From Alcanivorax sp. 24 (lineage in GTDB: Bacteria > Pseudomonadota > Gammaproteobacteria > Pseudomonadales > Alcanivoracaceae), in the NCBI RefSeq assembly GCF_004360225.1, contig NZ_SNUA01000007.1:62001-126000 (forward strand): a stretch of DNA of 64,000 bases. The letters run 5' to 3'. Below, in pieces: positions 1 through 64,000 of this stretch; the first letter of the stretch is position 1; each line of letters opens with the position of its first letter. The translations under genes and the position numbers were made by a program. The notes beneath the pieces were generated by a model. That model had not been told where the DNA came from. It was given only the letters and a program-made list of their open reading frames with translations, and searched no databases.

Positions 1-54
1 AGCCTGGTGGATGAGCTACAGCAAAGCCGGGAACCGGTGCCGGCTTGCGCCTGA
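1..54 (+). CDS. C-terminal end of an unidentified gene (partial)
   Basis: Frame 1 is open from the window edge to a TGA at 52-54 and encodes 17 residues ending in EPVPACA. This is the expected pattern for the tail of a gene that starts upstream of the window. The fragment is too short to identify, and it could be a chance open frame. Confidence 0.35.
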   Translation, partial: SLVDELQQSREPVPACA

Positions 55-137
55 TCAATGGGAACAGACCGGGGCGTGGTCCGTGGATTAGTGCGATCCC
101 ACCGTTGTGTAACAGGCCGCCGACACGCCACACGCTC

Positions 138-208
138 ATTCGTTGGCAAGCCAGCTTCCCACGGCGGCTTCGTGGCTTTTTCCGTGGGAAGCGGGCATGC
201 TCGCGAAT
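138..208. repeat. REP-type palindromic repeat, diverged arms
   Basis: Two small hairpin arms, GTTGGCAAGCCAGC and GCGGGCATGCTCGC, point outward from a shared TTCCCACGG/CCGTGGGAA core. It is the least symmetrical member of a family with better-paired copies at 5310, 9193, 28701 and 53627. It lies in the 328-bp gene-free stretch 55-382, where nothing else was recognised apart from the Shine-Dalgarno of the next gene. Confidence 0.75.
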
Positions 209-382
209 GCAGCGCGAATTCCTATCTCCAAACCAATAAACTGGCCACGGTTATGGGTTCAGCGTTCAAATGTCGGAGCCGTCAAAATTGGTGAGGCCGC
301 GGTGGTGTATGGACCGTGGTCAGCTCTGGCGAGGGCGGTATGATGAGCAGCATCAGGGGCGATCACCGGGAGAGGAGCGGTA

Positions 383-790
383 ATGTACACAGGACAATGT
401 TTATGCGGCGGTGTCCGGTTCCGGATCGAAGGCGAACTGGCGCCGGTGCAGGTCTGTCATTGCTCCCAATGCCGGCATGCCCAGGGCACGCCCTTCGCCA
501 CCAATATTCCGGTCCCCACCGATGCTTTCCACCTGGATGCCGGTGAGGACTTGCTCAAGGGCTTCGAGTCCACACCGGGCAAGGAGCGGGTGTTCTGCGG
601 TCACTGTGGTTCGCCGCTGTTCAGCCGCCGGGCCGATCTGCCGGAGGTGGTGCGGATCCGTGCCGGTCTGATCAACGAGCCTTTGGACGTGCGCCCGGCC
701 TGGCACGCTTTCACCGCCTCCAAGGCCGATTGGTGGTCGATCAATGATGATTTGCCCTGCTATCCCGAGGGCTACCCCGGACGGCCCTGA
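383..790 (+). CDS. GFA / CENP-V family zinc-binding protein
   Basis: This 135-residue protein has the cysteine pattern of the glutathione-dependent formaldehyde-activating enzyme (Gfa) fold: C6-L-C8 near the N-terminus, C25-H-C27-x-x-C30, and a third pair C72-x-x-C75 followed by GSPLF. In this family these cysteines hold two zinc ions. Most bacterial members have no proven substrate, so a formaldehyde role should not be assumed. The start is supported by AGAGGAG about 7 nt upstream of the ATG. The gene is separated from ribE by 125 bp that hold a fragment of the 300-bp repeat family, so it is probably transcribed on its own. Confidence 0.85.
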   Translation: MYTGQCLCGGVRFRIEGELAPVQVCHCSQCRHAQGTPFATNIPVPTDAFHLDAGEDLLKGFESTPGKERVFCGHCGSPLFSRRADLPEVVRIRAGLINEPLDVRPAWHAFTASKADWWSINDDLPCYPEGYPGRP

Positions 791-842
791 ACGCGCCGGA
801 TTTGGCTCCAGCCCCCTGGACGTTTATCATTTGCCGCGCCTG

Positions 843-876
843 AGAGCCTGTTTAGGGGCTCTACGCCTTCGCGGCG
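843..876. repeat. Single-ended fragment of the ~300-bp palindrome-ended element
   Basis: The sequence begins AGAGCCTGTT, continues with nine bases TAGGGGCTC, then TACGCC. This is the same order (constant, 9-nt variable, constant) seen at the ends of the complete copies at 19736, 45818 and 57320. There is no matching right end nearby, so this is a remnant or solo terminus. It lies in the ribE leader. Confidence 0.6.
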
Positions 877-915
877 GTCCGTCCCTGTCCGCCCGGATCA
901 TTCAGAGGTACCACC

Positions 916-1578
916 ATGTTTACAGGCATTATCGAGGCCCAGGGCCATATCGACGCCCTGATTCCCAGCAACGGTGACGTGACCCTGCGCATCCAGAGCG
1001 CCAACCTGGATTTCGCCGATGTGCGGCTGGGCGACTCCATCGCCGTCAATGGCGTGTGTCTGACCGTGACCGAACTGGCTGGCGGCGACACCTTTGCCGC
1101 CGACGTCTCCGGTGAAACCCTGGCGCTGACTTCGCTGAAACAGCTCAAGGCGGGCAGCCGGGTCAATCTGGAGAAGGCGATGACGCCGTCCACGCGCATG
1201 GGTGGCCATTTGGTCAGCGGTCATGTGGACGGCCTGGGTAAAGTGGTATCCCTGACCCCCGATGCCCGGTCCGTACGTATCGACATCGAAGCGCCGGCGG
1301 AGCTGGCCCGTTATATTGCCAAGAAAGGCTCGATCACCGTGGATGGCATCAGCCTCACCGTGAATGAGGTGGATGGCCGGGTGTTCTCTCTCAACATCAT
1401 TCCCCACACCCAGGACGTGACCACCATTCAGGACTGGAAAGCGGGCACGCCAGTGAATCTGGAAGTTGATATCATTGCCCGTTACCTGGAGCGGTTGCTG
1501 CTCGGCGAACGGGCGGCGGAGCCCGGCTCCGCCGGCATCACCATGGCGATGCTGGCCGAACACGGCTTTGTGAAGTAA
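916..1578 (+). CDS. ribE: Riboflavin synthase, alpha chain
   Basis: Catalyses dismutation of two 6,7-dimethyl-8-ribityllumazine molecules to riboflavin, the last step of the pathway, in the cytosol. The 220-residue length is normal (E. coli about 213). The diagnostic MFTGIIE start is present, and two lumazine-binding repeats are visible: the first over residues 1-97, the second beginning at GGHLVSGHVDG and ending near IIARYLERLL. CAGAGG upstream of ATG serves as ribosome binding site. It leads a same-strand cluster ribE-ribBA-ribH-nusB-thiL-pgpA. ribD, often in this cluster, is not seen next to it, and no FMN riboswitch core was recognised in the 125-bp leader. Confidence 0.97.
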   Translation: MFTGIIEAQGHIDALIPSNGDVTLRIQSANLDFADVRLGDSIAVNGVCLTVTELAGGDTFAADVSGETLALTSLKQLKAGSRVNLEKAMTPSTRMGGHLVSGHVDGLGKVVSLTPDARSVRIDIEAPAELARYIAKKGSITVDGISLTVNEVDGRVFSLNIIPHTQDVTTIQDWKAGTPVNLEVDIIARYLERLLLGERAAEPGSAGITMAMLAEHGFVK

Positions 1579-1644
1579 TACTGGCATGCTCCGCACGTAC
1601 TTTGCTTGTTAGCGTGTTGCGTGCCAGCTTGAAGGCGAATTTTT

Positions 1645-2754
1645 ATGCAGCTCAATAGCGTTGAAGAACTGATCGAGGATATTCGTCAGGGCCGGATGGT
1701 GATCCTGATGGACGATGAAGACCGGGAAAACGAAGGCGACCTGGTGATGGCGGCCGAGCACGTGACCGCCGAGGCGATCAACTTCATGGCCAAATACGGG
1801 CGCGGGCTGATATGCATGCCCATGTCGAAGGAGCGCTGCGAGCAACTTGATCTGCCGCTGATGGTGCGCGCCAACGGCAGTGGTTTTGGCACCAAGTTCA
1901 CCGTTTCCATCGAGGCGCGTGAGGGCGTCACCACCGGTATTTCCGCCGCTGACCGGGCGCGCACCGTGCAGGCCGCCGCCGCCCGTGATGCCAAGGCGTC
2001 CGATATTGTCCAGCCCGGGCATATTTTCCCGCTGATGGCCGAGCCCGGCGGCGTGTTGCGCCGGGCTGGTCACACCGAGGCCTCCTGTGATCTGGCGATG
2101 ATGGCGGGGTGCGAACCGGCGGGTGTGATCTGCGAGGTGATGAACGAAGACGGCTCCATGGCCAGGCGCCCGGACCTGGAGACGTTTGCCCAGGAACACG
2201 GCCTCAAGATCGGCACCATCGCCGACCTGATCCAGTACCGCGCCCTCAATGAACAGACCGTGGAGCAGGTGAGTGAGCACCCGCTGGCGACCTGGTACGG
2301 TGACTTCCGCCTGGTGGCGTTCCGTGACACCGTGGACGGCCATGTGCACGTGGCGCTGGTAAAAGGTGAGATCACCGAGGACCGGGAAGTGACGGTCAGG
2401 GTGCATCAGGTGGACCCGCTGCGGGACCTGATGAGCGCCAAGATCGACGGCCGTACCGGCTGGAACATGCACCGGGTGTTGGAGGCGGTGTCCCGGGTCG
2501 AGTGTGGGGTGGTGATCATTCTCGGTCAGGACGACGAGTCGGCGGCACCGACCCTGAATCGGATCGAGGCCTTTTTTGACGGCACCGCCACGCAGCCGAA
2601 GGGGCAGTCCCGGGCCTACCGCAACATCGGCACCGGTTCGCAGATCCTCACCGCCTTGGGCGTGCGCAAAATGCGCCTGCTCAGCTCGCCAATGAAGTTC
2701 AATGCGCTGTCCGGCTTCGGCCTGGAGATCGTGGAATATGTGGACGCGGAATAA
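1645..2754 (+). CDS. ribBA: DHBP synthase with degenerate GTP cyclohydrolase II domain (RibBX type)
   Basis: The N-terminal half (about residues 1-200) is 3,4-dihydroxy-2-butanone-4-phosphate synthase, which converts ribulose 5-phosphate to the four-carbon riboflavin precursor. The acidic metal loop [10 protein letters not shown] (23-32) and [10 protein letters not shown] are intact. The C-terminal half has the length and flow of GTP cyclohydrolase II but lacks the C-x10-C-x-C zinc site: where true RibA reads RCDCGEQL this protein reads KIDGRTGWN. It is therefore expected to be inactive as RibA, as known for proteobacterial RibBX hybrids, and a separate ribA should exist elsewhere. The total of 369 residues is usual for RibBA. 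It sits 66 bp after ribE. Confidence 0.93.
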
Positions 2755-2757
2755 TAG

Positions 2758-2823
2758 ACGCCGGACGCCGGACGCGAGACGCTGAATCCCAAAAGCGTCC
2801 GGCGTCGGGCGTCCAGCGTCCGG
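2758..2823. repeat. GC-rich inverted repeat between ribBA and ribH
   Basis: Left arm contains GACGCCGGACGC in overlapping tandem; right arm contains GCGTCCGGCGTC and a further GCGTCCGG. Only about 20 bases separate the arms, so a long stem is possible. There is no T-run, so it is more likely a processing/stability hairpin or repetitive element than a terminator inside the riboflavin cluster. A related perfect hairpin occurs at 37263-37289. Confidence 0.7.
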
Positions 2824-2887
2824 CCATCAGTAGACACCACCTTAAGCACTGGCGTTGCCTGGTGCGGTGGGTTAGCAGGATAGGATC

Positions 2888-3358
2888 ATGCAAGACATCA
2901 AAACCTTTGAAGGCACTTTGAGTAATGTGGGCGGCCGGTACGCCCTGGTGGTGGCGCGTTTCAACAGCTTCGTGGTGGAAGCGCTGCTGGCCGGCGCCGT
3001 GGACACGCTGGTGCGGCACGGCGTGGAACGCGCTGATATTGAAATCATTCGCGTGCCGGGGGCCTGGGAGTTGCCGGTGGCGGTGAAGAAAGTGCTGGAA
3101 AAGCGGGATTACGACGCGGTCATCGCTCTCGGCGCGGTGATTCGCGGTGGTACCGCGCATTTCGAGTACGTCGCCGGTGAAGCCGCCAAAGGCATCGCCG
3201 CGGTACAAAACAGCACCGGTGTGCCGGTGGCGTTCGGCGTCCTTACCGTGGACAGCATCGAACAGGCCATCGAGCGCAGTGGTACCAAGGCGGGCAACAA
3301 AGGCGCGGAAGCCGCGCTGTCCGCTCTGGAAATGGTTTCTCTGTTCAAGGCCCTTTAA
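2888..3358 (+). CDS. ribH: 6,7-dimethyl-8-ribityllumazine synthase
   Basis: Condenses the ribBA product with 5-amino-6-ribitylaminouracil to give lumazine, the substrate of RibE. The 156-residue protein shows family landmarks: an early RFN ([10 protein letters not shown]), [25 protein letters not shown] with the catalytic region histidine, and [25 protein letters not shown] stretch precedes the ATG. Its TAA overlaps the nusB ATG by one base (TAATG), which indicates translational coupling. Confidence 0.97.
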
Positions 3359-3837
3359 TGACCACTCCCGCTTCGTCTTCCACCCCCGCCGCCCGCCGCA
3401 AAGCCCGGCGTTACGCCTTGCAGGCGTTGTATCAATGGCAACTGGCGGGGACCACGCTGAGTGATATCGAGGCTCAGTTTCTGGCCCAGAACGACATGAG
3501 CAAGGTCGATCGAAGCTATTTTCATGACCTGCTCCACGGCGTGCCCGCCCGGGTCTCGGACCTGGATGAATCGCTGCGGCCCTTTCTGGATCGCCGGGTG
3601 GAAGAGTTGTCCCAGGTGGAGAAGGTGATCCTGCGGATTGGCGCCTTCGAGCTGCGAGAGCGTCTGGACGTGCCTTATCGGGTAGTGATCAACGAAGGTA
3701 TCGAACTGGCCAAGGTGTTCGGTGCCGATGATTCCTTCAAGTACGTCAATGGCGTGCTGGACAAGCTGGCCCGCCGTGCACGCGCGGCGGAAACCCGGCC
3801 CGGTGGTGCCGCGCCCGACGATCAGCCGCCTTCCTGA
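3358..3837 (+). CDS. nusB: Transcription antitermination factor NusB
   Basis: All-helical RNA-binding protein that with NusE (S10) binds boxA in rRNA operons and supports antitermination. 159 residues. Typical features are [17 protein letters not shown] at the start, the central [36 protein letters not shown] region split over two helices, and [12 protein letters not shown] near the end. The start codon overlaps the ribH stop. The ribH-nusB-thiL order is conserved in many gammaproteobacteria. Confidence 0.97.
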
Positions 3838-3877
3838 CGGACCTTTCCCGACCTTTCGTTCATGAACAGGAGCTGGC

Positions 3878-4792
3878 ATGGACGAGTTCGCCCTCATCCG
3901 CCGTTACTTTCATCATCGCCAGGGCGAGGACGTGGTCCTCGGCCCCGGCGATGACGCCGCCCTGGTGACGCCGCCGGCCGGTGAGCAACTGGTGATGACG
4001 TTGGACACCAGTATCGCCGGCCGCCATTTTCCCGAGGATATGCCCGCCGCCGATATCGGCTACCGCTGCCTGGCGGTGAACCTGTCGGATCTTGCCGCCA
4101 TGGGCGCCACCCCCCGCTGGTTTCTATTGTCCCTGACCTTGCCGGAAGCCGATCCCGACTGGTTGCGCGATTTCAGCGCCGGCCTGTTCGAACTGGCCGA
4201 TCAGGCCGGCATCTCTCTGGTGGGCGGCGACGTGACCCGGGGGCCTTTGAATATCGCTATTCAAGCCACCGGCTCGGTATTGCCGGGGCGGGCATTGCGT
4301 CGGGATGGGGCGCGGCCGGGGCAAACCCTGGCGGTGACCGGCGTGCCCGGGCTGGGTGGGATGGGGCTGCGTCACTGGCGGGCCGGTGTGCGCGATTCAC
4401 AAAGCGCGCGGCATTTTGCCCGTCCGTGGCCCGCGCTGGAGTGGGGCATGGCCCTGTCCGGCCGTGCCGGCGCCGCGCTCGATGTGTCCGACGGCCTGCT
4501 GCAGGATCTCGGGCATATTCTGAGCGCCAGCGGCGACCTGGGGGCGGAGCTGGTGCTGGCGGATTTGCCGGTGAACGATGAGCTGGCGGCGCTGGACGCG
4601 GAGGACCGCTGGGTGCTGCAGCTGTCCGGCGGCGATGATTATGGGCTGTTGTTTACCTGGCCGGCCGGTATTGCCGTCCCGCAAGGGGCCCGCGCCATTG
4701 GCCGGATCACCGATACCCCGGGAGTGCGATTGCATTATCCCGACGGGCGGGTGAGCGACGCGGAGTCCGTTGGCTGGCGTCACTTCGAGTAG
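3878..4792 (+). CDS. thiL: Thiamine-monophosphate kinase
   Basis: Phosphorylates thiamine phosphate to the cofactor thiamine diphosphate using ATP. At 304 residues it is slightly shorter than the E. coli enzyme. Visible motifs are GPGDDAALV near residues 22-30 (metal/substrate binding), the LAVNLSDLAAMGATP segment, GGDVTRGPL, and a late LDVSDGLLQDLGHI with GGDDYGLLFTW. AGGAG lies 6 nt before the ATG. The product is needed by Dxs, encoded nearby on the other strand. Confidence 0.95.
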   Translation: MDEFALIRRYFHHRQGEDVVLGPGDDAALVTPPAGEQLVMTLDTSIAGRHFPEDMPAADIGYRCLAVNLSDLAAMGATPRWFLLSLTLPEADPDWLRDFSAGLFELADQAGISLVGGDVTRGPLNIAIQATGSVLPGRALRRDGARPGQTLAVTGVPGLGGMGLRHWRAGVRDSQSARHFARPWPALEWGMALSGRAGAALDVSDGLLQDLGHILSASGDLGAELVLADLPVNDELAALDAEDRWVLQLSGGDDYGLLFTWPAGIAVPQGARAIGRITDTPGVRLHYPDGRVSDAESVGWRHFE

Positions 4793-4805
4793 CGGGGTCG
4801 GGTCC

Positions 4806-5282
4806 GTGACGCCGTCTTCCATCCTGTTTTTGCTGGCCATTGGCATGGGGACTGGGCTATCCCCCTGGGCGCCGGGAACCATGGGCTGTGTATTGTTCAT
4901 GCTGTTCTGGTGGCCTTTGGCGGCCTGTTCCCGGCGGCTCTATGCCATGGTTCTGGGGGGCGTGGTGGTGGTGGGGATTCCTCTGTGTGGTTTCGCGGCC
5001 GACGTGATCGGCGTCGAGGACGCGCCCGCCATCGTTTGGGACGAACTGGGGGGGCTACTGCTGGCGCTGTCGGTGGTGCCCCGGCATCCGCTTTGGGGGC
5101 TGCTTGGTTTGGCCTGCTTCCGTTTCTTCGACGTGCTCAAGATATGGCCGGTGGGTTGGGTGGATCACGTCTTGCCCGGAGGCTGGGGCATTGTCGCCGA
5201 TGATCTGATCGCCGGGGGCATGGCGCTGGCGGTGCTATGGTTGTTTCGTGTCGTATGGCGGCGGCGTTTCCCGTCGCCGTGA
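4806..5282 (+). CDS. pgpA: Phosphatidylglycerophosphatase A
   Basis: Inner-membrane phosphatase that removes phosphate from phosphatidylglycerophosphate to give phosphatidylglycerol. The family signatures GTGLSPWAPGTMG, VIGVEDAPAIVWDELGG and a C-terminal GGWGIVADDLIAGG are all present, with hydrophobic segments between them. I place the start at the GTG 13 bp after the thiL stop. An in-frame TTG at 4770, overlapping thiL by 23 bp, would add 12 residues and cannot be excluded. From the GTG the protein has 158 residues. It closes the riboflavin-thiL cluster. Confidence 0.93.
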   Translation: MTPSSILFLLAIGMGTGLSPWAPGTMGCVLFMLFWWPLAACSRRLYAMVLGGVVVVGIPLCGFAADVIGVEDAPAIVWDELGGLLLALSVVPRHPLWGLLGLACFRFFDVLKIWPVGWVDHVLPGGWGIVADDLIAGGMALAVLWLFRVVWRRRFPSP

Positions 5283-5309
5283 CTGTTGTATAACAGCCCG
5301 CGTCTGGCC

Positions 5310-5380
5310 ATTCGCTGGCAAGCCAGCTTCCCACAGCGCCTCTGTAGCCCTCTCTGTGGGAAGCTGGCTTGCCAGCGAAT
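5310..5380. repeat. REP-type palindromic repeat (GCTGGC-AA-GCCAGC arms)
   Basis: ATTCGCTGGCAAGCCAGC at the left and its exact inverse at the right flank a TTCCCACAG/CTGTGGGAA core. Each arm is itself a small hairpin. The repeat occupies the gap between the convergent pgpA and dxs genes, a typical REP location, and may stop or protect both transcripts. Other copies use different but still self-complementary arms. Confidence 0.85.
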
Positions 5381-5391
5381 AATGGCGCGCT

Positions 5392-7314
5392 TTACGCCCG
5401 ATGGGTCAGAACCGCGCCCAGCCGCTGCAAGCGGTCCCGAATCCGGCGCTCGACACCGGCGGCATCCAGGCCATGGTCGGCCAGCAACGCTTCCCGTTTG
5501 CCGTGGTGGACGAATTCGTCCGGTAACGCCAGATTCAGCACCGGCATCACTACGCCTTCGTCCATCAGCAGTTCGTTAACCGCCGAACCGGCGCCGCCCA
5601 TACGCTGATGATCTTCCACCGTGACCAGCAGGGTATGGCTGGCGGCGGCTGCGAGGATCGCGTCGCGGTCCAGTGGTTTGACCCAGCGCATGTCGAGAAC
5701 GGTGGCGTCCAGGGTCTCGCCGGCTTCCCGGGCCGCTTCGCCGAGGGCGCCGAAGGACAGAATCGCCACCGGGCCCTTGCCTTCCCGCAGTACGCGGCTT
5801 TTGCCCAGAGGCAGCGGCGTCATGGTGTTCTCGATGGCGGCGCCGGGGCCGGTGCCACGGGGATAACGGACCGCCGCCGGCCCCTGGTGCAGCCAGGCGG
5901 TATAGAGCAGTTGCCGGCACTCATTTTCATCGCTGGGGGCGGCGATCACCATGTTGGGCACGGTGCGCAGGTAGGCCAGATCGAAAACGCCGCCGTGGGT
6001 GGCGCCATCCTCACCGACGATGCCGGCGCGATCCAGGCCGAAGGTCACATCCAGCTCCTGCAGGGCGACATCGTGGATCAACTGGTCGTAGCCCCGTTGC
6101 AGGAAGGTGGAATAGATCGCCACCACCGGCTTCTGACCTTCACAGGCGAGACCGGCGCCCAGCGTGACCGCGTGCTGCTCACAGATCGCCACGTCGTGGT
6201 AGCGATCCGGGAAGCGGTCGCGGAACGCCACCATGCCGGAGCCTTCGCACATGGCTGGAGTGATGCCGACCACGCGTGGATCGCGCTCCGCCATGTCGCA
6301 CAGCCATTGCCCGAACACGTCCTGATATTTCGGCCCCTTGGGTTTGGCCGGCTTGGCCACTTCCACCTTGGCTTTGGGCTCGATCTTGTTGAGTGCGTGG
6401 TAGCCCACCGGATCCGCTTCCGCCGGTGCGAACCCCTTGCCCTTGGTGGTGTAGACGTGCAGAAGTTGGGGCCCTTCCAGGTCGCGCATGTTTTCCAGGG
6501 TGGCGGTGAGCTCGTCCAGGTCGTGACCATCGATGGGGCCGATGTAGTTGAAACCGATGGCCTCGAACAGCATGTCCGGGCTCACCATGTTCTTCATGCT
6601 CTCTTCCGTGCGACGCACGAAATCCCAGGCCGCCGGCATCGCCGACAGCACCTTCTTGCCGCCTTCGCGCAGCGCGATATAGGTTTTGGAGGCCCAGATG
6701 CGTGCGAAATAGTTGGCCAGACCGCCCACGTTGTGGCCGATGGACATGGTGTTGTCGTTGAGGATGACCAGCAGATTGGCGCGCGTGTGGGCCGCGTGGC
6801 TGAGGGCTTCAAAGGCCTGACCGGCGGTCATGGCGCCATCGCCGATCACCGCCACGGTGCGCCGTTCCTTATCGCCCTGACGGGCGCCCAGGGCCATGCC
6901 CAGCGCCGCGCTGACCGAGGTGGACGAGTGGCCCACGCCGAAGGTGTCATAGGGGGATTCGCTTCGTTTGGGAAAGCCGGACAGCCCGTGTTGCTGGCGA
7001 ATGGAGGTCAGCGCCTCGCGGCGGCCGGTGAGGATCTTGTGCGGATAGCACTGATGGCCGACATCCCAGACCAGGCGATCATGGGGCGTATCAAACAGAT
7101 AGTGCAGTGCCACGGTCAGCTCCACCACGCCGAGACCGGCGCCGAAGTGGCCGCCGCTGCGGCCCACCGCGAACAGCAGGTAGGCCCGCAGTTCGTCCAC
7201 CAATTGCTCGAGCCGGTGTGGCGCCAGCCGCCGTAAATCCGCCGGCGCGTTGATACTGTCCAGCAGCGGCGTGGCCGGGCGGGTGAGCGGGATGTCGGTA
7301 AAGGTCTTTGGCAT
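5392..7314 (-). CDS. dxs: 1-deoxy-D-xylulose-5-phosphate synthase
   Basis: First, thiamine-diphosphate-dependent step of the non-mevalonate isoprenoid pathway: pyruvate plus glyceraldehyde 3-phosphate to DXP. The 640-residue length is normal. Visible features are [17 protein letters not shown], the [14 protein letters not shown] segment, the ThDP motif [14 protein letters not shown] ending in ILNDN, the transketolase pyrimidine-domain MCEGSGM and QHAVTLGAG stretches, and a C-terminal transketolase domain. It lies downstream of ispA on the same strand but 297 bp away behind several hairpins, so it may have its own promoter. Confidence 0.97.
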
Positions 7315-7481
7315 ACCTGCCTCTGAACGGAGCTGCGATGTTCCGCTACCGGCGGACGGTGGACGCCAGGCCGGTGCGGAAAAACATCATTATAGCGGGG
7401 TTGTTGGGGCCCCGTCAGTGACCGATGAAAACACCCCGCCATCCCGGGGTAGAGAGATTCATGGCTTAAGACCACTGAACT

Positions 7482-7598
7482 CCCCTTTCGGGGCGTCCAA
7501 ACGGTGCTCTAAGCACCGTTGTGTGACCCGGGATCTCCCGCCGCAAGGGGAGTGGCTTCGTGGAAGGCGATGCCGGATCGAGTCCGGCATGACATTTT
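7482..7598. repeat. Cluster of three hairpins including an ATGCCGGA REP
   Basis: The 297-bp gap between dxs and ispA holds a CCCC-TTTC-GGGG hairpin (about 7482-7493), a perfect AACGGTGCT-CTA-AGCACCGTT hairpin (7500-7520), and ATGCCGGA/TCCGGCAT with a 5-nt loop (7570-7590) followed by a T-rich tract to 7598. The last one recurs at 36555. On the plus strand its shape is terminator-like. On the minus strand it lies just beyond the ispA stop. Nothing coding was seen in the gap. Confidence 0.75.
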
Positions 7599-7612
7599 TC
7601 AGGGGGCGGTGG

Positions 7613-8515
7613 TCAGTGACCACGGCGGACAATATAGTCGGCCAGATCCAGTAACGGGCGGGCCGCTTCACCATGACCCTGCAAGTGCCCGCGGGCCTGC
7701 TGGCACAGGGTTTGGGCCCGTTCACGGCTGGCCTCCAGGCCGATCAGGGCGGGGAAGGTGCTTTTACCCTGTTTTTCATCCGAACCGCTGGGTTTGCCCA
7801 ATTGCGCGGTATCCACGGTGACATCAAGGATGTCGTCCTGAATCTGAAATGCCAGACCGATGGCATCACCGAAGCCCAATAACGCTTGTTCCAGGGCCGG
7901 ATCCGGACGGTTCGCCGCCAGATAACCCAGATGCAGGCTGGCGGTGATCAGGCGGCCGGTCTTCAGGTAATGCATGCGTTCCAGGGCGGCGACCTGTTGC
8001 AGTCGGCCCTCGGCCTCCATGTCCTGCATTTGCCCCGCCGCCATGCCGGCGGCTCCGGCGGCTCCGGCCAGGGCGCGGACCATCCCGACCCGGGTGGCGG
8101 CCGGATAGTCGCCGGCGTCACCAAGCAACTCGAATGCCATTGTCAGAAGGGTGTCGCCGGCCAGGATCGCGGTGGCCTCGTCGAAGGCGCGGTGGCAGGT
8201 GGGCTGGCCACGGCGCAAGTCGTCATTGTCCATCGCCGGCAGATCATCGTGTACCAGGGAATACGCGTGGATCAACTCCACCGCCGTGGCCGGGGCGTCG
8301 GCTTGTGCCGGCGTGCCACCACTTAATTGGCAGGCGGCGTACACCAGCAGCGGACGGATCCGTTTACCGCCGGCCAGGACGGCGTAACGCATGGCCTCGG
8401 CAAGGCGCGGCGCATCGCTGCGGGCGGGGTCTGGTAAATAGTGGCGTAGCGCCTGTTCCAGGCGAATACGGGCGCCGTCGGCGAAAGGCCCCAGGCCCAG
8501 ATTGTCACTGGCCAT
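7613..8515 (-). CDS. ispA: Farnesyl diphosphate synthase
   Basis: Trans-prenyltransferase that extends dimethylallyl diphosphate with isopentenyl diphosphate to C15. 300 residues, normal for IspA. The first aspartate-rich motif DDLPAMD sits at residues 90-96 after [16 protein letters not shown] binds diphosphate near 49-55, and the second motif is in [10 protein letters not shown]. The ATG overlaps the end of xseB by 11 bp, the usual xseB-ispA-dxs order. This set supplies ubiquinone and undecaprenyl precursors. Confidence 0.96.
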
Positions 8516-8741
8516 CGGGAGCCTCGAAAGGGGCCGGTTCGGCGTCCGGGTCCTGTTCCAGGAGGATCTGTACTTTCTGCTCGGCCCGGGACAGTGCCTG
8601 TTGGCACTGGCGGGTGAGTTTTACCCCTTCCTCGAAAGCGCGCAGGGATTCCTCCAGCGTCATGTCGCCGGATTCCATACGCTCCACCAGGGCTTCCAGG
8701 TTATCCAGGGATTCTTCCAATTGCGGGACTTGCTTGGCCAT
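8505..8741 (-). CDS. xseB: Exodeoxyribonuclease VII small subunit
   Basis: Small subunit of the single-strand-specific exonuclease VII. 78 residues from the ATG at 8741, which has an excellent GGAGGAAAA Shine-Dalgarno. An upstream in-frame codon would add eight basic residues and is less likely. The sequence has the family helix [22 protein letters not shown] and [11 protein letters not shown]-like register ([15 protein letters not shown]). It overlaps ispA. The large subunit xseA is not in the window. Confidence 0.95.
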
Positions 8742-8818
8742 CGTTTTCCTCCGTGGGCGGCGCAACGTTAACGGAGGCGTCAGGCCGGGTCAATCGGTGG
8801 CGCCGAGCCTGGCAAGCC

Positions 8819-8920
8819 CACACGCAACACGCCGGCACGCTTTGGAGAAAATCGCCTGGAGCGATTTCCAACGTTGCCCGGGCAACGGTCCTTTAGCGTG
8901 CCCGCGTGTTGCGTGTAAGC
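8819..8920. repeat. Long nested palindrome of the CGTGTTGCGTG family
   Basis: Outer arms CACACGCAACACGC and GCGTGTTGCGTG frame inner structure: GGAGAAAATCGC/GCGATTTCC and the 16-bp perfect palindrome CGTTGCCCGGGCAACG at 8872-8887. It lies in the 642-bp gene-free interval between xseB and the next gene (8742-9383). That interval also holds the REP at 9193, and I see no credible gene in it. Related sequence appears at 25157, 29605, 41669 and 43668. Confidence 0.75.
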
Positions 8921-9192
8921 GGGTGCCCCTCCAACCGTTCCCATGCTTTGGCGACTATTGTATTCTTCTTTGTATTCAAATGGTTATGTGGGTTTCACGG
9001 GGCTTGGCCCGGGGGCGGGAATGAACAGGCGCCATTGATTCCAAATAGGTCTAACAGGGGGCTTCCGGGGTTTCGGCGGGGCGCCTATAGTGAAATGCCC
9101 GCTGGCCACCGCAAGCCGCTTCTTCCTCTGATCTCCTTTCCCTATGGCGTCTCGCTTGCGGTACCGGCGGGGGCTCTTGTCTCCATGCACCG

Positions 9193-9263
9193 ATTCGCTG
9201 CCAAGGCAGCTTCCCACAGCGGGAACCGCGGAGCCGCTGTGGGAAGCTGCCTTGGCAGCGAAT
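9193..9263. repeat. REP-type palindromic repeat (GCTGCC-AA-GGCAGC arms)
   Basis: A near-perfect 71-bp palindrome: ATTCGCTGCCAAGGCAGC at both ends in inverse orientation around TTCCCACAGCGG/CCGCTGTGGGAA. The arms differ from the copy at 5310 by paired C/G swaps that keep each arm self-complementary. Confidence 0.85.
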
Positions 9264-9383
9264 CGGTGCGGCGATTTTTTATCTGTCCCCTTATTTCCTG
9301 ATATTTACTTCCCGCCGCCGTTCCCTTTCGATAGGAAAGTCGGCCCGGCCGACAATAAACAATAATAAGAGGGGGGATGAGCA

Positions 9384-9731
9384 ATGGCGGGCGCCAATTC
9401 CACTTACGAGATCCATGTGTTCATTGGTTGTGCCCTCGCTGTTGGTGACGAGACGGAAGAGGGCGGGTTGGGGGCCTGGCAGCCGCTGATGGTGTTCTCC
9501 CGCCAATATTATTTGTGCGGATACCATGATTACCCGCGTATGGAACGGGTGGCCAGGGAACACGGGTGGGTCGAGGTGCTCATTGCCCGGGACGGCGTAC
9601 TCATCGAAAGCCAACTGCCGCGGGCCCGGCCGGCGGTACGGGACGCCTTCGAGAAGGCGTTGGCGACGGGAGGGGCGGTGCTGGTGTACTCGGAGTGGCA
9701 GGGTAGTGGCTTGCCTCTGTCCCGGGAGTAA
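9384..9731 (+). CDS. Conserved-looking hypothetical protein, 115 residues
   Basis: I do not recognise this family. The protein starts MAGANSTYEIHVF, has no signal peptide or membrane segment, and looks like a compact alpha/beta fold, with YEIHVFIGCALAV and WVEVLIARDGVLI as likely strands and a helix in VRDAFEKALATGG. AGAGGGGGGATGAGCA precedes the ATG. Codon use resembles neighbouring genes. It ends 7 bp before the stop of the convergent response regulator gene, and no partner gene suggests a function. Confidence 0.65.
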   Translation: MAGANSTYEIHVFIGCALAVGDETEEGGLGAWQPLMVFSRQYYLCGYHDYPRMERVAREHGWVEVLIARDGVLIESQLPRARPAVRDAFEKALATGGAVLVYSEWQGSGLPLSRE

Positions 9732-9737
9732 TCATTC

Positions 9738-10466
9738 CTAACCGGCGGAGGGGTCGGCCTCTTGCAGGCGGTAACCGTAGCCGTAAACGGCATTGAGCTG
9801 CCAGCCGTGGTCCGGGGTCAGTCCCAGCTTGCGGCGGACACGGTAAATATGTACATCCAGAGTGCGTGACGAGAATTGTTCGTCTTTACCCCAGACATAC
9901 TCGTATAAATACGCCCGGGCCAATGGGCGGCCAAGATTGCTGAACAGCAGGAAGGCCAGCCGGTATTCCTGATGCGTCAGCTTGACCGATTGGCCGTCGC
10001 GATGCAGGGTCTGACGATTCACGTCAAACACGATGTTGCCGTGGCTGGGGTCTTCCTCTCTCCCTTTTTCCACACTCAAGGGGCCATTGCGGCGGCGGAG
10101 CACGGCGATGGCCCGGGCCTTCAGTTCCCGCGCCCGGAAGGGCTTGTTAATGAAATCCTCAGCACCGCTGGTCAGGGCCTCGACCACATCCTGTTCACTA
10201 TTGCGCACGGTGAGCATGATCACCGGAGGGGGCGATTCCAGGTAGGAAGTGAACCAGGTCAGTACTTCCACCCCGCTGCCGTCCGGCAATTCCCAATCGA
10301 GAATGGCCAGATCGAAGGTGTGGCGTTTGGTCGCCTGGATCAATTCCTTGCAAGTGGAGAAGGTGGAAATCTTCAGTGTGACTTTATGTCGTCCCCATGG
10401 GCCAGTCAGGGCCTGACTGACCTGGGCCAGTACGGCAGGCTCGTCATCCAGTATGGCGATATGCAT
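9738..10466 (-). CDS. OmpR/PhoB-type response regulator
   Basis: Two-component transcription factor of 242 residues. The receiver domain has D7-D8, phosphoacceptor D57 in LAILDWELPDGSG, T86 and K108 in INKPF. The C-terminal winged helix (about 150-235) includes LTHQEYRLAFLLFSNLGR and SRTLDVHIYRVRRKL. Transcribed divergently from the fimbrial operon across a 619-bp upstream region. The CHASE2 histidine kinase at 17268, at the far end of the fimbrial genes, is the likely partner (inference from position), so the regulator plausibly controls these pili. Confidence 0.9.
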   Translation of the reverse strand: MHIAILDDEPAVLAQVSQALTGPWGRHKVTLKISTFSTCKELIQATKRHTFDLAILDWELPDGSGVEVLTWFTSYLESPPPVIMLTVRNSEQDVVEALTSGAEDFINKPFRARELKARAIAVLRRRNGPLSVEKGREEDPSHGNIVFDVNRQTLHRDGQSVKLTHQEYRLAFLLFSNLGRPLARAYLYEYVWGKDEQFSSRTLDVHIYRVRRKLGLTPDHGWQLNAVYGYGYRLQEADPSAG

Positions 10467-10559
10467 GGTCCCCGTTCCCTCTCAAGTGACACGGTGCATT
10501 GTTCTACGAAGTCATAGTTTCCTGATGGTGCGGCTGAAATTCCGGCACGCCTGTACGAA

Positions 10560-10870
10560 TTGTTATCCGGTTCGGGCGGTATCGGGAAATCAAAGAGCTA
10601 TTTTTATTAATGTTTTGCATCCTCGCCCTTTTGTCGCGCTTTGCGGCAGGGCGGGATCAGGCGTGTTCAGGGCGCCTGATCCCGGGCGGAATGTTAGGGC
10701 GGTGAACCGGCAAAGTCATCCACGATAAGGCAAAAATTGTTAACGCATTTCGTGCTTATTTAAATAAATGAAGACAATTTGTCTAATGTGAAAGTATTAA
10801 ATAAATTAAAGGTATTGGTTATTTGGTCGTACTTTTGGTGGAAAATATAAAATAACTGTCAACGGAATAT
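10560..10870. promoter_or_regulatory. AT-rich upstream region of the fimbrial operon
   Basis: The 619-bp gap between the divergent regulator and the pilin gene contains, mainly at 10735-10865, an A+T-rich tract with runs such as TTATTTAAATAAAT and AAATATAAAATAAC that contrast with the surrounding GC-rich DNA. Such tracts often carry promoters and are bound by nucleoid silencers such as H-NS or MvaT-like proteins. No single promoter could be fixed with confidence. The rest (10870-11085) is GC-rich leader with a GGCCGC-AAG-GCCGCGG hairpin. Confidence 0.5.
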
Positions 10871-11085
10871 GAACAATGGTTTCGGACTGTTGTTTGTTTG
10901 TTGGCTCCCCTCCATTCTCCTCCCCCGCAGTCTACCGATCACGTCACATAATCGCATTTCTTGGCGGCATCTGATACCGGGCCCAGTGGGCAAGGTGCCA
11001 GGGCGGTAGGCCGCAAGGCCGCGGAACGGCTCCCGAACAGGCGTGCCGGTCCCAAAACACGTTATCAGGATGGGATGCATCTGTT

Positions 11086-11640
11086 ATGAAAATGAATAAA
11101 ACCGCTATTGCTCTGGCCGTTTTCGGTTTGGCTGGTGCGGGTTCCGCTCTCGCCGCGGACGGCACCATTACCTTCAACGGCAAAATCACCGACCAGACCT
11201 GTGATATCACCACCCCGGGTGGCACCGATTTCACCGTGACTCTGCCGACCGTGTCCGCTCAGACGCTGGCCGCCGCCGGTGAAGTCGCGGGCCGTACGCC
11301 TTTCGCCATCAACCTGTCCAACTGCTCCGCCGGGCAAGTGGCGACCTATTTCGAACCGGGTCCCACCGTGGATTACAACACCGGTCGTCTGAACAACCAG
11401 ATCGACGCCGCCAGCAATGGCGCCACCAATGTTCAAATCCAACTGTTGGGTGAGAACAACGGCTTCTTGCCGGTGCTGGCCGCGGGTGCCAACGGTGCGC
11501 AAACCAACTCCCAGTGGGTAACGGTTGCCAACGACGGTGACAGCGCTGATCTGAACTACTACGCCGAGTACTACGCTACCGCCGCCGCCGGCGCTGGCGA
11601 CGTCTCCACCAGCGTTCAGTACACCATTATCTATCAGTAA
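11086..11640 (+). CDS. Type 1-like major fimbrial subunit
   Basis: A 184-residue pilin of the chaperone-usher class. Signal peptide MKMNKTAIALAVFGLAGAGS followed by ALA cleavage before ADGTITFNG. Two cysteines (in DQTCDITT and LSNCSAG) can form the conserved pilin disulfide, and the C-terminus VQYTIIYQ has the penultimate-tyrosine pattern recognised by the chaperone. The N-terminal GTITFNGKITDQTC segment is the donor-strand region. It is first in the operon, and a GC hairpin after its stop would favour higher pilin than chaperone/usher expression. Confidence 0.93.
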   Translation: MKMNKTAIALAVFGLAGAGSALAADGTITFNGKITDQTCDITTPGGTDFTVTLPTVSAQTLAAAGEVAGRTPFAINLSNCSAGQVATYFEPGPTVDYNTGRLNNQIDAASNGATNVQIQLLGENNGFLPVLAAGANGAQTNSQWVTVANDGDSADLNYYAEYYATAAAGAGDVSTSVQYTIIYQ

Positions 11641-11656
11641 TCCTCATGGCTTCCGC

Positions 11657-11674
11657 GGGCCGGCTTGCCGGCCC
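11657..11674 (+). terminator. Intercistronic hairpin after the pilin gene
   Basis: GGGCCGGC-TT-GCCGGCCC forms a perfect 8-bp stem with a 2-nt gap (in practice a 4-nt or larger loop) 17 bp after the pilin stop. It lacks a T-run, so it is more likely an attenuator or mRNA-stabilising hairpin that sets the pilin to chaperone ratio than a full terminator. Confidence 0.6.
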
Positions 11675-11717
11675 CGGACTCCTTATCGTCTGTCTTTCCA
11701 GGTTTCGGGTGGTGGCT

Positions 11718-12461
11718 ATGAAGCGCTTTTCTCTTTGTCTGTTGTCATTCGCATTGCTGGTCACGGGCGTTGCCGCGCAGGCCGCCGTGGTGATCGGCGG
11801 GACCCGGGTGGTCTACCCTGGTGGTGACCGCGAGGTCTCGGTGCAGTTGACCAACGACGGCGAAAACCCGGCTCTGGTGCAAGTATGGATCGACGCCGGT
11901 GACGCCGACGCCGCTCCCGAACAAAGCGATGTGCCTTTCATCGTGCTGCCGCCGATTTCCCGCGTGGAAGCCGGCAGTGGTCAGGTTCTTCGAATTTCCT
12001 TTACCGGTGGCAAGACGCCGCCGGAAGACCGTGAGTCCGTGTATTGGCTGAATGTGCTCGACATTCCGCCGGCGCCGAAGGCCGAAGAGGGGATTCCCCA
12101 GAATTTCCTGCAGTTGGCGGTTCGCTCGCGCATCAAGTTGTTTTACCGGCCCAAGGGGTTGAGCGGTAAAGCCAACGACGCTCCGGAAAAACTGCAGTGG
12201 TACCTGTCCCGTTCCGGGGGGCGAGCGGTACTCAAAGCGAAAAACCCCACGCCTTACCACGTCACCGTCAGCCGCCTGGAAATTCTCCGTGGAGAAAGTG
12301 CGCTGGTACCGGTGCCCGTGGACCAGGGCATGATCGCCCCCGGCGGCAGTCTGGAGTTCCCCTTGCCCGCTAACGCGCCCGCCACGATTGGCCAGGTGCG
12401 TATGACCACCATCAATGATTTTGGCGGTCGGGTGGCGCGGGATATGCCGGTGGGTCGTTAG
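11718..12461 (+). CDS. Periplasmic fimbrial chaperone (PapD/FimC family)
   Basis: 247 residues from the ATG at 11718, which opens a clear signal peptide (MKRFSLCLLSFALLVTGVAA, then QA). An upstream in-frame ATG at 11646 would put the signal far inside and is unlikely. The two Ig-like domains show GTRVVYPGGDREVSVQLTN, the PFIVLPPISRVEAGSGQVLRI stretch, and RSRIKLFYRPKGL, which marks the domain junction. The conserved basic residues that anchor the pilin C-terminus (R in TRVVYP and K in IKLFYRP) are present. It folds pilins and delivers them to the usher encoded next. Confidence 0.93.
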   Translation: MKRFSLCLLSFALLVTGVAAQAAVVIGGTRVVYPGGDREVSVQLTNDGENPALVQVWIDAGDADAAPEQSDVPFIVLPPISRVEAGSGQVLRISFTGGKTPPEDRESVYWLNVLDIPPAPKAEEGIPQNFLQLAVRSRIKLFYRPKGLSGKANDAPEKLQWYLSRSGGRAVLKAKNPTPYHVTVSRLEILRGESALVPVPVDQGMIAPGGSLEFPLPANAPATIGQVRMTTINDFGGRVARDMPVGR

Positions 12462-12502
12462 TAAAAACGCCTTAACAAAAAACCATGGACGCGGGGTGTC
12501 TC

Positions 12503-15052
12503 ATGAATCAAAAGCGCGTTGTCTCACGCCGGAAGACCAGTCTGAGTGCCGGTACCCAACTGCTGGGCGGATTGGCGCTGATGGCGTGGACGCCGGTTGT
12601 GTTGGCTCAATCCGAGCCCCAGGTGGCGGCGGCTTCCTTTAATAGCGATTTCCTTCGCGGTGCCGCCAAGGATATGGACGTTTCCCGTTATGCCCAGGGC
12701 AACCCGACTCTGGCGGGTGATTACTATCTGGACGTCTACGTCAACGGCTCCTGGAAAGGTCGTAATGAACTGGCGTTTCGGGCCGCTCCCGGCGAGATCA
12801 ACGCGCACACCTGTTTTACCTTGAGCATGCTGTCCGGCTATGGCGTGGACGTCAGCACCATTGACGGGGTGGATGAAACACTGGGAGATGAATGTCGCTC
12901 GCTGGAAGGTTGGCTGCCCGGTGCCCTGGCTCGCTTTGACAGCAGCAACATGCGTCTGGAGATCAGTATCCCGCAAGCCAATATGCGTCGCAGTGCGCGT
13001 GGCTATGTGGATCCGGCGTTCTGGGATCCGGGCATCAATGCCGGTTTCCTGAGCTACAACTTCAACGCGCTGCGCACCGAGAGCCATTACGGCGGTAATG
13101 ATCGTACCTACGACAATGCCTACCTGATGCTCAATAGCGGCATCAATATTGGCGCCTGGCAATTGCGGCACGACTCCAATGTGTCTCGCCGTGACGGGGA
13201 GGGCACTGACTGGCAGAGCACCGCCACCTATCTGCGCCGGCCGATTCCGTCGATCCGCGGCATGGTGACGGTGGGGGACGCCTACACCGAAGGCAATCTG
13301 TTCGATTCCATGGGGTTCCGCGGCGCCCGGCTGGCGTCCGATGATCGCATGTTGCCGGATTCGCTGCGCGGCTATGCGCCCACCGTCCGCGGCGTGGCGG
13401 AAAGCAACGCGTTGGTGGAAGTGCGCCAGAACGGCCAGGTGATTTACCAGGCCACGGTGCCGCCGGGGCCATTCGTCATTGATGACTTGTACCCCACCGG
13501 CTACGGCGGTGACCTGGAGGTTACCGTTACCGAAGCGGACGGCCGTATCCGCCGCTTCAGTCTGCCCTTCGCCTCCGTGCCGCAGATGTTGCGGCCGGGC
13601 ATCTCCCGATACAGCGTCACCGCCGGCAAGGTACGTGAAACCAGCCTGGATGATGATCCCTGGCTGATGCAGGCCACCTACCAGAAGGGCCTGACCAACT
13701 GGCTGACCGGTTACACCGGCGCCACCTTCAGTGATGACTACCAGGCTTATCTGGCCGGTGTCGCGGTGGGGACGCCCGTTGGCGCCTTCTCCGCCGATGT
13801 CACCCACGCCCGTACCGGCTTCGATCGCTATGGCGATCGCAATGGCCAGAGCTACAAACTGGGTTACAGCAAATTCATGCCCGATACCGGCACCAATGTG
13901 ACGGTGGCGGCCTATCGCTATTCCACCTCCGGCTATCTGGGATTGCGCGATGCCATCATCGCCCATGACTACGAAGACCGTCAGTTGGGTTTCGACGCGG
14001 TGCGTCGTCAGCGCAGTGAGTTCCAGCTCACCGTGAACCAGACTCTGGGCGCCGGTTTTGGGGCGATGTACTTCACCGGTTCCGTTCGTGATTACTGGAA
14101 AAGCGAAGGGGAAACCACGCAGTACCAGGTGGGTTACAACAACAACTATGGGCCTTTCCATTACGGCTTCTCGGCGCTGAAGACCGAGGATGAGTTTGGT
14201 CGTGACGATACCCAGTACAACTTCAACTTCTCGGTGCCGCTGGATAACGTGGCCGGCAACGCCAGTCTGATCGGCTCCGGGACCATGCGTGACAGTGCCT
14301 ACGAAAGCAGCCGTCTGGGTGTCTCCGGCAGTGCCGGCGTGGACGGCAACATGACCTATAACGTGGCGGTCAGCCACCAGGATCAGAGTGGCGCCACCGG
14401 TGAACTCAGCGGTGAATACCGGGCGCCCTATGCCACGCTGCGGGCCTCTTACAGTCATAACGACAACTTTACTCAGATGGGGGCCGGCGTCAGCGGCAGC
14501 ATGGTGGCGCATGGCGGCGGTGTAACGCTGACCCCTCAGCGCGGTGAAACCATGGTGTTGGTGGAAGCGCCGGCCGCCGCCGGGGCGCGCGTGACCAACA
14601 TGTCAGGCGTGCGCATCGACAAGCGGGGTTACGCGGTGGTGCCCTATGTTTCGCCTTACCGGCTGAATTCGGTGACGCTGGATCCGAACGATATGTCCAC
14701 CGAAGTGGAACTGAAGACCAGCAGTCAGCAGGTGGCGCCCTATGCGGGTGCCGTGGCCAAGCTCACCTTTGATACCGTCAGTGGTCAGGCGCTGCTGATC
14801 AAGGCCAAAAGAGTGGATGGTGAACCGGTTCCGTTCGGCGCCGAGGTGTACGACGAGGCTGGCCAGCCAGTGGGTCTGGTGGGCCAGAGCGGCCGGGTCT
14901 ATCTGCGCACGGAAAAAGAGAGCGGCCGTCTGAGCGTCAAGTGGGGCGAGGAAGCGAACCAGAGCTGCGACATCGACTATCGCGTGCCGGAGTCCGACGA
15001 GGACGCAAGCGCGGCCCGCGCCTACCATCATCTGGAGGCCCGTTGTGAATAA
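12503..15052 (+). CDS. Outer-membrane fimbrial usher (FimD/PapC family)
   Basis: 849 residues from the ATG at 12503, chosen because the signal peptide (to about residue 36, ending VVLAQ) then has normal length; an ATG at 12485 would add six residues. Domains in order are the N-terminal chaperone-binding domain (FNSDFLRGAAKDMDVSRY), a 24-strand pore with middle domain (GYAPTVRGVAESNALVEVRQNG), and C-terminal domains ending with a cysteine pair in NQSCDIDY and LEARCE. It assembles and secretes the pilus. The stop overlaps the next gene by 8 bp. Confidence 0.95.
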   Translation: MNQKRVVSRRKTSLSAGTQLLGGLALMAWTPVVLAQSEPQVAAASFNSDFLRGAAKDMDVSRYAQGNPTLAGDYYLDVYVNGSWKGRNELAFRAAPGEINAHTCFTLSMLSGYGVDVSTIDGVDETLGDECRSLEGWLPGALARFDSSNMRLEISIPQANMRRSARGYVDPAFWDPGINAGFLSYNFNALRTESHYGGNDRTYDNAYLMLNSGINIGAWQLRHDSNVSRRDGEGTDWQSTATYLRRPIPSIRGMVTVGDAYTEGNLFDSMGFRGARLASDDRMLPDSLRGYAPTVRGVAESNALVEVRQNGQVIYQATVPPGPFVIDDLYPTGYGGDLEVTVTEADGRIRRFSLPFASVPQMLRPGISRYSVTAGKVRETSLDDDPWLMQATYQKGLTNWLTGYTGATFSDDYQAYLAGVAVGTPVGAFSADVTHARTGFDRYGDRNGQSYKLGYSKFMPDTGTNVTVAAYRYSTSGYLGLRDAIIAHDYEDRQLGFDAVRRQRSEFQLTVNQTLGAGFGAMYFTGSVRDYWKSEGETTQYQVGYNNNYGPFHYGFSALKTEDEFGRDDTQYNFNFSVPLDNVAGNASLIGSGTMRDSAYESSRLGVSGSAGVDGNMTYNVAVSHQDQSGATGELSGEYRAPYATLRASYSHNDNFTQMGAGVSGSMVAHGGGVTLTPQRGETMVLVEAPAAAGARVTNMSGVRIDKRGYAVVPYVSPYRLNSVTLDPNDMSTEVELKTSSQQVAPYAGAVAKLTFDTVSGQALLIKAKRVDGEPVPFGAEVYDEAGQPVGLVGQSGRVYLRTEKESGRLSVKWGEEANQSCDIDYRVPESDEDASAARAYHHLEARCE

Positions 15053-16043
15053 AGTGTCCATACCTAATTGGTTCGTTGCCCCGATTGTGGTCCTGGTATT
15101 GTCGATGGTGTCCATTTCGGCCAGAGCGGCCTGTTATGTCGAAACCAGTGTCCAGAATATCAATATGCGAATGGGGCAGGTGACGATTACACCGAATGTG
15201 CCGGTCGGTACGGTTCTGGCGATGCAAGAGTTCCCCATTGGCGCCAGAGAAGATGCGGTGCGCTGTTATGGAGGGGGCGGATATATGCGTGGGCGGACCT
15301 TGATTGGTAATCCCAGCAGCTATGATCCGAATATCTATACGACCCAGGTGGATGGTATCGGGATTCGTCTTTCACGGCGCATCGCAGGCCTTAGCCAGAC
15401 CGTGGTATATCCGCATGATTTGCGTCTTAACAGCTCAAGGGGCAGGTTGTCCGAAGGGTATTTTCGCGTAGAAATTATCAAGATCGCTAATCAAACCGGG
15501 TCAGGCACGCTGGCTCCCGGCCAGTACACAACTTACTACGCGGATGGGTCTGGCTCAGGGACTCCGATCCTCACCTCGTACCTGGACGCCAGCGCGATCA
15601 CCATCGTCTCTTCCGCCTGCGAGGTGGATATGGGGTCCCGCAATATCGCCGTGGACTTTGGCACGGTGTCCCGTTCCGTTTTTTCCGGCGTTGGCAGTAC
15701 CAATACGGAGAAGGAATTCCAGGTGGGCTTGTCCTGTGTCGGCCCCAGCAATGGCCAGGACACGGTGAAGCTGTCTTTCGGGTACAGCCCGGATCCCAGT
15801 GGCGCGGCTGGTGTCATCAAGATTGATGAGGGTTCCGAGGCCGCCAGTGGCGTGGGCATTCAATTGCTCGATAACCGCACCTCCACGCCCATCGCCAATG
15901 GCGATCGTGTCGAACTGGGTACGGTGACGCCTGGGGACCATCAATTCCAACTGCCGCTGAAGGCCCGTTATTACCAGACCGCGCCCATCGTCAACGGCGG
16001 TGAAACCCGGGCGATCGCCACATTTACCATCGAATACAACTGA
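15045..16043 (+). CDS. Fimbrial tip/adhesin-type subunit
   Basis: 332 residues from a GTG that overlaps the usher end, so translation is probably coupled. A signal peptide ends near SARAACYV. The C-terminal half (about 185-332) is a pilin domain: CEVDMGSRNIAVDFGTVS, a second cysteine in GLSCVG, and the terminal ATFTIEYN with penultimate tyrosine region. The N-terminal half (about 30-180) is a separate domain, as in two-domain adhesins such as FimH or PapG, but I do not recognise its ligand. Last structural gene of the operon. Confidence 0.85.
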   Translation: MNKVSIPNWFVAPIVVLVLSMVSISARAACYVETSVQNINMRMGQVTITPNVPVGTVLAMQEFPIGAREDAVRCYGGGGYMRGRTLIGNPSSYDPNIYTTQVDGIGIRLSRRIAGLSQTVVYPHDLRLNSSRGRLSEGYFRVEIIKIANQTGSGTLAPGQYTTYYADGSGSGTPILTSYLDASAITIVSSACEVDMGSRNIAVDFGTVSRSVFSGVGSTNTEKEFQVGLSCVGPSNGQDTVKLSFGYSPDPSGAAGVIKIDEGSEAASGVGIQLLDNRTSTPIANGDRVELGTVTPGDHQFQLPLKARYYQTAPIVNGGETRAIATFTIEYN

Positions 16044-16199
16044 CTCCAACGCCAACAGCGAGGGAACGCGCCGACTCGGCCCGAGGACAGGGCCTGCTGA
16101 ATAGGGTGGACCATGCAAGGCGTGACAAAAAATTGCCGGAAGCAATTTTCAGCATCGCTTCGGCGACGGCCCGGAGGGTGGCCGCCACGGATCGTGGCC

Positions 16200-17225
16200 A
16201 TGACACAAGGCGTGATCGGCGGTCTGCTTGGCGGGCTGCTGCTCGCCGGCACCGCGATGGCCGCGCCGCCGCCGGCCAATCCACAGTCCCCATCATCGCC
16301 GGGATACCATATCGTGCGTCCCGGCGATACGCTTTGGAATATCGCCGAAGACTATCTGGGGGACGCTCGGGCCTGGCGCCGTGTTCGTGACCTCAATCAC
16401 CTGTCCGACCCTTACCGTTTGCAACCCGATACCAAGTTGATACTGGAGGAGAACAGCCCTCTAAGTATCGATGTGCTTCACTTGGAAGGTGAGGTCTGGG
16501 CCGAGGGCGTGGATGGTGAGCGTCAACAGCTGTTGACGGGCATGCGACTGGATACAACCCAAGCCGTGGTGACTGGTCCTTTCGCCTTTGTATCCTTGCG
16601 CCTGGAAGACGGTTCCCAGGTGGTTTTGCCATCCAGCAGCCGGGTTCGATTCGCCAAGGAGCATGATCGGGGTATTGTCCGCGTCCGCCTGGAGAGCGGC
16701 GCGGTGGAGTCCAAAGTCACCTCGCGTCCCGGCGAAGAGCACTATCAGGTGGAAACCCCGGTGGGTATTATCGGCGTGCGTGGTACCCATTTTCGTGTAC
16801 GGGAACAGACCGGTGCCGCCACCACCAGCGTGCTGCGCGGAGCGGTGGCGATCAGTCACGATGGCCACGCTCAGCAGCAGGTGCGTGAAGGTGAGGGCGG
16901 GCGCCTGGACAGCGATGGCCGGTTGATGCGTGTCGCGTTGTTGCCCGCGCCCACCTTGCTGCCCGACTGGCGTGGCGCGGGCGGGGTTCTGCACGCCCGG
17001 GTTGAATCGTTACCGGGAGCCGTCCTGTATCGGCTGCAAATGTCCAGGGACAGTGATTTCATCGAACTGGTACGTGAAGCGGTATCGGATGATGGTGAGT
17101 TTAAAGTCGAGGATGTGCCCGCGGGGGCGTACCATGTCCGCTTGTCGGCGGTCGATGCCAATGGCATTGAAGGGCGCGAAGCCCATCATGTGTTTTTCCT
17201 GCGCGGGGTGGGTGCCCACCGCTAG
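16200..17225 (+). CDS. LysM and FecR domain exported protein
   Basis: 341 residues from the ATG at 16200, which starts a good signal peptide (MTQGVIGGLLGGLLLAGTAMA). An ATG at 16113 is in frame and would add 29 basic residues. A LysM domain follows (YHIVRPGDTLWNIAEDYLGD, peptidoglycan binding), then a FecR-like domain (about 125-250; VRLESGAVESKV, VETPVGIIGVRGTHFRV), then a fibronectin-like tail (LQMSRDSDF, YHVRLSAVDANGIEG). Similar proteins are found beside CHASE2 sensors. It probably passes a cell-envelope signal to the next gene's kinase; that is an inference from adjacency. Confidence 0.85.
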   Translation: MTQGVIGGLLGGLLLAGTAMAAPPPANPQSPSSPGYHIVRPGDTLWNIAEDYLGDARAWRRVRDLNHLSDPYRLQPDTKLILEENSPLSIDVLHLEGEVWAEGVDGERQQLLTGMRLDTTQAVVTGPFAFVSLRLEDGSQVVLPSSSRVRFAKEHDRGIVRVRLESGAVESKVTSRPGEEHYQVETPVGIIGVRGTHFRVREQTGAATTSVLRGAVAISHDGHAQQQVREGEGGRLDSDGRLMRVALLPAPTLLPDWRGAGGVLHARVESLPGAVLYRLQMSRDSDFIELVREAVSDDGEFKVEDVPAGAYHVRLSAVDANGIEGREAHHVFFLRGVGAHR

Positions 17226-17267
17226 GCCCCCTTGCTTTTCGACTCTCCTAGCCAGCAAGCTGTCCTG

Positions 17268-19604
17268 ATGCCCATATTGACCAGCGAAGCATTATTTCGC
17301 CGCCTGTTTTTCCAGTGGGGCGTGCTGTTACTGATCGCTCTGGCCGCCACCGGCTGGATGGCGAGCCGTGACTTCGTACAGCTCAATGCGTCGGTCTATG
17401 ACCATATGATTGCCTGGTCGGATCGGCCGGTGAACGACGATATTCTCATTGTCGCCGTGGACGACCGCAGCCTTCGTGAGATCGGGCGCTGGCCCTGGAG
17501 CCGGCTGGTGCACGCGGCACTGTTGGACCGCTTGCATGAGGCCGGTGCCCAGGCCGTGATGATGGATATCCTTTTTCTGGAAGCGGAAGGTGACGGCAAG
17601 GCGGACCAGCGCCTGGGCGCCGCCATGGCCCGTGCCGGTAATGTCTATGTGCCCCTGGCGCGGGCTCCGATGTCGACGCCGGGGGCGCCCCCCGTTGTTT
17701 ATCCGCCTTTGCCTGACATCGCTGACAATGCCGCCGGCATCGGACACATTAATGTGGAAGCGGATATGGATGGCAAGGTGCGGCGCCTGTATCTGTGCGA
17801 GGGCGTTATTGATCAGGTGGTACCGCATCTTACCTGGGCGCTGTTCGATTCCCTGGCGAGCAAGGGGTTGGCCACGGGAATGGCGATGCCGGGCGAGGAA
17901 ACCCAGTCGACACACAACACTCCTTCCTGGCACCGGGATCATCTGGTCCGGGTGCCGTTTCGGGGGACGCCCGGGGCGTTTCCGCGAGTGTCCTACAGCA
18001 GTGTGTTGCTCGGCGAGGTTCCGGACGAGCTGCTTAAAGACAGGGTCGTGCTGGTTGGCGCCACCGCCGCCGGTCTGGGAGATCGCTATGCGGTACCGGT
18101 ATCGGGCCGCATGGGCACCATGGCCGGGGTGGAGATCCAGGCTAATCTGCTCAATGGCCTGATGGACGGCTATGTTATTACCGAGCTGGATAAAGCCACG
18201 AGGATATTGCTGTCCATGGTGCCGGTGCTGGCCTTGATGATCGCCTTGCTGGTGTCGCGCTTGCGTTATGTCCACGTCCTGATGGCGTTGATGGCGACAC
18301 TGACCATGGTGGCATGTGCTCTGGCTTTGCGGTTGGGAGTCTGGTGGCCTCCGGCGGCATCCTTAACCGGACTGGTATTGTTCTATCTGCTATGGCAATG
18401 GCGCAGTCAGAGTGTGATCCTGCGTTGGTTCAGCAGTGAGATCGAGTCGCTGAGCAGTGAGCCGAACATGGTGCCGGAGGCGGGCAGTGCTTCCCGCATG
18501 CATTGGGGCAGTACGCTGCATCGCCGGGTCATGGCCCTGGAAGCCGGTGTGCAACAGCTGCGTGCTTCTCGCCGGTTCGTCACCGACATGCTGGACTCTC
18601 TGCCAGTGGTGACGTTTCTGGTGGATGGCGAGGCCAAGGTGAAGGCCGCCAATCGAAAAGCCCGCTGGCTGGTGGGAAATCCCGCGGGGGTGGAGAGTTG
18701 GAAGTTGCGGGATGCGTTGCTGACGGTGGTGCCGGCGGATGCAGTGCCGGTGTTCCTCTCCGAGGGCGGGCGTTTCGCCGATGTGCGTCACTGGCACGGC
18801 CAGGCCTTTTTTGATCGCTGGGGGAATCACTATCGTATGGAAGTGGCGCCGCTGTGGACGGCGATTACCCTGGACGCGGGTTGGCTGATCAGTCTGGTGG
18901 ATATGACCGGCGAACGCCGCGCGGCGGAGCAACGGGCTCACATGTTGCGGTTCCTGTCCCATGATATGAAGGCACCGCAGGCCAGCATGCTGGCCCTGCT
19001 TGATATGCAGAACGGTACCGCGGCGTTGCCAGAGCGGGAATTTCATGCACGTCTGGAGCGACAGGTACGATCCGCCCTGGACATGATCGAGGACTTCATG
19101 CAATTGGCCAAGGTGGAATTCGGTGCCTTGGATTTCCGGGAGGTGCTGCTGGCCAATATCGCCATGGATGCGCTGGATCGGGCCTGGCCCTTGGCTCAGG
19201 CCAAAGGTATCCAGTTGGAAAGCGATAACCTTGACGATGATGGCGGGCCGATTTGGGGTGATCAGGGGTTCCTGGTACGGGCGGTGTTCAATCTGCTTGA
19301 GAACGCGATCAAATACAGCCCGCCCCGAAGCGTGGTGACGTTGTCGGTTTTGCAAAGCGGCGACAGAGTGATTTGTCAGGTCAGCGACCAGGGGATCGGT
19401 ATCGCCAGCCACGACATTCCCTACCTGTTTGAAAGCTATCGCCGCTTCGATGCCGATAACATGGCCACCGGTCTGGGGTTGGGACTGGCCTTCGTGAAGA
19501 CGGTGATGGACAAGCACAATGGTGAGATCCAATGCCGGAGCGTGGTGCGGCAAGGCTCCACGTTTACCTTGAATTTTCCCGCCTACTCGGACGCCGGCGA
19601 CTAG
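17268..19604 (+). CDS. CHASE2 sensor histidine kinase
   Basis: 778 residues from the ATG at 17268; a TTG at 17232 is a weaker alternative. An N-terminal membrane segment is followed by an extracytoplasmic CHASE2 domain (about 40-310; ILIVAVDDRSLREIGRWPWSR, DRVVLVGATAAGLGD), then a cluster of three membrane helices (ILLSMVPVLALMIALLV onward), a PAS-like segment, the H-box LRFLSHDMKAPQ near residue 560, and a HATPase with NAIKYSP, DQGIGI and GLGLGLAFVK. Its likely partner is the OmpR-type regulator at 9738. The stop codon touches a long hairpin. Confidence 0.92.
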   Translation: MPILTSEALFRRLFFQWGVLLLIALAATGWMASRDFVQLNASVYDHMIAWSDRPVNDDILIVAVDDRSLREIGRWPWSRLVHAALLDRLHEAGAQAVMMDILFLEAEGDGKADQRLGAAMARAGNVYVPLARAPMSTPGAPPVVYPPLPDIADNAAGIGHINVEADMDGKVRRLYLCEGVIDQVVPHLTWALFDSLASKGLATGMAMPGEETQSTHNTPSWHRDHLVRVPFRGTPGAFPRVSYSSVLLGEVPDELLKDRVVLVGATAAGLGDRYAVPVSGRMGTMAGVEIQANLLNGLMDGYVITELDKATRILLSMVPVLALMIALLVSRLRYVHVLMALMATLTMVACALALRLGVWWPPAASLTGLVLFYLLWQWRSQSVILRWFSSEIESLSSEPNMVPEAGSASRMHWGSTLHRRVMALEAGVQQLRASRRFVTDMLDSLPVVTFLVDGEAKVKAANRKARWLVGNPAGVESWKLRDALLTVVPADAVPVFLSEGGRFADVRHWHGQAFFDRWGNHYRMEVAPLWTAITLDAGWLISLVDMTGERRAAEQRAHMLRFLSHDMKAPQASMLALLDMQNGTAALPEREFHARLERQVRSALDMIEDFMQLAKVEFGALDFREVLLANIAMDALDRAWPLAQAKGIQLESDNLDDDGGPIWGDQGFLVRAVFNLLENAIKYSPPRSVVTLSVLQSGDRVICQVSDQGIGIASHDIPYLFESYRRFDADNMATGLGLGLAFVKTVMDKHNGEIQCRSVVRQGSTFTLNFPAYSDAGD

Positions 19605-19662
19605 GGCCTGTTCACATCATTTGCACCGCGACAGGCGCGGTGCAAATGGTGTGAACAGGCCC
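19604..19662. repeat. 59-bp hairpin, miniature form of the palindrome-ended element
   Basis: GGGCCTGTT-CACATCATT-TGCACCGCG is followed after five bases by its inverse, with a single T/C-type mismatch in a 27-bp stem. The layout (constant GCCTGTT, a 9-nt variable stretch, then constant sequence ending CCGCG) matches the ends of the 300-bp elements, but the interior is missing. It begins at the kinase stop codon and could act as a transcript end. The 15-mer GTGAACAGGCCCTGG from its right side recurs at 24861. Confidence 0.75.
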
Positions 19663-19735
19663 TGGCGCCGCCGGCCCCGCCCTTCGACTAAAGTCATACT
19701 GTCGCGCCATCCGGCTTTGTTTAGTCTCTTATCTT

Positions 19736-20034
19736 AGAGCCTGTTCATGATCTCTACGCCACCGCGCCGGAGTTCCCTTCTCCCCTGGTGGAAAGTGTCG
19801 TCAGGGCGTGATTTCGATTGTGCGGTGTAGTCGTTCTACATAAACAAGCGTAATCGCGGTCTGGCGGCACTCTCCACCTAAAGAAAGTGGACCCGGCCCT
19901 TCGGGTTGCGCTGGAAAAGCCGCCAGAGGACGCTGTGGCCTTTGACTTTGGCCCACCAGAGCCTGCAGTCCCCAACGCCCTCTGGCGGCTTTTCCAGCAG
20001 CAACGCGGTGGCGTAGAGATCATGAACAGGCTCT
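19736..20034. repeat. ~300-bp palindrome-ended element, copy 1
   Basis: 299 bp bounded by AGAGCCTGTT and its inverse AACAGGCTCT. Inside each end lie nine bases, CATGATCTC at the left and GAGATCATG at the right, that differ from the other copies yet are exactly complementary to each other, then TACGCCACCGCG and its inverse. The interior shares most of its sequence with copies at 45818 (opposite strand) and 57320, including GTGTAGTCGTTCTACA and a GGAAAAGCCGCCAGAGG inverted pair. No convincing protein is encoded. It fills most of the gap 19663-20148. Confidence 0.85.
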
Positions 20035-20148
20035 TAGATGCGGACCGTCCGCGCCTGTCCGGTGAAAACCGGGCGCGTATGTCGAGACGGGGTCGCTGTC
20101 AGTGCCGTCATCGTCACTGGGAATCGTCACTGGGAAAGGGGTTAACTA

Positions 20149-20406
20149 ATGAGAGAAAAAAACGCCCGCGACTATTGGGCCGCCAACCTGAGATTGATCT
20201 TCTCCTATCTCGTTGTCTGGTTTGTCGTTTCCTACGGCTTCGGCATCCTGCTCGTGGATCAACTGAATGCCATCCAGTTTTTCGGCTTCAAACTCGGCTT
20301 CTGGTTTGCGCAACAAGGATCGATCTATGTGTTCCTGATACTGATCGTCATGTATGCCCACTCCATGAACAAACTGGATAAGAAATTCGACGTGGACGAG
20401 CAGTAA
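20149..20406 (+). CDS. DUF4212 small subunit of a sodium/substrate symporter
   Basis: 85 residues with two membrane segments (LIFSYLVVWFVVSYGFGILLV-like and IYVFLILIVMYA), a charged N-terminus NARDYWAANLRLI and the LNAIQFFGFKLGFWFAQQGS link typical of DUF4212 proteins. Members are encoded immediately upstream of VC_2705-type SSS transporters, as here (29-bp gap), and are thought to act as a small partner subunit. A possible AAAGGGG Shine-Dalgarno lies upstream. It is the first gene of the putative acetate/short-chain acid uptake module. Confidence 0.92.
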   Translation: MREKNARDYWAANLRLIFSYLVVWFVVSYGFGILLVDQLNAIQFFGFKLGFWFAQQGSIYVFLILIVMYAHSMNKLDKKFDVDEQ

Positions 20407-20435
20407 ACCAGCTCGATAACAATGAGGATAAGAGT

Positions 20436-22232
20436 ATGGATGTCCAGCTTCTAACCTATATTTTCGTGGGCGCGTCGTTCGCGCTCTATATCGGCATTGC
20501 CATCTGGTCGCGGGCCGGCTCCACCAAGGAGTTCTACGTGGCTGGTGGCGGTGTCTCTCCGGTGGCCAATGGTGCCGCCACGGCGGCGGACTGGATGTCG
20601 GCGGCGTCTTTTATTTCCATGGCGGGGATTATCGCCTACGCCGGCTATGATGCTTCCGTATACCTGATGGGCTGGACTGGCGGCTATGTGCTCCTGGCGA
20701 TGCTCCTGGCGCCCTACCTGCGCAAGTTCGGCAAGTTTACCGTGCCGGATTTCATCGGCGACCGTTACTACTCCAATGTGGCGAGAACGGTGGCGGTGAT
20801 CTGTGTGATATTCGTATCGTTTACCTACGTGGCCGGGCAGATGCGCGGCGTTGGTATCGTGTTCGCCCGCTTCCTGGAAGTGGACGTGAACATCGGCGTG
20901 GTCATCGGCATGGCCATCGTCTTCTGCTATGCCGTGCTGGGTGGCATGAAAGGCATTACCTACACCCAGGTCGCGCAATACTGCGTTCTGATTTTCGCGT
21001 TCCTGGTACCAGCGGTGTTCTTGTCGATCATGATGACGGGGCACGTTTTGCCACAAACCGGTTTCGGCGCCACCGTGTTGGATGCTTCCGGTAATGATAC
21101 CGGAGTCTATCTCCTGGAGCGTCTCGATCAGGTGGTTCAGGACCTTGGTTTCGGTGCCTATACCGACGGTACCAAATCCACTATTGATGTGTTCTTTATC
21201 ACCGCCGCATTGATGTGCGGGACCGCCGGTCTGCCTCACGTTATCGTGCGTTTCTTCACCGTGCCACGTGTGCGTGATGCCCGCATCAGTGCCGGCTGGG
21301 CCCTGTTCTTCATCGCTCTGTTGTACACCTCGGCGCCGGCGGTGGGGGCCTTCGCTCGTACCAATCTGATCGAAACCGTAAACGGCACCGAGTACAAGGC
21401 GTTGCCCGGCTGGTTCTACAACTGGGAAAACTCCGGTTTGATCGGCTGGATGGACAAGAACAACGACGGCCGTGTGCAGATGGCCGCGGGCGCGCCGTTC
21501 GAGGGTAAGCCGGTTTTCTCTGGCTCCCGCGAGGAGGCCGCTGGTCCGCAAGGGGAGCGTGTGCTGACCAATACCCCCACGGATAACGCCTCCGAGGTTT
21601 ATATTGACCGTGACATTATCGTTCTGGCCAACCCGGAAATCGGTAATTTGCCGGCCTGGGTGATTGCCCTGGTGGCGGCGGGGGGCGTAGCGGCGGCCTT
21701 GTCGACGGCGGCGGGGTTGCTGCTGGTGATCTCGTCGGCTATTTCCCATGACCTTTTGAAGAAAACCCTGGTGCCCGGGATCAGCGAGAAACAGGAACTG
21801 CTGGCGGCGCGCCTCGCGGCCATCGTCGCCATCATCATCGCCGGGTACTTTGGCATTAATCCACCGGGTTTCGTGGCCCAGGTGGTGGCCTTTGCCTTCG
21901 GGTTGGCGGCGGCGAGTTTCTTCCCGGTCATTCTGATGGGCATCTTCTACCGCCGCATGAACAAGGAAGGGGCGATTGCCGGCATGCTGGTGGGGCTGGC
22001 CTTCACCTTCGGCTATATCGTCTACTTCAAGTTCATCTCGCCGGAGCTGAACACCGCCGATAATTGGCTGTTTGGTGTCTCCCCCGAGGGGATTGGTACT
22101 GTCGGTATGATTCTTAACTTCGTGGTGGCTTTCGCGGTTTCCCGGGTTACCCAGGCGCCGCCGGAACATATCCAGCATATTGTCGAGGACATCCGGGTGC
22201 CCCGTGGCGCCGGCGCGGCGGTACAACACTGA
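20436..22232 (+). CDS. Sodium:solute symporter, VC_2705/ActP-like subfamily
   Basis: 598-residue inner-membrane transporter of the SSS family with about 13 hydrophobic segments. FYVAGGGVSPVANGAATAADWMSAASF, GGMKGITYTQVAQY (the SSS signature region) and ALSTAAGLLLVISSAISHD are recognisable (given here in part). A hydrophilic insertion of about 70 residues (near 330-395) carries a DKNNDGRVQM stretch resembling an EF-hand-like calcium loop. Likely substrate is acetate or a related monocarboxylate, inferred from subfamily and from the downstream CrbS-like kinase. GAGGATAAGAG precedes the ATG. Confidence 0.92.
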   Translation: MDVQLLTYIFVGASFALYIGIAIWSRAGSTKEFYVAGGGVSPVANGAATAADWMSAASFISMAGIIAYAGYDASVYLMGWTGGYVLLAMLLAPYLRKFGKFTVPDFIGDRYYSNVARTVAVICVIFVSFTYVAGQMRGVGIVFARFLEVDVNIGVVIGMAIVFCYAVLGGMKGITYTQVAQYCVLIFAFLVPAVFLSIMMTGHVLPQTGFGATVLDASGNDTGVYLLERLDQVVQDLGFGAYTDGTKSTIDVFFITAALMCGTAGLPHVIVRFFTVPRVRDARISAGWALFFIALLYTSAPAVGAFARTNLIETVNGTEYKALPGWFYNWENSGLIGWMDKNNDGRVQMAAGAPFEGKPVFSGSREEAAGPQGERVLTNTPTDNASEVYIDRDIIVLANPEIGNLPAWVIALVAAGGVAAALSTAAGLLLVISSAISHDLLKKTLVPGISEKQELLAARLAAIVAIIIAGYFGINPPGFVAQVVAFAFGLAAASFFPVILMGIFYRRMNKEGAIAGMLVGLAFTFGYIVYFKFISPELNTADNWLFGVSPEGIGTVGMILNFVVAFAVSRVTQAPPEHIQHIVEDIRVPRGAGAAVQH

Positions 22233-22256
22233 TCACTGGACCAGGAGTAGATAAAT

Positions 22257-22287
22257 GGGGGCGAGGTGCGATGCGCCTTGCCCCTTT
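22257..22287 (+). terminator. Rho-independent-like terminator after the symporter
   Basis: GGGGCGAGGTGCG and CGCCTTGCCCC pair (with two G-T pairs) around a short loop and are followed by TTTCTC, 24 bp after the symporter stop. It could separate the transporter from the regulatory genes or act as an attenuator before them. Its position also argues against a start for the next gene at 22266. Confidence 0.6.
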
Positions 22288-22329
22288 CTCATAGGAAAAG
22301 GGCACAGGGGCCGGCTATCAGGAAAAGAT

Positions 22330-22367
22330 CATCGGATAAGCCCATCCCAGGGTTGGCTTATCCGATG
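22330..22367. promoter_or_regulatory. Perfect 13-bp inverted repeat in the DUF294 gene leader
   Basis: CATCGGATAAGCC at 22330-22342 is exactly inverted as GGCTTATCCGATG at 22355-22367, with a 12-nt spacer. It lies between the terminator and the probable start of the cNMP-CBS-DUF294 gene. It is not one of the dispersed repeat families here, so an operator or a regulatory mRNA hairpin is possible. Confidence 0.6.
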
Positions 22368-22397
22368 GTTTATCCGGCAGTCTTGTTCGATGAAGGA

Positions 22398-24239
22398 ATG
22401 GGATTCCGGGAGGACAGGGGCAAGGTGGATCTGAATTTCGAGCAGTTGCCGTTCTCCCTGTTGGGTGAACATGGCCGTGAACGTTTGGGCCAGGCGGTGG
22501 AAATGACCTTCCTGGCCGCGGGCACCGTGATTCTCGACGCCGGTGACGCCACCGATTATGTCTATGTGGTTCACAAAGGCGTGGTGGTGGAGCTGGATCC
22601 CCATGCTCCGGAAGCGTCCGCCCGGATCGCGGTCTATACCGATGATGATCTGTTTGGCGCCATTACCGTCTTCAATGGCACCAGCCGTTATCGGTTCAAG
22701 GTGGAGGAAGAAGCGCTTTGCTATTTGATTCCGGCGGAGCTGTTTCAGTCCTTGTGCAATGAGGAACCTGAGTTCGCGGACTACTTTCAGGCAAGATTGG
22801 CGGCGAAAAGCCAGTTACTCGCGGAGCGGCGGGAAGGTGGTGTCACTCTGGCCGGTTTCATGTTGGCGCGGGTCAGTGAGTGCATGCGGGAGCCGGTGCT
22901 GTTGCCCGCGGACGGCACCATCGGTGATGCGGCCACGGAGCTGACCCGGCATGGCGTGGACAGCTTGCTGCTGGAAGCCCATGGTCGGGTCGGAGTGATC
23001 ACCAAAACCGACTTGCTGCGTGGCTTGGTGGAAGAGGAACTGACGCCGCGAAGTCCGGTGTTGGGGTTGGCCTCGTTTTCTCTGGTAACCGTTGATCTGG
23101 ATGAGTTTCTGTTCGCCGCTCTGGTACGCATGACCCGACACCAGGTGACCCGGGTGGTGGTGATGGCACAGGGGCGCGCCCTGGGCGTGGTGGAGCTACC
23201 GGATGTGCTTAGTTTCTTTTCCAGCCGCTCCTACGTGGTGGGGCTGGAAGTGGAACGGGCGGAGGACATGGATGCCCTGGTCTTGGCCAGCGCTCGTTTG
23301 CCGGAGCTGGTACGGGCGCTGATGGCACAGGGCGTGCGCATGCGCTTCGCCATGGAACTGATGGCGGCGCTCAATGGCCGCATCATCGCCCGTGCCTTTG
23401 AATTCCTGGTGCCCCAGACGCGGGCGACGCAGTGCTGCCTGATGGTATTTGGCAGTGAGGGTCGCGGTGAACAGATACTGAAGACCGATCAGGATAACGG
23501 TCTGATTCTGGAAGAAGAGCTGAACTGGCCGGAACTGCGCGAGCTGTCCCGCGCCTTCACCGACACACTGGTGCGTCTGGGGTACCCCCGTTGTCCTGGT
23601 GGCATCATGGTGTCGAATCCGGAATGGGTCGGCACCTTGGCGGATTGGCGCCGGCGTATTCGGCGCTGGGTGGGGCAGGGCGATGACGCCGCAATGATGC
23701 GATTGGCGATTCTGGCCGATGCTCATCCGGTGGCGGGGCAGGTGCGTTTGGTGGAACGACTGCGGGACCTGTTATTCGAGCACTGCAGTCACGACGAAAT
23801 TCTGCTGTCCCAATTTGCCCGTCCGATTCTGCATTTCGCCACGCCTTTGACCTTGTTCGGTACTCTCAAGACCCGCGACCGGACCCTGGATATCAAGAAG
23901 CGCGGTGTTTTCCCGCTGGTTCATGGGGTGCGGGCGTTGAGCCTGCGTTATCGCATACGGGAAACCAACACCCTGGCCCGGCTGACGCGCCTGGTCGATG
24001 CCGGTCATTTGGAAGCGGAAATGGCCGATGATCTCGGTGGCGCGTTGTCGGTGTTTTCCGAGTTGCGACTGCGCCAGCAGATGAGATCCATGTCCGAGCC
24101 CGGAGCCGCGTTGGATTCCGGCAATCAGGTCAACGTCGCCGGCTTGTCGTCCCTGGAGCGGGATATGCTGCGCGACGCCCTGCATGTGGTGAATGACTTC
24201 AAGAAGAGCCTGAGTCGGCGTTTCCATCTTGAGTACTGA
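22398..24239 (+). CDS. cNMP-binding / CBS / DUF294 putative nucleotidyltransferase
   Basis: About 613 residues. A cyclic-nucleotide-binding-like domain comes first (TVILDAGDATDYVYVVHKG, DDLFGAITVF), then a CBS pair (MREPVLLPADGTIGDAATEL, GVITKTDLLRG), then a DUF294 nucleotidyltransferase-like domain with FGSEGRGEQILKTDQDNGL, matching the GSxxRxEQ-DQD pattern, and a C-terminal helical DUF294_C region. The substrate of this family is unknown; linkage with acetate symporters and CrbS-type kinases is common. The start is uncertain: GTG 22266 and ATG 22365 lie in hairpins, and GTG 22425 is also possible. Confidence 0.85.
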   Translation: MGFREDRGKVDLNFEQLPFSLLGEHGRERLGQAVEMTFLAAGTVILDAGDATDYVYVVHKGVVVELDPHAPEASARIAVYTDDDLFGAITVFNGTSRYRFKVEEEALCYLIPAELFQSLCNEEPEFADYFQARLAAKSQLLAERREGGVTLAGFMLARVSECMREPVLLPADGTIGDAATELTRHGVDSLLLEAHGRVGVITKTDLLRGLVEEELTPRSPVLGLASFSLVTVDLDEFLFAALVRMTRHQVTRVVVMAQGRALGVVELPDVLSFFSSRSYVVGLEVERAEDMDALVLASARLPELVRALMAQGVRMRFAMELMAALNGRIIARAFEFLVPQTRATQCCLMVFGSEGRGEQILKTDQDNGLILEEELNWPELRELSRAFTDTLVRLGYPRCPGGIMVSNPEWVGTLADWRRRIRRWVGQGDDAAMMRLAILADAHPVAGQVRLVERLRDLLFEHCSHDEILLSQFARPILHFATPLTLFGTLKTRDRTLDIKKRGVFPLVHGVRALSLRYRIRETNTLARLTRLVDAGHLEAEMADDLGGALSVFSELRLRQQMRSMSEPGAALDSGNQVNVAGLSSLERDMLRDALHVVNDFKKSLSRRFHLEY

Positions 24240-24256
24240 ACCAGGAGTACCGAACC

Positions 24257-24862
24257 ATGCATACATTGAAGCGTATCTGGCAGCGCCACCGGCACGGCGA
24301 TGGTCCTTTCTCTCATATGTTCGAGTTACCCTCGGACCCGGATGAGCTGGTGGCGATTGACTGTGAGACCACCGGACTGGATGTGCGCCGTGCCGAACTG
24401 GTATCCGTGGCGGCGGTGCCGATCAGTCATGGGCGGGTGAAAGCGGGCGCGGCGCTGGATCTGCACGTTCAGGCGCCGGCATCCCTGGATGCCACGTCGA
24501 TTCGCATTCACCGGTTGCGGCCGCTGGATCTGCGTGAGGGTGGTGAGGTTCGCCGGGTCCTGGAGCAACTGCTCGCCTTTATTGATAACCGGCCGCTGGT
24601 GGGCTGGTGTCTGAGCTTCGATATGGCGATTCTGAATCGTTACACCAAAGCCCTGTTCGGTTTTGAGCTGCCCAACCGCCGTATCGAGCTGAGCAGCCTG
24701 TACCAGAAACGTCTGCGTCATCGCCAGCCAGAACAGGTGGCGGATTTGCGTTTTGAGCAGGTGGCGGCGGATCTGGGTGTGCCGGTAATGGGGCGGCACA
24801 GCGCGCGCGGTGATGCCACCACGGCCGCGCTGATGTACACCCGGCTGGTGGAAATAGCGTGA
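24257..24862 (+). CDS. DnaQ-like 3'-5' exonuclease
   Basis: 201 residues of the DEDDh exonuclease fold. Exo I AIDCETTGLD (catalytic D and E near 34-36), Exo II LVGWCLSFDMAILNR, and Exo III GRHSARGDATTAALM with the H-x4-D pair are all present. It resembles the epsilon-like proteins encoded beside DUF294 genes rather than true DnaQ, and has no polymerase-clamp motif that I can identify. It starts 17 bp after the DUF294 stop, with a CAGGAG Shine-Dalgarno, so the two are cotranscribed. The DNA or RNA target is unknown. Confidence 0.9.
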   Translation: MHTLKRIWQRHRHGDGPFSHMFELPSDPDELVAIDCETTGLDVRRAELVSVAAVPISHGRVKAGAALDLHVQAPASLDATSIRIHRLRPLDLREGGEVRRVLEQLLAFIDNRPLVGWCLSFDMAILNRYTKALFGFELPNRRIELSSLYQKRLRHRQPEQVADLRFEQVAADLGVPVMGRHSARGDATTAALMYTRLVEIA

Positions 24863-24889
24863 ACAGGCCCTGGCAAGGAGTGGTAAACC

Positions 24890-25111
24890 ATGGTGTATTT
24901 GGAAACGGTATTGTTGGTTCTGGGGCTGCTGGTCGTTCTGGGTACCTACGCGCACTATTGGCGTCGCACCGGAGACTGGCGCGGCGTGGCCCGTTTCTGG
25001 GCGCGCGGTATGACGCTGTCAGTGGCGGAGTTCAAGGCGCAGCGCGCGGGTGTATTGTTATTATTGCTGGCGGTGGTGATTCGCTTCGCGCGTGCCTTGA
25101 TGCTGTGGTGA
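24890..25111 (+). CDS. Small membrane protein of unknown function
   Basis: 73 residues with two hydrophobic segments (VLLVLGLLVVLGTYA and GVLLLLLAVVIRFA) separated by a basic loop YWRRTGDWRGVARFWARG. CAAGGAG lies 8 bases before the ATG. I do not recognise a family. Its place between the exonuclease and the SSS-kinase gene suggests membership of the same regulon. Confidence 0.7.
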   Translation: MVYLETVLLVLGLLVVLGTYAHYWRRTGDWRGVARFWARGMTLSVAEFKAQRAGVLLLLLAVVIRFARALMLW

Positions 25112-25156
25112 GATGGAGCCCTCCGCCAGGGTATCTGCGCTCATGAGCCGCGATTG

Positions 25157-25190
25157 GCGTGTAAGCGTGCCGGCGTGTTGCGTGTAAGCG
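25157..25190. repeat. CGTGTTGCGTG-family repeat, short
   Basis: GGCGTGTAAGCGTGCCGG is followed by CGTGTTGCGTGTAAGCG, so GCGTGTAAGCG occurs twice directly. It is shorter than the family members at 8819 and 41669 and lies 31 bp before the hybrid kinase gene. Confidence 0.6.
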
Positions 25191-25220
25191 TATCGGGCTT
25201 GCACACGGTTCGGAGGCAAG

Positions 25221-28200
25221 GTGGTTTCTCTGTGGCAGTTGGGCGGCCTGGCGCTGCTGTATGTGCTGATTCTGTTTATCATCGCCTGGTGGGGAGACCG
25301 GGCCGAGCGGCGTGGTCTGCGGGTGGTGAACAACCCCTGGAGTTACAGCCTGGCGCTGGGGGTATACTGCACTTCGTGGACGTTTTATGGCGCGGTTGGA
25401 GACGCCGCCCAAAGTGGCTGGACCTACCTGCCTATTTATCTGGGACCGATCATTACCGTGCTGTTCGGTGCCGCGCTGGTCTACAAACTGGTGTCGGTGG
25501 GTAAGCAGCACCACATTACCTCCATCGCCGACTTTCTCGCCGCCCGTTACGGTAAGTCCCGTCAGTTGGCGGTTCTGGTCACGTTGGTGGCGATTATCGG
25601 TGTCTTGCCCTACATCGCCTTGCAACTGAAGGCGGTGACCTTGTCGTTCGAGCATGTGCTGGGGGCGGACGTGTCGCCGCCGCTGGATACCGCTTTGGTG
25701 GTCACGGCGCTGATGGCGTTGTTCACGCTTTTGTTCGGCACCCGCCACATCGACGCCACCGAGCACCAGTCCGGATTGATGCTGGCGGTCAGTTTTGAGT
25801 CCTTCATCAAACTGGTCTCCTTTGTCATTGTCGGGCTCTTTTGCTTGTTTGGCATCTACAGCGGCCCCTTCGACTTGTGGAACCGGGTGACCGCCGACGC
25901 CGCTATCCGTGATCTGTTTGAGCCGACCCTGTTTTCCCAGGGATTCGTCACCGCGTTACTGTTGTCGATGCTGGCGATCATTTGCCTGCCCCGCCAGTTC
26001 CATGTGGGAGTGGTGGAGAACAACGATCTTCGTCATCTGCGCAGCAGTCGCTGGGTGCTACCGTTGTACCTGCTGCTGTTCGCGGTGTTCGTGTTGCCCA
26101 TCGTGGCGGCGGGTTTACAGATGCTGCCACCGGGGACCCAGGAAGACATGTTCATGCTGTCGTTGCCCATGGCCACCGGCAATCACGGGCTGTTGCTGGT
26201 GGCCTTTATTGGGGGCATCGCCGCCGCTACCGGGATGGTGATCGTTTCCACCATTGCTCTGGCGATCATGTTGACCAACGAAGTCCTGCTGCCGGCCTGG
26301 GTGCAATACCGGATCCAGGGCAAGGAGGAACTGTCCGACCTGAGCGGGCAGTTGCGTTTTCTCCGGCGTCTGAGCATCGTTCTGTTGCTGATCCTGGCGT
26401 TTCTGTTCCACACCATCATCGATCGCATTCAGGGGCTGGCGCACTTGGGGTTGATCTCCTTCGCCGCCGTGGCCCAGTTCGCGCCGGCGCTGCTGGGGGG
26501 GCTGTATTGGCACAAGGGGCACCGCAATGGCGCTTTCGTTGGCATGATCGCGGGATTCGTGATCTGGCTGTACTGCCTGCTGTTGCCACTGATGCTGCCG
26601 GATTCGGCGGTGGGCTGGCTCAACCTTCATGGCCTGATCGGGCTGGGTATATTGAGGCCCCATGCCTTGTTCGGTATTGAAGGGCTGGATCCATTGACCC
26701 ACGGCGTGTTCTGGAGCCTCAGCCTGAATCTGGCCGCCTATATTTATTTTTCCCGGCGTTCTTTCCGTGAGGCGCTGGATGAGACCCAGGCCACGCGCTT
26801 CGTCGATACCCCCACGGATTGGTGGCGGGAGAAGATGGGGCACCCGCTGATCTCCACCGCGGAATTGCTGCAAGTGTGTGAGAGAGGGTTGGGGCACCCC
26901 CGCGCGCGGACCTTGTTCTTCGATTATCTGGAGCGGCGTCAGGTGCCAGCGGATCTGCAGCTGCCGGCGCCGTTGCATCTGGTTCGCTATGTGGAGCGGT
27001 TGCTGGCCGGTGCCATGGGGGCGTCCACCGCGCGTATCGTGATGGGTTCTCTGCTGAGCAAACAGAATGTGCGCCATGATGAGATGGTGCGGATCATGGA
27101 TGAAGCGTCCCAGTTGATCCAGTTCAATCACCAACTGCTACGCACCACCATCGAGACTATCAGCCAGGGAATTTGCGTGGTGGATCGCGATCTTAACGTG
27201 GTGGCCTGGAACCAGGCCTACGTGCGGATGTTCGAGTATCCGGAGGGGCTGATCCGCCTCGGAAGGCCGATCGGAGAGGTTTATCGCTATAACGCCGGGC
27301 GCGGTTTCTATGATGGTGATGACCTGGAACAGGACGTCAACAAAAGAGTGCAGCTATTGCGTGAAGGCCATGCTCACCGCTTTGAACGGGAGCTGCCCAA
27401 TGGCGTGGTGGTGGAGGTGCGCGGTAACCCCATGGAGGGGGGCGGCTTTGTCAGTACCTATATGGACGTGACCGAACGCAAGCGGGACGAAATAGCGCTG
27501 CGGCAGATCAACGAGAACCTGGAACAGATGGTGTCCGAACGCACCCGCCGGTTATCGGAACTGAACGCCAGGCTGGAGCAAGCCAATGAAGGCAAGACCC
27601 GGTTCCTGGCGGCCGCCGGCCACGATCTGATGCAGCCGCTTAACGCGGCGCAATTGTTCGTGTCGTCCCTGGGGCAACGGCTCGGCCGGAAGGAGCAGGA
27701 TTTCGCCTACGAAACCGAAATGCTCGGTCATATCGACAGCTCGTTGCAGGCCGCGGAGCAGATTATTTCCGCCTTGCTGGAAATCAGTCGGTTGGACACC
27801 GGCACCATGCCCTCCCACCCGGCGCCGGTGAGTCTGCGGCCGTTGATGCAGCAGCTTGGACAGGAATTCGGCGTGCTGGCCAGGGATCAGGCGCTCAGCC
27901 TGCATCTGGTGGCGGCGGAGGTGGAGGTGCGGACCGATCCCACTCTGTTGCGGCGGGTGTTGCAGAATCTGTTGTCCAATGCGGTGCGCTACACCGATCG
28001 CGGCAAGGTGTTATTCGGCTGCCGCCGCGATGGCGACTGGGTTCGTATCGAAATCTGGGATACCGGACCGGGTATCCCCGAGGATCAATTGACCCAGGTG
28101 TTCCGGGAATTTCTGCGCTTGCCGCAGCAGGGCCGCCGGCAGGTGAAGGGGCTGGGGCTTGGACTGGCGATAGCCGACCGTATTTGCCGCCTGTTGGAGC

Positions 28201-28685
28201 ATCCGCTGACGGTGCGTTCCTGGCCGGACAAGGGCACCGTATTCACGGTTTCGGTGCCCCGCATCCGGTCGCAAACACCGACGGCCGCGCCGGTGGATAT
28301 CATCGAGGAACCGCAGAGGGACATTCAGGGCATGCGGGTGTTCTGTGTCGATAATGACGCCGCTTTACTGGCCAGCCTGGAAGCCTTGTTTCGTGCGTTG
28401 GGATGCGAGCCGGTGGTGGCCGGTTCGGTGGGTGAGGCGATGGAGAAGGCAAGGAGCCAGCCAGCGCCGGATCTGCTGGTGGTGGATTATCAGCTGGATC
28501 ATGGCGAGACCGGGTTTCAGGTGATCGAGGCGCTGGACTGCTATTGGGACGATGTGGTGCCGGCGGTTCTGATCACCGCCGACCGGCGGCCGGAGATCCG
28601 TACCATGGCGGAGGAAATGGGAGTGCAGTTCCTGCAGAAGCCGGTTAATCAGGATGCCTTGCTGGCGGTGCTGCGGGCGTTATAG
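25221..28685 (+). CDS. crbS: SSS-fused hybrid sensor kinase (CrbS/MxtR type)
   Basis: 1154 residues: a sodium/solute symporter-like domain (about 1-510, 12-13 membrane helices, NNPWSYSLALGVYCTSWTFYG near the start), a linker, a PAS domain (about 630-750; ISQGICVVDRDLNVVAWNQAY split), coiled coil, H-box AAAGHDLMQPLNAAQ near residue 800, HATPase (NLLSNAVRYTD, GLGLGLAIADRI), and a C-terminal receiver with LLVVDYQLDHGETG and LQKPVNQD. CbrA has a similar SSS domain but no C-terminal receiver, so CrbS/MxtR is the better match. These control acetyl-CoA synthetase and acetate uptake with a LuxR-type partner, which is convergent at 28799. Confidence 0.88.
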   Translation: MVSLWQLGGLALLYVLILFIIAWWGDRAERRGLRVVNNPWSYSLALGVYCTSWTFYGAVGDAAQSGWTYLPIYLGPIITVLFGAALVYKLVSVGKQHHITSIADFLAARYGKSRQLAVLVTLVAIIGVLPYIALQLKAVTLSFEHVLGADVSPPLDTALVVTALMALFTLLFGTRHIDATEHQSGLMLAVSFESFIKLVSFVIVGLFCLFGIYSGPFDLWNRVTADAAIRDLFEPTLFSQGFVTALLLSMLAIICLPRQFHVGVVENNDLRHLRSSRWVLPLYLLLFAVFVLPIVAAGLQMLPPGTQEDMFMLSLPMATGNHGLLLVAFIGGIAAATGMVIVSTIALAIMLTNEVLLPAWVQYRIQGKEELSDLSGQLRFLRRLSIVLLLILAFLFHTIIDRIQGLAHLGLISFAAVAQFAPALLGGLYWHKGHRNGAFVGMIAGFVIWLYCLLLPLMLPDSAVGWLNLHGLIGLGILRPHALFGIEGLDPLTHGVFWSLSLNLAAYIYFSRRSFREALDETQATRFVDTPTDWWREKMGHPLISTAELLQVCERGLGHPRARTLFFDYLERRQVPADLQLPAPLHLVRYVERLLAGAMGASTARIVMGSLLSKQNVRHDEMVRIMDEASQLIQFNHQLLRTTIETISQGICVVDRDLNVVAWNQAYVRMFEYPEGLIRLGRPIGEVYRYNAGRGFYDGDDLEQDVNKRVQLLREGHAHRFERELPNGVVVEVRGNPMEGGGFVSTYMDVTERKRDEIALRQINENLEQMVSERTRRLSELNARLEQANEGKTRFLAAAGHDLMQPLNAAQLFVSSLGQRLGRKEQDFAYETEMLGHIDSSLQAAEQIISALLEISRLDTGTMPSHPAPVSLRPLMQQLGQEFGVLARDQALSLHLVAAEVEVRTDPTLLRRVLQNLLSNAVRYTDRGKVLFGCRRDGDWVRIEIWDTGPGIPEDQLTQVFREFLRLPQQGRRQVKGLGLGLAIADRICRLLEHPLTVRSWPDKGTVFTVSVPRIRSQTPTAAPVDIIEEPQRDIQGMRVFCVDNDAALLASLEALFRALGCEPVVAGSVGEAMEKARSQPAPDLLVVDYQLDHGETGFQVIEALDCYWDDVVPAVLITADRRPEIRTMAEEMGVQFLQKPVNQDALLAVLRAL

Positions 28686-28700
28686 CGGTGGTGCATGCCG

Positions 28701-28770
28701 ATTCGCTGCCAAGGCAGCTTCCCACAGAGAGGACACAACGCCGCTGTGGGAAGCCGCCTTGGCAGCGAAT
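28701..28770. repeat. REP-type palindromic repeat (GCTGCC-AA-GGCAGC arms)
   Basis: ATTCGCTGCCAAGGCAGC and an inverse copy with one change flank TTCCCACAG/CTGTGGGAA. It sits exactly between the convergent hybrid kinase and response regulator genes and may end both transcripts. Confidence 0.85.
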
Positions 28771-28798
28771 GCCTGGGTGGTGTTGTGACGGGCCCGGG

Positions 28799-29446
28799 TC
28801 AGAGATCGCCGGGGGCATCGATGGCCAGATCCTTGAGGGCCAGCACCGCTTGAGTCCGGTTGCGAACGCCGAGTTTGCGGAAGATGGCGGTCATGTGCGC
28901 CTTGACGGTGGCTTCCGACACATCCAGTTCGTAAGCGATCACTTTGTTCTGCATGCCTTCCAGCAGCATGCCCATGACCCGGAATTGTTGCGGTGTCAGG
29001 CTGGTGATGCGCTCGCGCATGGCGGTGTAGTCGGCGAGATCCGGAGGGCGAGGCCCGCGGGCTTTTTCCGGGACCCAGCGCTCGCCGTTCATGATCCGTT
29101 CCAGCGCTTCGGTCATGGCGTCCACCGAGGCGGATTTGGGAATGAATCCGTCGGCGCCAAAGTGCAGGGCCCGTTGAATCACGGCGACCTCTTCGTTGGC
29201 GGAGATCACCGCCAGGGGCACCCGTTGATGGATATCACGCAGATAGACGAGACCGGAAAAGCCGTGCGTGCCCGGCATGTGCAGATCCAGCAGGATCAGA
29301 TCGAACACGGTTTCGTCCTGGCCCAGGCGCTCCAGCGCCGCCAGGGAATCGGCTTCGATAATACGGGCATCGGCAAAACTGCTTTCCACCGCCTGGCGCA
29401 ACGCGGCGCGAAACAGGGGGTGGTCGTCGGCGATCAGTATTTTCAT
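28799..29446 (-). CDS. crbR: LuxR/NarL-type response regulator (CrbR/ErdR type)
   Basis: 215 residues from the ATG at 29446; a longer frame to 29521 adds 25 residues ahead of the canonical MKILIADDHP start. The receiver has D7-D8 and phosphoacceptor D54 (LILLDLHMPGTHGF). The C-terminal HTH is of LuxR type (LTPQQFRVMGMLLEGMQNKV, VSEATVKAHMTAIFRKLGV). Convergent with the SSS-fused kinase, which is a strong positional hint that the two form a pair. In related systems this regulator activates acs and acetate permease genes. Confidence 0.9.
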   Translation of the reverse strand: MKILIADDHPLFRAALRQAVESSFADARIIEADSLAALERLGQDETVFDLILLDLHMPGTHGFSGLVYLRDIHQRVPLAVISANEEVAVIQRALHFGADGFIPKSASVDAMTEALERIMNGERWVPEKARGPRPPDLADYTAMRERITSLTPQQFRVMGMLLEGMQNKVIAYELDVSEATVKAHMTAIFRKLGVRNRTQAVLALKDLAIDAPGDL

Positions 29447-29604
29447 TATGGGAGCCTGCGATACTGTCGCGCCGCAGTATAACTCCCATAAGTATCGCGC
29501 GTATACGCCGGCACGCCCCACGCTCCTCCTCCTGCTCGGGGATCATGGCGTAGGGGGCAATGACGATCCGCAAGGTGATTTTCGCGGAAAAGCGCTATAG
29601 GGTT

Positions 29605-29653
29605 TTGCGTGCGCCCGCGAAGCGGGCGGCGTGTTGCGTGCAAGCGTGTCGGC
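29605..29653. repeat. CGTGTTGCGTG-family repeat downstream of ectC
   Basis: GTGCGCCCGCGAAGCGGGCGGC hairpin region followed by GTGTTGCGTGCAAGCGTGTC. The inner CGCCCGC-GAA-GCGGGCG forms a perfect 7-bp stem and may end the ect transcript, whose last stop codon is three bases away. Confidence 0.6.
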
Positions 29654-29655
29654 AG

Positions 29656-30054
29656 TCAGTCCAGGTCGGCGGGGTAAACGCCGTTTTCATCGTGGACTTC
29701 CTTGCCGCTCAGCGGCGGAGTGAAAGCGCAGGCCACCACCATATCCTCATTTTCACCGCCGTACAGATAGTGCTCGTCATGTTGGTCGAGCAGGTAAATA
29801 GTGCCGGGGGTCAATTCATAGACATCACCGCTCTCGACCAGCTCGATTTTGCCCTTGCCGGACATCACGTACACCGATTCCCAATGGTTGGCGTATTTGA
29901 TGTGGGTCTTGGTGCCCTTGAAGATGGTGGTGATATTGAAGGAGTGGCCCATGCCGTCTTCCTTCAGGGACAGCCGAACGGACTGCCAGTTACCATTTTC
30001 CGCGACCACGCGGCGTTCGGTTTTCTCGGCTTCCGCCAGAGTACGTACGATCAT
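29656..30054 (-). CDS. ectC: L-ectoine synthase
   Basis: Cyclises N-gamma-acetyl-L-2,4-diaminobutyrate to the compatible solute ectoine. 132 residues from the ATG at 30054, giving the standard MIVRTLAEAEKTER start; an upstream in-frame extension lies in leader sequence. The cupin motifs GMGHSFNITTIFKGTKTHIKY (in part) and HWESVYVMSGKGKIEL, and the LDQHDEHYL metal/substrate region, are present. It follows ectB by 65 bp. No ectD (hydroxylase) or ask gene follows, so the operon should make ectoine, not hydroxyectoine, from its own products. Confidence 0.96.
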   Translation of the reverse strand: MIVRTLAEAEKTERRVVAENGNWQSVRLSLKEDGMGHSFNITTIFKGTKTHIKYANHWESVYVMSGKGKIELVESGDVYELTPGTIYLLDQHDEHYLYGGENEDMVVACAFTPPLSGKEVHDENGVYPADLD

Positions 30055-30119
30055 TAAAGTGGCTCCAGAGTATGACAGGGGAGAAAGGCGCTCCCCCGGG
30101 CGGGGGAGCACGAGGGGGA

Positions 30120-31974
<1,855 letters not shown>

Positions 31975-31978
31975 GGTG

Positions 31979-32512
31979 TCACTTCTGGTCGGTTTGGGAA
32001 GGGGGGCGGTGGCGGCTCCGGCGTTCTTCGGTGACCGGCTGAGCGCGATCGATGGCGCCCAGATCCAGCACTGGTGACGCGTCGATGTCGCCCGCGTTCA
32101 TCATTGCGGCGACCCGTTGCAGTGAACTGAGAATCAACGTCTGCTCCCAGTCCTGAAGCTGCTCGAAACGGGCCATGAACTCCTCCTGAAGAGGGGTGGG
32201 GGCGCGTTCAAGAATGGCGGCGCCCTCGCCGGTGAGCGAGGCGTAAACGCGGCGTTTGTCCTGTTCTCCACGTTTGCGTTCGATCAGGCCCCGTTTCTCC
32301 AGGCGGTCAAGAATGGTGGTGACCGTGGCCTGGCTCACTGATACCTCATTGGCGATGTCGCCCATGGTCAATTCCCCATGGGGCTTGATCGCTTGCAATA
32401 CCAGCAGCTGAGGCGCGGTGAGACCGGCAACCTTGCTCAACTTCCGGGAGTACAAATCGGTGGCGCGAATAATCTGTCGTAACGCGATCAACACTTCGTC
32501 GTGTCTGGCCAT
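31979..32512 (-). CDS. ectR: MarR-family regulator of ectoine genes
   Basis: 177 residues from the ATG at 32512; an 18-residue upstream extension is unlikely. Winged-helix features are LTAPQLLVLQAIKPHGELTM, VSVSQATVTTILDRLEKRGL (recognition helix) and ERKRGEQDKRRVYASLT (wing). Linked EctR proteins repress ect genes in methylotrophs by binding at the promoter. The operon order ectR-ectA-ectB-ectC here implies autoregulation. The C-terminus has a basic, disordered-looking tail. Confidence 0.9.
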   Translation of the reverse strand: MARHDEVLIALRQIIRATDLYSRKLSKVAGLTAPQLLVLQAIKPHGELTMGDIANEVSVSQATVTTILDRLEKRGLIERKRGEQDKRRVYASLTGEGAAILERAPTPLQEEFMARFEQLQDWEQTLILSSLQRVAAMMNAGDIDASPVLDLGAIDRAQPVTEERRSRHRPPSQTDQK

Positions 32513-32650
32513 GTCCGTGTATTGCCTTGATAGCGAATCAATATGACTGAAAAAAGAAAAACGCAATTTCGAGTTGAAAGGGATTTTTTCGATCGGTTTC
32601 GGCTAACCAGGCGGCGAGGCCGGGACCTCCGTGGCTCAAAGTGGTAGGCT

Positions 32651-32679
32651 AGTTTAGAGATATAATATTTAGATGTCAA
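32651..32679 (-). promoter_or_regulatory. Sigma70-type promoter of the ect operon
   Basis: On the minus strand TTGACA (32679-32674) is followed after exactly 17 bases by TAAACT (32656-32651), a strong -35 and a good -10. The spacer is very A+T-rich and includes the symmetric run ATATTATAT, a candidate operator for EctR since EctR sites in other bacteria overlap this promoter. The plus strand of the same tract reads TATAAT at 32661, which could serve the divergent symporter gene. Confidence 0.75.
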
Positions 32680-32707
32680 AGTAATTGGCTGTTCGGGGAG
32701 GCGCCTG

Positions 32708-34171
32708 ATGGTTCTGGCGAGCTTCATTGGCTTCATGTTGTTGTTCCTTCTGATCGGCTTTGCTTCGGTGCTGGTGCGCTCCCGAAGCCAGGCCGATTAC
32801 CTGCTCGCCGGCTCGGGCGTGGCACCATCCCTGACCGGACTTTCCGCCGTTGCCACCAACAATTCCGGCTTCATGTTCATCGGCGTGATCGGTTACACCT
32901 ACGCTACCGGGTTGCCGGCGTTCACCATGATGGTGGGCTGGATTCTGGGCGACTGGATGGCGTCAACCCTGGTGGCCCGTCGTATCCGTGAAACCGCGGA
33001 AAAGCGGGATAGCCTGACCTTTCCGGAGTTGCTGTCCAATTGGGGCGGTGTCGAGTTCAAGGTATTGAAGACGGTGGCGGCGGTCATCGCGGTGGTGTTG
33101 CTGGGTGTCTACGCGGCGGCTCAGTTCAAGGCTGGTGGCAAGGCGTTGCACGCCCTGTTTGACTGGGACACCCGTACCGGCGCGATCATCGGCGCTGTGA
33201 TGGTGCTGTTTTACGGCTTTTCCGGCGGGCTGCGTGCCTCGATCTGGACCGATGCGGCGCAGTCGGTGGTGATGATCGTGGCCATGACGGTAATGTTGTG
33301 CACCGCCGTGTACATGGTCGGTGGTTGGGAAGCCGCCTGGACCGGGCTGCATGGTGTCTCCGATCATTTCTTCCGTTTCTTTTCCGAGGCGAGCCTGACG
33401 CTGGGGTGGCAAGGGCCGGTGCTGTTTCTGGTGGGCTGGACGTTCGCCGGTGCCGCGGTGATCGGCCAGCCCCATGTCATGGTGCGGTTCATGGCGGTGG
33501 ACAATCCCCGTTCGGTGCGCCGGGCCCGTTGTTACTACTACGCCTGGTTCATTGCCTTTTACACGCTGGCGGTGGGCGTCGGAATGATGGCCCGGCTGTT
33601 GATGGATCAAGGCGTTGTTGACCCGTCGCTGGTAATGAACGCCGGCAATCTGGACGCGGAGCTGGCGTTGCCGGTAATGGCTCAGGAGCTGTTGCCGGAT
33701 GTGGCCACCGGGCTGGTGCTGGCGGGGCTGTTCGCGGCCACCATCTCCACCGTGGATTCACTGATTCTCAGCTGCAGTGCCTGTCTGTCCCGAGACCTGA
33801 TGCCGAGCCGTTGGCACGGTTATGGCACCGCCCGTGTCATCACTCTGGTGGTGGTGGTGGCATCCCTGGGGATCGCTCTGTTCGCCAATGAGAATGTGTT
33901 TGATCTGGTGTTGTTCGCCTGGGGGATTCTCGGTGCTTCGTTCGGCAGTCTGCTGGTGGTTTATGCATTGGGTGGCCGTCCCGGTGAACCGGTGGCGGTG
34001 AGTATGGTCGTCGCCGCCACCGTGGTGGCGGTTGGCTGGCGCCTGGCGGGGCTTAATGCGACCATGTCGGAGGTTTTTCCGGCGATGGTCGCCGCCTGGC
34101 TGGTGTTCGCCATGGGGCACCTCACAGGTTTGGGTGAACGTCGCCCGTTGGAAGGTTCCCAGGGGCAGTAA
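32708..34171 (+). CDS. Sodium:solute symporter, PutP-like
   Basis: 487-residue SSS-family inner-membrane transporter with about 13 membrane segments. Landmarks are DYLLAGSGVAPSLTGLSAVATNNSG (in part), FSGGLRASIWTDAAQSVVM matching the SSS signature, GQPHVMVRFMAV, and LAGLFAATISTVDSLILSCSA with the sodium-site serines. The family includes proline and other osmolyte carriers. Because it is divergent from ect genes across a shared regulatory tract, uptake of a compatible solute such as proline or ectoine is a reasonable inference, not shown. GGGGAGG precedes the ATG. Confidence 0.9.
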   Translation: MVLASFIGFMLLFLLIGFASVLVRSRSQADYLLAGSGVAPSLTGLSAVATNNSGFMFIGVIGYTYATGLPAFTMMVGWILGDWMASTLVARRIRETAEKRDSLTFPELLSNWGGVEFKVLKTVAAVIAVVLLGVYAAAQFKAGGKALHALFDWDTRTGAIIGAVMVLFYGFSGGLRASIWTDAAQSVVMIVAMTVMLCTAVYMVGGWEAAWTGLHGVSDHFFRFFSEASLTLGWQGPVLFLVGWTFAGAAVIGQPHVMVRFMAVDNPRSVRRARCYYYAWFIAFYTLAVGVGMMARLLMDQGVVDPSLVMNAGNLDAELALPVMAQELLPDVATGLVLAGLFAATISTVDSLILSCSACLSRDLMPSRWHGYGTARVITLVVVVASLGIALFANENVFDLVLFAWGILGASFGSLLVVYALGGRPGEPVAVSMVVAATVVAVGWRLAGLNATMSEVFPAMVAAWLVFAMGHLTGLGERRPLEGSQGQ

Positions 34172-34194
34172 TCAGCAAGAGGAAGAGGTGAATC

Positions 34195-35130
34195 GTGTTC
34201 CGCAAAGCGCTGCTACAGCGGCTTGGCCGTGTTGGCGGAAAAGTCGGTGTGTTGATCGGTTGTCTGATGGTGTCGCTGGCGGTCCAGGCCCAAACCCCGC
34301 AGGCTCCGGAAGACGCACGGGAGGCGCCCCGGCCGGAGGCGCAAAGCGAGATTGAACGGGGGGCGGTAATTTCCCAGTTCCGTGAAAACTGGATTCTTGG
34401 TGAACTGCGTTCTCTCCGTCAGGACATGATGGAATACCGCAACGAGATGACCAAAGTGGTCACCGACCGGGAACTGGAGGTGGCGGATAAAGCCATGGGC
34501 TACGCCACCAATACGGTGACTTACTTCTTTTACCTGATCGCCGGTGCTGCCTCGATTCTGGCGCTGGTGGGCTGGTCCACGATCCGGGATCTCAAGGACA
34601 ACATCCGTGTTTATGCTGAGAAGGAGATGTCGCGGCTGACCGTGGAATACGAGTCGCGGCTGGCGGATCTGGAGAAGGAGCTGCGCAAGAAATCCCGCAC
34701 CATTGCCGAGAACCAGGAAGAGATCGAGCGCACCAACGAAATTCACAGCCTGTGGCTGAAGGCCTCCAAGGAGCCCAGCTACAAGGAGAAAATCGAGCTG
34801 TACGACCGCATCCTGGAATTGCGCCCGGATGATCCGGAAGCGCTGGCATGGAAGGCGGACGCCGCGCTGGAGCTGGGTGAGCAGCGTTGGGCGCTGAGTC
34901 TGTGTGACCGGGTGCTGGAGGTGGATGAAGAAAACTCCCATGCGCTCTACCAGCGCGCCTGTGCCTGGGCCGGACTGGGCGAAATCGAGAACGCCCTGCG
35001 TGATCTGGAGCAGGCGGTGAATCAATCGGACGCGCTGCGCCAGCATGCCCGGGCCGAGGAGATGTTCCAGCCGTTGCGGGATCTGCCCCGGTTTCAGGCA
35101 GTGGTCGGTGAAGAGCCGCTTGACCCATAG
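34195..35130 (+). CDS. Membrane-anchored TPR protein
   Basis: 311 residues from a GTG with AGAGGAAGAGG upstream. N-terminal signal or anchor (LIGCLMVSLAVQAQ), a second hydrophobic helix near 102-122 (TYFFYLIAGAASILALVGW), a long charged coiled coil (about 125-190; ADLEKELRKKSRTIAENQEE), then two to three TPR-like helical repeats (LELRPDDPEALAWKADAALE, VDEENSHALYQRACAWAGL). I do not know a specific function; scaffolding or envelope assembly is possible. It starts 23 bp after the symporter and is probably cotranscribed. Confidence 0.75.
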   Translation: MFRKALLQRLGRVGGKVGVLIGCLMVSLAVQAQTPQAPEDAREAPRPEAQSEIERGAVISQFRENWILGELRSLRQDMMEYRNEMTKVVTDRELEVADKAMGYATNTVTYFFYLIAGAASILALVGWSTIRDLKDNIRVYAEKEMSRLTVEYESRLADLEKELRKKSRTIAENQEEIERTNEIHSLWLKASKEPSYKEKIELYDRILELRPDDPEALAWKADAALELGEQRWALSLCDRVLEVDEENSHALYQRACAWAGLGEIENALRDLEQAVNQSDALRQHARAEEMFQPLRDLPRFQAVVGEEPLDP

Positions 35131-35160
35131 GTCGATGCTGTCGGTGTCATGAGCGAAAAC

Positions 35161-35214
35161 TGTTGGCCGGGGTGGGCCGGCGCTTCGGCCAACATAATGC
35201 CTGTATTTTTCCCT
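35161..35214 (+). terminator. Inverted repeat with T-run after the TPR gene
   Basis: TGTTGGCCG at 35161 is inverted as CGGCCAACA at 35186-35194, with further pairing inside the loop (GCCGGCGCTTCGGC), and a TATTTTTCCCTTT tract follows. This fits a terminator for the symporter-TPR unit. The remainder of the 355-bp gap to folE2 (35131-35485) shows no gene and no Zur-box-like palindrome. Confidence 0.6.
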
Positions 35215-35485
35215 TTATATTTCAAGGGGATAACCGTTCAGGTGCCAATCGGTGTCGTAATTCACCGTGCGCCGGTACGGCCATGGGCCCGTAATCAGGG
35301 CTTTTCACGGCTATTTCCACAACAGCAATAGGTCTATTTGGCTGAAGGTTTCTGCTACACTCTGCGCCCCTGAATGATTGGACGATGACAGTCGGATTGC
35401 CATCAGTGCTGATTCGTTGGGCGCCATTCTGTGTCCCGGCATCCGGTTAGCGCCATCCCGTGTTCCGTCCTTATCGGAGATTTCC

Positions 35486-36442
35486 ATGAAGCGCGAAAGT
35501 GGTGCGGATAACACCAAGGCGATGCCTGATGTGGCATCCAACTCCATGGTCGACCATAGCGGCGGCACCCTCGACTGGGTCGGCATGAGTGAAATTCACC
35601 TGCCCGCACGGGTCAGTGATACCCGGGTCGGCGAACGCCCGGTGAGTACCTCCATTCAGGCCTACGTCAATCTGGCCAATCCGGATGCCAAGGGCATTCA
35701 CATGTCGCGCCTGTATTTAATGCTGGAAGAAACCTTCGGGGATCACTCGGTGAGCCCGGCTTCCATCGAACAGCTGCTCGGCAATTTCCTGGAAACCCAT
35801 GAGGGGCTCAGCACCCGTGGTTTCGTGCAGTTCGACTTCGAGTACTCCATGCGCCGCCCGGCGCTCAAGAGCAGCTACGCCGGCTGGAAGAGCTACACCG
35901 TGAGCATCAAGGCGTCACTGGGTGAAGAAGGGCTTTGCACCGAGATGTACGTGGAAGTGCCGTACTCTTCCACCTGCCCCTGTTCCGCGGCATTGGCTCG
36001 TCAGTTGATTCAGGAAAAATTCCGCGAGGACTTTCAGTCCGGCAAGGTGGATGTGGACGAAGTGTTCGAGTGGCTCGGCACCGAGGAAGGCATTCGCGCC
36101 ACTCCCCACAGTCAGCGCAGTATCGCGCAGGTGCGGGTGCTGCTCGATAAGGCCGCTGAATCCTTCCCGATCACGGCGCTGATCGACTCCATCGAAGAGG
36201 CGCTGAAAACGCCGGTGCAGACGGCGGTCAAGCGTATTGATGAGCAGGAATTCGCGCTGCTGAATGGTCAGAATCTGATGTTCTGTGAGGATGCGGCACG
36301 CCGTCTCAAGCATGCGTTGGATCCACAACCCTGCTACCGCGACTTCTGGTTGCGGGTGAATCACCTGGAAAGTCTGCACGCCCACAATGCGGTGGCGATT
36401 GTCACCAAGGAAGTGGACGGCGGCTACCTGCCGATTCCGTGA
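35486..36442 (+). CDS. folE2: GTP cyclohydrolase FolE2 (type IB)
   Basis: Converts GTP to dihydroneopterin triphosphate, the first folate step, without the strict zinc dependence of FolE. 318 residues from the ATG at 35486 with GGAG upstream. Family markers are [27 protein letters not shown]-type segment [12 protein letters not shown], and the catalytic cysteine region [12 protein letters not shown] (C164 and C166). In many bacteria folE2 is induced under zinc limitation as a substitute for FolE. That role fits the neighbouring zinc-uptake genes, although I found no Zur-type site directly upstream. Confidence 0.95.
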
Positions 36443-36457
36443 CGCTGACGTTCTGAC

Positions 36458-36481
36458 AAAAAACGCGGCCCGTGAGCCGCG
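36458..36481 (-). terminator. Terminator for the minus-strand barrel gene
   Basis: On the minus strand CGCGGC/GCCGCG pairs around a 6-nt loop and is followed immediately by six T residues (AAAAAA at 36458-36463 on plus). It lies 122 bp beyond the stop of the outer-membrane protein gene and only 16 bp past the folE2 stop, so it separates the convergent units. Confidence 0.75.
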
Positions 36482-36554
36482 GATGAACAGCACGCCGTCA
36501 CCCCGGGCATGACCCGGGGCTCCCTCTGGAGGGCACACCGCTTGATGGAAGGAG

Positions 36555-36575
36555 ATGCCGGATCAAGTCCGGCAT
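36555..36575. repeat. ATGCCGGA-type REP
   Basis: ATGCCGGA and TCCGGCAT around TCAAG. The same unit with TCGAG in the loop lies at 7570-7590. The neighbouring CCCCGGGCATGACCCGGGG stretch (about 36499-36517) is a second hairpin, and the pair of hairpins resembles the composite in the dxs-ispA gap. Confidence 0.75.
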
Positions 36576-36602
36576 GACGTGCTTGGTCACCTGGTATGTC
36601 GT

Positions 36603-37121
36603 TCAGAACCGGCCGTTGACGCCGAACGCCAGGTTGTTCACCTCGTCACCGCTACTGTCCACGGCGCGCAGATACTCCACACTCAGAAAAACCTTGGGGC
36701 TGACGGTGAAGTCCACCCCCAGACCGAGAGACAGATCGCTGTAGTTCTTGCTGCTGGAGCCGCCGGCGCGATAGTCGTGGGTGGTTTCCACCCGGGTGAC
36801 GCCGATCAGGCCATAGGGGCGGACCGGCATGGAGTTGGGGAACTGGCCGCGAAAATAGGCGCCGTAGTGGCGGTCTATTTCCACCTTGGTGCCATTGCCC
36901 AGACTGTCATCGTCCAGCCCCAGGCCGATGCGTACTTCACCGCCCAGGGTTTCGGTGCGGTTGATCCAGGTTCCCAGCTTGAACTGCAACGCTGAGGGTT
37001 TGGCGCTGCCGCCGCGATCCGGCTCCACCTTGCTGCTCACGAAGTCCAGGCCGGCGAAGCCGCTGGCGTTGGCGATCATTGGCAGAGCGAGGCAGACGGC
37101 CAGAAGCCATGTTTTCTTCAT
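36603..37121 (-). CDS. Small outer-membrane beta-barrel protein
   Basis: 172 residues from the ATG at 37121; an upstream in-frame extension lies in REP sequence. Signal peptide MKKTWLLAVCLALPMIANA then SGFAGLDFVSS. The mature part alternates polar and hydrophobic residues in about eight strands (ALQFKLGTWI, VRPYGLIGVTRVE, LSLGLGVDFTVS, VFLSVEYLRAV) and ends in phenylalanine (GVNGRF), the BAM recognition signal. It resembles opacity/OmpW-size porins. It is last in the minus-strand row after the ZnuD-like receptor and the His-rich lipoprotein, which hints at a role in metal limitation. Confidence 0.8.
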   Translation of the reverse strand: MKKTWLLAVCLALPMIANASGFAGLDFVSSKVEPDRGGSAKPSALQFKLGTWINRTETLGGEVRIGLGLDDDSLGNGTKVEIDRHYGAYFRGQFPNSMPVRPYGLIGVTRVETTHDYRAGGSSSKNYSDLSLGLGVDFTVSPKVFLSVEYLRAVDSSGDEVNNLAFGVNGRF

Positions 37122-37199
37122 TACTACAATCCTTTCATCACAACCACGATAGGGTACTGTCATTGTAATGAAGTTTGCTGCGTAAGAAAGCCAGGTGCA

Positions 37200-37260
37200 G
37201 CCCGGCGGGCTCCCACAGCGGCTCCGTGGCCTCTCTGTGGGAAGCGAGCTTGCTCGCGAA
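37200..37260. repeat. REP-type repeat with unequal arms
   Basis: GCCCGGCGGGC at the left and GCGAGCTTGCTCGC at the right flank CTCCCACAG/CTGTGGGAA. Each arm folds on itself but the two arms are not complementary to each other, as in the copy at 138. Confidence 0.7.
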
Positions 37261-37262
37261 CA

Positions 37263-37289
37263 GGCGCCGGACGTCAAACGTCCGGCGCC
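37263..37289 (-). terminator. Perfect 12-bp hairpin after the His-rich lipoprotein gene
   Basis: GGCGCCGGACGT and ACGTCCGGCGCC pair around a 3-nt CAA loop, 10 bp beyond the lipoprotein stop. There is no T-run. It is likely an mRNA 3'-end or stabilising hairpin and resembles the arms of the repeat at 2758. Confidence 0.65.
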
Positions 37290-37298
37290 GCTTACCGC

Positions 37299-38615
37299 TT
37301 AATGCTCGTGCTCGTGCTCGTCTTCTTCCTCGCCATGATCATGATCATCGTGCTCTTCGGCGATGCCGGTCCAGACCAGGCCCAGCGGGGCGAAGCCCAG
37401 GTCGGTGACGACCTCGCTGACTTCCAGGCTTTCCAGCTCCACCCGCAGAATGGCGCCGGCGACCGGATCGGAAACGAACAGTTCATGGCCGTCACTGCTG
37501 AATGCCAGTGCCGGAGCGGAGGTGCCGGTGGCCGGAACCTGGTCCAGCAAAGAAGTGTGGCCGTGGTGACTCCAGTCCGCGGTGTCGATCACATGGAGTT
37601 CACCGCTGTCGTCAACAATCACCAGATGTTCACCATGAGGATCCAGGCCATAAGCCAGTGGTTTGGCATCGGTGGCGGCGCCTTCGCGCCAGGTCAGCAG
37701 CTCGGCGTCGGTGGCCTCGGGCTCAATCCGGTAGAGATTGTAGTCGGGGTAGGAAAACGCGACGAAGTCGGTCAGGTCGCTGTTGCTCAGAATGGTCACC
37801 AGACGTTCTGGCGCGTTGACTTTGTGATCGTGGAAGTGATCGCCATGCAGCTCCGCCACCAGGGCGCCATCTTCGCAGCCAAACACCGAGTGGCTGGTGT
37901 TGGATGCGCCACCGTGCAAGCCGGGGCAAGTGGTACCAAGCAGGCCTTGGTCGTGGAAATGGTCACCATGCAGTTGGAAAAGCCGGATGCCGTCGGCACT
38001 GCCATCGCCGTCGCTGTCATCGCTGCTCAGTACCCATTCGCCGAGCGGCTCGGCGATGCCGTGGTGGGCGTTTGCCAGCTCCTGACTGGCCAGCACACTG
38101 GTATTTTCCAGAGTGGTGTCGTTGAACAACTGGAACCCGCTGTTCTGGCTGGTGGCGCTGTCACCGTCGAAGAACAGGGCGGCAAGGCCGTCATTAACGC
38201 GGTAATGGGTGGGGCTGGAACCGAACAGCTCCTGGCCGGTCAGTGACGGGGTGTCGGCATGAGCGTGATCGCCGTGCAGGTAGATACCACTATCGAGGAC
38301 CTGTACCTGGTCATCATCGCGCTGGATAATCAGCGCGTAACGGTTGCCCGGGCTGGCGTACAGCGCGGTGGGCGGATAGGTCAGGGCGAAGTCGGCAAGC
38401 GCACTGCCTTCTTCCAGATCATAGACGTGGACGCGGGAGTTGGTGCCGGCGGCTTGTGTGAATACCAGGCGGCCAGCGCTTTCCTCGTGGTCATGGTCGT
38501 GATCGTCGCCGCCTGGGAGAGTGGTGCTGCCGGTGTCGTTATTGCAGGCGGCCAGCAGCAGGGCCAGGGTCAAGGCGCCGAGGCGGGGCAGGGCGGAGTG
38601 ATGTGAGCTGTTCAT
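37299..38615 (-). CDS. His-rich lipoprotein, predicted beta-propeller metal chaperone (AztD-like)
   Basis: 438 residues with a lipobox LAAC (C24) after a short signal. His/Asp-rich clusters lie just after the lipidation site (DDHDHDHEE), in three interior sites of similar sequence (LHGDHAHAD, LHGDHFHDQ, LHGDHFHDHK), and at the C-terminus (HDDHDHGEEEDEHEHEH). The intervening sequence has propeller-like repeats (SPGNRYALIIQRDDDQVQVLD, HGEHLVIVDDSGELHVID, in part). Periplasmic AztD zinc chaperones look similar. It lies 87 bp downstream of the ZnuD-like receptor on the same strand, so handing imported zinc to an inner-membrane system is the likely role. Confidence 0.82.
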   Translation of the reverse strand: MNSSHHSALPRLGALTLALLLAACNNDTGSTTLPGGDDHDHDHEESAGRLVFTQAAGTNSRVHVYDLEEGSALADFALTYPPTALYASPGNRYALIIQRDDDQVQVLDSGIYLHGDHAHADTPSLTGQELFGSSPTHYRVNDGLAALFFDGDSATSQNSGFQLFNDTTLENTSVLASQELANAHHGIAEPLGEWVLSSDDSDGDGSADGIRLFQLHGDHFHDQGLLGTTCPGLHGGASNTSHSVFGCEDGALVAELHGDHFHDHKVNAPERLVTILSNSDLTDFVAFSYPDYNLYRIEPEATDAELLTWREGAATDAKPLAYGLDPHGEHLVIVDDSGELHVIDTADWSHHGHTSLLDQVPATGTSAPALAFSSDGHELFVSDPVAGAILRVELESLEVSEVVTDLGFAPLGLVWTGIAEEHDDHDHGEEEDEHEHEH

Positions 38616-38702
38616 GTATCGTTCCTGAATTCGTTACGGTTTTATGACGTTATAGCGTTTCAGCAATGAGGCGCGCCGGACCCTCAAGGGGCCCGGCCAG
38701 TC

Positions 38703-40817
38703 TCAGAATTCCATGCGCATGCCGACGGTCAGATTGCGGCCCGGCTCCGGCACTGTGCGGGCCAGGAAGGAGGTGTGATTCCACACTTCCTCGCCCAACA
38801 GGTTGCTGCCACGCAGATAAACGCTGTAGCGCTGGGCCCCTTCCAGGGTGTAGCTGAGGGTGGCGTTGAGCATGTCGTAGCCCGGAGTACGGCTTTCGTA
38901 GCCGGCGATGTCGTTTTGCGGGAACACCCGGTAGAACTCCAACTCGCCGTCGAACGCCCGCCAATAGGTGTTGACGCGGCCGCCCAGGCGCTTGGCCGGA
39001 ATCCGCGGCAGTTCGTTGCCGCCGTGACTGAACTGGGCTTTGACGATGTCGCCGAACACCGTGGTGGACCAGCGCGGCGTCCACTGATAGCGCATTTCCG
39101 CTTCGGCGCCGGTGAACTCCACATCGTCCTGGGTATATTTGATCAGGCGGAACTCCTCGATCTGATCCAGAGTGCGGGCGTAGATATAGTTGTCCACCTG
39201 GTTGTGGAACAGGCCGATATCAAAGGTGAGGTCGCCACGGATCTTGCGCAGGTTAAGGCCAATGTTGCGCGAGGTTTCCTTATGGATGGCGGAATCGTCA
39301 CCGGGTGCGCCACAGGTGTAGCTGCTGGAAACCAGACCGCACTCATAGGTGTTGGTGGCCAGGTGAACACCACGGGCGTACATCTCCTGGGCATGGGGCA
39401 TGCGCTGGGCGCGGGTGGCGGACAGCGACACGTTGTAGTCCGGCCGGAAGGCCCAGGTCAGCGCCGCCGAAAGTGAATTGGCGGAATCGCTGTAAGAGGG
39501 GCGATCGAGCGGATCTTCCACTGGATCCAGGCGCTGGTGCTCGTGGCGGGCGCCCACTTCCAGATGCCATTGTTCGGAGAAGCGGTAGTGCTCCACCGCG
39601 AATACCCCAAGGGTTTCGGTGTCGGTCTTTGGCATCAGGGCTTCGGTGCCCTGGGTGTTGAACTGGTGATCGGCGTACTGGAAGCCGACCACGCCGTGCC
39701 AGCCGCCAATCGGCGCGTGCTCCGCCTCCACCCGGGTTTCATAGCCCTTGTGACGGAAAGTGGTGCCCACTTCCCCTTCCTCGATTTCATGGTGACGATA
39801 GTCGGTGTGGCTGGAACGCACCTTGACCTTCTCAATGCCGGGCAGCGGCTGCCGGTATTCCCCGCGCAGATCAATACGGCGGGCGTCCAGATCGACGAAG
39901 GGCGCTTCGTGGGCACCATGCTCGTGATCATGGTCATGGCCGTCCCCGTCACACTCCAACTGATCGCCGTTGGCGCCGCAGCCCTCGAATTCGTGGCTGT
40001 GGCCGGGCAGTCCGTAGATATCGCTGCGATAGGAATACGCCATGCCAAGGTAGCCGCGCTCGCCGATCCAGGAAGCGCCGACACTGACGTTGTCACTGTC
40101 GGCGTAGGTGCCATCGATGTCGGGTGCGGTGAAGCCATTGACTTCATAGTCGTCGGCGCGGCGGCGGGAACCTTCCACATGCACGGCGAAGTGGTCGCCG
40201 GCGCGGGCGGTAATGCCGGCGGCGCCGGCCTTCTCATTGGCCACCGTATTGCCACGGGCGGCGATGAAGCCTTCCACCGGGCGGTCCGGCATGCGCGTGG
40301 GGATCTTGTCGTCCAGGACGTTGACCACGCCGCCGATGGCGCCGCCGCCATAGAGCAGGGTGGAGGGGCCGCGCAGGACTTCCACCTTGCGGGCGAGCAT
40401 GGGTTCCACCGTGGTGGCGTGGTCCGGGGAAATATCGGAGGCGTCGAACAGACGGGCGCCATCGGACAGCACGCTTACCCGCGGCGCGCCCTGGCCCCGG
40501 ATCACCGGGCGGCTGGAACCACCGCCGAAGGTGTCGGAATGAACCCCAGGCAACCCTTCCAGCGTATTGCCGAGGGTGGCGTTGCTGCGCTGGAACAGCA
40601 GGCTGTCCTCAAGCAAGCCGAAAGAGGAAGCGCCGCTGGCGGCATCCTCGTCAAAAGGCAGGGCGGACACCTGGACCGCATCCAACTGATGGGAGGGTTG
40701 CCGGGGCGCTTGGTCGTCGGTGTTGTCGTTCTGTTGCGCCGTCGCCGGCAGTGTGGCCAGGGTGGCACCGGCCATCAGCCCCAGGGCCAGCGGCAGGGGT
40801 AAAGCTTTGCGTCTCAT
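38703..40817 (-). CDS. TonB-dependent receptor, ZnuD-like (zinc uptake)
   Basis: 704 residues. Signal peptide to about residue 28 (ATLPATAQQ), plug domain (about 45-165; LEGLPGVHSDTFGGGSSRPVIRGQ in part, VEVLRGPSTLLYGGGAIGGVVNV in part) and a 22-strand barrel ending GMRMEF. An extracellular loop near residues 283-302 is rich in histidine and acid (GDGHDHDHEHGAHEAPF), beside a cysteine pair, as in meningococcal ZnuD. A Zur-box-like palindrome sits 56 bp upstream of the ATG. Together these make zinc the best substrate guess; other divalent metals remain possible. Confidence 0.9.
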   Translation of the reverse strand: MRRKALPLPLALGLMAGATLATLPATAQQNDNTDDQAPRQPSHQLDAVQVSALPFDEDAASGASSFGLLEDSLLFQRSNATLGNTLEGLPGVHSDTFGGGSSRPVIRGQGAPRVSVLSDGARLFDASDISPDHATTVEPMLARKVEVLRGPSTLLYGGGAIGGVVNVLDDKIPTRMPDRPVEGFIAARGNTVANEKAGAAGITARAGDHFAVHVEGSRRRADDYEVNGFTAPDIDGTYADSDNVSVGASWIGERGYLGMAYSYRSDIYGLPGHSHEFEGCGANGDQLECDGDGHDHDHEHGAHEAPFVDLDARRIDLRGEYRQPLPGIEKVKVRSSHTDYRHHEIEEGEVGTTFRHKGYETRVEAEHAPIGGWHGVVGFQYADHQFNTQGTEALMPKTDTETLGVFAVEHYRFSEQWHLEVGARHEHQRLDPVEDPLDRPSYSDSANSLSAALTWAFRPDYNVSLSATRAQRMPHAQEMYARGVHLATNTYECGLVSSSYTCGAPGDDSAIHKETSRNIGLNLRKIRGDLTFDIGLFHNQVDNYIYARTLDQIEEFRLIKYTQDDVEFTGAEAEMRYQWTPRWSTTVFGDIVKAQFSHGGNELPRIPAKRLGGRVNTYWRAFDGELEFYRVFPQNDIAGYESRTPGYDMLNATLSYTLEGAQRYSVYLRGSNLLGEEVWNHTSFLARTVPEPGRNLTVGMRMEF

Positions 40818-40872
40818 GGACTCTTTTCCTCTATCGAACAGGCACGCGGAGCATGCCTTGGCAAGCTGCGAA

Positions 40873-40887
40873 TGTTATATCATAACA
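40873..40887. promoter_or_regulatory. Zur-box-like operator
   Basis: TGTTATATCATAACA is a TGTTAT-N3-ATAACA palindrome matching the core of the gammaproteobacterial Zur box (TGTTATA-N-TATAACA class). It lies 56 bp before the receptor ATG and 50 bp after the stop of the DUF2946-like gene, well placed to repress the receptor gene when zinc is plentiful. It is the only such site I found in the island. Confidence 0.75.
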
Positions 40888-40936
40888 AAAGCGCTATCGA
40901 AACCCGAACCGCTTGAGGCGGCGGCGAAATCGGAGA

Positions 40937-41269
40937 TCAGGCGGACAGAGGTGGGGCGCGGGAAAGGTAGGCGCGCAGGCCGGCCTGGGTATGGCCTCGG
41001 TTTTGCGCCAGCGGACGCCAGAATGGCTCCGCCGGAGAGTCATGCTGAACCAGCGTGGCGGGCGGCACGGCAATCTGTACCGGCGCGCAGTGCTGGCAAT
41101 GTGGGGCGACGGCGGTGCCGTCATTGTCGGGAGTGCCGCCGGCCAGGGACGTGGCGGTCGGCAAATGCTCGGTGCTGTGCCACGCCATCTGCCACTGGCC
41201 GGCGATGATCAGCAGCGCAAGCAGCAGGAAGCGAAGCGGAACAGCGCTTAGCGACTCAGAGGGACGCAT
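40937..41269 (-). CDS. DUF2946-like exported protein
   Basis: 110 residues from the ATG at 41269. One hydrophobic signal-like helix ([19 protein letters not shown]) is followed by a region with a H-C-x-x-C motif ([10 protein letters not shown]) and the C-terminal RAPP (LSRAPPLSA). These features resemble DUF2946 proteins, which are often encoded beside TonB-dependent metal receptors. Function unknown; the CxxC may bind metal. The gene overlaps yidD by 14 bp and precedes the Zur-box-like site. Confidence 0.65.
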
Positions 41270-41588
41270 GGTCCTTTCCATGGTTGGGGGCATGGTTGGG
41301 GGCGTCACCGAGGCCGTTGTCGATGCTGTTGTGCTCGGGGTCTTCGTCCCTGGAGGCGCCATGTAGCGGGTGTGGCGTGCCCGGTACCGGGTCGAAACCG
41401 CCGGGATGCCAGGGATGGCATTTGCACAGACGGCGCGCCGCCAGGGCGCTGCCGCGCAAGGCGCCATGGTGTTCCACTGCCTGCCGCGCGTACTCGGAGC
41501 AAGTGGGATAGAAACGGCACTGGTTGCCCAGCCAGGGGCTCAGATAGCCCTGGTAGAAGCGCAGGCTGGCCAGTAAAACCCGTTTCAC
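41256..41588 (-). CDS. yidD: Membrane protein insertion efficiency factor YidD
   Basis: 110 residues from the GTG at 41588, which gives the family-like start [21 protein letters not shown]; a TTG at 41603 would add five residues. The three conserved cysteines are in [11 protein letters not shown] and [18 protein letters not shown]. The C-terminus is longer than usual and His-rich ([13 protein letters not shown]). YidD normally lies between rnpA and yidC near the origin. This copy sits away from those genes, so it is probably a second copy tied to this island. Confidence 0.88.
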
Positions 41589-41668
41589 GATGGCGACTCC
41601 CAATCAGAATCCGGCCAGCATACCCGAGGAAGATGACATTTGTCTGTCATTTGGCGGCAACATGCAGA

Positions 41669-41823
41669 ACGCAACACGCAACACGCAACACGCAACACGC
41701 TTGCACGCTTGCACGCTAAACCCGTGGCGGAGGGGAATGGTGTGTTTCCTGACAGAGGACAGGAAACACACCACGGTTTCAGAGCCAGGGGTTAGCGTGC
41801 AAGCGTGTTGCGTGTCAGCGTGT
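41669..41823. repeat. Large nested palindrome with tandem CGCAACA units
   Basis: Four direct copies of the 7-mer CGCAACA, two of TTGCACGC, then inner stem GGTGTGTTTCCTG/CAGGAAACACACC (41739-41751 with 41760-41772, 8-nt loop), then the outer return arm AGCGTGCAAGCGTGTTGCG. It fills the gap between yidD and cysS and is the largest member of the CGTGTTGCGTG family here. Confidence 0.8.
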
Positions 41824-41829
41824 CAACCC

Positions 41830-43212
41830 CTAGTCCCGGCTCCAGCGAGTGCCCTCGCGGGTGTCCTCCAGTTGGATGCCGGCGTCCTTGAGCTGGTCGC
41901 GAATCTGGTCGGCGCGGGCGAAATCGCGGGCTTTTTTGGCGGCGGTGCGTTCCGCCACCAGGGCGTCGATCTCGTCGTTGGCGAGGCCGTCATCGGCGCT
42001 GCCGTGGTTCTGGAACCAGGCCACCGGATCGGTGCGCAGCAACCCCAGCAACTCGGCGCCGGCCAGTAATTCGGCTTTCAGCACGGGCTTGTCGGCCAGC
42101 GCCGCTTTGTTCAGCCGTGCCGCCACCGCGTGCAGTGCGCTGATCGCCTCGGCGGTGTTGAGATCGTCGCGCAGTGCCAGCAGCACCGGGTGATCCTCGG
42201 GCAACACATAGTCGTCGACGGCATCGACCTGTTCGCCGCGGCCAAGCAGCGCGTAGTAGAGACCGTCCAGGCTCTGGCGTGCCTGATCCAGCACCTCGGC
42301 GGAGAAGTTCAGCGGTGAGCGGTAGTGGCTGGAGAGCAGGGCGAAACGCAGCACTTCGCCGGGGTACTCCTTCAGCAATTCGCGCACCAGCCGGAAGTTG
42401 CCCAGGGATTTGGACATCTTCTCGCCATCGATATTGATGTAGCCGTTGTGCATCCAGTAGCGCACGTACTCGGTACCGTGGGCGCAGCAACCCTGGGCGA
42501 TCTCGTTCTCATGGTGCGGGAAAATCAGATCCTGGCCGCCGCCGTGGATGTCAATGACGTCGCCCAGATGCTTGTGGATCATCGCCGAGCACTCAATGTG
42601 CCAACCCGGCCGGCCGCGTCCCCAGGGCGAATCCCAACCGGGCTGGTCATCGCCGGAGGGTTTCCACAGCACGAAATCGCCGGGGTGGCGCTTATAGTCC
42701 GCCACCTCCACACGCGCCCCGGCGAGCATGTCTTCCAGGTTGCGTCCGGAGAGCTTGCCGTAGTCGGGCATCGATTCCACCGCGAACAGCACATGACCAT
42801 CGGCCTCGTAGGCATGCCCCTTGGCGATCAGCGTTTCGACCATGGTGATCATGTCGGCGATGTGATCGGTGGCCTTGGGCACCACGGTGGGGGTGAGCGC
42901 GTTGAGTCGCGCCATGTCCTCCTCGAAGGCGGCGGTGAAGCGGGCGGTCAGTTCACCGATGTCCTCGCCGTTGTCCGCCGCCGCCTTGATGATCTTGTCG
43001 TCGATATCGGTGATGTTGCGCGCGTAGACCACCTGGGGATAGAGCCGCCGCAGCAGCCGGTAGAGCACATCGAACACCACCACCGGACGGGCATTGCCAA
43101 TATGGACGTAGTTGTACACCGTGGGGCCGCATACGTAGAGGGTGATGCGGTTCGGGTCCAGCGGAATGAAGTCGTCCTTGCGGCCGGTCAGGGTGTTGTG
43201 CAGTTTCAGCAT
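41830..43212 (-). CDS. cysS: Cysteinyl-tRNA synthetase (probable second copy)
   Basis: Charges tRNA-Cys. 460 residues, class [19 protein letters not shown] carries the first zinc cysteine and the HIGN signature; the other zinc ligands are in GWHIECSAM and [10 protein letters not shown], and KMSKSLGNF is intact, so the enzyme should be active and still able to bind zinc. The [11 protein letters not shown] form differs from the ITVYDLCHIGH of E. coli CysS. It follows hisI by 3 bp and lies in a zinc-limitation context, where alternative CysS copies are known. That it is a paralog needs the rest of the genome. Confidence 0.93.
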
Positions 43213-43215
43213 GGC

Positions 43216-43644
43216 TCAGTTCTTATACAATTCGCTGGGATCAATGATCGGGCTCCGGTCGATCACCACCCGATCGCCGTCCACCTTCCAGTAAAAACAG
43301 TCGCGGCGGCCGGTGTGGCAGGCGGGGCCGGTCTGCTCCACTTTGGCCAGCAACACGTCACCATCGCAGTCCAGCCGCAGTTCCTTGAGATACTGCACTT
43401 GCCCGGAACTTTCGCCCTTGCGCCATAGCTTGCCGCGGGAACGGGAGTAGTAGCAGACCCGGCCGGTGCGGACGGTTTCTTCTATCGCCTCCCGGTTCAT
43501 CCAGGCGAACATCAGCACTTCGCCACTGTCGTGCTGCTGGGCGATCACCGGCACCAGGCCCTGGTCGTTGAAGGCCAGGTTATCCAGCGCTTCGGAGAGG
43601 GCGACGCTGAAACCTTCCGGCTGTTGTTCGTTGGCTTTGAACAT
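43216..43644 (-). CDS. hisI: Phosphoribosyl-AMP cyclohydrolase (probable second copy)
   Basis: Third step of histidine synthesis. 142 residues, a stand-alone HisI without HisE. LWRKGESSGQVQYLKELRLDCD (in part) and the three zinc cysteines C93, C109 and C116 (LDCDGD, ACHTGRRDCFY) are conserved. No other his gene is nearby; the close partner is cysS, 3 bp away. A HisI copy in a cysS-thrS-folE2 neighbourhood is typical of zinc-responsive gene sets. The gene may be in one transcript with thrS upstream, separated by a repeat. Confidence 0.93.
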   Translation of the reverse strand: MFKANEQQPEGFSVALSEALDNLAFNDQGLVPVIAQQHDSGEVLMFAWMNREAIEETVRTGRVCYYSRSRGKLWRKGESSGQVQYLKELRLDCDGDVLLAKVEQTGPACHTGRRDCFYWKVDGDRVVIDRSPIIDPSELYKN

Positions 43645-43667
43645 AAGCAGCTCCGCTGCTGGGCATT

Positions 43668-43738
43668 CACGCTAACACGCAACACGCCGACACGCGGGAG
43701 GCCGAGCGTGTTGCATGGTGCGTGCAAGCGTGGTTGCA
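43668..43738. repeat. CGTGTTGCGTG-family palindrome between thrS and hisI
   Basis: Arms CACGCTAACACGCAACACGC and GCGTGTTGCATGGTGCGTG with CCGACACGCGGGAGGCCGA between. It occupies nearly the whole hisI-thrS gap, so a thrS-hisI-cysS transcript would carry it. Confidence 0.7.
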
Positions 43739-43743
43739 CTTAC

Positions 43744-45660
43744 TTAAATAGGCTGACGTGTCGCCTCGGCCAGCGCCGCCAGTGCTTCGTCCAGGGCCAG
43801 GGTATCCGTGGCCTGGGAGCCCAGGCGCCGCACCGCCACCTGATTCTGCTCCGCTTCCTTCTCGCCGACTACCCAGATCACCGGCACCTTGGCACGGGAA
43901 TGCTCGCGCACCTTGAAGCCGATCTTCTCGTTGCGGGTATCCAGCTCCGCGGGAATGCCGCGCGCCTTGAGTTGCTCGACCACCCCGGCGGCGTAGTCAT
44001 CCACCGCGTTGGTGATGGTGGCCACCACCACCGGTACCGGCGCCATCCATAAGGGCAGATGGCCGGCGGTGGACTCGATCAGAATGCCCAGGAAGCGCTC
44101 CAGCGATCCCAGCACGGCCCGGTGCAACATCACCGGACGCTGGCGGCTGCCGTCCTCGGCCACATATTCGGCATCCAGACGCTCGGGCAGCACGAAATCC
44201 ACCTGCAGGGTGCCGCATTGCCAGTCACGGCCAATGGCATCGCGCAGCACGAACTCCAATTTCGGGCCGTAGAAAGCGCCTTCGCCAGGGTTCAGCTCGC
44301 ACTCCAGGCCGAGGGACTCCACCGCCTCGCGCAGGGCGCCCTCGGCGCGGTCCCAGGTTTCATCGGAGCCGGCGCGGTTGTCCGGCCGGTCGGAGAACTT
44401 GATACGGAAGCTGTCGAAACCGAAATCCTGGTAAACCTCGCGCAACATGGTGATGAAGGCGGCGGTTTCCTGGTTGATCTGGCCCTCGGTACAGAAGATG
44501 TGGGCGTCGTCCTGGCTGAAGGAGCGCGCCCGCATCAGACCGTGCAAGGCGCCGTGGGCCTCGTTACGGAACAGCGCGGTGAACTCGCCCATGCGGATCG
44601 GCAGGTCGCGGTAGCTCTTGATGCCCTGATTGAAAATCTGCACGTGGCCGGGGCAGTTCATCGGCTTGATTGCCATTTCCCGGTGGTCATGGGTGCAGAC
44701 GGTGAACATGTCGTCGCTGTATTTATCCCAGTGGCCGGACTGTTCCCAGAGCACGCGGTCCATCATCTGTGGAGTGGACACCTCGGAGTAGTCGTACTTC
44801 TCCATCTTGGCGCGGATGTAGTTTTCCAGGTTCTTGCGCAAGCGCCAGCCGCGCGGGTGCCAGAACATGCTGCCCACGGCTTCCTGCTGGATATGGAACA
44901 GGTCCATTTCCCGGGCCAGTTTGCGGTGGTCGCGCTTTTCCGCCTCCTCCAACTGCTTGAGGTAGACGTTGAGCTCCTTCTTGTCACGCCAGGCGGTGCC
45001 GTAAATCCGCTGCAACTGGGCGTTGTCGGCGTTGCCGCGCCAGTAGGCGCCGGCGACTTTCATCAGCTTGAAGCCGTCGCCGAGCTTGCTGGTGGAAGGC
45101 AGGTGCGGCCCCCGGCACAGGTCGATGAACTCGCCCTGGCGATACAGAGAGACCTCCTCGCCCTCGGGCAGGTCGCGGATGATTTCCGCTTTGAATTCCT
45201 CGCCCTGATCCAGGAAGAAACGGATCGCCTCGTCCCGGTCCCAGACCTCGCGGCGAATGTCTTCATTGCGTCGCACGATCTCCTGCATGCGCTTTTCGAT
45301 GGCGGCCAGATCCTCCGGGGTGAAGGCAGTCTCCCGGTGGAAGTCGTAGTAAAAGCCGTTCTCGATGGTCGGCCCGATGGTGACCTGGGTTTCCGGAAAC
45401 AGCTCCTGCACGGCTTCGGCCATGACGTGGGCGGCATCGTGACGGATCAGCTCCAGAGCGTCCTCGTGGTCGCGGGTGATGATTTCCACTTCCGTGCCGT
45501 CGGTGAGGGGCAGGTAGACGTCGGTGAGATGGCCGTTGGCCTTCACCGCCAGCGCCTGTTTGGCGAGTTTCTTGCTGATCCGCCCGGCGATCTCCAGGGC
45601 GGAGGCCGGTTGATCAAACTCCAGGGTTGCCCCGTCGGGCAGTCGATAGCTCACACTCAT
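43744..45660 (-). CDS. thrS: Threonyl-tRNA synthetase (probable second copy)
   Basis: 638 residues from the ATG at 45660, giving the normal [10 protein letters not shown] start of the TGS domain; a 40-residue upstream extension is unlikely. The editing domain has [16 protein letters not shown]; the catalytic core has zinc ligands in KPMNCPGH (C about 336), SQDDAHIFC and [10 protein letters not shown]. Motif 2 reads [12 protein letters not shown] rather than the EFGSCHRNEPSG of E. coli. It is not beside infC-rpmI-rplT, the usual thrS context, and sits with cysS, hisI and folE2, so it is probably the zinc-stress paralog. Confidence 0.93.
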
Positions 45661-45817
45661 GGGTGACACGGAATCCAAAGCAAATGAAGCAGGCAGATGT
45701 GGAAGGCAGGCCCGGTGCGGGGGGCACCGGTTTGCGTCCCGGAACCGACGGATGGTAGGCAATCGCCGCGATGGCTTCAAGCGTCAAGCCATGACAGCGG
45801 CCTTATGACGTGGTTTG

Positions 45818-46119
45818 AGAGCCTGTTCTTGCTCTTTACGCCACCGCGTTGCTGCTGGAAAAGCCGCCTGAGGGCGTTGGGGACTGAAGGCTTTGGTGGG
45901 GCCAAAGGCAAAGGCTACAGCGTCCTCTGGCGGCTTTTCAAGCGCAACCCGAAGGGCCGGGCTCCCCTGTGCCCTCCGGGTATTTTGCCGCCAGCTCCCG
46001 ATTACGCTTGTTTATGTAGAATGACTACACGGCACAATCGAAATCACGACCTGACGACACTTTCTACCAGGTGAATAGGGAACTCCGGCGCGGCGGCGTA
46101 AAGAGCAAGAACAGGCTCT
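45818..46119. repeat. ~300-bp palindrome-ended element, copy 2 (inverted orientation)
   Basis: 302 bp bounded by AGAGCCTGTT/AACAGGCTCT with the variable nine bases CTTGCTCTT at the left and AAGAGCAAG at the right. The interior is the reverse complement of copies 1 and 3, with a rearranged middle (a CCGGAGGGCACAGGGG stretch shared with copy 3 but at a different place). It fills the divergent gap between thrS and the GAF-HD gene; no promoter or gene was fixed in the gap 45661-46144. Confidence 0.85.
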
Positions 46120-46144
46120 GGGCAAATAACGACGAGGAAACGGC

Positions 46145-47695
46145 ATGCCCCAACTGCACAGGATCGGAGATCAGTTGATGCCGCTGCTGCGGGTGGCGCG
46201 GCGCATCAACGAGCAAAGTGACCTGGCCACACTGGTGCAAACCATTGTCGCCGAGGCGCGCGCCTTGTGCCGCGCGGAAGCCGGTGCCCTCTGGCTGTAC
46301 CGGGGCAACGATGGTGATGAGCGCCTAGTCTGCATGATCCGTCAAGGCGAAGGTGGGATCGAGGTGGCGGACCCGGTCGAAGTGGCCCTGGCACGGTCCG
46401 AACGCCCGGTGGTGGAGGTCGCGAAAACAGGCGCAACCCTGCTGTTGGAGTGGGAGCAGGGAATGTCGGAACAGGACCGGACGTTGTGGGTGCCGGGCCT
46501 GGTGACGGCGGTGTCTGGACAGCTGCTGGTACCGCTGCCGAACCATGATGGTGAGGTGGTCGGCGTGGTGCAGCTGATCAATGCCCGTGACGACCAGGGG
46601 CACCGGCTGGCGTTCTCCCGGCGCCAGCGCGTGGTGGCGGAGGCCTTGGCCGGCTACGCCGGCATCGCCTTGAATAATCTGCTGGTGGTGGCGGAGATGA
46701 AGGAGCTGCTGGACGCCTTCGTCAAGGTCATCGCCCAGGCCATTGACGCCAAGAGCCCGCACACCAGCGCTCATTGCCAGCGGGTCCCGTTGCTGACCGA
46801 ATTGTTGGCCCGGGCCGCCTGCCGGGATCACGACACCTTCGCCGACTTCGATCTGGACGAGGACGGCTGGTACGAGCTGAGAGTAGCGGCCTGGCTGCAC
46901 GACTGCGGCAAGCTGGCGACACCGGACTCGGTGCTGGAGAAATCCACCAAGCTGCATGCCCTGCACGACCGCATCGACATGATCGCCGCCCGTTTCGCGG
47001 TGCTGCGGGCGGAATTGGTGGCGGACTTCGTCGAGCGCGAACGGGCGGAGCCGGAACGGGCCACGGTGCTGGCGGTGGAAAGAGAGCGGGCGCTGGCGGA
47101 GCTGGAAGCGGATCTGGCGCTGTTGCAGCGAGTCAACCTGGGCGGTGAAACCATGGCTCGGGAGGATCAGGAACGGGTCCGGGGGATGGCCGGGCGCACC
47201 TGGACCGATGCGCAGGGGCGGTTACAGCCGCTGTTGAGTGAAGACGAGGTAAGCAATCTGTGTATCCCCAAAGGCACGCTGACCGAGGACGAGCGGGCGG
47301 TCATTAACGGGCATATGGACGTGACCCTGGCGATGCTGGAGTCGCTGCCGTTTCCGCGCAAGCTGCGGCGGGTGCCGGAATACGCCGGCGGTCACCACGA
47401 ACGCATGGACGGCACCGGGTTCCCCCGTGGCCTGACCCGCGAACAAATGTCGATCCCGGCGCGGATCATGGCCATCGCCGATATCTTCGAGGCGCTGACC
47501 TCCCGGGAGCGGCCCTACAAACCGCCACTGAAGTTATCGGAAGCGTTGGAAATCATGCGCCAGATGCGCGACGACCACCACCTGGACCCGGACCTCTACC
47601 GCCTGTTCCTCGACGCCGGCGTCTGGCGCCAATACGCCCTCGAAGCCCTGGACCCGGAACAGCGGGATGTGGAGGACGTGGGAAGGTACTACTGA
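46145..47695 (+). CDS. GAF-HD-GYP domain phosphohydrolase
   Basis: 516 residues. An N-terminal GAF domain (about 20-185; AGALWLYRGNDGDERLVCMI in part, VVGVVQLINARD) is followed by an HD-GYP-type domain: SPHTSAHCQRVP, WLHDCGKLATPD and HHERMDGTGFPRGL (GFP in place of GYP), with IMAIADIFEALTS. Between HD and the last motifs is a charged helical insertion of about 100 residues. Such proteins usually hydrolyse c-di-GMP; activity cannot be inferred with certainty from sequence. GACGAGGAAACGGC precedes the ATG. Confidence 0.88.
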   Translation: MPQLHRIGDQLMPLLRVARRINEQSDLATLVQTIVAEARALCRAEAGALWLYRGNDGDERLVCMIRQGEGGIEVADPVEVALARSERPVVEVAKTGATLLLEWEQGMSEQDRTLWVPGLVTAVSGQLLVPLPNHDGEVVGVVQLINARDDQGHRLAFSRRQRVVAEALAGYAGIALNNLLVVAEMKELLDAFVKVIAQAIDAKSPHTSAHCQRVPLLTELLARAACRDHDTFADFDLDEDGWYELRVAAWLHDCGKLATPDSVLEKSTKLHALHDRIDMIAARFAVLRAELVADFVERERAEPERATVLAVERERALAELEADLALLQRVNLGGETMAREDQERVRGMAGRTWTDAQGRLQPLLSEDEVSNLCIPKGTLTEDERAVINGHMDVTLAMLESLPFPRKLRRVPEYAGGHHERMDGTGFPRGLTREQMSIPARIMAIADIFEALTSRERPYKPPLKLSEALEIMRQMRDDHHLDPDLYRLFLDAGVWRQYALEALDPEQRDVEDVGRYY

Positions 47696-47698
47696 ATC

Positions 47699-47844
47699 AG
47701 TTGACAGTTGATAGTGGACAGTTAACAGCGAAAAGAAAAAGATCGCGGAACAGTCTGATCCTTAGTCGCTTGCAAGCAAGCTTCCCACAGCAGTTCAGCC
47801 CCTTGTTTTCACTGTCAGCTGTCCACTATCAACTGTCAACTTTC
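47699..47844. repeat. Composite repeat: GTTGACAGTTGATAGTG arms around a half REP
   Basis: GTTGACAGTTGATAGTGGAC at the left and its inverse CTGTCCACTATCAACTGTCAA at the right enclose a GCTTGCAAGCAAGCTTCCCACAG REP half. Equivalent composites occur at 50610 and 61668. It lies between the convergent GAF-HD and GGDEF genes. Confidence 0.8.
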
Positions 47845-47845
47845 T

Positions 47846-49066
<1,221 letters not shown>

Positions 49067-49201
49067 CTTGGATCCTTAGAGTCTGTTCGGGGAGAAGAGC
49101 ATCCCCAAAGATTCATTCAGGTTCCCAGCATAGCGCCTGACGCACCAGATATCCCGCAACTATATCAATATCAACAGAGCCCGTTTTACCAGCAAGGCTC
49201 G

Positions 49202-49486
49202 CTACACCAGCAAAGCCAACAGGGCCTGGCGTTTTTCAGCGGGCAGGCGGCGAAAGCAGTCCAGCAACAGCCCTTCCTCCAGCCCCTGGGGAACACAGCC
49301 TTCAGTTCGTGGCAGGTCCCCGGGCCATTCAACCATGCTGCGTTGCAGCCGCGCCACGATCTCCGCGTTCATGCTTCGGTGGCTGTGAGTGGCGGCCTGG
49401 GCGATGCGATCACGCATGCCGGGAGGGAAACGAACCACGAACTTCTCGGCCCGCGTGGTCTCGTCCTGCTTCATAGTGTCTGTCAT
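49202..49486 (-). CDS. Arc-like ribbon-helix-helix DNA-binding protein
   Basis: 94 residues from the ATG at 49486; ATG 49474 would remove four, and a frame upstream to 49543 adds 19. FVVRFPPGMRDRIAQAATHSHRSMNAEIVARLQ (in part) is an Arc/MetJ fold: a beta strand followed by two helices with the SMNAEIV motif. The C-terminal part (LLDCFRRLPAEKRQALLALL) is helical. Arc-like regulators of this size act as dimers. The target is unknown. Confidence 0.82.
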   Translation of the reverse strand: MTDTMKQDETTRAEKFVVRFPPGMRDRIAQAATHSHRSMNAEIVARLQRSMVEWPGDLPRTEGCVPQGLEEGLLLDCFRRLPAEKRQALLALLV

Positions 49487-49653
49487 ATGCCCCGAGAAAA
49501 CGGTTACCTTACGCACTTTTTCAACTTCACGCGATGATGGCACGGTGCTATTAATCGGCCTTGACCCGGGTCAAGGCCGAGTGCGAAAGAGCATGCGGGG
49601 TGGCGTCGCGGCGTCTGTTATGATCGCTTTGTCAGGAGAGAGAGCACACTGCC

Positions 49654-50604
49654 ATGAATGTCGCCGGCGCCGATCTTAATTTATTGAAGTACCTGGATGT
49701 GCTGCTGCGGGAAAAAAACGTGACCCGGGCCGCGGAACAACTGGGCATTACCCAGCCGGCCATGAGCAACAGTCTCAAACGGCTGCGGCAGATGTTCAAT
49801 GATCCGCTGCTGATCCGCACCAGCGAGGGCATGACCGCCACCGACCGGGCCCTGGAACTGCAGCCGCTGGTGCGCCAGTTGATGGCTCAGGCGGAATCCC
49901 TGTTCAATCCGGAAGAAGTGTTCCGTCCCGAGGAAAGCCGCCGGGTTTTTCGTATCATGACCAGCGATTACGCCGAGGGCACTCTGGTGCCGCACATCGT
50001 GCGACGTCTGCGTGAAGAGGCGCCCCATGTGGTTCTGGACTTTCTCACGCCGTCGGATGTCAGCTACCCCGATATGGAACAGGGCCGGGTGGATATGGCG
50101 GTAAACCGATTCAATGAAATTCCCGGCTCTTTCTACCAGGTCACTTTGTGGAAGGACGCTTTCTCCTGTTTGCTCAACCGGGATAACCCGATCGCCAAAC
50201 ATTTCGATCTGGACAGCTACCTGTCCGCCCAGCATATCTGGGTGTCCAAGACCGGTTTTGGCGTGGGTTTCGGCATGAACCCGGAAAAACTGGGTGGACT
50301 GGGCTGGATCGACCATGCGTTGCAGCAAATGGGGCGGACTCGCAAGATCAGCATCTTCACCCGCCATTATCAGATGCCCGCGCTGCTGGCCATGAACAAC
50401 GATCTGGTGGCCACGTTGCCCTCCCGGGTGGCGCGCATGCAGGCGCAAAATCCCCGCCTGGTGATCAAATCCCCGCCGTTCGACATTCCGGAATTCGAGC
50501 TGAAAATGGCCTGGTCCCCTCTGCTGCACCACAACGCCGCCCACCGCTGGCTGCGCAAACTGATCCAGGAGGAGGCGGAGCGGATACTGGCGGAGGACCC
50601 GTGA
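49654..50604 (+). CDS. LysR-family transcriptional regulator
   Basis: 316 residues. The winged-helix region is DLNLLKYLDVLLREKNVTRAAEQLGITQPAMSNSLKRLRQMF (in part), followed by a LysR substrate-binding domain (about 90-310; FRIMTSDYAEGTLVPHIVRRL in part). The NVTRAAEQLGITQPAMS type resembles NodD/LinR-like members that respond to aromatic or lipid-like molecules; the ligand is unknown. GGAGAGAGAG precedes the ATG. No obvious target gene is divergent from it. Confidence 0.9.
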   Translation: MNVAGADLNLLKYLDVLLREKNVTRAAEQLGITQPAMSNSLKRLRQMFNDPLLIRTSEGMTATDRALELQPLVRQLMAQAESLFNPEEVFRPEESRRVFRIMTSDYAEGTLVPHIVRRLREEAPHVVLDFLTPSDVSYPDMEQGRVDMAVNRFNEIPGSFYQVTLWKDAFSCLLNRDNPIAKHFDLDSYLSAQHIWVSKTGFGVGFGMNPEKLGGLGWIDHALQQMGRTRKISIFTRHYQMPALLAMNNDLVATLPSRVARMQAQNPRLVIKSPPFDIPEFELKMAWSPLLHHNAAHRWLRKLIQEEAERILAEDP

Positions 50605-50609
50605 AAAGG

Positions 50610-50812
50610 GCAGTTAACAGTTAATAGTGAATAGTTAACAGTGAAAGACAGGCGACCCGGAATCGCTGTGGGAAGCTTGCTTGCAAGCGAATGGGGATCC
50701 TTCAGGCGTTTAACGATATTCGCTTGCAAGCAAGCTTCCCACAGAGGCTAAAGATCACCTGTTTTTGTCTTTCGCTGTCAACTATTCACTGTCAACTGTC
50801 AACTGCTTTTCA
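50610..50812. repeat. Composite repeat: AACAGTTAATAGTGAATAG arms around an inside-out REP
   Basis: GCAGTTAACAGTTAATAGTG at the left and a related inverse at the right (CACTGTCAACTGTCAACTGC) enclose two REP halves in inside-out order: CTGTGGGAAGCTTGCTTGCAAGCGAAT, then after about 30 bases ATTCGCTTGCAAGCAAGCTTCCCACAG (each shown only in part elsewhere). The REP arms here are GCTTGC-AA-GCAAGC. It lies between the convergent LysR and PTPS-like genes. Confidence 0.8.
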
Positions 50813-51677
50813 GGTTGTTCTCCCCGGCTTCGGCGATGGCCCCCTTGCCGACGCCCTCGAAGGCGCGGACGCGGAAGTGTTTGCCGGGGGCTTCCTCGGC
50901 CAGTTGTCGGGCGATGTGGTCGGCCAGATATTCCACCGTGGTGTCGGTATCGATCAGGTAACAGTGATCTTCCGGGATCACCAGCTCAAAGTGGCCCTGA
51001 GGCGCGTCGTAGCGGAACCGGTGGTGGGGGACGTCCTCGACGAAGTAGGTGCCTTCCAGGTCCTCCCGGGTACCAATGTAAATGTCTTCCCAACGGTCCG
51101 CCCACAGTTTCTCCCAGTACCGGCTGCGCCGGCCGTTCTCGAAGATCTGAATGGTGGAACGGTGGCCGTGGGCGATGCGCTGGCAGTTGCCGTCGTGTTT
51201 CTTCAGCCCGTGGGAATAATGGTAAAACGGCGCGGTACCGACATCCTCCTCGCGAAGCAGGATGCGCGCTTCGGTGACGTTGTCCGGCAGGGACGGCTCC
51301 AGCAATTCCATCAGAAACAGGGTGACGGAGGCCTTGGACACACTGGTGCCGGGTATTTCCAGAAGGCTCTCGGCGGGCGCCAGCAGCCGTATTTCTCCGG
51401 CGCCATACCGCCAGGTGAGGCTCAGTTGCTGATCTTCGCGCTGATTCAGAGTCAGCGCCTCATGGGCGCCGGGGAAGAGCAGGCGATGGTCCACCTGGGC
51501 GTCGATCAGGTGCTTGAGCCGCCGTTTGATCTGGCCGAAATCAAACACCATGCCCTGGCCGTCCAGATCACCGGACAGCTCCAGGTCCACGATCCAGGAT
51601 TCGCCGACCATGCCCCGCTTGGGGTGCAGGTAGGAGAAGTCCAGTACGGTCAGGTTGTCTACGAACAGAGTGGCCAT
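50799..51677 (-). CDS. Two-part 6-pyruvoyl-tetrahydropterin synthase / QueD-like protein
   Basis: 292 residues, about twice the length of QueD. The N-terminal half has GMVFDFGQIKRRLKHLIDAQ and VDHRLLFP, which resembles the QueD strand-helix after the zinc site. The C-terminal half has GLKKHDGNCQRIAHGHRS, the C-x-H-G-H zinc motif with one extra residue between C and HGH, then VIPEDHCYLIDTDTTVEYLADHI. QueD makes 6-carboxytetrahydropterin for queuosine. Longer PTPS-like paralogs have been linked to zinc-responsive sets, which is interesting 5 kb from thrS, but no operator is visible. Confidence 0.8.
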   Translation of the reverse strand: MATLFVDNLTVLDFSYLHPKRGMVGESWIVDLELSGDLDGQGMVFDFGQIKRRLKHLIDAQVDHRLLFPGAHEALTLNQREDQQLSLTWRYGAGEIRLLAPAESLLEIPGTSVSKASVTLFLMELLEPSLPDNVTEARILLREEDVGTAPFYHYSHGLKKHDGNCQRIAHGHRSTIQIFENGRRSRYWEKLWADRWEDIYIGTREDLEGTYFVEDVPHHRFRYDAPQGHFELVIPEDHCYLIDTDTTVEYLADHIARQLAEEAPGKHFRVRAFEGVGKGAIAEAGENNLKSS

Positions 51678-52393
<716 letters not shown>

Positions 52394-52491
52394 GCCCGTA
52401 ATTCCAGGGGCAGCCCTGGTACCGGCCTCGCCGGACCTTAATAAAAGGTGACGGTCCCGAACGTCACCTAAAAACAAAAGGAGATAATAAG

Positions 52492-52935
52492 ATGAAGAGT
52501 AAAGCCTGGATCATCGGCCTGCTGGCCGTGGTCGTCAGTGTGCCGTCCTTCGCGCAATTGCCCGACGACGCCGAGCAGAAAGTCATCGACAGTCTGATGA
52601 TACGCATCGCCAAGATGGAACAGACCGGTCGTGAGCTGCACGGGAAATACACCGACGGCAAAACCGCCGAAATCCAGAAAGCCTGCAAAGCGGACTATCC
52701 GGACCTGCCGGAACAGGCCCGCAACCTGCGCGGCGAGGCCGCCGCGTTGCAGACACTGGCTTTCAAAGTGCATCTGAGCATGGCCGCCAACGATCTGGTG
52801 CAATGCGTGGACTGTCTGGGCTCGGTCACCGCCTGTGATGGCGCCGCGGCTTCCCTGGAACGCGCCAGGGATCAGATGAAACGCATGCAGGACTACGCCA
52901 AGAAGCTTCAGGCCGGGCAGGACGACCCATCCTGA
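52492..52935 (+). CDS. Exported hypothetical protein, 147 residues
   Basis: A signal peptide (KAWIIGLLAVVVSVPSFA) and a strong Shine-Dalgarno AAAGGAGATAATAAG support a real, secreted protein. The mature part is charged and helical (EQKVIDSLMIRIAKMEQTGR, LERARDQMKRMQDYAKKLQ) with four cysteines (KACKAD, QCVDCLG, TACDG). I do not recognise a family. A free-standing gene, possibly upstream of the acetyltransferase in one transcript (23-bp gap). Confidence 0.75.
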   Translation: MKSKAWIIGLLAVVVSVPSFAQLPDDAEQKVIDSLMIRIAKMEQTGRELHGKYTDGKTAEIQKACKADYPDLPEQARNLRGEAAALQTLAFKVHLSMAANDLVQCVDCLGSVTACDGAAASLERARDQMKRMQDYAKKLQAGQDDPS

Positions 52936-52958
52936 GGCCGGAAGCAGAGGGAACGGAC

Positions 52959-53564
52959 GTGAGCCGATGGATAGAGCCGGTCATCCTGGAAGGCCGGCAG
53001 GTGGTACTGGAACCGTTGCGGGCCGAACACGTGGACGATCTGACCGAGGCGACCCGGGACGGTGAGTTATGGCGGCTCTGGTATACCTTCGTGCCGGCGC
53101 CGGACGCGGTGGCGGAGTATGTCAACGCCGCGCTGGCGCGCCGGGATCAGCATGGCGAGATGCCGTTCGCGGTGCGCCATCGTGATAGCGGCAAGGTGAT
53201 CGGCTCCACCCGTTTTTGCCATGTGGACGAGGGCAACCATCGTCTGGAGGTGGGCTATACCTGGTATGCCCGCCGCTTCCAGCGCAGTGGCTTGAACACC
53301 GAATGCAAGCGGCTGCTGCTGGGCCATGCTTTCGAAGCACTGGACGCCATCGCGGTGGAATTCCGCACCCATTGGCACAACCGCGCCTCCCGGACCGCCA
53401 TTGCCCGGCTCGGTGCCAAGCAGGATGGCGTGCTGCGCAATCATCAGGTGGGTGCGGATGGCTTGTACCGCGATACCGTGGTGTTCTCCATCATCAATCT
53501 GGAGTGGCCGGCGGTGCGGCGGAATCTGGATTTTCTGCTGGATGTATCCAATCGGGGTGCCTAG
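52959..53564 (+). CDS. GNAT acetyltransferase, RimJ/RimL-like
   Basis: 201 residues from a GTG with AGAGGG upstream. Features are VVLEPLRAEHVDDL, SGKVIGSTRFCHVDEGNHRLEVG (in part), TWYARRFQRSGLNTECKRLLL (the acetyl-CoA loop region) and WHNRASRTAIARLGAKQDGVLR (in part). Proteins of this sort acetylate N-termini of ribosomal proteins or small amines; the substrate is not predictable. Confidence 0.88.
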   Translation: MSRWIEPVILEGRQVVLEPLRAEHVDDLTEATRDGELWRLWYTFVPAPDAVAEYVNAALARRDQHGEMPFAVRHRDSGKVIGSTRFCHVDEGNHRLEVGYTWYARRFQRSGLNTECKRLLLGHAFEALDAIAVEFRTHWHNRASRTAIARLGAKQDGVLRNHQVGADGLYRDTVVFSIINLEWPAVRRNLDFLLDVSNRGA

Positions 53565-53626
53565 TGGTCGATCGCGGTTCGCGGACCATGACTGGCCCAC
53601 GGTTGTGCTGGGCGCGCTGACACGGA

Positions 53627-53697
53627 ATTCGCTGCCAAGGCAGCTTCCCACGGCTGCTTCGTAATCCTCTCTGTGGGAAGCTGCCTTGGCAGCGAAT
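53627..53697. repeat. REP-type palindromic repeat (GCTGCC-AA-GGCAGC arms)
   Basis: ATTCGCTGCCAAGGCAGC and its exact inverse around TTCCCACGG/CTGTGGGAA, between convergent acetyltransferase and DegV genes. Confidence 0.85.
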
Positions 53698-53730
53698 CGG
53701 CATGTAAGCGTACTGGCCCATGAATCGGGG

Positions 53731-54672
53731 CTAAGCGAAATCCCGCTGCTCGGCCAGCAGTCCGATACTGAGTGCGCCGGGGCCGATATTGACGCTGCCG
53801 GTGAGCCCCATGCTGCTTACCAGCACCCTGACCTGATGGCGGTCGGCGCAACTTTTCAACGCCTCGAAGCCTGGCATCTGATACACCGCCTGGGGATCCC
53901 CGGCGTAGCTCACGCACAGTACCGGCGACAACAGACCTCTTTCGATACAGCGCGTGCCATGTTCGAACAGTCGCGCCACGCCCTGGCTGAAACCGCGAAT
54001 CTTGGCCACCGGGAAAGTTTCGCCACCGCGCGCGCAAAGAATCGGTTTGATATCCAGGGCCGAGCCCAGCAACGCGCCCACCAGTCCCACGCTGTTGTCA
54101 CCTTTCTTGCGAGCTCTCTGCCGCAGGTAGTAGAGATCAGGCACCACCGCGTAGCCGGTGGCCTTCGCGGCGAGCGCGCTGACCCGGGCGCGTAACTCGG
54201 CACCGCGCATGCCGGTGGCCATCAGCCGAACGGTTTCCGCCGCCAGCGCGCCCTGACCGGCGAACAGGGTCTGACTGTCGATCACCCGCACCGCGAACGG
54301 TCCCTGCAGGCCGGCCCGGTCACGCACCGCCCGGTACTCGGACAGGATGCCGTGGGCCGCTTCCGTGGCGTTGTGGAAGATCGGGCTGCGGCTTTGCAGT
54401 ACGGTTTCCACCAGCGCGTAGTCGCAGTGGGTCACGACCTGTTCGAGAAAAAGCTGTTTGATTTGCGCCACGGTGGCGGGCAGGGACTGCGCGTCATGGA
54501 CTTTGTCCAGTAACTGGCGGTCGTAAAAGGAGCGGGTGCGTTGGGGAGAACGGTCATCGGCGATGACCTCGTCGCCGATGCGAATCGACGCCGGCAGCAC
54601 CAGGATGCCGTTTTCTTTGATAAAGTCAGAGGGCAAGTCGCAACCGGAATCCACCACCAGGCCAGTTTTCAT
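53731..54672 (-). CDS. DegV family fatty-acid-binding protein
   Basis: 313 residues from the ATG at 54672 with GAGGATACCC upstream. MKTGLVVDSGCDLPSDFIKE, then LPASIRIGDEVIADD, CDYALVETVLQSRSPIFHNA and SQTLFAGQGALAAETVRL are typical DegV regions. Gram-positive DegV proteins (FakB) bind fatty acids for a FakA kinase. No fakA is here, and the role of such proteins in gammaproteobacteria is less defined. Confidence 0.9.
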   Translation of the reverse strand: MKTGLVVDSGCDLPSDFIKENGILVLPASIRIGDEVIADDRSPQRTRSFYDRQLLDKVHDAQSLPATVAQIKQLFLEQVVTHCDYALVETVLQSRSPIFHNATEAAHGILSEYRAVRDRAGLQGPFAVRVIDSQTLFAGQGALAAETVRLMATGMRGAELRARVSALAAKATGYAVVPDLYYLRQRARKKGDNSVGLVGALLGSALDIKPILCARGGETFPVAKIRGFSQGVARLFEHGTRCIERGLLSPVLCVSYAGDPQAVYQMPGFEALKSCADRHQVRVLVSSMGLTGSVNIGPGALSIGLLAEQRDFA

Positions 54673-54872
54673 GGGTATCCTCACCAATAATGCCCAAGCG
54701 GCGCCGAATCCGGCGTCAGGCGGGCATGAAGTCGCAAAAGCGACGGTTTTTACGGTTCGCGGGGGTTCGCGTTCTAATCTTTTATGGTTATATATTGCTC
54801 ATCTTATTGTATTAATCAACGGTTTTTACAATAAGACAAAAGTGGATGGCGTTTCGGCGCCGCGATAAAACA

Positions 54873-55484
54873 ATGAATTATTTTGCTCATTTGGTACTGG
54901 CACAGCCCACGGTGACCTCCAAGGTCGGCAATCTGCTGGGGGATTTTATGCGGGGTACGCGTGAGGAGGCGCTGCCGGATCCGGTTCGGGCGGGCTTGCG
55001 TAATCACCGTCTGGTGGACCGCTTTACCGACCATCATCCGAGAGTGCGCGCTTCGCGCCGCCTTTTCTCGCCTCAGCGGCGGCGCTTTGCGGGTGTGGCG
55101 CTGGATGTGCTGTTCGACCATTTCCTGATTCGCCACTGGTCCCGTTTCCATGATGAAGACCTGGGGCAAGTGATCCGCGCCGATTATCGTCATCTGCAAT
55201 ACGGTCAACCGTTGATGCCCGGACACATGCGCGAAACCACCCGGCGCCTGGTGAGTAACGACTGGTTCGGGCATTACGCCGATCTGGAGACGGTGGGCGT
55301 GGCGTTGGACCGTATCGCCGGGCGGCTACGCTTCGCCAATACGTTCGCCGGCAGCATCGAGGATATCCGTGCCCACTATGAGGCGCTGGAAGCCACTTTC
55401 CTGAGCTTCTACCCTGAACTGCGTGCCCATGTGATGGACGCCGCCCTGGAACGCCCGGTTCAGCCGGGCACCCGGGTGGGCTGA
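54873..55484 (+). CDS. acpH: Acyl carrier protein phosphodiesterase
   Basis: Hydrolyses the 4'-phosphopantetheine group from holo-ACP. 203 residues from the ATG at 54873 (MNYFAHLVLAQP); a frame from 54846 adds nine residues. The HD-like metal residues are visible in KVGNLLGDFMRGT, NHRLVDRFTDHHPRVRASR and ALDVLFDHFLIRHW. The A+T-rich divergent gap with degV (54673-54872) probably holds the promoters of both. Its tail overlaps a convergent SDR gene by 25 bp. Confidence 0.92.
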   Translation: MNYFAHLVLAQPTVTSKVGNLLGDFMRGTREEALPDPVRAGLRNHRLVDRFTDHHPRVRASRRLFSPQRRRFAGVALDVLFDHFLIRHWSRFHDEDLGQVIRADYRHLQYGQPLMPGHMRETTRRLVSNDWFGHYADLETVGVALDRIAGRLRFANTFAGSIEDIRAHYEALEATFLSFYPELRAHVMDAALERPVQPGTRVG

Positions 55485-56323
55485 GGCGCGGCCAGCGGTG
55501 TCAGTTCCAAGAGCGCCATGGTTTCGTCGTAGAGCCGTGCCGCCAATTCAGTGTCGCGGGCGCGGGGGGAACGGCGGGCGCGGCCCCGGGCATCGAAGTA
55601 GCCGCCGGTGACGCCGATGAAATCCTCGTCCAGCGCCATGGACACCGGCAGCAGGGCGGCCTTTTCCGGCGTGATCAGAGTGGGCCGGATCAATCTCCGC
55701 AAAGGATCGGGAACATGGCGGAAGATGCCGGTATCGACGCCGCCGGGATGCAGGGCATTGCTGGTGATGCCCTCACGCGCCAACCGTTGGGCCAGCACAT
55801 TGCTGAACAGGATATTGCCGAGCTTCGATTGGCCGTAAGCGTCCATGACCAGATAGGGAAAGCGGCCCCGCCAGGTACGGGAATTGATGCGCCCGAGCCA
55901 GTGCGCCACGGAGGCCACATGCAGGATGCGGGCGGACGGGGCTTGCCGTAGCAACGGTAGTAGCAGGTGGGTGAACAGCACGGGGGCGAGGTAATTGACG
56001 CCGAATTGCATTTCGTAGCCGTCGGCGGTGAATTGCTGCCGGGTAGGGACTGTCCCGGCGTTGTTGATCAGTACGTCCAATTCGCCGATGTCATCCCGCA
56101 GCCGGCGGGCGGCGCCGCGCACTTGCGCGAGATCACTCAGATCCAGGGCGAACAGGCGCACCCGTGCCTGTGGGTGAAGGTTCTTGATGTGCGCCACGGC
56201 GGCCTGACCGCGGGTCCGGTCCCGACAACCGATCAGCACCTCGGCGCCCCGGGCGGCCATCTGTTCGGCGCTGTGCAATCCCAGCCCGGAATTACCCCCG
56301 GTGATCAATACGGTTTTCTTCAT
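55460..56323 (-). CDS. Short-chain dehydrogenase/reductase, retinol-dehydrogenase-like
   Basis: 287 residues. TGGNSGLGLHSA cofactor motif near the N-terminus, an arginine in IGCRDRTR consistent with NADP(H), LDLSDLAQVR, VLINNAGTV, and the catalytic S-x-Y-x-x-x-K with YGQSKLGN. Best resembles WW-domain oxidoreductase/retinol-dehydrogenase-like SDRs. The substrate is not defined. The 3' end overlaps the acpH gene on the other strand. Confidence 0.9.
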   Translation of the reverse strand: MKKTVLITGGNSGLGLHSAEQMAARGAEVLIGCRDRTRGQAAVAHIKNLHPQARVRLFALDLSDLAQVRGAARRLRDDIGELDVLINNAGTVPTRQQFTADGYEMQFGVNYLAPVLFTHLLLPLLRQAPSARILHVASVAHWLGRINSRTWRGRFPYLVMDAYGQSKLGNILFSNVLAQRLAREGITSNALHPGGVDTGIFRHVPDPLRRLIRPTLITPEKAALLPVSMALDEDFIGVTGGYFDARGRARRSPRARDTELAARLYDETMALLELTPLAAPQPTRVPG

Positions 56324-56634
56324 TGCTCCTCCCTGTGCCCGAAAACTCCCTGCCCGAAAATGCTCTTCCCGGAAGTACTCATCCCGAGAACGCCGAGTCT
56401 GGTGATTGCGGGCCGGTTTCGAGACTTACAAATTGGGACCGCCGGCGACATTCGCGGTTCGTTGGAGTTTGGTAACCGTCTCCATGATAAGGATCGCGCC
56501 ACGGCCGGATTATGGCTGCCGCGCCGCTGGCCAGGGCGTTGCGGATAGAGCGCAGTTCGTTGCATTACCCGATTTCCCTCTGTGTTGGGGTATAATCGGC
56601 CGCCAAATCATCCGACTTGAGTCCGAGGGCGCCG
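56324..56634. other. Gene-free interval with a TATAAT upstream of the 3D-domain gene
   Basis: A 311-bp divergent gap. It starts with degenerate direct repeats of a CTCCCTGCCCGAAAA-like unit (56335-56390) and ends with GGGGTATAATCGG, whose TATAAT at about 56591-56596 is a plausible -10 for the 3D-domain gene; no clear -35 is visible 17 bp upstream. No gene seen. Confidence 0.5.
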
Positions 56635-57054
56635 ATGAGAGACGCCATAAAGGCGCTGGCGTTGTTGCTGGCCGCCGCGAGCATACCGGTACACGGCGAG
56701 ACCACTTTCTCCGAGCGCCGCACCGTTACCGCCACAGCCTACAATTCGTTGCAGGGGCAGGGCGCGGGAGAAGATCACAGCCTGGCCGCCTGGGGCGATC
56801 AACTGGAGCCCGGCATGAAGGTCATCGCCGTTTCCCGGGATCTGCTGGATGCCGGGCTGGACTATGGCACGGCGGTTACCATCGAAGGGCTGGACGGCAT
56901 TTGGTACGTGCGCGACAAGATGCATTCCCGCTGGCGCAACAAGATCGATATCTATATGGGCGAGGATCGCAGGGCGGCGCTGCGCTGGGGGAAACGCAAG
57001 GTCAGGATCCGTTTCGAACCCCTTTCCCAGGAGCTGCGAACGGCGAACCGCTAG
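56635..57054 (+). CDS. 3D-domain exported protein (lytic transglycosylase-like)
   Basis: 139 residues from the ATG at 56635; an ATG at 56617 would add six. Signal peptide ALALLLAAASIPVHG, then TVTATAYNSLQGQ, GDQLEPGMKVIAVSRDL, the three-aspartate 3D pattern (LDYGTAVTIEGLDG, VRDKMHSRWRNKIDIYMG). The 3D fold is shared with the MltA catalytic core and RlpA-like barrels, so a peptidoglycan role is likely. Confidence 0.88.
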   Translation: MRDAIKALALLLAAASIPVHGETTFSERRTVTATAYNSLQGQGAGEDHSLAAWGDQLEPGMKVIAVSRDLLDAGLDYGTAVTIEGLDGIWYVRDKMHSRWRNKIDIYMGEDRRAALRWGKRKVRIRFEPLSQELRTANR

Positions 57055-57078
57055 TTCCGCGCCCTTCTTGCTGTCCTT

Positions 57079-58168
57079 CTACTCGCGACTCAGAAAGGTC
57101 ATGGTCAGACGGGTCGAAGCGCTGGGCAGCAGCTTGTCGAACAGCTTGATCATCTTGAACACACCTCCCACCGGGTTGTGCACCGGCACCTCCCGCGCCG
57201 CCGCTTCCCAGACCTTGGCGGCGATGTCCTCCGCTTTCAGTTTCACGCCCAGACGGCTCACCACCGGCGCCTGATAGTCGGCATCCTCCACCATGGGTGT
57301 CTTCACGAAGGGCGGCAGCAGAGCCTGTTTGGGCACTTTACGCCGCCGCGCCGGAGTTCCCTGTTCACCTGGTAGAAAGTGTCGTCAGGTCGTGATTCCG
57401 ATTGTGCGGTGTAGTCCATCTACATAAACAAGCGTAATCGCGGGCTGGCGGCACTCTCCACCTAAAGAAAGTGGGCCCGGCCCTTCGGGTTGCGCTGGAA
57501 AATACCCGGAGGGCACAGGGCCGCCAGAGGGCGCCCCGGCCTTTGCCTTTGGCCCCACCAGAGCCCGCAGTCCGCGACGCCCTCTGGCGGCTTTTCCAGC
57601 AGCAACGCGGTGGCGTAAAGTGCCCAAACAGGCTCTTATCCACCACCCGGATCCCCAGACGTTTCCATTCGATATTGAGCGCTTCGGTGAGGCCGCGCAC
57701 GGCGAACTTGCTGGCCGAATAACTGGCCAGGTGCGGCACGCCATAAAGCGCCGATGCGGAACTCATGTTGATGACCACCGGGGCGTCCGCCCGCCGCAGG
57801 GCTGGCAAAGCCGCCAGACTCATATTGACCAGGCCGGTGACATTGATATCGATGATGCGTTTGTGCTGCTCCGCGCTGATCGCCTCGAAGCGTCCCATGC
57901 GCAGGATGCCGGCGCAATTGAACAGCGCGTCCAGCGCACCCGCGCCGGTGAAAGCGGAAACCGCCTGCGTGCGGGCCTCGGCATCGGTGACGTCGAGTGG
58001 ATGAAACCAGGCGCCGTCCAGGTCCCGCGCCAGATCAGCCAGGGCGGTCTCATTGATGTCCAGTAACCCCACCCGCCAGCCGTGTTGATGGAAGTGGCGC
58101 GCGGTGGCCAGGCCGATGCCGCTGGCGGTGCCAGTGATCAGGATACTCTTCGGGGTGGCGGGGATCAT
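57079..58168 (-). pseudogene. SDR gene interrupted by a repeat element
   Basis: The N-terminal part (58168 to 57637) has TGTASGIGLATARHF, FNCAGILRMGR and SYSASKFAVRGLTEA, all typical of SDR enzymes, and reaches LGIRVVDK. The C-terminal part (57319 to 57079) resumes at LLPPFVKTPMVEDADYQ, the segment that normally follows directly. Between them lies the 317-bp element, which brings in a stop codon and a frame difference. Together the halves give about 257 residues, a normal SDR length, so no large part is missing. The gene overlaps the esterase gene by 4 bp and would have supplied the alcohol-to-ketone step of the cluster. Confidence 0.88.
57320..57636. repeat. ~300-bp palindrome-ended element, copy 3 (inside the SDR gene)
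   Basis: 317 bp with AGAGCCTGTT/AACAGGCTCT ends and variable nines TGGGCACTT (left) and AAGTGCCCA (right), again exactly complementary. It has the same orientation as copy 1 and a longer middle (a CCGGAGGGCACAGGG stretch). No clear target duplication is visible at its borders (GCAGC on the left, TATCC on the right). Restoring the SDR frame needs removal of 316 or 319 bp, so one or two border bases must have been gained or lost. Confidence 0.9.
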
Positions 58169-59124
58169 GGCGGCGTTTGCTCCGGTGCCGGGATGTCGGG
58201 GGACCGAAAGTGATGCCGCAGAAAATCGGCGGCACCATGCAGGGCCAGATCGGCGTCGGCCAGCAACCCGGCGTGCAATTGAAAGTCATGCCAGCGTTGC
58301 GGGTGCACCTGAAGGTGGATCTGTCCGCTGGCATCACGGACCGCCCGCGCCAGCCGGTGGCTGTCGTTGAGCAGGATTTCGTCACCGCCGGCCTGAATCA
58401 GAACCGGAGGCAGCCCGGCCAGATCGCCATTGATCGGTGAGCATTGCGGCCGCTCGGGATGATCGCCGCCATAGGCGCGGGCGGCGTCCGCCAGCCAGGC
58501 CTGACTCAACATTACGTCCCGGTCGGTGTCGAACAGCCGGGTCAGGGTCAGATCGACCCAGGGAGAAATCAGGAACATCGCCGCGGGCAGCGGCAGGTTG
58601 GCCTGCTTCAAGGCTTGTAGTGTCGCCACCGCCAGGCCGCCGCCGGCGGAATCCCCGGCCAGCGCCAGTTGTGCCGGATCGGTACCCTGATCGAGCAGGG
58701 CCCGGTAGACCGCCACCGCATCCTCGATGGCGGCCGGACACGGATGCTCCGGCGCCAGCCGATAATCCGGCACCACCACCCGGGCCTGGCTGTGTCTGGC
58801 CAGATGAGAGGTCAGACCGTGATGAGTGGATGGCGACCCGGTGATATAGGCGCCACCATGCAGATACAGCACGGTGGCATCGGCGCTCTCCGGCTGATAG
58901 ACACGGCAGCGGACTCCGCCCGCTTCCATGTCGTGATGGGGAGCACCACGGGCTCCCGGATTGGTGCGCGCGAGGGCTTCCTGCCAACGCCGCTGTGTGG
59001 CAATGCCGATACGGGGATGGGCCATGGGTTTGAACAGCAACTGCAAGGCACGGCGCAGGGTGGCGGCCAACAGGCGCTGATCGGGGCGGCGTTGTCGCCG
59101 CAACGAATCAGTAATGGTATTCAT
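58165..59124 (-). CDS. Alpha/beta hydrolase, hormone-sensitive-lipase family
   Basis: 319 residues from the ATG at 59124; a longer frame to 59322 runs into the monooxygenase gene. The HSL oxyanion motif is in VLYLHGGAYITGSP, the nucleophile in LAGDSAGGGLAV, the aspartate in QAGGDEILLNDS and the histidine in WHDFQLH, so it should be active as an esterase. It lies between a Baeyer-Villiger-type monooxygenase (17-bp overlap) and an SDR gene. An ester made by the monooxygenase is the natural substrate guess. Confidence 0.93.
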   Translation of the reverse strand: MNTITDSLRRQRRPDQRLLAATLRRALQLLFKPMAHPRIGIATQRRWQEALARTNPGARGAPHHDMEAGGVRCRVYQPESADATVLYLHGGAYITGSPSTHHGLTSHLARHSQARVVVPDYRLAPEHPCPAAIEDAVAVYRALLDQGTDPAQLALAGDSAGGGLAVATLQALKQANLPLPAAMFLISPWVDLTLTRLFDTDRDVMLSQAWLADAARAYGGDHPERPQCSPINGDLAGLPPVLIQAGGDEILLNDSHRLARAVRDASGQIHLQVHPQRWHDFQLHAGLLADADLALHGAADFLRHHFRSPDIPAPEQTPP

Positions 59125-60559
59125 AGTCGCGGAGGTCCAGTACCCGGGTACGGCGCCGATAATCGAAGGTGAAGCCCGGCCAGTTGTTGGTGTTCTTGCC
59201 GCTTTCGGTTTTGTACCAGCTATCGCAGCCCTTATCCCAAACCGTATCGCGAATGCGTTTCTGCAAGCGCCGGTTGAAATCGTTCTGCGTGCGCGAGCGT
59301 ACTTCCAGGGCCCCGGTGGCACGCAGTTGCGCCAGCGCCTGCTGGATGTAGTGAATCTGGCTTTCCAACATGTAGATGATGGAGTTGTGGCCGAGATTGG
59401 TGTTGGGGCCGTAGAGCATGAACAGGTTCGGGAAACCGTGCACGGTGATGCCCAGATACGCTTCGGCCCCGTCCCGCCAGACCTGATTGAGCGTCAGGCC
59501 ATGGCGCCCGATGAGGGTCATGGGGGTGAGGAAATCGGTGGCTCTGAAGCCGGTGCCGTAAATGATCGCGTCGGCCTGATGGTGGGTGCCGGTGCTGTCG
59601 GTGAGGCCGTCCTGATCCACCGACTGAATGCCGTGGTTGATCACTTCCACGTTGTCCCGGGCCAGTGCCGGATAGTAGTGGTTCGACATCAGGATACGTT
59701 TGCAGCCCATCGGGTAATCCGGGATCAGCTTTGCCCGCAACGACGGGTCGGCGATGTGTTTTTCCAGGTGCCGCCGGAACAGCCTCTGGTACACCGTCAT
59801 GGCTTTTTGTAACGAAGTAAAACCCAGTACCCGGGATTCATTGGCGGCGTAGATACGCAGACGATCCAGCGTCTGGGTTATCGGCAGTGTTTTCAGCAGG
59901 CGGTGCTCCCAGGGGCGGTAACGGCGATCCGGCTTGCCCAGCACATAGGCCGCCGAGCGTTGGAACAGCAGCAATCTGCCCGCCTTGCGGGCCACTTCCG
60001 GCACGAACTGGATGGCGCTGGCACCGGTGCCGACCACCGCCACGGTTTTGCCGGTCAGATCCACGTCGTGGTCCCAGCGGGCGCTGTGAAAATGAGGCCG
60101 TTGGAAGTCCTCGATGCCGGACAGCGGTGGGTAGGCCGGCTGGTTGAGTTGTCCGGTGGCGGTGATCAGGGCCCGGGTGGTAACGGTCTCTCCGTCGTTC
60201 AGCGTTAGCTGCCAGAGGCCGTGGGCGTCCAGGTAACGGGCCTCGGTGACTTCGGTGCCGAAGCGAATATGCTCCCGGATACCGTATTTGTCCGTGCAAT
60301 GGCGCAGGTAGTCCAGGATCTCCGCCTGGGGCGCGAAACGGCGGCTCCAGGGGTAATGGCGCTCGAAGGAGAACGAATACAAATGCGAGGGCACGTCGCA
60401 GGCGGCGCCGGGATAGGTATTGTCACGCCAGCAGCCACCCACGTCATCGCCTTTCTCGATCAGCAACAGGTCGTGCTGGCCCTGGGTCTTGAGTTGAATC
60501 GCCATGCCCAGGCCGCCGAAACCGGCGCCGATAATGATGACCTGGTGGGTCGCATCCAT
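59108..60559 (-). CDS. Flavin monooxygenase, Baeyer-Villiger type
   Basis: 483 residues from the ATG at 60559; GTG 60571 would add four. FAD motif IIIGAGFGGLGMA, GGCWRDNTYPGAACDVPSHLY (in part), the second Rossmann motif VVGTGASAIQFVPE, and FQRPHFHSARWD where the BVMO fingerprint F-x-G-x3-H-x3-W is expected, with R in place of G. NADPH-dependent insertion of oxygen next to a ketone carbonyl is the family reaction. Cotranscribed with the esterase downstream. The AraC gene is divergent. Confidence 0.9.
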   Translation of the reverse strand: MDATHQVIIIGAGFGGLGMAIQLKTQGQHDLLLIEKGDDVGGCWRDNTYPGAACDVPSHLYSFSFERHYPWSRRFAPQAEILDYLRHCTDKYGIREHIRFGTEVTEARYLDAHGLWQLTLNDGETVTTRALITATGQLNQPAYPPLSGIEDFQRPHFHSARWDHDVDLTGKTVAVVGTGASAIQFVPEVARKAGRLLLFQRSAAYVLGKPDRRYRPWEHRLLKTLPITQTLDRLRIYAANESRVLGFTSLQKAMTVYQRLFRRHLEKHIADPSLRAKLIPDYPMGCKRILMSNHYYPALARDNVEVINHGIQSVDQDGLTDSTGTHHQADAIIYGTGFRATDFLTPMTLIGRHGLTLNQVWRDGAEAYLGITVHGFPNLFMLYGPNTNLGHNSIIYMLESQIHYIQQALAQLRATGALEVRSRTQNDFNRRLQKRIRDTVWDKGCDSWYKTESGKNTNNWPGFTFDYRRRTRVLDLRDYEYHY

Positions 60560-60660
60560 GGTGGTATCCACTTTGTTTATTGATATCGATCCACTGTAGC
60601 GGGGCGGGGACAGGCTGTTTATGGCATGCTAGGACAAAAAGTTGTGGAAATCGGACAGTT

Positions 60661-61671
60661 ATGAGCGCATCCAGCCGTGGTTTGACCAGCGTCCATATGC
60701 AGGTGGAGTTCGCCGCCGAACACGGTGTGCCGCCGGTACGTCTGCTGCCCGGGTCGGGTATCGAACTGGAATGGCTGGCACGTAATGACGTGCAGATCGA
60801 GGCGGAGCAGGAACTGGCGGTGATCGCCAATCTGTGCGCGGAATTGGGAGATCGCGCCGAGCTGGGGTTGGCCATGGGGCAGCGTTACCATTTGAGCAGC
60901 TACGGCGTGTGGGGATTCGCTTTGCTCAGTAGCGGCACATTTCGGGACGCGGTGGCGCTGGGACAGCGTTACCTGGATCTGACCTTCGCCTTTAATCGGG
61001 TGACCCTGGAAGAACACGGCGAGCAGGCTGCGCTGATCATTGATGACCAGGCACTGCCAGAAGGCGTGCGGGATTATCTGCTGGCCCGCGATGCCAGCGC
61101 CATCATGATGATCCAGCAGGAACTCTTCGCCAGCCGGATGCCGCTGTCGTGCCTTCAATTGCGTCTGCCGGCCAGTGCCACGGCCCCTTTCGAGGCGGTG
61201 TTCGGACTGGCGCCGGAATTCGACCAGCCAGTGAATCGGATTGGATTCGCCGCGGGCTTGCTGGACCGGCCGTTGCCCCAGGCCAATCCGGTCACCGCCC
61301 GGTTGTGCGAACAGCAGTGCCAGCAACTGCTGGCGCAGCGGCGCCGGCGGGTGGGCATGGCGGCTCGGGTTCGTGAGCGGTTGCTGGCCAGACCCGGCCA
61401 GTTCCCGACCATGGAACAACTGGCCGACGAGATCGGCATCACCAGCCGCACTTTGCGGCGGCGGCTGTTGGCGGAGGACGCCAGCTATCGGGAATTGCTG
61501 GACGAGGTGCGCCAGTTGCTGGCGGAACAATGGCTGTTGGGTGGTGGACTGAGACAGGAGGAAATCAGCGCGCGCCTCGGCTTCTCCGAAGTCTCCAACT
61601 TCATTCACGCCTTCAAACGCTGGACCGGACAGACGCCGGCGCGTTATCGACGGGAAAAGAGAGGCAGTTGA
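60661..61671 (+). CDS. AraC-family regulator with arabinose-binding-like N-terminus
   Basis: 336 residues from the ATG at 60661; in-frame sequence upstream to 60580 is probably leader. The N-terminal domain (about 1-200) is of the type found in OruR and other lipid- or amine-responsive regulators (LLPGSGIELEWLARNDVQIE in part, LALGQRYLDLTF-like segment VALGQRYLDLTFAF). The C-terminal HTH pair has QLADEIGITSRTLRRRL and EISARLGFSEVSNFIHAFKRW (in part). Divergent from the monooxygenase across 101 bp, so it is the likely activator of that operon. Confidence 0.9.
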   Translation: MSASSRGLTSVHMQVEFAAEHGVPPVRLLPGSGIELEWLARNDVQIEAEQELAVIANLCAELGDRAELGLAMGQRYHLSSYGVWGFALLSSGTFRDAVALGQRYLDLTFAFNRVTLEEHGEQAALIIDDQALPEGVRDYLLARDASAIMMIQQELFASRMPLSCLQLRLPASATAPFEAVFGLAPEFDQPVNRIGFAAGLLDRPLPQANPVTARLCEQQCQQLLAQRRRRVGMAARVRERLLARPGQFPTMEQLADEIGITSRTLRRRLLAEDASYRELLDEVRQLLAEQWLLGGGLRQEEISARLGFSEVSNFIHAFKRWTGQTPARYRREKRGS

Positions 61672-61820
61672 CAGTTGATAGTGGACAGTTGACAGCGAAA
61701 GGAAAAAGTCAATTTATGAATTCTCTGTGGGAGCGCCGCCCGGCAAGCTCCCATAGTGGCTAAAGATCGGGCTGTTTTGTCTGTTCACGCTGTCAACTGT
61801 CCACTATCAACTGTCAATTG
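61668..61820. repeat. Composite repeat: GTTGACAGTTGATAGTG arms around a REP-like core
   Basis: GCAGTTGACAGTTGATAGTG at the left and CACTATCAACTGTCAATTG at the right enclose CTGTGGGAGCGCCGCCCGGC and GCTCCCATAG. Same architecture as 47699 and 50610. It lies between convergent AraC and hydrolase genes and slightly overlaps the 3' end of the latter. Confidence 0.8.
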
Positions 61821-62746
61821 ATATTCCCCCATTTTTGATGCAGGAAATCCCCGATCTCCGCCACGGCCAGGTCGGCGTCGGCGAGGAGGCCGGCGTGGGT
61901 CTGGAACACGTGCCAGCGGCGTGGAAACAACTGGTAGCGGCTCGGGGTGTCGGTGGCGCGCAGCCGATCCGCCAGCCGTTCGCTGTCCACTCGCAGTAGT
62001 TCATCGCCGCCGCTCTGAATCAGCAAGGGCGGCAGACCGTTGAGGTCGCCATACAGCGGTGACGCCTGCGGCCGGGCGGTATCGTCGCCGGCGTAGAGCC
62101 GGGCCGCCTGGGCCAGCCAGGGTATGTTCAGCAGGGTTTCGCCAATATCCGAGCGCTGCTCCTGATTTACCGTCAGATCCAGCCACGGTGACAGCAGCAC
62201 GCCGGCCGCCGGTGCCGGCAGCGCCAAGTCCCGGATCCGTTGCAGCAGCGCCAGCGCCAGGCCGCCACCGGCGGCGTCTCCGCCCACCGCGATGTGGCCG
62301 GCGTCATGGCCTTTGTCCAGCAAGCGCTGATACACCATCAGGGCGTCGTCCAGTGCCGCCGGGCAGGGGTGCTCCGGAGCCAGCCGATACGCTGGCACCA
62401 CCACGGAGGCGTTGATACGGCGCGCCAGATGAGAGGTCAGCGACCGGCGCGTGGCCGGCGAGCCGGAGACATAGCCGCCGCCATGCAGATACAGCAAGAC
62501 CTGGTCCCGGGGGCGGCCCAAAACCTCCGCCGGCACTGAACCGAAGCGGGCCCGGTGGCGCGGTACACCGCCGGCCACCAGACTGGCGCGGCTGGCGGTG
62601 TTCAACCAGAAGCGCTGGACACCGAGGCGCAGGCCGGGACGAAAGGCCGGCCGCACCCCGATGCGCAGCATGCCTCGTAGGGCCAGTGCCAGCGCCGCCT
62701 GAAACGCCGTCGCCTGGCCGCCCAGCAGTTCACGTCGTAATCCCAT
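61814..62746 (-). CDS. HSL-type alpha/beta hydrolase fold protein lacking the nucleophile serine
   Basis: 310 residues. The oxyanion motif YLHGGGYVSGSP, the aspartate in QSGGDELLRVDS and the histidine in RRWHVFQTH are as in the neighbouring esterase, but the nucleophile elbow reads VGGDAAGGGLAL: the GDSAG serine is alanine (GCC). It is therefore expected to be inactive as a serine esterase, or to use another mechanism, or to act as a binding protein. The overall length and codon use look normal, so it is not simply decayed. A sequencing error at this base is possible. Confidence 0.9.
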   Translation of the reverse strand: MGLRRELLGGQATAFQAALALALRGMLRIGVRPAFRPGLRLGVQRFWLNTASRASLVAGGVPRHRARFGSVPAEVLGRPRDQVLLYLHGGGYVSGSPATRRSLTSHLARRINASVVVPAYRLAPEHPCPAALDDALMVYQRLLDKGHDAGHIAVGGDAAGGGLALALLQRIRDLALPAPAAGVLLSPWLDLTVNQEQRSDIGETLLNIPWLAQAARLYAGDDTARPQASPLYGDLNGLPPLLIQSGGDELLRVDSERLADRLRATDTPSRYQLFPRRWHVFQTHAGLLADADLAVAEIGDFLHQKWGNIN

Positions 62747-62791
62747 CCCGGCCTCCTGGCGGACTGTGGTGAAACAACGTGCCGGCCATGA

Positions 62792-63250
62792 TCAGCGTGC
62801 CCGTGGCAAGGTATCAGGCAGGGTGAACTGGCCTTTGCGGTCGAAATGCAACGGGAAGCCGACACCGGCCACCCGGGCTTTGCCCTTGATTTCATAGTCC
62901 AGCGGTTCGTCCAACCGTTGTAACCCTTGTAGCTGCTGCAAAGTCCCCAACAGCGTCGTGGTGATACGGGTGCTGACCAGGGCGTCGCCCATGGCCGGCA
63001 GAGTGACCCGTTCTCCGGTCAGGCCGCGGGCGAAGCGCTCGCCGTTGAAAAACACTTCATAGTCAAGGCTGTTGAGGGTCAGCTCCCGGTCATTGGGATT
63101 GCGTACCCGCAACACCAGATGCCATTGCTGCTCGAACACACTGACTTGTTCCAGCTGCACCGAGGACAGCGATACTTCCGGCTTTTCCAGACCGCTCAGG
63201 GTCTGGCAGGCGGACAGTAGCAGGGCGAAAAAAACAACGGCAAAACGCAT
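62792..63250 (-). CDS. LEA type 2 (WHy domain) lipoprotein
   Basis: 152 residues. Lipobox LLSAC (C15) after MRFAVVFFALL. The mature part is a WHy/LEA14-type beta sandwich: VSLSSVQLEQVSVFEQQWHL (in part), RVRNPNDRELTLNSLDYEVF with the typical NPN, FARGLTG and DYEIKGKARV. Outer-membrane or periplasmic. Such proteins are linked to stress protection or lipid transport, but no specific function is known. Confidence 0.88.
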   Translation of the reverse strand: MRFAVVFFALLLSACQTLSGLEKPEVSLSSVQLEQVSVFEQQWHLVLRVRNPNDRELTLNSLDYEVFFNGERFARGLTGERVTLPAMGDALVSTRITTTLLGTLQQLQGLQRLDEPLDYEIKGKARVAGVGFPLHFDRKGQFTLPDTLPRAR

Positions 63251-63309
63251 TTACAGGCTCCCTGATGAGCAGCAGCATGAGGGCATCCAACACCGATCGG
63301 GAGGACGTC

Positions 63310-63828
63310 ATGACTTCCTTGGAAATTACCGTGGGAGACATTACCCGACAAGCGGACATGGACGCCATCGTCAACGCCGCCAATCGGGATCTGAAACCCG
63401 GTGGTGGTGTGGCCGGCGCCATTCATCGCGCCGCCGGGCCGGAACTGGCCCGGGCCTGCGCGCCGCTGGCGCCGATCCGCCCCGGAGAGGCGGTGATTAC
63501 CGAAGGGTTTGACCTCCCCAATCGGTATGTGATCCATTGCCTGGGACCGGTTTACCAACTGGACCAGCCGTCCGCCCGGTTACTGGCCGACTGCTACCGT
63601 AATGCCCTGGAACTGGCGGCGTCCCGTGAGCTGGCCTCGGTGGCGTTCCCGGCCATCTCCACCGGGGTCTTCGGCTATCCGATGGGAGAGGCCGCCCGGG
63701 TGGCGCTGCGAACGGTACGGGCGGTGACCGGGCAGCGATCATCGCTGCAACAGGTGCGTTTCGTATTGTTTGATCCGTCCGCGGGCGAAGTGCACCGGCG
63801 GGTGCTGGATGAGCTGGAGGCCGGCTGA
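63310..63828 (+). CDS. Macrodomain protein, O-acetyl-ADP-ribose deacetylase-like
   Basis: 172 residues from the ATG at 63310 with GGGAGGACG upstream; an ATG at 63265 adds 15. Macrodomain landmarks are VGDITRQADMDAIVNAAN, GGGVAGAIHRAAG, VIHCLGPVY and PAISTGVFGYPMGEAARVAL. The asparagine-alanine-alanine-asparagine and glycine-rich ADP-ribose loops are intact, as in YmdB. Acts on O-acetyl-ADP-ribose or ADP-ribosylated proteins. The next gene is a nicotinamidase relative, which hints at an NAD-derived-metabolite link. Confidence 0.9.
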   Translation: MTSLEITVGDITRQADMDAIVNAANRDLKPGGGVAGAIHRAAGPELARACAPLAPIRPGEAVITEGFDLPNRYVIHCLGPVYQLDQPSARLLADCYRNALELAASRELASVAFPAISTGVFGYPMGEAARVALRTVRAVTGQRSSLQQVRFVLFDPSAGEVHRRVLDELEAG

Positions 63829-63865
63829 TCCTGGTGTCCGTGTTAGCCGGAAAAGGAGGTAAGTC

Positions 63866-64000
63866 ATGACAGGCACATCGATGCGCGCCGGAGACGCGCT
63901 GCTGGTGGTGGATGTGCAGAACGACTTCTGCCCCGGAGGTGCCCTGCCGGTGGACGACGGTCACGCGGTGGTGCCGGTACTCAATCGCTGGATCGGCATG
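63866..64000 (+). CDS. pncA: Nicotinamidase/isochorismatase family protein, N-terminal part
   Basis: The first 45 residues, cut by the window end. ALLVVDVQNDFCPGGALPV holds the catalytic aspartate and the DFCPGGAL segment typical of nicotinamidase PncA, which deamidates nicotinamide to nicotinate for NAD salvage. A perfect AAAAGGAGGT lies 8 bases before the ATG. The rest of the protein is needed to exclude another isochorismatase-like hydrolase. Confidence 0.85.
   Translation, partial: MTGTSMRAGDALLVVDVQNDFCPGGALPVDDGHAVVPVLNRWIGM

Follow-up and report, generated by a model that had tools for sequence, protein, structure and literature searches.

The locus described here is a known type of biofilm-controlling sensor wrapped round the genes of an adhesive pilus; its carriers form a small group of marine bacteria associated with oil and plastic. 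The individual parts are known, and it is the combination of the three sensor genes (regulator, LysM-FecR protein and CHASE2 kinase) with a pilus that seems not to have been described before. The locus is probably a chaperone-usher adhesive pilus operon with its own dedicated copy of a BiofilmReg/RowR-type sensor, through which the pilus is controlled locally. The genes lie within the window, a stretch of 64,000 nucleotides from Alcanivorax sp. 24, and their layout is given in Table 1.

Table 1. Genes and presumed control region of the pilus locus (window coordinates).
Feature	Position	Strand	Basis and remarks
OmpR/PhoB-type response regulator	9738..10466	-	Pfam Response_reg + Trans_reg_C; divergent from pilus operon
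Divergent intergenic region, 619 bp, presumed control region	10467..11085	.	
Major pilin, FimA/Fimbrial family	11086..11640	+	Pfam
PapD-type periplasmic chaperone	11718..12461	+	Pfam PapD_N + PapD_C; start 11718 likely
Outer-membrane usher	12503..15052	+	Pfam PapC_N + Usher + PapC_C; start 12503 likely
Two-domain tip adhesin, MrkD/Abp-like receptor-binding domain + pilin domain	15045..16043	+	Pfam MrkDrd + Fimbrial
Exported LysM-FecR protein	16200..17225	+	Pfam LysM + FecR; ORF 16113-17225, start 16200 likely
CHASE2 sensor histidine kinase	17268..19604	+	Pfam CHASE2 + HisKA + HATPase_c; ORF 17232-19604

Pfam places all of these parts where the original prediction had put them, with the regulator on one side and the LysM-FecR and kinase genes on the other forming the bracket round the pilus genes that it had described. 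All Pfam matches of the seven genes exceed the gathering score except that of HisKA in the kinase (24.8 bits against 26.9), where the H-box is intact all the same. The ATG at 17268 is the likely start of the kinase, since a stop is present in the stretch upstream of that ATG in one genome (G019). The chaperone-usher operon is complete in its parts, from the pilin and PapD-like chaperone, through the three-part usher, in which Pfam found no further domains at E <= 0.001, to the two-domain tip adhesin, with PDB matches to Abp2D, Abp1D and 'Fimbria adhesin protein' 3u4k. Neighbouring genes on the + strand either overlap or are separated by small gaps, and no terminator-like sites were found between them in a scan that itself gave no excess over shuffles.

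The sensor trio is itself a known system. In the available text of three sources (PMC5192318, PMC4324302, PMC8552884) it appears as the Burkholderia "BiofilmReg" operon, implicated in biofilm, where the regulator RowR is Bcen2424_1436, the CHASE2 kinase is Bcen2424_1438 and the locus also has a LysM-FecR gene. The same text describes effects on biofilm and wrinkly phenotypes, names no pilus in the operon and reports a need for biofilm formation in Burkholderia only. Most, but not all, published members are described as having a PAS domain (PMC5192318, in part); Pfam found none in the kinase of the window. The view that the three genes form one unit is borne out by their occurrence as a single operon elsewhere (PMC5192318, in part): regulator, LysM-FecR protein and CHASE2 protein are together in 17 of 26 class loci that were read, with an H-box recognised in 14 of these 17. 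In the Burkholderia operon the genes are contiguous, on one strand, with the regulator first and no pilus, whereas the regulator of the Alcanivorax locus is transcribed divergently and is separated from the sensor genes by four pilus genes, which makes this locus a variant rather than a plain BiofilmReg member.

How unusual, then, is the coupling to a pilus? Pilus genes were recognised beside none of the 19 ordinary family copies and none of the 26 class loci, and the literature search found no published report joining a LysM-FecR/CHASE2/OmpR-type trio to a chaperone-usher pilus, in agreement with the original prediction that the arrangement is not standard. The idea of the trio as a pilus-specific system is rejected on the same count (0/45 family and class loci outside the six carriers described below), which does not include the Fulvimonas locus L053, where pilus genes are present; L050, L051 and L052 have none. 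The trio in general is thus mostly pilus-free in relatives, the very outcome that the original prediction had named as refuting it, but this particular paralogue, to which that refutation does not apply, is linked to the pilus in 6/6 cases.

Among named strains, A. balearicus MACL04 and A. xenomutans JC109, both from a plastic-colonisation study, carry the locus. Of 46 Alcanivoracaceae genomes, six carry the pilus-linked paralogue. The order and orientation of the seven genes are the same in all six, the window's genome included, and the order is kept even though the kinases diverge down to 44% identity. Four of the six carriers have kinases that are at least 94% alike, so that these genomes represent few independent observations. 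Between the window's genome and G031 the pilin, at 84% identity, is better conserved than any other of the seven genes, and the flanking genes differ in G031; the G020 assembly has a split usher frame. The linked copies form one clade in the regulator (99*), kinase (100*) and LysM-FecR (99*) trees and are also grouped in the usher tree (99*, five rows). Related ushers outside the six were found at 12 loci, with the trio at 0/12. A contig scan with two very specific peptide patterns gave 24 loci, a figure to be read as at least 24 and not as a census.

The pilus is likely under local control of the linked sensor, and from the locus we infer co-transcription, phosphotransfer, promoter binding and the direction of regulation. 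Most likely, the CHASE2 kinase would phosphorylate the divergent OmpR-type regulator, which would then act on the shared 619-bp intergenic region and switch on the pilus operon; the sensor genes, which follow the pilus genes, would be switched on too, generating a feedback loop. The H, N, G1 and G2 motifs of the kinase are preserved in the six copies. The regulator has the phospho-acceptor LAILDWELPDGS and the recognition helix TLDVHIYRVRRKL. This helix and the H-box helix of the kinase are unlike their counterparts in the ordinary paralogue, as would be expected if the two proteins formed a separate pair acting on a target of their own. The predicted structure of the kinase is poor (pLDDT 68.4, pTM 0.45) and no sequence relatives of its CHASE2 part were found in the PDB. 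The intergenic region has a GC content of 0.49, compared with about 0.6 in its surroundings. Exact 7-mer repeats at a period of 10-12 are absent from the intergenic regions of all six carriers, and the four 8-mers (two and their complements) shared by three of these six regions do not represent a meaningful motif, since shuffled sequences gave up to six (mean 0.98). No consensus promoter was found upstream of the pilin on the + strand, in a promoter and terminator scan that performed no better than shuffles.

The best-placed alternative, to which we give roughly a one-in-four standing, is that the sensor governs biofilm formation more widely, including matrix polysaccharide and other adhesins, with the pilus as one target of several or as a passenger in a shared island. 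The Burkholderia phenotypes fit this, as does the absence of the locus from 8 of 13 Alloalcanivorax genomes, which is how an accessory island behaves. Against it stand the order and tight spacing retained across deep divergence, the changed recognition helix of the regulator, and the presence in all six carriers of an additional, ordinary CHASE2 kinase that could fill a housekeeping role.

Within the reading of a dedicated pilus sensor, the LysM-FecR protein may belong to the sensing end. It consists of a LysM domain, a PupR/FecR-like signalling domain and an FN3-like C-terminal domain. In the predicted structure (mean pLDDT 79.7) residues 117-248 align with PupR (6ovk; Z 17.9, rmsd 2.1, 130 residues aligned) and the C-terminal domain aligns with FN3 folds; the modelled signalling domain is compatible with a role as a periplasmic messenger, but proteins of this type also occur at loci with no usher nearby. 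More speculatively, the LysM part might park the PupR/FecR-like domain on peptidoglycan, from where it could report the state of the surface, the pilus or the envelope to the CHASE2 domain; a report on the envelope during pilus secretion is what the original prediction had proposed. Because the trio usually stands without pili, it need not sense pilus assembly. FecR/PupR cell-surface signalling involves an N-terminal anti-sigma domain and a linked ECF sigma factor. Here LysM replaces the anti-sigma domain, the output is a kinase, Pfam found no sigma factor among ten genes scanned at the locus, and the usher does not correspond to the partner outer-membrane protein with an STN domain, since Pfam found no STN in it.

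TsaP, which also has a LysM domain, is thought to tie the type IV pilus secretin to peptidoglycan, and the LysM-FecR protein could likewise be mainly structural, tying the usher to peptidoglycan rather than acting as a sensor subunit. We regard this as unlikely: the LysM region does match TsaP in the PDB (3jc8, E 2.3e-06) and the gene comes directly after the tip gene, but this type of protein accompanies CHASE2 proteins in 23 of 26 class loci with no recognised pilus gene, and its central domain is predicted to have the PupR signalling fold. TsaP has a FlgT-like C-terminal domain; no FlgT-like or TsaP chain is among the 50 matches listed in the fold comparison of the LysM-FecR model, which does not in itself speak against such a domain. 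That two unrelated systems are chance neighbours in the same variable insertion spot, as the variability of the ispA-symporter interval within the genus might allow, is very improbable given the interleaved order (regulator, pilus, LysM-FecR, kinase), the same order in another genus with other surroundings (L037), the agreement of the regulator, kinase, LysM-FecR and usher trees, and a crudely estimated chance of about 1.7% that, in the window's genome, an usher would lie no more than 10 kb from a CHASE2 gene.

Beside the dedicated Alcanivoracaceae sensor there is apparently a second, separate coupling in the Fulvimonas family, where the module comprises a hybrid kinase, LysM-FecR and CHASE2. 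It adjoins chaperone-usher pili in 2/14 readable loci and autotransporters in 5/14 (together 7/14), the latter adjacency being weaker than it appears because YadA-type stretches are present in 14/14 of these genomes. The two adjacent ushers compare with an expectation of 0.066, from a rough one-sided estimate in which shared descent is not taken into account. A joint arrival of pilus and sensor in both groups was rejected, as the ushers and the CHASE2 domains each fall into separate clades, with the caveats that the usher split hinges on one branch at 92 and that the tree does not resolve the backbone of the CHASE2 domains. It is conceivable, if rather doubtful, that LysM-FecR/CHASE2 modules form a widespread class of surface-adhesion sensors, in which a peptidoglycan-pinned PupR/FecR-type messenger is wired not to a sigma factor but to a CHASE2 protein, which may itself be a kinase, work with a separate hybrid kinase or carry a GGDEF domain. 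The adhesins served by such modules would be interchangeable, being chaperone-usher pili in the present locus and in some Fulvimonas relatives, and autotransporters, trimeric or of other kinds, elsewhere in the Fulvimonas family. The messenger would here read the state of the usher or the growing pilus.

Among known pili, cupD of Pseudomonas aeruginosa PA14 is likewise a chaperone-usher cluster linked to two-component genes, probably acquired with, and controlled by, pvrSR/rcsCB, but it has Rcs/Pvr-type sensors and an EAL-motif regulator, and the available text describes no LysM-FecR or CHASE2 protein (PMC3842833). Pfam found neither Rcs/Pvr-type sensors nor an EAL regulator beside the Alcanivorax pilus. 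The tip adhesin is of the two-domain MrkD/Abp kind, as in the Abp1/Abp2 pili of Acinetobacter and MrkD-type pili, for which we know of no linked CHASE2 sensor.

The factors recognised by CHASE2 were described as still unknown in 2016 (PMC5192318, in part) and work on the targets of the Burkholderia RowR system has been called for (PMC4324302, in part). With a sensor and one obvious output in a single natural locus, both the signal recognised by CHASE2 and the targets of such a system become testable with a pilin reporter. A. xenomutans and A. balearicus are rapid plastic colonisers, an ability that the plastic-colonisation study credits to flagella while asking for work on fimbriae and pili, and the pilus locus carried by strains JC109 and MACL04 is a concrete candidate for such work.

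The locus at 9738-19604 contains seven genes, recognised in a Pfam scan of ten proteins in and around it. An OmpR-type response regulator gene is divergent from those for a pilin, a chaperone, an usher, a two-domain tip adhesin, a LysM-FecR protein and a CHASE2 histidine kinase; the pilus genes are bracketed by the regulator on one side and by the LysM-FecR and kinase genes on the other, just as the original prediction had it. The six kinase copies of this kind have intact H, N, G1 and G2 motifs, and the regulator retains its phospho-acceptor. Gene content, order, conservation and intact residues of the locus are established, and such a unit would probably be co-transcribed, with phosphotransfer, control of the pilus promoter and feedback. 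The kinase start has further support from a stop codon upstream of that point in the carrier genome G019.

Coordinates of the regulator gene and preferred starts of divergent genes
Feature	Position	Strand	Source
OmpR-type response regulator	9738-10466	-	Pfam
Chaperone, preferred start	11718	+	Reading of the ORFs
Usher, preferred start	12503	+	Reading of the ORFs
LysM-FecR protein, preferred start	16200	+	Reading of the ORFs
CHASE2 kinase (17268-19604), preferred start	17268	+	Reading of the ORFs

Adjoining the regulator is a 115-aa ORF (9384-9731) with no match in Pfam or NCBIfam, which is 81-85% identical in three other carriers of the locus and has counterparts of 31-32% identity at the same site in two genomes without it. 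At 20436-28685 of the window are a symporter and a DUF294/CBS/cNMP protein (Pfam), together with two ORFs, one exonuclease-like and the other very long and symporter-kinase-like, a stretch that we take to resemble a CrbS/CbrA-type acetate-switch neighbourhood. A proteomic table for Alcanivorax sp. 24 includes a "fimbria adhesin" (2260), which may or may not belong to this locus (PMC7187450).

Searching 46 Alcanivoracaceae genomes with the kinase yielded matches at E <= 1e-30 in 43 of them, with close full-length relatives in six: the source genome G000, G018, G019 and G029 (94-100% identity in that search), G020 (54%) and G031 (46%). All six, which include Alloalcanivorax xenomutans JC109, A. 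balearicus MACL04 and A. gelatiniphagus, have the identical seven-gene order. Between the window and G031 identity declines from 84% for the pilin through 59% (usher), 54% (regulator), 52% (tip), 50% (chaperone) and 44% (kinase) to 35% (LysM-FecR). Pilins are often the variable part; here the pilin (window 11086-11640; 1524-2006 in the G031 locus, L037) is better conserved across genera than any of the other six proteins. The usher of G020 is present as two overlapping frames in the assembly (9751-12281 of its locus, L036), reflecting either a sequencing error or a decaying pilus.

The linked paralogue, represented by the sensory genes of these six genomes, has one origin. In trees with the ordinary copies, the family paralogues that stand without pili, the six linked regulators form one clade (99), as do the six kinases (100) and the six LysM-FecR proteins (99), the latter two trees being built by a quick method with no bootstrap; the linked ushers (five rows) are also one clade (99). 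G031 is outermost among the linked copies where the trees resolve, and long branches make the deeper branching of the regulator tree uncertain. In 5/13 Alloalcanivorax genomes the locus is flanked by ispA and the gene of a sodium-solute symporter, in an interval of about 11-12 kb; among the eight without it, six of whose sites were read, the interval is 2.3-4.0 kb in seven, and G023 has the two genes on different contigs. In G031 different genes lie beyond the kinase and the regulator is near a contig end. The different surroundings in G031, the variable ispA-symporter site and the clades therefore argue that the unit moved, or was inherited, whole.

An ordinary CHASE2 kinase is present in all 43 matching family genomes, to which the six carriers add a second. 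At the 19 ordinary family loci read (L038-L046, L097-L106) the regulator is adjacent in every case, a LysM-FecR protein was recognised in seven and pilus genes in none. Across Gammaproteobacteria the kinase profile matched 26/369 genomes at E <= 1e-70, mostly through the CHASE2 part alone. Reading 26 loci of the class (L071-L096; 25 genomes, the window's not among them), some of them cut short by contig ends, gave a recognised regulator in 18, LysM-FecR in 23, both in 17 and pilus genes in none; in 14 of those 17 an H-box was picked up by a search pattern that may miss some. The outcome named as counting against the original prediction, the trio standing without pili in most relatives, thus holds for the trio in general but not for the present paralogue, which has its pilus in 6/6. 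In one class locus (L096 of G210, 7256-10614) a LysM-FecR protein is followed by a CHASE2-GGDEF protein, where the LysM-FecR input appears to be shared and the output wired to the cyclic-di-GMP kind.

Positions in the recognition helix and the H-box helix govern DNA and partner choice in these families. The regulator recognition helix is TLDVHIYRVRRKL in the six linked copies, G020 departing from it slightly, against TVDVHISRIRRSL or something close to it in the family's ordinary copies; within the same genome the H-box helix is FLSHDMKAPQASMLALLDMQ in the linked kinase versus FLSHDLRSPMVSVLALVGKM in the ordinary one. Four residues after the phospho-histidine the window's kinase has A or S, as do those ordinary CHASE2 kinases in which the H-box could be recognised. 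The E/DxxT/N phosphatase motif is described with T/N at that position (PMC3842833), and with A or S instead the phosphatase activity of the kinase may be weak or different.

The LysM-FecR protein was modelled with AlphaFold2 from seven sequences (mean pLDDT 79.7). Residues 117-248 of the model, after the LysM part, align with the signalling domain of PupR, an anti-sigma regulator of P. capeferrum (6ovk; Z 17.9, rmsd 2.1, 130 residues, 23% identity); a second anti-sigma factor, 4m0n, also aligns there (Z 16.0, rmsd 2.4, 130 residues). The C-terminal domain resembles fibronectin type III, with matches at Z 10-11.5, and the LysM end matches TsaP by sequence. PupR-type domains receive their message from a receptor in the outer membrane. 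The usher is also an outer-membrane barrel but has no STN domain in Pfam, so that a LysM-FecR protein reading the usher in PupR fashion is a suggestion by analogy.

Usher relatives occur in 3/368 other class genomes (E <= 1e-150) and, besides second ushers in carriers, in 4/40 other family genomes (E <= 1e-30). None of the 12 related-usher loci read outside the six carriers (L107-L118) has the LysM-FecR/CHASE2 pair; L116 gives a weak match to LysM alone, and L110 has a hybrid kinase that is unrelated. Of the 12, five (L114-L118) are distant, at 30-38% identity. The window's genome, in which the window itself is G000:C7:62001-126000, also holds a second, unrelated chaperone-usher operon (G000:C4:294415-296673), with no sensor of the LysM-FecR/CHASE2 kind beside it.

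A second, similar sensor-pilus coupling exists in the Fulvimonas family. In Fulvimonas soli (L053/L141) the pilus is divergent from a hybrid kinase, a LysM-FecR protein and a kinase-less CHASE2 protein, a module of a different build from the window's trio. This CHASE2 protein is found in 15/78 family genomes (E <= 1e-40), and 16 loci were read, all 15 plus that of Rhodanobacter sp. PCA2, from outside the 78. Two (L127, L136) have too little upstream sequence for the adhesin count; of the 14 readable, two have a chaperone-usher pilus (L128, L141), four a YadA-like trimeric autotransporter (L130, L133, L135, L142) and one a PATR autotransporter (L140), while the other seven (L129, L131, L132, L134, L137, L138, L139) show no recognisable adhesin on the side that was read. 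On the opposite side, L131 (G454) has YadA-type matches about 1.8 kb past the CHASE2 gene. The YadA-like proteins of the four loci, from the Fulvimonas family and Rhodanobacter, are large, with a response-regulator gene between them and the module; the regulator beside the module is of LuxR type where tested (L127, L128, L129). The 14 genomes contain 24 ushers and many YadA-type stretches, and therefore usher adjacency, observed twice against a crudely estimated 0.066, is notable, and autotransporter adjacency less so. Both ushers and CHASE2 domains of the Fulvimonas group are separate from the window's group in trees, which favours two couplings that arose separately.

The trio itself is already published: in Burkholderia contaminans it forms the BiofilmReg operon, and biofilm was lost on an insertion in its regulator gene that is said to silence the operon. 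The same paper describes relatives in Burkholderiales and, for P. aeruginosa, a form with two genes (PMC5192318). Six suppression events, in a set of 20 suppressors of wrinkly biofilm mutants, fall to Bcen2424_1436, a regulator of the same type called RowR in PMC8552884; the operon of that regulator includes Bcen2424_1438, a kinase with CHASE2 and PAS domains (PMC4324302). Pili with linked two-component genes are also known, as with cupD and pvrSR/rcsCB (PMC3842833). Joining the trio to a chaperone-usher pilus does appear unusual, as searches of open-licence papers on CHASE2 with pili or adhesins, on FecR and LysM domains with histidine kinases and pili, and on Alcanivorax fimbriae gave no report of it, and neither FecR nor histidine kinase occurs in the available part of a review of fimbrial regulation (PMC9820224). 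The novelty thus seems to lie in the combination.

Rapid plastic colonisation is described for A. balearicus, A. dieselolei and A. xenomutans and not for A. nanhaiticus, A. jadensis or A. venustensis (PMC12046545). The locus is present in JC109 and MACL04, both in the table of that study, and absent from G003, G005 and G028, possibly the three non-colonisers, in the kinase search of family genomes. As the colonisers form one clade (PMC12046545), this match may be descent alone. The same authors credit colonisation to flagella, adhesion being blocked when these were disturbed, and see a need to study fimbriae and pili (PMC12046545).
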